A model generated the notes under the pieces. That model did no database searches, was not told where the DNA came from, and saw only the letters and a program-made list of their open reading frames with translations. From a bacterium (lineage in GTDB: Bacteria; ARS69): DNA of 25,722 nt. The translations under genes and the position numbers were made by a program. Location of the stretch: positions 1 through 25,722 of the forward strand of contig JALGZR010000050.1 of assembly GCA_025774805.1 (NCBI GenBank), in the 5' to 3' direction. The stretch's first letter is position 1. Each line of letters opens with the position of its first letter. Positions 1-25,722 of this stretch are shown here, piece by piece.

Positions 1-51
1 CTCCGGAAGATGCTCCGGGAACGGGGCATCGACCGGTCCGAGCTCGGGTGA
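1..51 (+). CDS. 3' end of a probable ECF-type sigma factor (partial)
   Basis: Only the last 16 codons are present, open from the window edge to TGA at 49-51 (C-terminus LRKMLRERGIDRSELG). A basic helix of this kind is common at the end of region 4 of ECF sigma factors, but 16 residues cannot prove a family. The sigma assignment rests mainly on the next gene, 13 bp downstream, which has the layout of an anti-sigma factor (short cytosolic N-terminus, one TM); such pairs are usually co-transcribed. Any other upstream protein remains possible. Confidence 0.4.
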   Translation, partial: LRKMLRERGIDRSELG

Positions 52-64
52 GGAGGCGAGAGCC

Positions 65-622
65 ATGAGTGACGAGAAGATCGATCCGCGAATCGACCGG
101 ATGATGGCCGCCCTTTACGGCGAGCTGACCGAATCCGAGGAGCGCGCGTTCCGTCGTCTTCTCGAAAAGGACGACCGCCTCCGGGTCGAGTTCGAGGAGT
201 TGAAGGAGACCCGGCGGCTTCTCGGCGGGTGGGAGGTCGAGGAGCGCGTGCCGAGCTTCGTTCTGATCGACGGCGAGGGAGAACGCGCCGCGGGGCGGCC
301 GGCCGCGATCGGATCCGGATGGCTGGAGAGGGTTCGCGGGGCGCTCCGCGGGCTCGGAGCCACCCCCGCGTGGGGCCTGGCGACCGCGGCCGTGGTCCTG
401 CTCGTGCTCGCGATCGCGGGCTTCCGCATCGAGTCGATCGACGGGGGGATCGCGTTTCGCTTCGGTGAGCCGCCGCGCCCGCGCCCGAGGTCGAGTCGCT
501 CGACGGGATTCCTCCGGGCCGACCGATCGAGGGCCTGGCGTCGAATCGGGAAGCCCGGCCGGCCCCCGGACGGCGAGAGGGGAGTGCGGTTGTGCCCGTC
601 GACGCCGAGAGCCCTTTCCTGA
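65..622 (+). CDS. Anti-sigma-factor-like membrane protein, N-terminal part (frameshifted)
   Basis: ATG at 65 follows an AGGAGG-type ribosome site at about 51-56. Residues 1-65 are charged and helical (MMAALYGELTESEERAFRRLLE), typical of the cytosolic domain of anti-sigma factors, but the Cys/His zinc residues of the ZAS/zf-HC2 family are absent. One TM helix spans about residues 101-118 (WGLATAAVVLLVLAIAGF). After about residue 134 the frame turns into Pro/Arg/Ser-rich junk, while the -1 frame becomes coding-like from 469 and runs into the 592-924 segment. I infer one gene, 65-924, broken by a missing base near 469-480. It probably holds the upstream sigma factor at the membrane; that role is inferred from layout alone. 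Confidence 0.6.
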   Translation: MSDEKIDPRIDRMMAALYGELTESEERAFRRLLEKDDRLRVEFEELKETRRLLGGWEVEERVPSFVLIDGEGERAAGRPAAIGSGWLERVRGALRGLGATPAWGLATAAVVLLVLAIAGFRIESIDGGIAFRFGEPPRPRPRSSRSTGFLRADRSRAWRRIGKPGRPPDGERGVRLCPSTPRALS

Positions 623-924
623 CGCGAACCGAGTACAACACTCGCAACGCCGAGCTCCTCATGTCGCTCGCCTCGCTTCTGAACGAATACGGCACGCGTC
701 GGGACGTGGCGATGGACGATCTCATGCAGGACTACTTCCTGCAGACGATGTCCCACCAGGAATCCGACTATCGCGAGCTCAACCGGCGGATCGACGCGCT
801 GGGGGTGGAGTTCCTCCGCGAGCGATCCGCCGCCGACCTGGATCTGGAGGACCTCCTCGAAGGACGCGTTCCGGTTCGCTCGCGGCCCCAAGACCTGACA
901 CCGACCGATGAGAGAGAGGAGTAA
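592..924 (+). CDS. Periplasmic C-terminal part of the frameshifted anti-sigma-like protein
   Basis: This frame is open from 469 (after a TGA at 466-468) to TAA 922-924. Translation from 469 reads AAPAPEVESLDGIPPGRPIE and continues without a break into MPVDAESPF, so the apparent start at 592 is probably internal. There is no good ribosome site before it. The segment is helical and charged, with regions such as NAELLMSLASLLNEYGTRRD and LNRRIDALGVEFL, and would lie outside the membrane after the TM helix of the 65-622 segment. No known domain recognised. The stop is 4 bp before the next gene's start at 929, so the two are very likely co-translated. Confidence 0.6.
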   Translation: MPVDAESPFLTRTEYNTRNAELLMSLASLLNEYGTRRDVAMDDLMQDYFLQTMSHQESDYRELNRRIDALGVEFLRERSAADLDLEDLLEGRVPVRSRPQDLTPTDEREE

Positions 925-928
925 AGGG

Positions 929-1648
929 ATGTTCGGCACCCAATCACCGCGCCGGGAGGGGTGGATACGGGAGACGTCGATCGTGATGGCGGCACTGCTG
1001 CTGGGACTCTTCGCGGCTCAGGCCGCGGCGGGGGACCGTCCGGTGTCCCGCAAGATGGAGCGCCAGATCGACGTCATGGAGCGCATCATCGACCAGGTGC
1101 TCATCGACAGCCCGAACTTCCTCGTCCACGGGCGCGAGAACGCCCGGGGCCTCTTTCTCAAGGAGTTCGGGGTCCTGCTCACGTTCGAGGCCTCCCTGGT
1201 CCACAAGGGCGAGGACTACTCCAAGATCTTCCGGCGCTTCAAGGACGGGTTCCGGATCGAGAAGGACGAGGACGGACATTCGATCATCGTCATTCCCGAC
1301 CTCGACGTGGACGACGAGGACGACGAGGAGTACGACGAAGAGTACGACGAGGAGGAAGACGAGAAGCGCTCCTGGCGTGATCGGGAGGATGCCGTTCAGG
1401 AAAGGCTCTACAAGCGCGGAAAGGCCGAGTTCGTCGACGTGCTTCTCGACTACGGCGACACCCTCACGGCGGTCGAGAGCGGGAAGTGGGTCGCCATCGT
1501 GGCGTTCCTGAGGGACTCCCGCTACTTCAGCGAGCACAAGATCTCGAAGCTGGTGCTCAGGGCGAAGATCGACGATCTGCGCGACTACGGATCGGGCAAG
1601 CTCTCGGAAGAGGACATGATCAAGCGGATCGTCGAGCAGGAGTACTAG
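929..1648 (+). CDS. Secreted protein with acidic Asp/Glu/Tyr tract, unknown function
   Basis: I choose ATG 929 (AGGAG at 917-921, 7 nt spacing) over ATG 908, which has no ribosome site and overlaps the previous gene. The 239-residue product has a signal peptide: hydrophobic segment IVMAALLLGLFAAQAAA, with likely cleavage after AQAAAG. The mature part is helical and charged (MERQIDVMERIIDQVLIDSPNFLV). In the middle is a highly acidic run, DDEDDEEYDEEYDEEEDE, encoded by repeated GAC/GAG/TAC codons. The C-terminal half (KAEFVDVLLDYGDTL, WVAIVAFLRDSRYF) looks folded. No enzyme motif seen. The probable sigma/anti-sigma neighbours suggest it belongs to that regulon or senses something for it. The acidic tract could bind Ca2+; that is speculation. 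Confidence 0.75.
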   Translation: MFGTQSPRREGWIRETSIVMAALLLGLFAAQAAAGDRPVSRKMERQIDVMERIIDQVLIDSPNFLVHGRENARGLFLKEFGVLLTFEASLVHKGEDYSKIFRRFKDGFRIEKDEDGHSIIVIPDLDVDDEDDEEYDEEYDEEEDEKRSWRDREDAVQERLYKRGKAEFVDVLLDYGDTLTAVESGKWVAIVAFLRDSRYFSEHKISKLVLRAKIDDLRDYGSGKLSEEDMIKRIVEQEY

Positions 1649-1665
1649 CGGGCTAGCCCGGGCTG

Positions 1666-1714
1666 GCCCGCATCTCTCGACCGCCTCGCGACGGGCCTGG
1701 TGAGAGGTGCGGGC
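1666..1714 (+). terminator. Candidate hairpin after the anti-sigma/secreted-protein operon
   Basis: Arms GCCCGCATCTCTC (1666-1678) and GAGAGGTGCGGGC (1702-1714) pair over 13 positions with one G-U. A second, competing hairpin GCGGGC (1648-1653)/GCCCGC (1666-1671) starts at the stop codon. No T-run follows, so it would be a Rho-type stop or RNA-stability element rather than a classic intrinsic terminator. Confidence 0.4.
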
Positions 1715-1730
1715 TCGACAAGTCCCCGTT

Positions 1731-1736
1731 TGTAAT
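1731..1736 (+). promoter_or_regulatory. Candidate -10 box of the PHP-phosphoesterase gene
   Basis: TGTAAT (5/6 to TATAAT) lies 64 bp before the ATG at 1800 and is followed by CCCTC, as is the TATAAT at 15693 before queC. No good -35 box is visible. Weak evidence. Confidence 0.3.
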
Positions 1737-1799
1737 CCCTCCCCGCGTCCCGGTACCATGGAGTGAATCCCCCGACCGGCGACCACCGGGAGCCGCTCC

Positions 1800-4304
1800 A
1801 TGGTCCTCACCCCGCTCTCCTCCTCGCGCCGCCTCCGATCCCGGCGCCTGATCCTGGTCACCCTCCTTCTGGGGGCGTCGCTCGTGCCCCGGACCGGGCT
1901 CGCCCGCGATCCCGGACGCCCGCTCGGACCTCCCCGGGCGGAGCCCGCGTGGTCGGTGGCGATGCACATGCACGCGGGTCTGAGCGAGGGACCGGGAAGC
2001 ATGGAGTGGCACACCGATTTCGCCTCGCAGTACGGCCTCGACGCGATCTGGTGGACCGATCACGACTGGCGGGTATCCCACACCCAGCACACGCGACGGT
2101 TCGACTTCGAATCGGCCACGGTCGAGCCTGGCGGGTTCACGGTCACGGAGCCCGACGACGCCTATCCGAACGAGTACCGCTACTTGGAGAGGATCTACTA
2201 CGGGACGCCGGCCCCGGCCGAGGTCGCGATCGTCGACACGCTCGCGCAGGAGGGAAGCCGGTCCCTCCGCCTCCGGGCCTGGGACTCCTCCGGAAGCGCT
2301 CTCTTCCGCAACCTCACCTACCGGCAGACGGGCGGGCGGCGCCAGAACATGTGGAGTCTCGCCGCCCGGATGAACCTCTCCTTCGCCGTCTTTCCCGAGA
2401 CCCTCGATCCGTCGGACGCCCGGTTCTTCGTCGACATCACCCTGAGCGAGCATCCCTCCGAGAACCACCGCCTGCGCTACGTCGTCGGATCGATGGACGG
2501 TGAGGATGCGGAGACCGTCGCGCTCCCCTACGACCTCGGTCAGTGGAACGTCTACGACCTCGACCTGACCGGAGATGCGATCCAGAAGTTCACCACGGGC
2601 GGCGCCGATTCCGTCCGGGGCGAGGACAACAACCTCTACGAGATCAAGATCGGAATCGAGGTCCGCAACTCCGCCGACGCGACCGTCTTCTTCGACGGTT
2701 ACGGCCTCGATCCCGACGAGACGCTCACCGGAGAGGACATGATGAATTGGACCCGGACCACCGGGTCCTATTACGCGACGACCTATCCCGGCGTGAGCCA
2801 CCTGGTGGGAACGGAGATCTCGTGGCGCCGCGCGCAGCACCACATGAACGGCTTCGCCCCCTCGGTGCAGCTCGTCGACTACTCGGGACACGTGTGGTCC
2901 GACACGATCTACTACGCCGTGGAACAGATCCACGAGCAGGGGGGGGCCGTCTCCCTCGACCACATGTTCGGGATCGGGATCTACGGCGATCCGGCCGAGA
3001 CTCAGGAGCAGAAGGAGGCGCGCATCGACGCGATGAAGGAGGAGCTTCTGGCGACGAGGGCGTACCGCACCGACGCGCTCGAGGTCGGGTATCGCTGGCG
3101 GCAGGGGATCGAGCTCGACGGGTTCGTGGAGGTGTGGGACACCCTGACCGGGAACGCGGTCTTCTTGACCGCGAACGGCGTCACCGACAGCCACGGATCC
3201 GACTTCTTCCACGGCTGGGGACCGTGGATCGAAGGGAACGTGCACCGCGAGAACAACTTCGTGACCTGGCTCTGGGCGCCGGCTCTCACCGAGACCGATC
3301 TCGTGAAGGCGATTCTGGCCGGCCGGGCCTTCTTCGGTGATCCGTACGCCTTCGGGTGGGACTCCACGATCGACCTCGTGACCGCGGAGGGCTTTCCGAT
3401 GGGAAGGGTGATCCTGACCGACCGGGCGACCCACGACGTCCAGACCCGGATCGAGAGCATCCCCCCGTCCGCCCAGGTGCGGCTGCTGCAGGGAGAGATC
3501 CGGGAGGATCCGCCGGTATCGTATCTCGACGTGAACTGGCTTCGGGACGAGATCCGGTCCGGCACCGTCGTGGGCGACGTCTACACCGACACGGTCAACG
3601 TCGACACGAGCCTGCCGTCCTTCGTTCGTCTCGAGGTCCGGGACGGGAGCGGGCAGCCGCTCGCCTACTCGAATCCGGTTCACTTCGTGCGCTCGGTGCC
3701 CGCGGTCGGGATTCCGGCCCCGCGCGTCGCGGCTCGTCTCGGAGATCTGCGCATCCTGCGCGCGGAGGAGTTCACGCTCCTCGACGCCACGCTGAGTCTC
3801 TCGCCCGCCGAGCTCGTGATCGTCGGCGACGAGGAGACCGTCGGCCTCGGGACCCTGGAGATCGACTGCGCGGTGCTCGGGCCGCCGGACGCCGTGATCG
3901 GCGGGGGAACCGTATCCTGGGAGTACGCCGCGGGGATCCTCACCCTGATCGGCTTCAACGGCACCGGGTCGGTCGCTCGGATCCTCTGGGGACCCGTGGA
4001 TGCCCCGGCCACCCGGCGCGGAGTCGAAGAGCTCGCCCTCGGACGCGCCCGACCGAACCCCTTCGGCCGGGGGCTCGTGGCCGAGTACGCTCTCCCTCGG
4101 GCATCTCCGGTTACGCTGGAGGTCGTCGACGTGCGGGGGCGGCGCGTGCGGATTCTCGTCGACGACCGGGAGGAGCCGGGACGTCACCGGATCTCCTGGG
4201 ACGGGACCGATCACTACGGGAGGCCCGTCGCCGACGGAGTCTACTTCCTCCGGCTCCATGCCGCGGGCCGCACGCTCACGACCAAGGCGGTCAAGCTCCA
4301 CTGA
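1800..4304 (+). CDS. Secreted PHP-domain metallo-phosphoesterase-like protein with C-terminal sorting domain
   Basis: 834 aa; ATG 1800 has GGGAG at 1788-1792. Residues about 16-36 form a signal peptide (LILVTLLLGASLVPRTGLA). The PHP fold is suggested by H55-M-H57 (HMHAGLSEG), the strand GLDAIWWTDHDW at about 79-90, SLDH388 and TDSH465, which match the order of PHP metal ligands (HxH, DH, H, DxH). About 250 residues between the TDHDW and SLDH elements form an inserted beta-rich (carbohydrate-binding or jelly-roll-like) region. The last ~85 residues are a FlgD-like/T9SS-type C-terminal domain (RPNPF, VVDVRGRRVRILVD, ISWDGTD, GVYFLRL). It probably acts outside the cell or at the outer membrane on a phosphoester; the substrate is unknown. 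It is a single-gene unit, convergent with the transporter gene that follows. Confidence 0.75.
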   Translation: MVLTPLSSSRRLRSRRLILVTLLLGASLVPRTGLARDPGRPLGPPRAEPAWSVAMHMHAGLSEGPGSMEWHTDFASQYGLDAIWWTDHDWRVSHTQHTRRFDFESATVEPGGFTVTEPDDAYPNEYRYLERIYYGTPAPAEVAIVDTLAQEGSRSLRLRAWDSSGSALFRNLTYRQTGGRRQNMWSLAARMNLSFAVFPETLDPSDARFFVDITLSEHPSENHRLRYVVGSMDGEDAETVALPYDLGQWNVYDLDLTGDAIQKFTTGGADSVRGEDNNLYEIKIGIEVRNSADATVFFDGYGLDPDETLTGEDMMNWTRTTGSYYATTYPGVSHLVGTEISWRRAQHHMNGFAPSVQLVDYSGHVWSDTIYYAVEQIHEQGGAVSLDHMFGIGIYGDPAETQEQKEARIDAMKEELLATRAYRTDALEVGYRWRQGIELDGFVEVWDTLTGNAVFLTANGVTDSHGSDFFHGWGPWIEGNVHRENNFVTWLWAPALTETDLVKAILAGRAFFGDPYAFGWDSTIDLVTAEGFPMGRVILTDRATHDVQTRIESIPPSAQVRLLQGEIREDPPVSYLDVNWLRDEIRSGTVVGDVYTDTVNVDTSLPSFVRLEVRDGSGQPLAYSNPVHFVRSVPAVGIPAPRVAARLGDLRILRAEEFTLLDATLSLSPAELVIVGDEETVGLGTLEIDCAVLGPPDAVIGGGTVSWEYAAGILTLIGFNGTGSVARILWGPVDAPATRRGVEELALGRARPNPFGRGLVAEYALPRASPVTLEVVDVRGRRVRILVDDREEPGRHRISWDGTDHYGRPVADGVYFLRLHAAGRTLTTKAVKLH

Positions 4305-4346
4305 TCACGGCGCCGGCCGGCCGCCCGCCGCCCGGGAAGCTCCTCC

Positions 4347-6647
4347 TCATCCCGACGATCCGCCCTCGTCCTTCCGGTCCTTCCCCGGTTTGCCCGATCG
4401 ACTCTCGAGATCGATCCGGATGGAGTCCTGCGACTGGAGCAGGGAGTCCAGAACCGAAGCGGCCGATCGATCCGCCGGGGACGGAAGCGGCTCGTCCGCC
4501 AGGAAGGGCCGGAGCTCGCGACGGAGCGCGGGCGGGAGGATGCTCTCCATGTACTCGAGGGCGGTACCCCGCAGATAGGGATCCGACACGTGAAGCCCGC
4601 GGTACGCGAGCTCGAGGGGCTCCCGCGGGAAGACCAGCGACAGCAGGGTGAACACGTGCTCCAAGCTCCGCGTGGCGCGGTCGCGAAGCAGGTCCTCGTG
4701 GAACGGGGATCCCTCCTCTTCCGTCTCCTCGTCGAGAAGTCGCTGCGCCACCCAGACCTTTCGATCCACCCGGGTCTCGCGCTCGATCGTCCGGAAGACG
4801 CAGTCCCGGTCGATCGGGAGGTCGGGGTTTCTCTCGTGGATCCGGGAGAGGGCGATGCCCGACTGGTACCGCACCTCGAAGCGACGGTCCGCGAGGGCGT
4901 CGAGCAATCCCGACACGGCCCGGCCGGAGCGACACGCCGACATCACGCGCGGAATCCGGCGGCGAATGGCGAACTCCTCGTCGGGGTCGAGCAGGGAGTC
5001 CAGAAGCTGACCGACGTGTCGATCGCAGATCTTCCGGAGCGTTCGGATCGCGGAGGTGGCCACGCCGTCCCAGGCCAGAAGCGGGATGACGGTCGGGACG
5101 AGCTCGGAGGGCAACGAGGACGAGGTTCTCAGGGCCCGACGCACGCGGCCGAGATCTCCCGAGCGGAGCTCCACCGCTCGGGCCAGAACGGGGTCTTTGA
5201 GGGGGCCGGCCGGTTCGGTGGGGACGGTCGGGGCCGCGCCGGACGGCTCCCGGCGAACTCGTGAAGTCGATTCCGCGATCGTCGTGCTCACGTCGGCATC
5301 CAGCTCGGGAAGGGCACCGGAGAGCTCGATCTGGGAGAGGGTGTGCAGGAAGAGGGTCTGGGTCGCCTCGACATCTGCACGGGACTGCCGCTGCGTCGGC
5401 TCCGACTGCCGCTTCATGCTCCGGGCCAGCGCCGCGGCGTATCCCTCGTGCAACCGCCCGCGAAGGAGGAACCCCCCGAACCCGAGGACCGCGGCCCCGG
5501 CGACGAGAAGCTGCGTGGCGGCTCCCCCCGCGAGCAGCGCGAGGTAGACGAGACCGCCTCCCAGGGCGTCCCCCAGCCGGTCGAAGCCCACGTCGACGAG
5601 GGTCTTGACCGGACGCTTCTCGTCGCGCGGGACGGGAGCGTAGAAGAGCTCGTAACTCGAGCGGAAGATCGAGCTGCGCGTCGACGACTCCGCTCCCCGC
5701 ACCGCGGAGAAGACGGGCAATCCCGGAAAGACGAGCCCGAGGACTCCACCGACCCCCACCGTCAGGGGGAGAATCGTCGCGGCGTGGGCCGGTCGGAGCG
5801 CCTCCAGGAGCTTTCGCGTGACCGTCGACTGGACGAGGAAGGTGGCGAGCGCGATGGTCGTATAGAAAACGCCGAAGAAACGCAACAGCGTGTCCCGGTC
5901 GGTGAACGACTCCGCCGCCTCCGCCTTGAACACGAAGTCCAGGAACGCGGCGCTGACCGTTCCCATGAGGACGAGGAGGGCGAGGTGGCGCAGGTAGGGC
6001 GTCTTCCGCAGCACGCTGCCCCCCGATCGGCTCCCCGTCTCCAGGCCACCTCGCTCCGCGGTGGGGGAGGGCGCTCGGATACCCGCCCCGACGCGAGCGG
6101 CCAGCACGGCACAGACGACGTGGAGGCCGCCGAGGATCGGAAGCAGTGCGCTGAGGGAGAACAGGGCCGCGACCCGCTCCGCCACGAGCCCTCCGGCCAG
6201 ACCGCCGAGAGTGCCGCCGCCCGCGATTCGCGCGATCCGCTTTCGAGCCGTGCTCGGATCGAGCTGCTCGGTGATCATCGACCAGTACCACGAGATCAGG
6301 ACCGCTCCGAACACGGCCATGTGGATGTAGAACCCCACCGCCGCCGCTCGCGGGAACGCATCGACGGCCCACGCCCAGACGAACTGGAGTGCGGCGCTCC
6401 CCAGGAACGCGAGGGAGACGAGCCGCCGGGGTCCGAATCGGGAGAGCGCTCGCGCCGCGAGGTGGACCGCGCCGATCGTGAGGAGGGCCGACGTCACGAC
6501 CATGCGGGGAAGCTGGGAGACGTCGTAGCTCGAGAGGAAGAGCGCGTCGCGGGCCGCCTTCCCCGCGACCTGGTGGGAGATCATGGCGAACGCGCAGGCG
6601 GTGGCGGCGAGAATGGGTGCCGCGGCGCGCTCCGGAGGGCGATTCAC
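4347..6647 (-). CDS. MFS/nucleotide-transporter-like membrane protein with C-terminal HEAT-like repeats
   Basis: I choose GTG at 6647: it overlaps the TGA of the upstream kinase as GTGA, has GGAG 5 nt upstream, and the next residues (NRPPERAAAPILAATACAF) lead straight into the first TM. A start at 6737 would add an Arg/Gly-rich tail overlapping the kinase by 94 bp. 766 aa. Residues about 8-400 carry roughly 10-12 TM helices with motifs typical of the Npt1/TlcA-like MFS group: GKAARDALFLSSYDVSQLP near the N-terminus and SSYELFYAPVPRDEKRPVKT with DRLGDALGG at about 330-360. Residues about 485-710 are helical repeats (HEAT-like). In characterised relatives these carry ATP/ADP or other nucleotides; here substrate is unknown. 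Co-translation with two kinases suggests a joint signalling or energy role (inference). Confidence 0.75.
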   Translation of the reverse strand: MNRPPERAAAPILAATACAFAMISHQVAGKAARDALFLSSYDVSQLPRMVVTSALLTIGAVHLAARALSRFGPRRLVSLAFLGSAALQFVWAWAVDAFPRAAAVGFYIHMAVFGAVLISWYWSMITEQLDPSTARKRIARIAGGGTLGGLAGGLVAERVAALFSLSALLPILGGLHVVCAVLAARVGAGIRAPSPTAERGGLETGSRSGGSVLRKTPYLRHLALLVLMGTVSAAFLDFVFKAEAAESFTDRDTLLRFFGVFYTTIALATFLVQSTVTRKLLEALRPAHAATILPLTVGVGGVLGLVFPGLPVFSAVRGAESSTRSSIFRSSYELFYAPVPRDEKRPVKTLVDVGFDRLGDALGGGLVYLALLAGGAATQLLVAGAAVLGFGGFLLRGRLHEGYAAALARSMKRQSEPTQRQSRADVEATQTLFLHTLSQIELSGALPELDADVSTTIAESTSRVRREPSGAAPTVPTEPAGPLKDPVLARAVELRSGDLGRVRRALRTSSSLPSELVPTVIPLLAWDGVATSAIRTLRKICDRHVGQLLDSLLDPDEEFAIRRRIPRVMSACRSGRAVSGLLDALADRRFEVRYQSGIALSRIHERNPDLPIDRDCVFRTIERETRVDRKVWVAQRLLDEETEEEGSPFHEDLLRDRATRSLEHVFTLLSLVFPREPLELAYRGLHVSDPYLRGTALEYMESILPPALRRELRPFLADEPLPSPADRSAASVLDSLLQSQDSIRIDLESRSGKPGKDRKDEGGSSG

Positions 6648-8338
6648 GAGGTCTCCGTGGCCGGGACCGTCGCGCCCGCCTCCGCGGTCGCGGACTCGGG
6701 ACGGGAGGGGAGCAAGGTCGCGCGGTGCGTCGTCCACCAGCGTTCGGCTCTCTCCGAGCTCCAGGGCTCGACCTCGGCCTCGACGCGGGCGAGCCGCCCG
6801 GAGAGTTCGAGAGCGTCGACGGGTCGGTCGCGGGGATCCTTCGCGAGGCAGTCGAGGAGAACCCGGTCGAGGGCCGGGGGCACGTCGAGCTCCGTACGCG
6901 TCGAGACCGGCTCGGGTTCCTCACGCACGTGCTGCAGGATCATGGCCATCACGGTCTCGGCCTCGAATACGAGGCGTCCGGTCAGGAGCCAGTACCCGAC
7001 GCAGCCGAGCGCGTAGAGATCGGCGCGACCGTCGATCGTCGTTTCCCCGGTCGCCATCTCGGGGGCCATGAACGCCGGCGTTCCCTGGGTGGACCCCTCC
7101 ACGCTGAGCTGCGTTCGCGCGTCCTCTCCGTCGCCCGCCGCCTTGACCAGCCCGAAGTCGAGCACCTTGACGAAGTCGTACTCCAGCCCCTGACGGCAGG
7201 CGAACAGATTCCCCGGCTTGACGTCGCGGTGAATCATCCCGTGGCGGTGCGCGTCGGCGAGGGAGGTGCACGCCTGGCGGAGGAACCGGACCGCCCGGCC
7301 CGGCGGAACCGGTCCGGTCCTCTCCACCAGGGTGCGGAGATCGCACCCCTCCAGGAGCTCCATGACCGAGTAGAAGGCGCCCTCGTCGGTGATGCCGAAG
7401 TCGAACAGCTCCACCGTGTGGGGCGAGGTGAGGGCCGCGGTCGCCTGGGCTTCGAGCTCGAAGCGCCGGAGAAGGGCGCCTCGGGCCTGCCCGGAGCGCT
7501 CTCCCAGAGCTTCGGGGCGGATGACCTTGATCGCCGCCGGGCGGGCGAGGAGTTGGTGCTCCGCCCTCCACACGTCCCCCATGGCGCCCGAGCCGAGCTT
7601 CTCCACGAGCCGGTAACTCCCCAGACGCCGCGCCTTCGAGACCCGGCGGGTCATCGCGAAGATGGAGTGGGCCAGGGCGGTCGCGATGCCGACGCAGATC
7701 AAGATGGGGATGCTCATGACCAGCAGAATCGTGACCGTTCCCGCGACCGGCTCGGTCCCGGCGAATCGGGGGAGGCCCAGAAGCGCCACCGAGACCAGGG
7801 CCACTCCCGGCACGGTCAGCGCGCTCGCGAGCGACGTTACCAGGATTCTCCGGGGGGGGAGCGGAACGATCGCGGGGAAGGCGGTGATCCAGACGCCGAC
7901 CCAATGGACTCCTCCCAACTGCGTCCCGGCGATCTGTCGCGGATGCATGCCGTCGAAACCGGCCTGCCACCCCCAATTCCCGGCCGCGATGCCGAGCGAA
8001 GCCACGACCTGGAACAGACACGCCATCGTCTCGAACGAGCGGGCGGGCAGCCGACCCCGGAGGGACAGCATCCCGACGACGATTCCGCCGAGGATCGCGA
8101 CGACCGTCGTCAGCAGCGAGCCCGGATCCTGAAGGGGCGAGTACCCGCTCCGGCTCGCCACGGTCGTGCCGGATGCGTAGGCGATCACGTAGACGGTGGA
8201 ATAGACGAAGGCGGCGACGGCGAGCCGCCGGTACGTCTCCCGGTGCGTACGGGTGTCGAGCGCCGCGAATCCGGATCCGGGCGCCGGGCTCTCCTCCCTC
8301 CGACTGCGGGGAGGAAAAAGCGTCGGTTCCTCGGCCAT
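6644..8338 (-). CDS. Membrane Ser/Thr protein kinase, N-terminal six-TM plus C-terminal kinase domain (copy 1)
   Basis: I place the start at ATG 8338, 22 bp after the previous gene's stop, with a purine-rich GGAGGGGGTG element upstream; ATG 8410 would overlap that gene by 50 bp. 564 aa. Six hydrophobic segments lie at about 37-56, 74-93, 102-121, 144-160, 163-188 and 196-226. The kinase domain has the Gly loop GSGAMG (~249), catalytic Lys in AAIK (~271), HRDVKPGN (Asp ~372), DFG (~394) and APE (~425), all intact, so it should be active. It is PknB/Hanks type, but the kinase is C-terminal to the membrane part, the reverse of PknB. The TM domain is shared with the neighbouring kinase (GNWGW, VWITAFPAIVPLPPRR) and is probably the sensor. 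Signal and targets are unknown. Confidence 0.85.
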   Translation of the reverse strand: MAEEPTLFPPRSRREESPAPGSGFAALDTRTHRETYRRLAVAAFVYSTVYVIAYASGTTVASRSGYSPLQDPGSLLTTVVAILGGIVVGMLSLRGRLPARSFETMACLFQVVASLGIAAGNWGWQAGFDGMHPRQIAGTQLGGVHWVGVWITAFPAIVPLPPRRILVTSLASALTVPGVALVSVALLGLPRFAGTEPVAGTVTILLVMSIPILICVGIATALAHSIFAMTRRVSKARRLGSYRLVEKLGSGAMGDVWRAEHQLLARPAAIKVIRPEALGERSGQARGALLRRFELEAQATAALTSPHTVELFDFGITDEGAFYSVMELLEGCDLRTLVERTGPVPPGRAVRFLRQACTSLADAHRHGMIHRDVKPGNLFACRQGLEYDFVKVLDFGLVKAAGDGEDARTQLSVEGSTQGTPAFMAPEMATGETTIDGRADLYALGCVGYWLLTGRLVFEAETVMAMILQHVREEPEPVSTRTELDVPPALDRVLLDCLAKDPRDRPVDALELSGRLARVEAEVEPWSSERAERWWTTHRATLLPSRPESATAEAGATVPATETS

Positions 8339-8360
8339 GTCGATCGCCACCCCCTCCGGG

Positions 8361-10109
8361 TCAGATCCGGGCCCGAGTGACGGTCGCGGCGGAAACGATC
8401 GCCGCGGCATCGTCCGGCATCGTCGGCCGTTCCGGATGATGGGTATCCCACCAGCGTCTCGCCCGTTCCGCCGTCCAGGGTCCGATCTCGTCTCGGAGGC
8501 CGTGAAGACGGCGGGCGAGCTCGTGGGCGGTGTCGGGGCGATCCTCCGGACGCTTCGCGAGAAGCTCCATCACCAGGCCCTCCAGAGAGGCGGGGATCTC
8601 GATCTCCGTTCGCTTCGAGGGCGGCACCGGGGGATCCTTCGCGTGCTGCAGGAGAACGGACATCGCGTTCTCGCCCTCGAAGACGAGCTTCCCGGTCAGT
8701 AGCCAATAGGCCAGACAGCCGAGCGCGTAGAGATCCGCCCGTCCGTCGACGTCCATCTGTCCGACGGCCATCTCGGGGGCCATGAAGCCCGGCGTTCCGC
8801 TCGTGACCCCTTCCGCCGTGAGCTGCCCGCCGCCCTCGCGAGCGTGGCCGGTCTCCTTCACGAGACCGAAATCGAGCACCTTGACGAAGTCGTGGTCGAG
8901 ACCGCGCCGACAGACGAAGAGGTTGCCCGGCTTCACGTCGCGGTGGACGAGGCCCGTGGCGTGGGCGTCGGCGAGCGAGTGGGCGGCCTGCTCCAGGATG
9001 TGGACGACGCGGGACGCCGGCTGCGGGCCGTATCGCTCGACGAGCGTCTTCAGATCGATCCCGTCGAGAAGCTCCATCACGTAGTAGAACGTCCCGTCGT
9101 CCGCGACGCCGAAGTCGTAGAGCTCGACGGTGTGGGGAGAGCAGAGCCCGGCCGTGGCCTGGGCCTCCCGCTTGAAGCGCCGGATCGCCGTCCTTTCGAG
9201 CTCGCCTCTTCCTCCATCTCCTCCGCCGAGCGCTTCGGGTCGGATGAGCTTCACGGCCGCGGGCCGGACCAGCATCCGATGGCGAGCGCGCCAGACCTCC
9301 CCCATGCCTCCCTGTCCTATCTTCTCGACGAGGCGGTAGGCGCCGAGCTCCCTCTCCCGGGAGAGGTCCCGGGAGAGGTTGTAGGTCACCGCGCACCCGA
9401 CCGCGGCGATCGCCGCCACCACGTACGCGGGGATCAGGGTGGAGAAGTAGAGATACGGGACATGGGGACGGACGATCGGGGGCACGCCTTGGATCGCATG
9501 GGAAAGGAGGATCACGACGGGCAGGACCGACGTCGTGAGGAAGGCCGCGAGGATCGCCCGCCTTTGCGGCATGGGAACGACCAGCGGAAAGATCAACACC
9601 CAGACGGAGACCCAAGTGAGCGACCCTCCGGACCCCATGCCGAAGATCTGCACCCCCTGGGTTTCGATGTGCTCGAGATCGGCTCCCGAGTCGACCAGGA
9701 TCCGGAGGTACTCCGCCAGGTTCTCTCCCCATCCCCAAAACCCCCCGACGATTCCGTACGCGCCGGAGATCTCGAACACGAGCGCGGCGTTCAGGAACGA
9801 CCGGGGCGGGATTCGCTCTCCGCGCGCGAGGAAGAAGACCCCGATCGCCACCGCGATGGCCGCCGCGGTCCGCACCGTGTCCACCGTGTCGGGCGCGCAG
9901 AGGCTCCATCGCTCCCGGAAGAGAAAGGCCCAGTCCACCAGATAGAGGAGGAGATAAGTGGCCGCGTAGATCAGGGCGACCCCGGCGAGACGGCGGTAGG
10001 CGTCGGAGCGGACGTCGGGTGCGAGGCGCTCGAAGCCCGAGTCGGACGCGGAGCTTCCGGTGTCGGTTCGCAAACCCGCCGGGGCTCTGACGTCGGCCCT
10101 TTCGGTCAT
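8361..10109 (-). CDS. Membrane Ser/Thr protein kinase, N-terminal six-TM plus C-terminal kinase domain (copy 2)
   Basis: 582 aa; ATG 10109 has AAAGGA 6 nt upstream. First gene of a three-gene minus-strand operon. It has the same architecture as the next kinase and looks like its tandem duplicate: about six TM segments between residues 40 and 245, shared motifs GGFWGWGEN and VWVLIFPLVVPMPQRR, then a complete Hanks-type kinase domain with GQGGMGEV (~265), AAVK287, H389-R-D391-VKPGN, D413-FG and A-P-E446. The C-terminal tail WTAERARRWWDTHHPERP is conserved in copy 1 (WSSERAERWWTTHRATLL), so it probably has a function. The juxtamembrane LSRDLSRE is encoded by a perfect 12-bp tandem repeat (9355-9378). 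A candidate promoter with a palindrome lies just upstream. Input signal unknown. Confidence 0.87.
   Translation of the reverse strand: MTERADVRAPAGLRTDTGSSASDSGFERLAPDVRSDAYRRLAGVALIYAATYLLLYLVDWAFLFRERWSLCAPDTVDTVRTAAAIAVAIGVFFLARGERIPPRSFLNAALVFEISGAYGIVGGFWGWGENLAEYLRILVDSGADLEHIETQGVQIFGMGSGGSLTWVSVWVLIFPLVVPMPQRRAILAAFLTTSVLPVVILLSHAIQGVPPIVRPHVPYLYFSTLIPAYVVAAIAAVGCAVTYNLSRDLSRERELGAYRLVEKIGQGGMGEVWRARHRMLVRPAAVKLIRPEALGGGDGGRGELERTAIRRFKREAQATAGLCSPHTVELYDFGVADDGTFYYVMELLDGIDLKTLVERYGPQPASRVVHILEQAAHSLADAHATGLVHRDVKPGNLFVCRRGLDHDFVKVLDFGLVKETGHAREGGGQLTAEGVTSGTPGFMAPEMAVGQMDVDGRADLYALGCLAYWLLTGKLVFEGENAMSVLLQHAKDPPVPPSKRTEIEIPASLEGLVMELLAKRPEDRPDTAHELARRLHGLRDEIGPWTAERARRWWDTHHPERPTMPDDAAAIVSAATVTRARI
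9355..9378. repeat. Perfect 12-bp tandem duplication in the kinase juxtamembrane linker
   Basis: The unit TCCCGGGAGAGG occurs twice in direct succession (9355-9366, 9367-9378). On the minus strand it encodes part of LSRDLSRE between the last TM helix and the kinase domain. The other kinase copy has no such duplication (MTRRVSKARR). Confidence 0.85.
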
Positions 10110-10136
10110 GGGCGGTCCTTTCAGAGGTTGCGGGAC

Positions 10137-10166
10137 AGTCTAGCTTTCGGCCGGTCGGACCGGCAA
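10137..10166 (-). promoter_or_regulatory. Candidate promoter with palindromic operator for the kinase operon
   Basis: Reading the minus strand, TTGCCG (10166-10161) and TAGACT (10142-10137) are separated by 18 bp, each 4/6 to the sigma-70 consensus. A perfect palindrome GCCGGTC-N-GACCGGC (10150-10164) covers the end of the -35 box and the spacer, where a bound repressor would block RNA polymerase. The predicted transcript starts about 20 nt before the ATG, leaving room for the ribosome site. Confidence 0.5.
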
Positions 10167-10239
10167 GGAAGGTCGGTTCCCGCGCCGCCCGGGAGCCCCC
10201 GGCGGACCGCGCGCTTGCCTCCGGGGCGACCTCCCGCTA

Positions 10240-10305
10240 GCCTGCATTGCCCACCGGGCTCCCCGCGCGACGCCACCGCGGTAGAGCCCGGTCAGGCATG
10301 CAGGC
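10240..10305 (+). repeat. Long imperfect inverted repeat / extended hairpin before the NUDIX gene
   Basis: Two 22-nt arms (10240-10261 and 10284-10305) pair in two perfect blocks: GCCTGCAT with ATGCAGGC (8 bp) and ACCGGGCTC with GAGCCCGGT (9 bp), separated by a symmetric 5-nt internal loop. The 22-nt centre can add CCGCG/CGCGG. Thus up to 22 pairs fold over 66 nt. Whether it acts as RNA or as DNA is unknown. Confidence 0.75.
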
Positions 10306-10317
10306 CACCATGCCCCC

Positions 10318-10350
10318 GGGCGTCTCCGCCTCCATCGAAGGAGACCGCCC
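10318..10350 (+). repeat. Second hairpin before the NUDIX gene
   Basis: GGGCGTCTCC (10318-10327) pairs with GGAGACCGCCC (10340-10350) over 10 bp with one bulged base and a 12-nt loop. It lies 12 bp after the larger inverted repeat and about 65 bp before the ribosome site. Confidence 0.6.
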
Positions 10351-10427
10351 GAGATCGACCCGGAGTCGAATCGAGCACTCCGCTTCCGTCGAAGGGGCAT
10401 CGGAGGGAAACGCCAGGAGGTCACGTC

Positions 10428-11003
10428 GTGAGCCGAGCGGGGTGGGAACGCATGGGAGAGGGAAGGGTCTCCGACTTCGAGATCTTCCGCGTGCGCCGTC
10501 ACCTCTCGCGCTCGCCGCGCACCGGAGAGACCCACCCGTTCACGATCGTCGAGACGACGGACTGGGTAAACGTGATCGCCCTCACCCCGTCCGACGAGGT
10601 TGTGCTCATCCGGCAGTACCGTCACGGAAGCGATTCCGTCACCCTCGAGATCCCCGGCGGCGTCGTCGACCCGGGGGAGGAGCCGTCGATCGCCGCCGTC
10701 CGCGAGCTCCGGGAGGAGACCGGATTCGCCGGATCCGACCCTGTATTCCTCGGAAGCGTGCACCCGAACCCCGCTCTTCTCACGAACCGCTGCCACACCT
10801 ATCTCGTGCGCGATTGCGAGCGCGTCGCCGAGCCGTCCCCGGACGCGAGCGAGGACATCGAGGCTCTGCTTCTGCCTTGCGCCGAGATCCCGGCGGCGAT
10901 CGGGGACGGACGGATCTCCCACGCGCTCGTGATCTGCGCGTTCTGGTGGCTCCGGGAGTGGAGTCGGGACGGAAAGGAGCGTGACCCGTCGATCCGCTTC
11001 TGA
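10428..11003 (+). CDS. NUDIX hydrolase, ADP-ribose-pyrophosphatase-like
   Basis: I choose GTG 10428, because a perfect AGGAGG (10415-10420) sits 7 nt upstream; ATG 10452 has a weaker site. 191 aa. The NUDIX box is complete: G-x5-E-x7-R-E-L-x-E-E-x-G-F within the segment GGVVDPGEEPSIAAVRELRE and the following ETGF, preceded by the strand VVLIRQYRHGSDSVTLEIPG that is typical of ADP-ribose/nucleoside-diphosphate-sugar pyrophosphatases. It would hydrolyse a nucleoside diphosphate linked to another group in the cytosol; ADP-ribose is the likely substrate by family resemblance, not proven. It is followed on the same strand by a dynamin-like gene whose reading frame reaches back to this gene's stop, so the two are probably co-expressed. 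Confidence 0.88.
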   Translation: MSRAGWERMGEGRVSDFEIFRVRRHLSRSPRTGETHPFTIVETTDWVNVIALTPSDEVVLIRQYRHGSDSVTLEIPGGVVDPGEEPSIAAVRELREETGFAGSDPVFLGSVHPNPALLTNRCHTYLVRDCERVAEPSPDASEDIEALLLPCAEIPAAIGDGRISHALVICAFWWLREWSRDGKERDPSIRF

Positions 11004-11080
11004 CCGCCGAGGAGCGTGAGCTCGTCCGGAGAGAGAGAGACCTGCTCGACGAATCCGAGCGACTGCTCCGGGACCTCGAC

Positions 11081-12736
11081 ATGCTGCCCGACGATCTCGA
11101 GGCACTGAAGGGGATCCGTGCCGCTCTCGACGAGATCTTCCTTCTCGTGGTCGTCGGGGAGTACAACTCGGGGAAGTCGACGCTGATCAATTGTCTTCTC
11201 GGCGAGGAGCTTCTCGAGACGGGCGATCTACCCACCACGCGCGAGGTGCACCTTCTCCGTCACGGAGAGATTCGTACGACCCGCCCGGCGGACACGGGAG
11301 TCGTTCTCCACGAGCTGCCGGCGGAGCTGCTGAAAGATCTCTGCATCGTGGACACCCCGGGAACGAACTCGATGCAGCGGAAAGAGCAGGAGTTGACCCA
11401 GGGCTTCATCCCCCGCGCCGATCTGGTCCTCTTCGTCACGACGCTGATCCGTCCCTACACCGCGAGCGAGCACGACTTCCTGCGCCTGATCCGCAACTGG
11501 GGCAAGAAGATCCTCTTCGCCGTCAACCACGCCGACGTGGCTCGGGACTCGGATCAGATCGAGCGGGTCCGTTCCTATGTGCGGGAGCAAGCGGAGCTCG
11601 AGATCGGCGAAGAGCCGAAGGTTTTCTTGATCAGCGCGCGCGACGCGCTCGCCCATGGCGGCTCCGATGTCCACGGCAACGGGATCAACGAGTACTCAGC
11701 GCTCGAGCGTCACCTTCGCGACACTCTCGGCGGCCGCGACCGGGTGCGGCTCAAGCTCCGCTCTCCCCTCGACACGCTGCGCACCGTCCTGGCCCGTCAG
11801 GAGGAGGCGCTCACCGAGCGCCGGCGGCTGATCGAGGGGGACCGCACCGCCATGGAGGGAATCCTCGCCGACGTCGACGACTACGAGCGCCGACTGACCG
11901 AGGAGCTCGGTCGCTACCGGGCCCAGATCGACAACATCCTCCTCCAGATGGAGCGACGGGGGCACCGTTTCCTCGACGATCTCGTGCGTCTCGGGAACCT
12001 CTTCCGCCTGCGCAACACCGACGTCGTGGAGAACCGCTTCCGCAACGAGGTCGTGGGCGACGTCCCGTCGCGGATCGAGGAGGAGGTCCACGCGCTGATC
12101 GACTGGCTCGTTCGCGAGAATCTCGGTGCCTGGGACCGCGCGAACGCCGCGCTCGAGGGACGACGCACCGCACTGCGGGAGTCCGCGGACCGGACCCGGT
12201 TCGTCAGCCAGGAATTCGTCTACAATCGGGAGGAGATCTTCCGGAATCTGGCGGGCCCGGTGCGCCGGCACCTCGAGTCCTTCAACGCCCGCGAGGAGGC
12301 CGATCGGGTCGTCGGCGCCGTGAACGACGCGATCGCCCGCACGTTCGGAGTGGAGGCGCTCGCGCTCGGTCTCGGTGCCGTGCTGACCGCCGCCTTCACC
12401 TCGCTCACCCTCGACGTCACCGGGACCGTGGGCGGTACGCTCCTGGTGGTTGCGGGGCTGTTCCTGCTTCCACACCGCCGCGGCCGACTCAAGCGCGAGC
12501 TGACGACGAAGATCGAGACCGTGCGCGACGAGCTCTCCGACTCGATTCGTCGCTCTTTCGGAGAGGAGGTCCGCCGCTACGCGGAGCAGCTTCGAGGGGT
12601 CTTCGTTCCCGAGCGGGACGCGGCCAAAGCCCGCTCCGATTCGCTTCGGGAAGCGGGAGACCGTCTCCGGTCACTGGAGAGGCGACGCGGGGAACTGCTC
12701 GCGGCGATCGAGCGTCCGGAGGCTCCGGCGGCCTGA
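11081..12736 (+). CDS. Bacterial dynamin-like GTPase
   Basis: 551 aa from ATG 11081. G1 is GEYNSGKST (26-34), G2 Thr in LPTTRE, G3 DTPG (91-94), G4 the variant NHAD (149-152) in place of NKxD, and G5 ISARDA. After the GTPase domain come long helical coiled segments (about 220-400), then two hydrophobic stretches (about 420-465, including LALGLGAVLTAAFTSLTLDV and GGTLLVVAGLFLL) that form the membrane paddle, and a final coiled coil. These proteins bind and remodel membranes on GTP hydrolysis. The frame stays open upstream to 10985 and reads TAEERELVRRERDLLDESER just before the ATG, a helical sequence typical of this family's N-terminus, so the true start may be upstream on a CTG codon (11000 or 11042); the ATG itself lacks a good ribosome site. 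Confidence 0.85.
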   Translation: MLPDDLEALKGIRAALDEIFLLVVVGEYNSGKSTLINCLLGEELLETGDLPTTREVHLLRHGEIRTTRPADTGVVLHELPAELLKDLCIVDTPGTNSMQRKEQELTQGFIPRADLVLFVTTLIRPYTASEHDFLRLIRNWGKKILFAVNHADVARDSDQIERVRSYVREQAELEIGEEPKVFLISARDALAHGGSDVHGNGINEYSALERHLRDTLGGRDRVRLKLRSPLDTLRTVLARQEEALTERRRLIEGDRTAMEGILADVDDYERRLTEELGRYRAQIDNILLQMERRGHRFLDDLVRLGNLFRLRNTDVVENRFRNEVVGDVPSRIEEEVHALIDWLVRENLGAWDRANAALEGRRTALRESADRTRFVSQEFVYNREEIFRNLAGPVRRHLESFNAREEADRVVGAVNDAIARTFGVEALALGLGAVLTAAFTSLTLDVTGTVGGTLLVVAGLFLLPHRRGRLKRELTTKIETVRDELSDSIRRSFGEEVRRYAEQLRGVFVPERDAAKARSDSLREAGDRLRSLERRRGELLAAIERPEAPAA

Positions 12737-12747
12737 CCCGCCTTTCC

Positions 12748-12769
12748 CCCGGCACGTTCCGGCGCCGGG
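12748..12769. terminator. Weak hairpin between convergent genes
   Basis: CCCGGC (12748-12753) pairs with GCCGGG (12764-12769) around a 10-nt loop, in the 43-bp gap between the convergent dynamin and flippase genes. No T-run on either side. It could serve both genes. Confidence 0.3.
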
Positions 12770-12779
12770 ATCGCCGAGA

Positions 12780-13778
12780 TCAGGGCTCGGCCGGGGCCTC
12801 CAGGGCCTCGGCCTCGGCGAGGGCTCCGGAGTCCCGACCGCGAGCCTCCCGCCAGAGGTGGACCCCTCCTCCGATGACCCCCTGCCCGACCGCGATCACG
12901 TAGGACGCGAGCGACAGGGCCAGCGCGATCGCGGGCTCCATCCCGGCGCGCGTGAGGAACCAGACGAACGCCGACTCCCGTACGCCGAGCCCGTTGATCC
13001 CGATGGGCAGGATCATCACGCAGAAGACGAGGGGTACGACCACCACGAAGGTCGCAAAGGGCACCGCCTCGCCGAACGCGAACTGGATGAGCCAGAAGTG
13101 CACGATGAGGAAGAACTGGAACGCGAGGGAAAGAAAGTAATTGGCCCACAGGACCCCGTGATCGCGGGAGAAGAGCTCGAAGGCGACGAGCATCTTGCCG
13201 AGTGTCCGCCTCACGAACTGGAACGGAACCCGCCCGACGCCGCGCAGCGCCCCGCGTCGCACCGGATTGCTGAGCGCGAGGTAGAGCCCCGCCGCGGCGA
13301 GGAAGAGAGCCCCCCCGAGCACCCAGGGAACCCGCGAGTCGAGGCTACTGGCCACGCCGCTCAGGGCCACGGCGCCCCCGAGGGAGAGGGTGGCCAGGAG
13401 CCCGATCATCCGCTCCACCAGGACGACCGTCAGATTCTCGGTGAGCGTGCCCCCGCCCCGACGCTTGGCGCTCGCCGCCCGGATCACGTCACCGCCGATC
13501 GTGGACGGAAGAAAGTTGTTGAAGAACAGGCCCACCACGTACGAGCCGTACAGGAACGGCGCGCCGATGCGGCGGCCCTGGCTGCGCAGAAGGAGTTGCC
13601 AGCGGAAGGCGCCGAATGCGATCCCCACCGAGTTCACCGCGAACGCGGCGAGGATCCAACGGGTCTTCGCGCCGGCGAGCTCGGATGCGAGCTCTCCGAT
13701 AGGCACCCGAGAGATCACCCATGCGAGGAGTCCCACGCTGACGACGATCCGGACCGCGCGGAGGAGATGGGTTTTCAA
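12780..13778 (-). CDS. Lysylphosphatidylglycerol-synthase-TM / flippase-like membrane protein (UPF0104)
   Basis: I choose TTG 13778 (GAGG 5 nt upstream; product begins MKTHLLRAVRIVVSVGLLAW), because the open frame further upstream to 13892 encodes a Pro/Arg-rich stretch that overlaps promoter-like sequence. 332 aa with about 8 TM helices. Family signatures are RWQLLLRSQG in loop 2, FFNNFLPSTIGGDVIRA (the conserved N-x-x-P-x-x-x-G-G-D element) and LPIGINGLGVRESAFVWF (G-x-x-G-x-R-E). Members of this family transfer or flip lipid-linked groups (MprF C-terminal part, AglD); the exact lipid here is unknown. It lies 156 bp after the symporter gene on the same strand, with two inverted repeats between them, so it may have its own transcript. 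Confidence 0.82.
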   Translation of the reverse strand: MKTHLLRAVRIVVSVGLLAWVISRVPIGELASELAGAKTRWILAAFAVNSVGIAFGAFRWQLLLRSQGRRIGAPFLYGSYVVGLFFNNFLPSTIGGDVIRAASAKRRGGGTLTENLTVVLVERMIGLLATLSLGGAVALSGVASSLDSRVPWVLGGALFLAAAGLYLALSNPVRRGALRGVGRVPFQFVRRTLGKMLVAFELFSRDHGVLWANYFLSLAFQFFLIVHFWLIQFAFGEAVPFATFVVVVPLVFCVMILPIGINGLGVRESAFVWFLTRAGMEPAIALALSLASYVIAVGQGVIGGGVHLWREARGRDSGALAEAEALEAPAEP

Positions 13779-13814
13779 ACAGACCTCGCAAGGGCGAGAG
13801 AGGGGCGGGACGGG

Positions 13815-13876
13815 GAGGGGTCGGGGCCCGAAGAGGGAAGGACTCCGACCGATACTATCATAGCCCCCGACCCCTC
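13815..13876. repeat. 12-bp perfect inverted repeat upstream of the flippase-like gene
   Basis: GAGGGGTCGGGG (13815-13826) and CCCCGACCCCTC (13865-13876) are perfect inverted copies, 38 bp apart. The loop holds the AT-rich GATACTATCATAG, whose minus strand reads TATGAT, a possible -10 box for the flippase-like gene. Confidence 0.6.
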
Positions 13877-13891
13877 GACACGCGACCCGCA

Positions 13892-13929
13892 CCGCGGCAC
13901 GGCCCCCGGTCGCGAAGCGGGCGCCGCGG
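13892..13929 (-). terminator. Candidate terminator hairpin of the symporter gene
   Basis: CCGCGGC (13892-13898) pairs with GCCGCGG (13923-13929); the interior GCCCG/CGGGC-type bases can extend the stem. It begins 5 bp after the symporter stop (13935). No U-run follows. Confidence 0.4.
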
Positions 13930-13934
13930 GCAAT

Positions 13935-15185
<1,251 letters not shown>

Positions 15186-15243
15186 GACCGCAGCCTAGAA
15201 GAGGGCGCCCGATCCCGCAAGCGCGCCGTGGCGGAGGCCGCCG

Positions 15244-15660
15244 TCACTCTCCAGACAGCGTCACGGCCAGCCGGCGGGTGCCCGGGCGACTCCGGTGCTC
15301 GAAGAGGTAGATCCCCTGCCAGGTGCCCAGGGCGAGCCGTCCCTCCGCCACCGGAATCGTCTCCGAGGTCGAGGTCAGAGCGGACCGTATGTGCGAGGGC
15401 ATGTCGTCGGGACCCTCGGCGGTGTGGGTGTAGTGGGGCGCGTTCTCGGGAGCGAGCCGGCGAAAGCTCTCCTGCAGATCCCGGCGGGCGGACGGGTCCG
15501 CGTTCTCCTGGATCACGAGGCTTGCCGAGGTGTGCCGGACGAAGACGTGACAGAGACCGGTCCGGATCCCGCTCTCCCGTACGATCTCCTCGACCCGGTG
15601 CGTGATCTCGTGCAGTCCGGCACGGCCGGGGGAGAGCCGCAGCTCCTTTCGGTACCACAT
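15244..15660 (-). CDS. YjbQ / UPF0047 family protein (secondary thiamine-phosphate synthase-like)
   Basis: ATG 15660 has AGGAG 7 nt upstream, and the 138-residue product has exactly the family's length; the longer open frame to 15852 is not used. Family motifs are FVRHTSASLVIQENADPSAR, HYTHTAEGPDDMPSHIRS and LGTWQGIYLFEHR, which carry the conserved His/Asp cluster of a metal or active site. E. coli YjbQ has weak thiamine-phosphate synthase activity; the physiological role of the family is not settled. It is divergent from queC and only 58 bp from the start of the symporter gene it precedes, so the two may be co-transcribed. Confidence 0.9.
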   Translation of the reverse strand: MWYRKELRLSPGRAGLHEITHRVEEIVRESGIRTGLCHVFVRHTSASLVIQENADPSARRDLQESFRRLAPENAPHYTHTAEGPDDMPSHIRSALTSTSETIPVAEGRLALGTWQGIYLFEHRSRPGTRRLAVTLSGE

Positions 15661-15692
15661 GGGGCAACTCCTGGGACGGGCTCGGACGGTGC

Positions 15693-15698
15693 TATAAT
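15693..15698 (+). promoter_or_regulatory. Perfect -10 box of the que operon
   Basis: TATAAT, 6/6 consensus, 37 bp before the mini-ORF start and 60 bp before queC. The region 17 bp upstream (CCTGGG) is not a good -35 box. The predicted leader is about 30 nt, too short and without the motifs of a preQ1 riboswitch. Confidence 0.55.
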
Positions 15699-15734
15699 CC
15701 CTCGATTCTCCGCCGTTCAGAAGAGGAGTTTGCC

Positions 15735-15761
15735 ATGCCCCGAGTCGCGAGGGTCGGGTGA
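15735..15761 (+). CDS. 8-codon mini-ORF overlapping the queC start
   Basis: ATG 15735 has a strong AGGAG (15724-15728) 6 nt upstream and encodes MPRVARVG, ending at TGA 15759-15761. That stop overlaps the GTG of queC (15758-15760) as GTGA. The best ribosome site in the leader belongs to this mini-ORF, so queC is probably translated by coupling (termination-reinitiation). The peptide itself may have no function. Confidence 0.5.
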
Positions 15762-16510
15762 AGCGCGCCGTCGTCCTGGTGAGCGGGGGGCTCGACTCCG
15801 CGGTCGTCCTCGCGCACGCGATCGCGGAGGGCTGGGAGGCGTACGCGCTCACCTGCGACTACGGACAGCGGCATCGGGTCGAGCTGGAGAGGGCTCGGGA
15901 GGTCGCGACGGCCCTCGGCGCCGCCGAGCATCGGATCGTGGCGGTCGACCTGGCCGCGTTCGGCGGATCGGCCCTGACGGACGACCTCGAGGTGCCGAAG
16001 GACCGGGAGGAGGGGTCGATCGGGGGCGGGATCCCCGTCACCTACGTACCGGCGCGGAACACCGTCTTCCTGTCGCTGGCCCTCGCGTGGGCGGAGACGC
16101 TCGAGGCCCGGGATCTGTTCCTCGGGGTGAACGCGCTCGACTACTCCGGATATCCCGACTGCCGGCCGGAGTTCCTCGAGGCCTTCGAGCGTCTCGCGAA
16201 CCGCGCGACCCGGCTCGGGGTGGAGTCCGGACGCACGGCGTTTCGGATCCACGCCCCGCTGATCGATCGGACGAAAGCGCAGATCGTGCGGCGGGCGCGC
16301 GAGCTGGGCGTGGATCTGTCGCGGACGCTGAGCTGCTACGATCCCCGGCCCGACGGCACGCCCTGCGGGCGTTGCGACGCATGCCTCCTGCGCGCCAGGG
16401 GATTCGCCGAGGCGGGTGTTCCCGATCCCGCCGCGGGTCGGGCCCGGCCCGCTCCCGAAACGGGGTCGGCGGGATCCGGGTCCCCCCGCGAGGAGACCGG
16501 GACGCCGTGA
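15758..16510 (+). CDS. queC: 7-cyano-7-deazaguanine (preQ0) synthase QueC
   Basis: 250 aa from GTG 15758. The ATP-PPi loop is SGGLDS (9-14), and the zinc site is C193...C203-x2-C206-x2-C209 (CYDP, then CGRCDAC). Other family signatures are [29 protein letters not shown] and [17 protein letters not shown]. QueC uses ATP and ammonia to turn 7-carboxy-7-deazaguanine into preQ0 in the cytosol. The last ~30 residues are a Pro/Gly/Ser tail beyond the usual end. It is first in queC-queE-queD-queF and overlaps queE by GTGA. Confidence 0.96.
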
Positions 16511-17151
16511 GCGCGCTCGTCGTGAACGAGATCTTCCGCTCGATCCAGGGGGAGTCCACGCGGGCCGGAGAACCGTGCGTCTTCGTCCGGCTGACGGCGT
16601 GCGACCTCCGCTGCACGTGGTGCGACACCGAGTACGCGTTCCACGAGGGAACGAAGCAGACCGTCGCCGAGGTGCTCGATCGGGTGGAGGCGTGGGACGT
16701 GCGCCTGGTGACGGTCACCGGCGGCGAGCCCCTCCTCCAGAAGAGCACGCCCGAGCTGATCACCTCCCTCCTCGACCGGGGGCGGACCGTGCTCGTGGAG
16801 ACCGGCGGCCACCGCGACATCACCGGGTTGGATTCGCGCGCGATTCGCATCCTCGACCTGAAGGCTCCGTCGTCGGGACAGACCGACCGGATGCGCTGGG
16901 GGAATCTCGACGATCTCCGCGCCACCGACGAGGTCAAGATCGTGGTCCGGGACCGGATCGACTACGATTGGGCCCTGAAGACGATCCATTCCCGAGGAAT
17001 CGAGGGCCGCTGCCCGATCCTGCTCTCGCCGGTTCACGGGGAGCTCGATCCCGCGACGCTCGCGGGGTGGATTCTGGAGTCGGGTGCGCCCGTTCGCCTC
17101 CAGATCCAACTTCACCGCCTCCTCTGGCCGGAAACGCTCCGAGGGGTTTAG
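16507..17151 (+). CDS. queE: 7-carboxy-7-deazaguanine synthase QueE (radical SAM)
   Basis: GTG 16507 overlaps the queC stop by 4 nt (GTGA), with GGAGA about 10 nt upstream. 214 aa. The radical-SAM cluster is C32-x3-C36-x2-C39 (CDLRCTWCD), the layout found in QueE. SIQGEST near the N-terminus binds substrate, and [10 protein letters not shown] is the SAM-binding GGE motif. It converts 6-carboxy-5,6,7,8-tetrahydropterin to 7-carboxy-7-deazaguanine with SAM and Mg2+. The protein ends in [13 protein letters not shown], close to the normal C-terminus of QueE. Confidence 0.95.
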
Positions 17152-17173
17152 CCTGGACTAGGAAAACGACACG

Positions 17174-17200
17174 ATGACCCTTCGACGGATGTGCCGATGA
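17174..17200 (+). CDS. 8-codon mini-ORF overlapping the queD start
   Basis: ATG 17174 encodes MTLRRMCR and stops at TGA 17198-17200, which overlaps the queD ATG (17197-17199) as ATGA. An AGGAAAA stretch lies about 10 nt before it, while queD has no clear ribosome site of its own. It has the same length and coupling geometry as the mini-ORF before queC. Could be chance. Confidence 0.35.
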   Translation: MTLRRMCR

Positions 17201-17583
17201 GAGTCGAGCTGGAGCGCACGTTTCGGTTCGAGGCCGCGCACCGGCTGCCCCACGCTCCCGAGGGGCACAAGTGTCGCCGACTGCACGGACACTCGTACCG
17301 GATCGAGGTGGCGGTCCGGGGCGAGGTCGACCCGGACGCCGGTTGGTATCTCGACTACGCCGACCTCGTCGAGGCCTTCGGGCCGATCCGGGAGCTTCTC
17401 GATCACCGCTACCTCAACGAGATCGACGGTCTGGAGAATCCCACGTCCGAACGGCTGGCGAGCTGGATCTGGGAGCGTCTCGCGCCCCGGCTCCCCGGTC
17501 TCTGGAGGATCGTCGTGCACGAGACCTGCAACGCCCGCTGCAGCTACTTCGGACCCGGAGGATTTCCGGAGGGGGAGGGTTGA
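17197..17583 (+). CDS. queD: 6-carboxy-5,6,7,8-tetrahydropterin synthase QueD
   Basis: 128 aa from ATG 17197 (GTG 17191 is an alternative). Zinc ligands are H15 (EAAHRLP), H30 and H32 (LHGHSY); the catalytic Cys is C26 in HKCRRLHGH. NPTSERLASWIW and the C-terminal VVHETCNARCSY are family signatures. QueD converts dihydroneopterin triphosphate to 6-carboxytetrahydropterin, the first committed step of the preQ0 pathway. It ends at TGA 17581-17583, sharing a base with the queF start (TGATG). Confidence 0.95.
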   Translation: MRVELERTFRFEAAHRLPHAPEGHKCRRLHGHSYRIEVAVRGEVDPDAGWYLDYADLVEAFGPIRELLDHRYLNEIDGLENPTSERLASWIWERLAPRLPGLWRIVVHETCNARCSYFGPGGFPEGEG

Positions 17584-18050
17584 TGGCGAAGAGGCGAGAG
17601 ACGGGGAAGGGGGCCGGGAGTCGAGTCGCCCGGGCGGACGCGGCCGCCCGCCGCCGGGCTCCGCGACGGGCGGCCGTGGAGACGTTTCCGAATCCGACCC
17701 CGGAGCGAGACTACGAGATCGACATCCGGACGGACGAGTGGACCGCGCTCTGCCCGATCACGGGGCAGCCCGACTTCGGGACGATCCGCATCACCTACGT
17801 TCCCGACCTGCTCTGTCTCGAGCTCAAGTCGCTGAAGCTCTACCTCCACTCGTTTCGGAACCGCGGGGTCTTCCACGAAGCGGTCACGAACGAGATCCTC
17901 GACCACCTCGTGAAGAGCTGTCGCCCGCGGCGCCTGCTCGTGGTGGGCGACTTCCGGGTGCGGGGAGGGCTCTCGACCGTGGTGACGGCCGAGTACCCGG
18001 AGCCGGGCTCCTTCTCCCGGCCGGAGCCGGAGGACGCGCGGAACGGCTGA
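17583..18050 (+). CDS. queF: NADPH-dependent 7-cyano-7-deazaguanine reductase QueF (unimodular)
   Basis: ATG 17583 is translationally coupled to queD through TGATG and has GGAGGG upstream. 155 aa, the size of the short (YkvM-like) type. C57 in ALCPITGQPDFG is the nucleophile, with D64 next to it; the QueF motif is LELKSLKLYLHSFRN, followed by VFHEAVTNEIL (His98, Glu99). It reduces preQ0 to preQ1. Residues 2-31 form an Arg/Ala/Lys-rich extension not found in typical QueF, possibly for RNA or protein contacts, or the true start is later. Last gene of the que operon; Tgt and QueA are not in the window. Confidence 0.95.
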   Translation: MAKRRETGKGAGSRVARADAAARRRAPRRAAVETFPNPTPERDYEIDIRTDEWTALCPITGQPDFGTIRITYVPDLLCLELKSLKLYLHSFRNRGVFHEAVTNEILDHLVKSCRPRRLLVVGDFRVRGGLSTVVTAEYPEPGSFSRPEPEDARNG

Positions 18051-18051
18051 C

Positions 18052-18069
18052 CGCCCGTGGCGGCGGGCG
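18052..18069. terminator. Hairpin after queF, between convergent genes
   Basis: CGCCCG (18052-18057) and CGGGCG (18064-18069) pair around a 6-nt loop directly after the queF stop. No T-run. It could end both the que operon and the convergent Smr gene. Confidence 0.3.
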
Positions 18070-18095
18070 CCGACGAGCCCGGTGAGTCGTGCCGG

Positions 18096-18479
18096 CTAGG
18101 GTCCGGTTTCCGCGTCGCGGCTTCGGGCCGGCGGTCCCTCCAGATCCACGAGGGTCGCTCCCCATCCCGCACCGCTCTCCGAATCGAGACGGAACCGGAG
18201 GACGTCGCGCCGACGCGACAGCACCCGGTGGACCGCCTCCCGGAGCGCGCCGATCCCCTTTCCGTGCACGATGCGAACCTGGAGAATCCCTCGCTCCCGG
18301 CACGCGTCCAAGTAGTCGTCGACGAGACCGGAAACGTCGCGCGGCCGAAAGAGGTGGAGATCGAGCTCACCGTCGATGGGAAGCTCGAGCGGCTCATCCT
18401 CCGCCTCCGGCTCCGACGATTCGGTCGGATCGTCGGGATCGGTCGGGCGGTCCGGATCGATCGGGGGGTCGGGCGTCAT
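18096..18479 (-). CDS. Smr-domain protein
   Basis: 127 aa from ATG 18479 (GGAGGA directly upstream). Residues 1-35 are an acidic, Pro-rich tail. From about 37 to 113 is a Smr domain: LDLH (39-42), DDYLDACRERGILQVRIVHG and HGKGIGALREAVHRVL, with the conserved H-G-K-G turn at 72-75. Smr domains occur at the end of MutS2 and as stand-alone proteins and bind or nick nucleic acids; some cleave mRNA of collided ribosomes. A stand-alone Smr protein next to RsgA fits a ribosome or nucleic-acid maintenance role, but this is only context. Divergent from rsgA. Confidence 0.85.
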   Translation of the reverse strand: MTPDPPIDPDRPTDPDDPTESSEPEAEDEPLELPIDGELDLHLFRPRDVSGLVDDYLDACRERGILQVRIVHGKGIGALREAVHRVLSRRRDVLRFRLDSESGAGWGATLVDLEGPPARSRDAETGP

Positions 18480-18524
18480 GGTTCCTCCGGCGGCTCACTT
18501 CGCGGAAACCGTCTCCCACCCGGC

Positions 18525-18554
18525 TTGATCGTGTTCGGCAGGCGCTCCTAAGAT
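18525..18554 (+). promoter_or_regulatory. Candidate promoter of rsgA
   Basis: TTGATC (18525-18530) and TAAGAT (18549-18554) are separated by 18 bp; each matches 4/6 of the sigma-70 boxes. The predicted start is about 40 nt before the ATG at 18604. Confidence 0.45.
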
Positions 18555-18603
18555 CGAGGGAGGGCCTCGACGGGCCGGGCTCCGCCATCCGAGGGAATAC
18601 GTG

Positions 18604-19692
18604 ATGAGCAAGGGGAAGCGCAAGAGACTCCGCCGCGGCCGCTCCGCCGTCCGTCGGACGGGTCCGGCCTCCCGGCGGGACGAAACCGGGTACGAGGACG
18701 CGCCGTCGAGGGAGAAGATCCTGCGGGGTCGCGACAACGTGGAGGAGCTCCCCGACGAGGCCTCCCGGAGTGAAGTCGAGGGCGACGTCGCCCGCGGACA
18801 GGTCGTCTCGATCCGGGCCGGCGACGTGTTCGTCGAACCGGACGACGGGGGACCGCCGGTTCACTGCATTCTCCGGAAGTCGACCCGGGTTCCCCATCCC
18901 CGGGCGACCGTCCTCGCGGTCGGGGACCGGGTGCGCTACCTGGCCGGGACGGAGGCGCCCCACGTGTTGACCGAGGTGGAGCCCCGCCGCACGCGCCTCG
19001 CCCGCCTCCGCCACGACGGCGCCGAGAAGGTCATCTGCGCGAACGTCGATCTGGCGGTCATCATCGCCTCGGCCGGCCGTCCTCCGTTCAAGCCCCGTCT
19101 CGTGGACCGGTACCTGATCGCCGCCTCCGCGGGAGGACTGCACCCGGTTCTCGCTCTGAACAAGATCGATCTCCTCGATCCGCGTCAGGCGGAGTCGCTC
19201 CTCGCCCCCTACGCCGGTCTGCCCCTGTCCGCCCTCGCGGTGTCCGCCCGAACCGGCGCGGGGATCGACCGGCTCGTCGACGTGCTCCGCAACCGGACCG
19301 CGGTCTTCGCCGGGCAGTCGGGGGTGGGCAAGTCCTCTCTCCTCAACCGTCTCGGGGAAGGTCTCGAGATCCCGACGGCCGAGGTCTACGGAAAGGCAGG
19401 CAAGGGTCGCCACACCACGTCGGCATCGACTCTCTACCGATTCCCGTTCGGCGGCTCCGTGGTCGACACCCCCGGAATCCGCGCCTTTCTCGTGCAGGAG
19501 CCGGCGCGCGAGGCTCTCGAGGATTTCTTTCCCGAGATCTTCCTCGCCGCGCGATCCTGCCGCTTCGCCGACTGCGGGCACGACGGCGATGAGGGCTGCG
19601 TGATTCCGGACGAGGTGGCGGCCGGGAAGATCCACCCCGCCCGACTGGAGAGCTACCTCGTCCTGACGCGGGAGGGGCGATCGGGCCGGTGA
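18604..19692 (+). CDS. rsgA: Ribosome small-subunit-dependent GTPase RsgA
   Basis: 362 aa. ATG 18604 (GTG 18601 is adjacent) has a GAGGGA element upstream. It is circularly permuted, as the family requires: OB fold (about 60-120), G4 NKID (186-189), G1 GQSGVGKSSL (237-246), G3 DTPG (288-291), then the zinc finger C319-x4-C324-x-H326-x5-C332 (SCRFADCGH, EGC). It acts late in 30S assembly, checking the decoding region. The first ~55 residues are a basic then acidic extension before the OB fold, longer than in E. coli RsgA. Single-gene unit with its own promoter candidate. Confidence 0.95.
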   Translation: MSKGKRKRLRRGRSAVRRTGPASRRDETGYEDAPSREKILRGRDNVEELPDEASRSEVEGDVARGQVVSIRAGDVFVEPDDGGPPVHCILRKSTRVPHPRATVLAVGDRVRYLAGTEAPHVLTEVEPRRTRLARLRHDGAEKVICANVDLAVIIASAGRPPFKPRLVDRYLIAASAGGLHPVLALNKIDLLDPRQAESLLAPYAGLPLSALAVSARTGAGIDRLVDVLRNRTAVFAGQSGVGKSSLLNRLGEGLEIPTAEVYGKAGKGRHTTSASTLYRFPFGGSVVDTPGIRAFLVQEPAREALEDFFPEIFLAARSCRFADCGHDGDEGCVIPDEVAAGKIHPARLESYLVLTREGRSGR

Positions 19693-19737
19693 CGGGCGAT
19701 CCCGGCCCCGTCCCGCGGACGGCCCGGGGGACGGCGC

Positions 19738-19761
19738 CCCACCGACCGAACGGTCGGTGGG
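19738..19761. promoter_or_regulatory. 11-bp perfect palindrome before the secreted nuclease-like gene
   Basis: CCCACCGACCG (19738-19748), AA, CGGTCGGTGGG (19751-19761). The core ACCGACCGAACGGTCGGT has the look of a TetR-family operator; as RNA it would also make a strong hairpin 45 bp after the rsgA stop. It ends 19 bp before the candidate -10 box, so it covers the -35 region. Confidence 0.6.
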
Positions 19762-19780
19762 CCCGACTCAGGGGGCGTGA

Positions 19781-19786
19781 TATAGT
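19781..19786 (+). promoter_or_regulatory. Candidate -10 box, possibly for a leaderless mRNA
   Basis: TATAGT (5/6) ends 8 bp before the ATG at 19795, and that ATG has no ribosome site. Transcription from here would start at or next to the ATG. Confidence 0.45.
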
Positions 19787-19794
19787 TGACCATC

Positions 19795-21738
19795 ATGTCA
19801 CGTACTCGCCTCCGATCCCTGCTGATCCTCGGTCTCGCCCTGACCCTGATTCCCGTCTCGGGGGCGCGGGCGCTGCGCATCGCGACGTACAACATCCTCA
19901 ATTACTCCGCGGGGCGCGAGGCTCTGTTCCGCACGGTTCTCGAGGGATTCCAGCCCGACGTGATCGTGGTGGAGGAGATCCTCTCCCAGACCGCAGTGGA
20001 CCGCTTCCGCGACCAGGTGCTCGATCAGGTGAATCCGGGCGAGTGGGAGGCGGCCTCCTTCGTGAACGGCGACGACACCGACAACGCGCTCTACTGGCGG
20101 ACGGCGAAGGTGGACACCGCGGGGCACTACGTCATCGGAACGGCGCTGCGGGACATCGACGAGTGGACGATCCGCCCGGAAGGTTTCTCCTCGTCCGCCG
20201 CGGACGTGCGCATCTACGTCGTGCACCTGAAGGCGAGCCAGGGATCCGACAACGAGACCAAGCGGCGGCTCGAGGTGCAGCAAATGCGCAACCGAATGGA
20301 GACCTTTCCGCCGGGACAGAGCTATCTCATCACGGGCGACTTCAACATCTACCGGTCCTCCGAGCCCGCCTACCAGGACATGACCAGTACGCTGCTCGGG
20401 GCCGCGGGCGTGGTTCAGGATCCCATCGACCGGGAGGGGAACTGGCACGTGAACCCGTCGTTCGCGGACATCCACACGCAGTCCCCCCGGACGGAGCTGT
20501 TCGGGGGAGGGGCGAACGGCGGCCTGGACGATCGGTTCGACATGATCCTGGTCGGACCCGCCGTGCAGGACGGGGAGGGGCTCGACATTCTCGACTCGAC
20601 GTACACCGCCCTCGGTCAGGACGGCCTTCACTTCGACGGCGCCTTGAACGTTGCACCCTTCGGGACGGTCGTCGACTCGGTGCTCCAGGTCACGCTGCAC
20701 GACGCCTCGGATCACCTGCCGGTCTTCGCCGACTTCCAGGTTCCCGCGCTTCTCGTGGCGGATGCCGCGGTCGACTTCGGCCCGGCGATCCGGGGGGGAA
20801 CGGCGACCGCGACCCTCTCGGTCGCGAACGGCTCCGCGGCCCCCGCGGACGAGCTGGACTACTCCTTCGAGGCCCCGCCCGGCTTCACGGCCCCCGCCGG
20901 GTCGTTCGAGGCGGAGCCGGGGGCGGTCGCCACCGACCACGTCCTCGGCATGGACACCGCCGTCGTCGGCGCGAAGGCGGGCGATCTCGTCGTGACGACG
21001 GACGACCCCGATCGCCCCGCGCATCCGATCCCGCTCTCCGGAAGCGTGCTCGACCACGCGGAACCGAGTGTGGACCCGGACTCCGTCGTTCTCGCCACCT
21101 CGCTCGATCTCGGGTACGTTGCCGAGGGCGACACCGCCGAGACCGTCGCGACCGTTCACAACTTCGGCTACGGGCCCCTTCAAGCCCTCCTCGATGTGCA
21201 CGACGCGGTCCTCGCCGGGGATCCACGCTTTCACCTCATCGGGGGGTTCACCCCGGCCCTCGTGGGCGGCTCCCCCGTCGCGTGGTCCGTCGGCTTCGAC
21301 GCGGCGGGCGCCGCCAGCGGTTCCTACGAGGGAACCCTCACGTTCTCCACGCGGGACCAGACCGACCTGTCGGGGGCGATTCCCCTCGCCGACCTCACGT
21401 TCGACCTGACCGCCGCCGTCCAGGGAGGCGGCGTCGCGGTTCTCACCGAGCCGTCCCGGCCCGATCGCACCGGCCTCGCGTCGATTGCTCCCAATCCTTT
21501 CCGTCCCTCGACCGACATCCACTTCGAGCTTCGCGATCCCGCCCACGTCCGGCTGGACGTCTACGACGTCCGGGGGCGCCGAATCACGACCCTCGTCGAC
21601 GGGGCGCGTCCGACCGGCGTGCAACGGATGACTTGGGACGGGCGGAGCGCCGGACTGGCCGTGCCGCCGGGCATCTACTTCGTGCGGTTGCAGGCGGGCG
21701 GGGTGGTCGAGACCCGCAAGATCACCCGACTTCGCTGA
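19795..21738 (+). CDS. Secreted endonuclease/exonuclease/phosphatase-family protein with C-terminal sorting domain
   Basis: 647 aa. Signal peptide at about 6-26 (LLILGLALTLIPVSGARA). The DNase I-like (EEP) fold is shown by N33 (TYNILNY), E60/E61 (VVEEIL), the GDFN motif (D182, N184) and SDH (D306, H307), so the catalytic and metal residues are intact. Residues about 320-560 are beta-sandwich domains of the ASH/choice-of-anchor type (two Ig-like units). The last ~85 residues are a FlgD-like/T9SS-type domain (APNPFRPSTDIHFEL, VYDVRGRRITTLVD, GIYFVRLQAGG). It probably cuts DNA/RNA or a phosphodiester outside the cell; substrate unknown. Single-gene unit. Confidence 0.85.
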   Translation: MSRTRLRSLLILGLALTLIPVSGARALRIATYNILNYSAGREALFRTVLEGFQPDVIVVEEILSQTAVDRFRDQVLDQVNPGEWEAASFVNGDDTDNALYWRTAKVDTAGHYVIGTALRDIDEWTIRPEGFSSSAADVRIYVVHLKASQGSDNETKRRLEVQQMRNRMETFPPGQSYLITGDFNIYRSSEPAYQDMTSTLLGAAGVVQDPIDREGNWHVNPSFADIHTQSPRTELFGGGANGGLDDRFDMILVGPAVQDGEGLDILDSTYTALGQDGLHFDGALNVAPFGTVVDSVLQVTLHDASDHLPVFADFQVPALLVADAAVDFGPAIRGGTATATLSVANGSAAPADELDYSFEAPPGFTAPAGSFEAEPGAVATDHVLGMDTAVVGAKAGDLVVTTDDPDRPAHPIPLSGSVLDHAEPSVDPDSVVLATSLDLGYVAEGDTAETVATVHNFGYGPLQALLDVHDAVLAGDPRFHLIGGFTPALVGGSPVAWSVGFDAAGAASGSYEGTLTFSTRDQTDLSGAIPLADLTFDLTAAVQGGGVAVLTEPSRPDRTGLASIAPNPFRPSTDIHFELRDPAHVRLDVYDVRGRRITTLVDGARPTGVQRMTWDGRSAGLAVPPGIYFVRLQAGGVVETRKITRLR

Positions 21739-21786
21739 TCGGGAACGACCCGAAAAAGCCGGCGCCGGACTCGCTCCGGGCCTTTC

Positions 21787-23010
21787 TCAGGTCTTGGCGA
21801 CCAGGCTCGCCAAAAGCTCGGCGTTGGATCGGTAGCGGGAGAGGAGCTCGAGGAGGAAGGTCATCGCCTCGTGCGGCTTCATCGCGGTCATGTGCCGACG
21901 GAGAAGATGGACCCGCGCGAGGTCCTCCGCCGAGGTGAGCTTCTCCTCCTTGCGGGTGCCCGACTTCTCGATGTCGACACAGGGAAAGATCCGCTTCGTG
22001 AAGAGGTCGCGGGAGAGGAAGAGCTCCATGTTTCCCGTTCCCTTGAACTCCTGAAAGATGACCTCGTCCATGCGGGACCCCGTATCGATGAGGGAGGTCC
22101 CCACGATGGTGAGGCTGCCACCGTCCTCGATCTTTCGGGCCGAGCCGAAGATCTGCCGCGGAACGAGCATCGTGGTCGCGTCGAGGCCGCCCGACAGCGT
22201 CCGCCCCCCCGAGTCCACCATCGTGTTGTAGGCCCGGGCCAGCCGCGTGATGGAGTCGAGCAGGAGCACGACGTCCTCTCCCTGGAGAACGTGCTCCAGC
22301 GCCTGGTTCACGCAGCTCTCGGCGACCTGGATGTGCTCCGCCGCCGACATGTCGCTCGAGGCCGCGTGAACGTCGGCCTCGGTGCTGCGCCGGAAGTGTG
22401 TCACCTCCTCGGGACGCTCATCGACGAGAAGGACGAACTTGCGGATCTCGGGATGGTTGGCCGTGAGCCCGTTCGCGATCTTGATCAGGAGAGTCGTCTT
22501 GCCCGCCATGGGAGGGGCGACGACGAGGCAGCGCTGCCCGCGGCCGATCGGGGTGATCAGATCGAGTACCCGGGTGGTGACCTCATCCGCCGTCGTCTCG
22601 AGGGTGAGCGGCTCGAACGGGTCGATGCTGATTCCCTGCTGGATTATCTTGAGGGCCGGGATCTCACCGATCGGTATCCGGGGTCGACGTCCCACGGAGC
22701 GACCGCCGCCCGGACGGGAACCGCGGCCGCGCCGTGCATCCCGCCCACCACCGTTCCGACCGCCCCCGTTTCCCGCCCGCGTGTTTCCCGGGCTTCGGCT
22801 CTCGCGGGCGGGATCGTAGCCGCTGTCCACCCGGTTGCGAGGGCCACGGTTCGTTTTCCGACCTCGGGGATTCCCTCGTCCCGATCCGCCGCCCTTGGAG
22901 TTGCCGGACGAGGACCGCGGGTTCTTTCTTCGAGGAGATTTGGTGCCATCGGAGGAACCGGGTCCCGTCGACCGCTTGCGAGGCCGCGGACGACGGGAGC
23001 GTAAGTTCAT
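21787..23010 (-). CDS. rho: Transcription termination factor Rho, lacking the RNA-binding OB fold
   Basis: 407 aa from ATG 23010; a TTG at 23025 with GGAG 5 nt upstream is an alternative start. The ATPase core is clearly Rho: LITPIGRGQRCLVVAPPMAG, then KTTLL (Walker A, residues 165-172), LVDERPEEVTHFRR, LLLDSITRLARAYNT (Walker B), EFKGTGNMEL and SGTRKEE. But residues 2-109 are an Arg/Gly/Ser/Asn-rich low-complexity region, and the usual Rho_N and cold-shock-like OB domains (primary RNA site) are absent. The first Lys of PPKAGKT is Met here, and the Q-loop Lys region reads DATTMLVPRQIFG. It should still be a ring ATPase. The basic tail may replace the OB fold for RNA binding. Confidence 0.92.
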   Translation of the reverse strand: MNLRSRRPRPRKRSTGPGSSDGTKSPRRKNPRSSSGNSKGGGSGRGNPRGRKTNRGPRNRVDSGYDPARESRSPGNTRAGNGGGRNGGGRDARRGRGSRPGGGRSVGRRPRIPIGEIPALKIIQQGISIDPFEPLTLETTADEVTTRVLDLITPIGRGQRCLVVAPPMAGKTTLLIKIANGLTANHPEIRKFVLLVDERPEEVTHFRRSTEADVHAASSDMSAAEHIQVAESCVNQALEHVLQGEDVVLLLDSITRLARAYNTMVDSGGRTLSGGLDATTMLVPRQIFGSARKIEDGGSLTIVGTSLIDTGSRMDEVIFQEFKGTGNMELFLSRDLFTKRIFPCVDIEKSGTRKEEKLTSAEDLARVHLLRRHMTAMKPHEAMTFLLELLSRYRSNAELLASLVAKT

Positions 23011-23600
23011 GGGGGATGAGTTCAAGGGATCTCCACAGCGGCCGACCGCCGCCGGACCGCCAGGGTTGAAGGACGTCGGGCCTGCCGCCCGCTCTTGACC
23101 ACGCGGGGTCGTGTCACCGTTCGACCGAATCTCCCGAGGGCGAGATCGCCGCTCCGGACGGGGATCGCTGTCGGGCCCGAGCGGCCCGTACGGCGTTTCG
23201 ACGCGAGACACTCCACTCCCACCCTCGGGACGTCCCGTCGTGGGAGGAGCGATCGGTGCCGGCGCGCAGCGCGCTTCTCCTCGGGGCCACCCATCGACCC
23301 TTCGCGCCGCGTCTGGATGAGATGACGATCGGGGCGGGGCCTTCAACAGGTTACGAGACCGGAACCGGCGACGCCGATCAGGGCGTCACGGTCTTCCGGG
23401 GCCCGGCGGCGACGATCCTCCGCCGCGGTGGCAGCGCGCGGCGCGAGGAGCGGCGACGGCCGGACGACTCTGGCCCCGAACACTTCGACTTCCGTGGAAG
23501 AGGATACCCTCTTCCTATCCGGATTTCACCTCGAATCTCGGCCCCGTGTCTACACCAACTTCACGAGGAGATCAAGGCCGGAGTCCCGATCGTGAAGCCC
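23011..23600. other. 590-bp gap between rho and the beta-helix gene
   Basis: The rho frame stays open upstream to 23346, but its translation is Pro/Arg/Gly/Ser-rich with no domain and a less gene-like codon pattern, so I read it as the rho leader, not protein. No tRNA or known riboswitch is seen. It holds one perfect hairpin at 23496-23515. The region would contain the rho promoter and any autoregulatory leader, but I cannot point to a clear promoter. Confidence 0.55.
23496..23515. repeat. Perfect 8-bp hairpin with 4-nt loop in the rho upstream gap
   Basis: GGAAGAGG (23496-23503), ATAC, CCTCTTCC (23508-23515). It lies 86 bp after the beta-helix gene's stop and may be its terminator, although no U-run follows. 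As it is symmetric it may also be a protein-binding site. Confidence 0.55.
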
Positions 23601-25394
23601 TCATCCGTCCCGGGGGACGGATACCGGAAGCCCGCCTTCCCGGTCGACTTTATTCGAATGGCAGCGAATCCGCTCCCCGAGAATCTCGAGGTCGCTCACG
23701 CCGTTCCCGATCGCGAAGTTCAGGGAGACGAGTCCCCGTCGCACGCCGGACTCGACCCGCACTCCGCCCTCGCCGTTGTCTCGGCAGTCGTTCCCTACGA
23801 GGAGGAGGTTCCGGGCGCGCGTGACCCGGATCCCGACTCCGCAGTCCTCGACCTCGTTGCCGACCAGGCGGACTCCCGTCGGACCGTCGACGTGGATCCC
23901 GGTCTCGCGGATGCCGGTGACGCGGTTGTCGGTCAAGCGAACCTGCCGCGACTCCTCTCCCGCAACGAGAATCCCGCACGTTCCGGCCCGTGGCATCACC
24001 CGATCGAGTTGACCGCGCACTTCGTTTCCGTTGAGTCGGACGCCGCGCCCCCCCGTCACCCGGACCCCGACCCCCGCCGGCTCGTTGATCTCGTTGTCCT
24101 CCACGAGCGCCCCACTGCAGCCGTCCAGGTTCATGACCGCGAGGGTCGCCGTTCCGCACGCGGTGAGCCGGTTCCCGGCGGCGACGAAGCCGATCCCGCA
24201 GGAACGCGCCGAGATCCCCGGTCCCGGCAGGTCGGCCATCCGGTTCAGGAGGACCTCCAGACGCCGACCGCTCAGGGGGCCGCCTCCCCTCACTTCGATC
24301 CCGGCCCACGGCTCCCCTTCCGGCGACGCCCCGGGCCCCTCGAACGTGTTCTCCGCGAAGCGGATGCCCTCGGCCCCGGGGCGGACGTCCACGAGCGGCC
24401 CCCGCCGCCTCGGAGCGGACGCCTGGATCCGGTTCCTCACGAAGATGAGCTCGTAGTCGGACCACCGGTCTCCGGGATCGATCCGTATCACCGGTCCCTC
24501 GGTCTCCTCGAATCGGTTGTGAGCGACGAGCAGGTCGGAAGTGTCCGGCCCGAGTCGCATCCCCACGCCGTTGTGGAGAAAGTGGCACCCCTTGATCACC
24601 ACGCCGCGTACCGGCCGGTCCTCCGATTCCCCGTCGATGACGAGGGCCCCTTCCCCTCCACTCCGGAAGTCGCCGAGCCGGCAGTGCTCGAAGTGAAGCC
24701 CCGTGCCGCACCGCACGACGATCCCGTGGTCCGCACGGCCGTCCCGACCGTTGAGGCAGACCCCGGTGAGCGTGACGTCGTGGGCGCCGTCGATCTCGAA
24801 GAGCGCGGTGAGCCTCCGGTTCGGGTCCACGGTCGGTAGAAACCAGGGCCGGCCCTCCCCGTTGCCGTCCCCACGCAGAACGATGCCGTCTGGCAGGCGG
24901 ACCGTGCGATCGAGACCGTAGAAGCCGGGGGCCAGCAGCAGGACCCGGGGCCGGGCCGACGACACGAGCTCCTCGAATTGGCTTTCCCAGCCCGTCCAGG
25001 GCGATTCGAGCGATCCGCACCCTTCTTTGGGTTCTACCCGAAGGGTGGCCGCAGGGGGAGAGAAGATGGACACCGGGTGTACCCTTGGAAACCGGAAGTG
25101 GTGGGGGGGAGTTACCTCTCCCGACGGATCGGCCGTTCGGGTCGGAAATCTGAGCGGGGAGTCGTGTGGGGAGAAGCGGAGAGGATGCCGGTCGAGGTCC
25201 CAGTGGATCGCGAGAGCCGGCTCGACCCGGTTCAGTCCGACCGGGCTCCTCCCAATCGAGGGATTCTCGAGCTTCTCATAGGACCCGGGGTAGGGGGTCG
25301 CGATCATCCAGAAGCGGCTCAGATCTCCCTTCCGGATCCGGAGCCCGTCCGGATGGGTGACCTCACCCGATCCGTCGTACGTCGCGAGCGACAC
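23601..25394 (-). CDS. Right-handed parallel beta-helix protein with sialidase/glycosidase-like N-terminal fragment
   Basis: 597 aa from GTG 25394 to the stop at 23601. From about residue 170 to the end run some 15 PbH1-type repeats (IVVRCGTGLHFEHCRLGDF, GVVIKGCHFLHNGVGMRLG, LVAHNRFEETEG, IHVDGPTGVRLVGNEVEDC), as in NosD-like, pectate-lyase-like and carbohydrate-binding proteins. LLLAPGFYGLDRTVRLPDGI before them is the usual entry turn. Residues about 15-60 (VTHPDGLRIRKGDLSRFWMI, ATPYPGSYEKLENPSI) resemble a stretch of BNR/glycosidase-like proteins (WM-x-TPYP-ENPS). No signal peptide is seen. The same frame is open upstream to 25484 and coding-like up to about 25430, so the start is probably ATG 25510 with a frameshift between. 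Substrate unknown. Confidence 0.7.
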   Translation of the reverse strand: MSLATYDGSGEVTHPDGLRIRKGDLSRFWMIATPYPGSYEKLENPSIGRSPVGLNRVEPALAIHWDLDRHPLRFSPHDSPLRFPTRTADPSGEVTPPHHFRFPRVHPVSIFSPPAATLRVEPKEGCGSLESPWTGWESQFEELVSSARPRVLLLAPGFYGLDRTVRLPDGIVLRGDGNGEGRPWFLPTVDPNRRLTALFEIDGAHDVTLTGVCLNGRDGRADHGIVVRCGTGLHFEHCRLGDFRSGGEGALVIDGESEDRPVRGVVIKGCHFLHNGVGMRLGPDTSDLLVAHNRFEETEGPVIRIDPGDRWSDYELIFVRNRIQASAPRRRGPLVDVRPGAEGIRFAENTFEGPGASPEGEPWAGIEVRGGGPLSGRRLEVLLNRMADLPGPGISARSCGIGFVAAGNRLTACGTATLAVMNLDGCSGALVEDNEINEPAGVGVRVTGGRGVRLNGNEVRGQLDRVMPRAGTCGILVAGEESRQVRLTDNRVTGIRETGIHVDGPTGVRLVGNEVEDCGVGIRVTRARNLLLVGNDCRDNGEGGVRVESGVRRGLVSLNFAIGNGVSDLEILGERIRCHSNKVDREGGLPVSVPRDG

Positions 25395-25510
25395 GATCCG
25401 GGTCTCCGCCGGCGCCGCGACGCGATCTTCCCCCCGAAATCCCCCCCGGGGGACTCGATTCGTCCCGGCTCGCGGTCGATTTCTTCAGGCAGGGAGAACT
25501 CGTCTCGCAT
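25395..25510 (-). pseudogene. Probable 5' segment of the beta-helix gene, separated by a frameshift
   Basis: ATG 25510 has GGAG 6 nt upstream and begins MRDEFSLPEEIDREPGRIES, which looks coding. Near the C-runs at 25430-25435 and 25441-25447 this frame becomes Arg-rich, while the -1 frame turns coding-like (GEDRVAAPAETRIVSLATYD) and continues into the 597-aa protein. A single missing base in one homopolymer would join them. Confidence 0.45.
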
Positions 25511-25530
25511 ACCATGCTCCGGACGGGCGG

Positions 25531-25549
25531 GAGCCCCCGGAAGGGGCTC
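25531..25549. repeat. 7-bp inverted repeat in the divergent beta-helix/glucan phosphorylase region
   Basis: GAGCCCC (25531-25537), 5-bp spacer, GGGGCTC (25543-25549). It lies 20 bp upstream of the putative beta-helix start (25510) and 36 bp before the glgP-like gene, so it could be a shared operator or an mRNA hairpin. Confidence 0.55.
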
Positions 25550-25585
25550 TTCGGCACCCGGGGCATCTTTTCAGAAGGGGCAGAC

Positions 25586-25722
25586 ATGCGTCCACACCAG
25601 TCGTTTTCGGTCGTTCCCAATCTTCCGAAGTCGCTCGAGCGGCTTCGGGACCTCGCCTGGAATCTCCGATTCAGCTGGGATCCCGCGACCGTCGACCTGT
25701 TCCGCATGATCGATCCGGACCG
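25586..25722 (+). CDS. Alpha-glucan phosphorylase, N-terminal fragment (DUF3417)
   Basis: Only the first 45 codons are inside the window. ATG 25586 has AAGGGG 5 nt upstream. The peptide LPKSLERLRDLAWNLRFSWD, followed by DLFRMIDPD, is the start of the DUF3417 segment that precedes the phosphorylase domain in alpha-glucan (maltodextrin/glycogen) phosphorylases of the GlgP type. These cut terminal alpha-1,4-glucose with phosphate to glucose-1-phosphate. The catalytic part is outside the window. Divergent from the beta-helix gene. Confidence 0.85.
   Translation, partial: MRPHQSFSVVPNLPKSLERLRDLAWNLRFSWDPATVDLFRMIDPD

What the first reader, a model, noticed from the sequence alone, without database searches (positions are those of the whole stretch)
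21787..23025. Rho with the OB fold replaced by an Arg/Gly/Asn-rich region and with altered Walker A
The first ~110 residues lack Rho_N and the cold-shock-like RNA-binding domain found in nearly all Rho proteins, and are instead low-complexity RG/RS/GN-rich. The P-loop is APPMAGKT, where the first Lys of the usual PPKAGKT is Met, and the Q-loop differs (TTMLVPRQ). This may be a Rho that recruits RNA through a disordered, possibly phase-separating tail, or a second specialised Rho.
Basis: partly seen in the sequence, partly recalled or inferred. Interest (0 to 1): 0.65.

Follow-up and report, generated by a model that had tools for sequence, protein, structure and literature searches.

The report
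Second Rho without its RNA-binding domain
Some little-known bacteria carry, besides their normal Rho (the motor that stops RNA synthesis), an ancient second Rho that has lost its RNA-gripping domain and bears a floppy, positively charged arginine/glycine-rich tail instead, so it probably catches RNA in a different way.

Summary
The minus-strand gene at 21787-23025 (412 aa, TTG start conserved in four genera) is a Rho ATPase motor whose first ~116 residues are Arg/Gly/Ser/Asn-rich. No OB domain is found there by Pfam, by a custom OB profile in six frames, or by AlphaFold2, whereas a control relative folds a clear OB barrel. It is a second Rho: the genome also has one ordinary Rho with Rho_N and OB. 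The OB-less form is no artefact. It occurs in 4 of 5 genomes of the window's phylum, 20 of 39 sampled Eiseniibacteriota and 4 of 38 sampled Krumholzibacteriota, and forms one well-supported clade outside all canonical Rhos sampled. Catalytic lysine, catalytic glutamate, arginine finger and R-loop are kept. The 'altered Walker A' is minor: Met at the E. coli K181 position, only in the window's own family. 'TTMLVPRQ' lies just behind the Q-loop, not in it; the real Q-loop change is P279 to Asp/Gly/Glu. Best reading: an ancient short-Rho paralogue that lost the C-specific primary RNA site and probably tethers RNA through six basic disordered tails. RNA binding, termination and condensation are inferred. 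New variant of a known kind.

The parts
21787..23025 (-). OB-less second Rho (rho2), 412 aa from TTG at 23025, stop at 21787-21789
   Evidence: TTG start conserved in four genera; NCBIfam PRK09376 Rho 1.8e-115
23030..23034 (-). probable Shine-Dalgarno GGAGA, just before the TTG
   Evidence: read; purine-rich stretch also before the TTG in L002, L003, L093
22663..23025 (-). disordered Arg/Gly/Ser/Asn-rich N-terminal tail in place of Rho_N and the OB domain
   Evidence: AF2 residues 1-116 pLDDT about 50, no secondary structure; composition; no OB
22639..22659 (-). short helix (residues 118-124) just before the motor, similar in many OB-less relatives
   Evidence: AF2; aligned relatives
21790..22662 (-). 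Rho ATPase/translocase core
   Evidence: PF00006; VIA-align Z about 42 to solved Rho structures; catalytic residues kept
22495..22518 (-). Walker A / P-loop APPMAGKT; Met at the E. coli K181 position, K184 and T185 kept
   Evidence: Met in 4 of 4 sequences of the family, K in the other OB-less forms of that alignment
22180..22218 (-). Q-loop (E. coli 278-290 equivalent): P279 is Asp, K283 is Arg
   Evidence: Q-loop limits from PMC1950744
22072..22086 (-). R-loop DTGSR, conserved

Best explanation
This is an ancient second Rho paralogue, kept beside the ordinary Rho. [quoted passage not shown] Shown here: second copy; OB absent; tail predicted disordered and strongly basic; motor residues conserved and under purifying selection; one monophyletic OB-less clade in three bacterial phyla, outside all canonical Rhos sampled. 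Inferred: it forms a hexamer that hydrolyses ATP and threads RNA through the central channel, using the R-loop and a modified Q-loop. It is loaded on RNA not by C-rich rut sites but by six basic tails (about +27 each) binding RNA with low sequence specificity, perhaps helped by NusG. It thus acts as a second termination or RNP-remodelling motor with a different substrate choice from Rho. Condensate formation is possible but untested.
For: Canonical Rho (Rho_N + OB + core) elsewhere in the genome, exactly two Rhos. OB absent by Pfam, custom HMM, six-frame search and AF2, with a positive control: OB+ short Rho L178, folded with largely the same relatives, shows a beta barrel at residues 8-75, pLDDT above 95. 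OB-less second Rho in 4 of 5 genomes of the phylum, 20 of 39 Eiseniibacteriota, 4 of 38 Krumholzibacteriota. Clade support 100/99. E. coli K184, T185, E211, R212, D265, R353, R366 and R-loop T323 to K/R326 kept. Core dN/dS about 0.06-0.12; tail dN below dS in all six pairs. Arg-rich tail and decayed primary-site residues already present in OB+ short Rhos of Acidobacteriota, a plausible intermediate. Precedents: Arg/Asp/Asn/Gly-rich N-terminal subdomain of M. tuberculosis Rho binds RNA alone (PMC4167861); E. coli survives compromised rut recognition through NusG (PMC4150792).
Against: No biochemical data; RNA binding by the tail and termination activity are not shown. Pro279, whose change to Ser or Leu abolishes termination in E. 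coli (PMC1950744), is Asp/Gly/Glu here, and E333 is Gln in all short Rhos, so the ring may not work as a standard terminator. The tail aligns poorly and evolves fast.
Confidence: 0.6

Rival explanations
1. It is an RNA or RNA:DNA-hybrid remodelling helicase (RNP, R-loop or condensate motor) that no longer terminates transcription.
For: Loss of rut-recognising OB; substitutions at positions fixed in canonical Rho, such as P279 and E333; basic disordered tail; P279 mutants of E. coli Rho lose termination (PMC1950744).
Against: R-loop, catalytic residues and arginine finger of a Rho translocase kept; no partner gene suggests another role.
Confidence: 0.2
2. It is a subunit or regulator that joins canonical Rho in mixed rings and tunes them with its tail.
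For: Both Rhos co-occur in all 21 genomes examined; core about 51-54% identical to the canonical Rho of the same family.
Against: Interfaces were not modelled as a complex; many conserved core positions differ between the two Rhos.
Confidence: 0.12
3. The tail is a protein- or DNA-docking segment (for example to RNA polymerase, ribosome or nucleoid) rather than an RNA tether.
For: Short N-terminal motif conserved in Eiseniibacteriota (MRxRRRRPRGPRP), which could be a docking motif; E. coli Rho primary site can bind dsDNA (PMC12133298, abstract).
Against: Over most of the tail composition, not sequence, is conserved, which fits RNA or polyanion binding.
Confidence: 0.1
4. A decaying gene, assembly chimera or misread frame.
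For: Draft genome in 284 contigs; contamination estimate 5.06%.
Against: Same protein in four genera of the family with the same neighbours, clade in three phyla, strong purifying selection on the core, no stop or frameshift.
Confidence: 0.01

Closest known systems
Canonical transcription termination factor Rho (E. coli Rho; NCBIfam PRK09376, TIGR00767)
   Same: ATPase core, P-loop Lys, catalytic Glu, Arg finger, R-loop; AF2 core aligns with solved Rho at Z about 42, rmsd about 1.4
   Different: No Rho_N, no OB primary site; basic disordered tail; Q-loop P279 and many other canonical-invariant positions changed; separate clade
NCBIfam NF041509 paralog_Rho2, 'transcription termination factor Rho, short form'
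   Same: Second, short Rho lacking Rho_N; shares residues with other short Rhos at canonical-diagnostic positions (for example E333Q, K283R in most)
   Different: That model spans an OB region before position about 84; the window protein matches only 84-360 and scores 334 against a cut-off of 628
Rho with a disordered insertion (B. thetaiotaomicron, M. tuberculosis and other Actinobacteria)
   Same: Long, compositionally biased, charged disordered N-terminal region; in M. tuberculosis Arg/Asp/Asn/Gly-rich and RNA-binding (PMC4167861)
   Different: There the disordered part is added beside a retained OB in the housekeeping Rho; here it replaces the OB in a second Rho
Short OB-containing Rhos of Acidobacteriota, Planctomycetota, Eiseniibacteriota, Krumholzibacteriota (this work)
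   Same: Second Rho beside canonical Rho, no Rho_N; Acidobacteriota forms have an Arg-rich tail
   Different: OB still present, with decayed primary-site residues

Membership tests
Rho termination factor (NCBIfam NF006886 / TIGR00767) | Rho-type ATPase core with P-loop Lys, catalytic Glu, Arg finger, R-loop | tested here: met
   NF006886 386 bits over cut-off 315; residues kept; fold Z about 42
Rho termination factor (NCBIfam NF006886 / TIGR00767) | N-terminal OB/cold-shock RNA-binding domain (PF07497) | tested here: not met
   positive controls
Rho termination factor (NCBIfam NF006886 / TIGR00767) | full-length equivalog score of TIGR00767 (cut-off 509) | tested here: not met
   372 bits, core only
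Rho termination factor (NCBIfam NF006886 / TIGR00767) | RNA-dependent ATPase and transcription termination activity | not testable with these tools
   needs purified protein
NF041509 paralog_Rho2 (short form) | Second short Rho beside a canonical Rho | tested here: met
NF041509 paralog_Rho2 (short form) | Whole-length match over the curated cut-off (628 bits), including the OB part | tested here: not met
   333.9 bits, profile 84-360 only; no genome of the two sampled phyla exceeds the cut-off
Phase-separating IDR Rho (BtRho type) | Disordered charged region | tested here: met
   AF2; composition
Phase-separating IDR Rho (BtRho type) | IDR inserted between Rho_N and a retained OB domain | tested here: not met
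   no Rho_N or OB
Phase-separating IDR Rho (BtRho type) | Condensation with RNA | not testable with these tools
   experiment needed
FliI/T3SS ATPase | score of FliI/SctN equivalogs | tested here: not met
   about 80 bits or less against cut-offs of about 380-750

The most novel reading that the evidence does not exclude
A Rho-family motor that loads onto RNA solely through disordered Arg/Gly tails, without any folded primary RNA-binding domain, and does a job separate from canonical Rho (for example acting on non-C-rich or condensate-held RNA). The evolutionary path can be read from living intermediates: Rho_N lost, Arg-rich tail gained, OB decayed, OB lost.
Probability: 0.4. Interest if true: 0.75.

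Novelty: new variant of a known kind. Interest (0 to 1): 0.62.

Why it matters
The OB primary site is taught as the part with which Rho recognises RNA. A whole clade of second Rhos that has lost it while keeping the motor gives a natural test of whether the OB is needed to load the ring. It is also a clear case of a folded RNA-binding domain being exchanged for a disordered basic tail, with possible intermediates still alive. It opens a genetic question in poorly studied phyla: what the second Rho terminates or remodels.

Tried and rejected
Frameshifted or upstream OB: six-frame search with a custom OB profile found none. Assembly chimera or contamination: rejected because four genera of the family share gene, neighbours and TTG start. 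Tail as meaningless GC-rich translation: frame-shifted readings of the same DNA give 21-39 hydrophobic residues per 110 against 12 in frame, and the composition repeats in the OB-less relatives. Operon or partner gene: the gene lies alone, between a beta-helix protein and a convergent endonuclease-like protein in the own family, with no shared neighbours in the other phyla. Promoter and terminator scan: nothing. A NusG paralogue as dedicated partner: only one NusG domain in the genome. Structure search against viral proteins: only generic RecA/DnaB-like matches. L068 (Lujinxingiaceae) also lacks the OB but sits on a very long branch and was left out of the later trees; with it the OB-less rows need two changes and hold together in only 21% of bootstrap trees. 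L203 was auto-labelled OB+ at E = 0.12 (5.8 bits); its tail is Gly/Arg-rich, it lies inside the OB-less clade and I count it as OB-less. Whole-phylum searches with the protein query failed on the server. Literature searches found no description of an OB-less Rho; the key survey by D'Heygere et al. 2013 was not among the papers returned and I did not read it, so prior mention cannot be excluded.

Full report
Observation. The minus-strand ORF 21787-23025 encodes a 412-residue protein. A TTG at 23023-23025, preceded by GGAGA, is the likely start: TTG stands at the same place in the three other genera of the family. Pfam finds only the ATPase domain above its cut-off, no Rho_N and no Rho_RNA_bind. 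NCBIfam finds Rho over residues 130-402 (PRK09376, 386 bits over its cut-off of 315) but not at full length (TIGR00767, 372 against 509).

The OB domain is really missing. PF07497 occurs once in the genome, on another contig, in a Rho with Rho_N, OB and core. I built an OB profile from short Rhos of Acidobacteriota and Planctomycetota. It finds the OB in every canonical Rho tested, E. coli included (E <= 1e-16), but gives no significant score for the window protein or its nearest kin, and nothing in six frames of the window or of the other OB-less loci. AlphaFold2 with 48 sequences gives residues 1-116 no secondary structure at pLDDT about 50 and the core above 90. As a control, an OB-containing short Rho (L178), folded with largely the same relatives, shows a beta barrel at residues 8-75 with pLDDT above 95. 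The core aligns with solved Rho structures at Z about 42, rmsd about 1.4 A.

The tail. It is 23% Arg, 22% Gly, 14% Ser, 8% Asn, with net charge per residue +0.22 over 124 residues, about +27 per chain. Other reading frames of the same DNA are far more hydrophobic, so this is not just GC-rich translation. The tails of the other OB-less relatives share the composition (15-26% Arg, mostly Gly-rich), and in Eiseniibacteriota many have a near-fixed start MRxRRRRPRGPRP. Between genera of the family dN is below dS in the tail in all six pairs (ratio about 0.36-0.9, on an imperfect alignment), against about 0.06-0.12 in the core.

Motor residues. E. coli K184, T185, D210, E211, R212, D265, S266, R353 and R366, and R-loop T323 to K/R326, are kept. 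The 'altered Walker A' is Met at the K181 position; canonical Rhos have R or K there, and Met occurs only in the window's family (4 of 4). 'TTMLVPRQ' is E. coli 292-299, just after the Q-loop. In the Q-loop itself P279, invariant in 28 canonical Rhos, is Asp here, Asp, Gly or Glu in the OB-less group, and mostly Lys, Arg or Gly in other short Rhos; K283 is Arg. E333 is Gln in all short Rhos examined. P279S or P279L abolish termination in E. coli (PMC1950744), so the ring may have been retuned.

Distribution and tree. The genome has exactly two Rhos. Of five genomes of this phylum, four have the OB-less form beside canonical Rho; the fifth is 67% complete. In 21 genomes reached through relatives all have a canonical Rho, and a second Rho. 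In Eiseniibacteriota, 20 of 39 sampled genomes carry an OB-less second Rho and 8 an OB-containing short one; none was seen with both; in two (G048, G057) no canonical Rho was seen, perhaps for incompleteness. In Krumholzibacteriota 4 of 38 carry the OB-less form and about 16 the OB-containing short form. On trees of the core alone, canonical Rhos form one clade (100/99). The OB-less proteins of the window's phylum, Eiseniibacteriota and Krumholzibacteriota form another (100/99, L203 counted as OB-less from its sequence), outside the canonical clade. In one search the grouping within the OB-less clade matches that of the canonical Rhos of the same genomes, which fits old vertical descent. Exactly which OB-containing short Rho is the sister group is not settled.

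How the OB was probably lost. Short Rhos of Acidobacteriota lack Rho_N, have an Arg-rich tail and keep an OB in which the primary-site residues have decayed: at F62 the commonest residues are Lys, Thr, Gln and Ser, R66 is mostly Val, Y80 mostly Ile or Leu, Y110 mostly Pro; those of Planctomycetota keep more of them. This suggests the series: Rho_N lost, basic tail gained, OB decayed, OB lost. It is inference from living forms; the tree does not fix the order.

Mechanism. Most likely a ring-shaped ATP-driven RNA translocase loaded through low-specificity binding of RNA by six basic tails rather than by C-rich rut sites. Precedents: the Arg/Asp/Asn/Gly-rich N-terminal subdomain of M. tuberculosis Rho binds RNA by itself (PMC4167861); E. 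coli tolerates compromised rut recognition at most terminators when NusG helps (PMC4150792); the disordered region of B. thetaiotaomicron Rho condenses with RNA (PMC13269538; PMC10284900). Termination, RNA binding and condensation by the present protein are inferred, not shown. The genome has a single NusG domain, so no dedicated NusG paralogue was found.

What is new. A short second Rho is already named in NCBIfam (NF041509), and disordered regions in Rho are known. What I did not find described is a Rho without any OB domain, its spread over three phyla, and the exchange of the OB for a disordered tail. Absence in the open-access library does not prove it is undescribed.

Noticed in passing
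window 15758-18047, + strand: Queuosine biosynthesis cluster: QueC (15758-16507) and QueF (17583-18047) by Pfam, with QueE-like and QueD-like ORFs between them by eye.
   Followed up: partly
window 11081-12733, + strand: Bacterial dynamin-like GTPase (Dynamin_N, 1e-21).
   Followed up: partly
window 4350-6737, - strand: Membrane protein resembling the TLC ATP/ADP transporters, with weak HEAT-repeat similarity behind it.
   Followed up: partly
window 6644-10109, - strand: Two adjacent, similar membrane-anchored serine/threonine protein kinases (read from the ORF translations, not scanned).
   Followed up: no
window 19786-21735 and 1800-4301, + strand: Two secreted-looking proteins ending in a FlgD-Ig-like C-terminal domain; the first also has an endonuclease/exonuclease/phosphatase domain and is the conserved convergent neighbour of rho2.
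   Followed up: partly
L175-L181, L186, L204-L213: A separate clade of short, OB-containing second Rhos without Rho_N and mostly without a tail in Eiseniibacteriota and Krumholzibacteriota; in Eiseniibacteriota never seen in the same genome as the OB-less form.
   Followed up: yes
L068:4070-5011: Lujinxingiaceae genome: a very short second Rho (314 residues) with only about 36 residues before the core and no OB, on a long branch; possibly an independent OB loss.
   Followed up: partly
G077:C190:17773-18555: This Krumholzibacteriota genome has two Rho matches and both align only over the core (profile 99-359 and 79-359); whether it has a canonical Rho was not checked.
   Followed up: no
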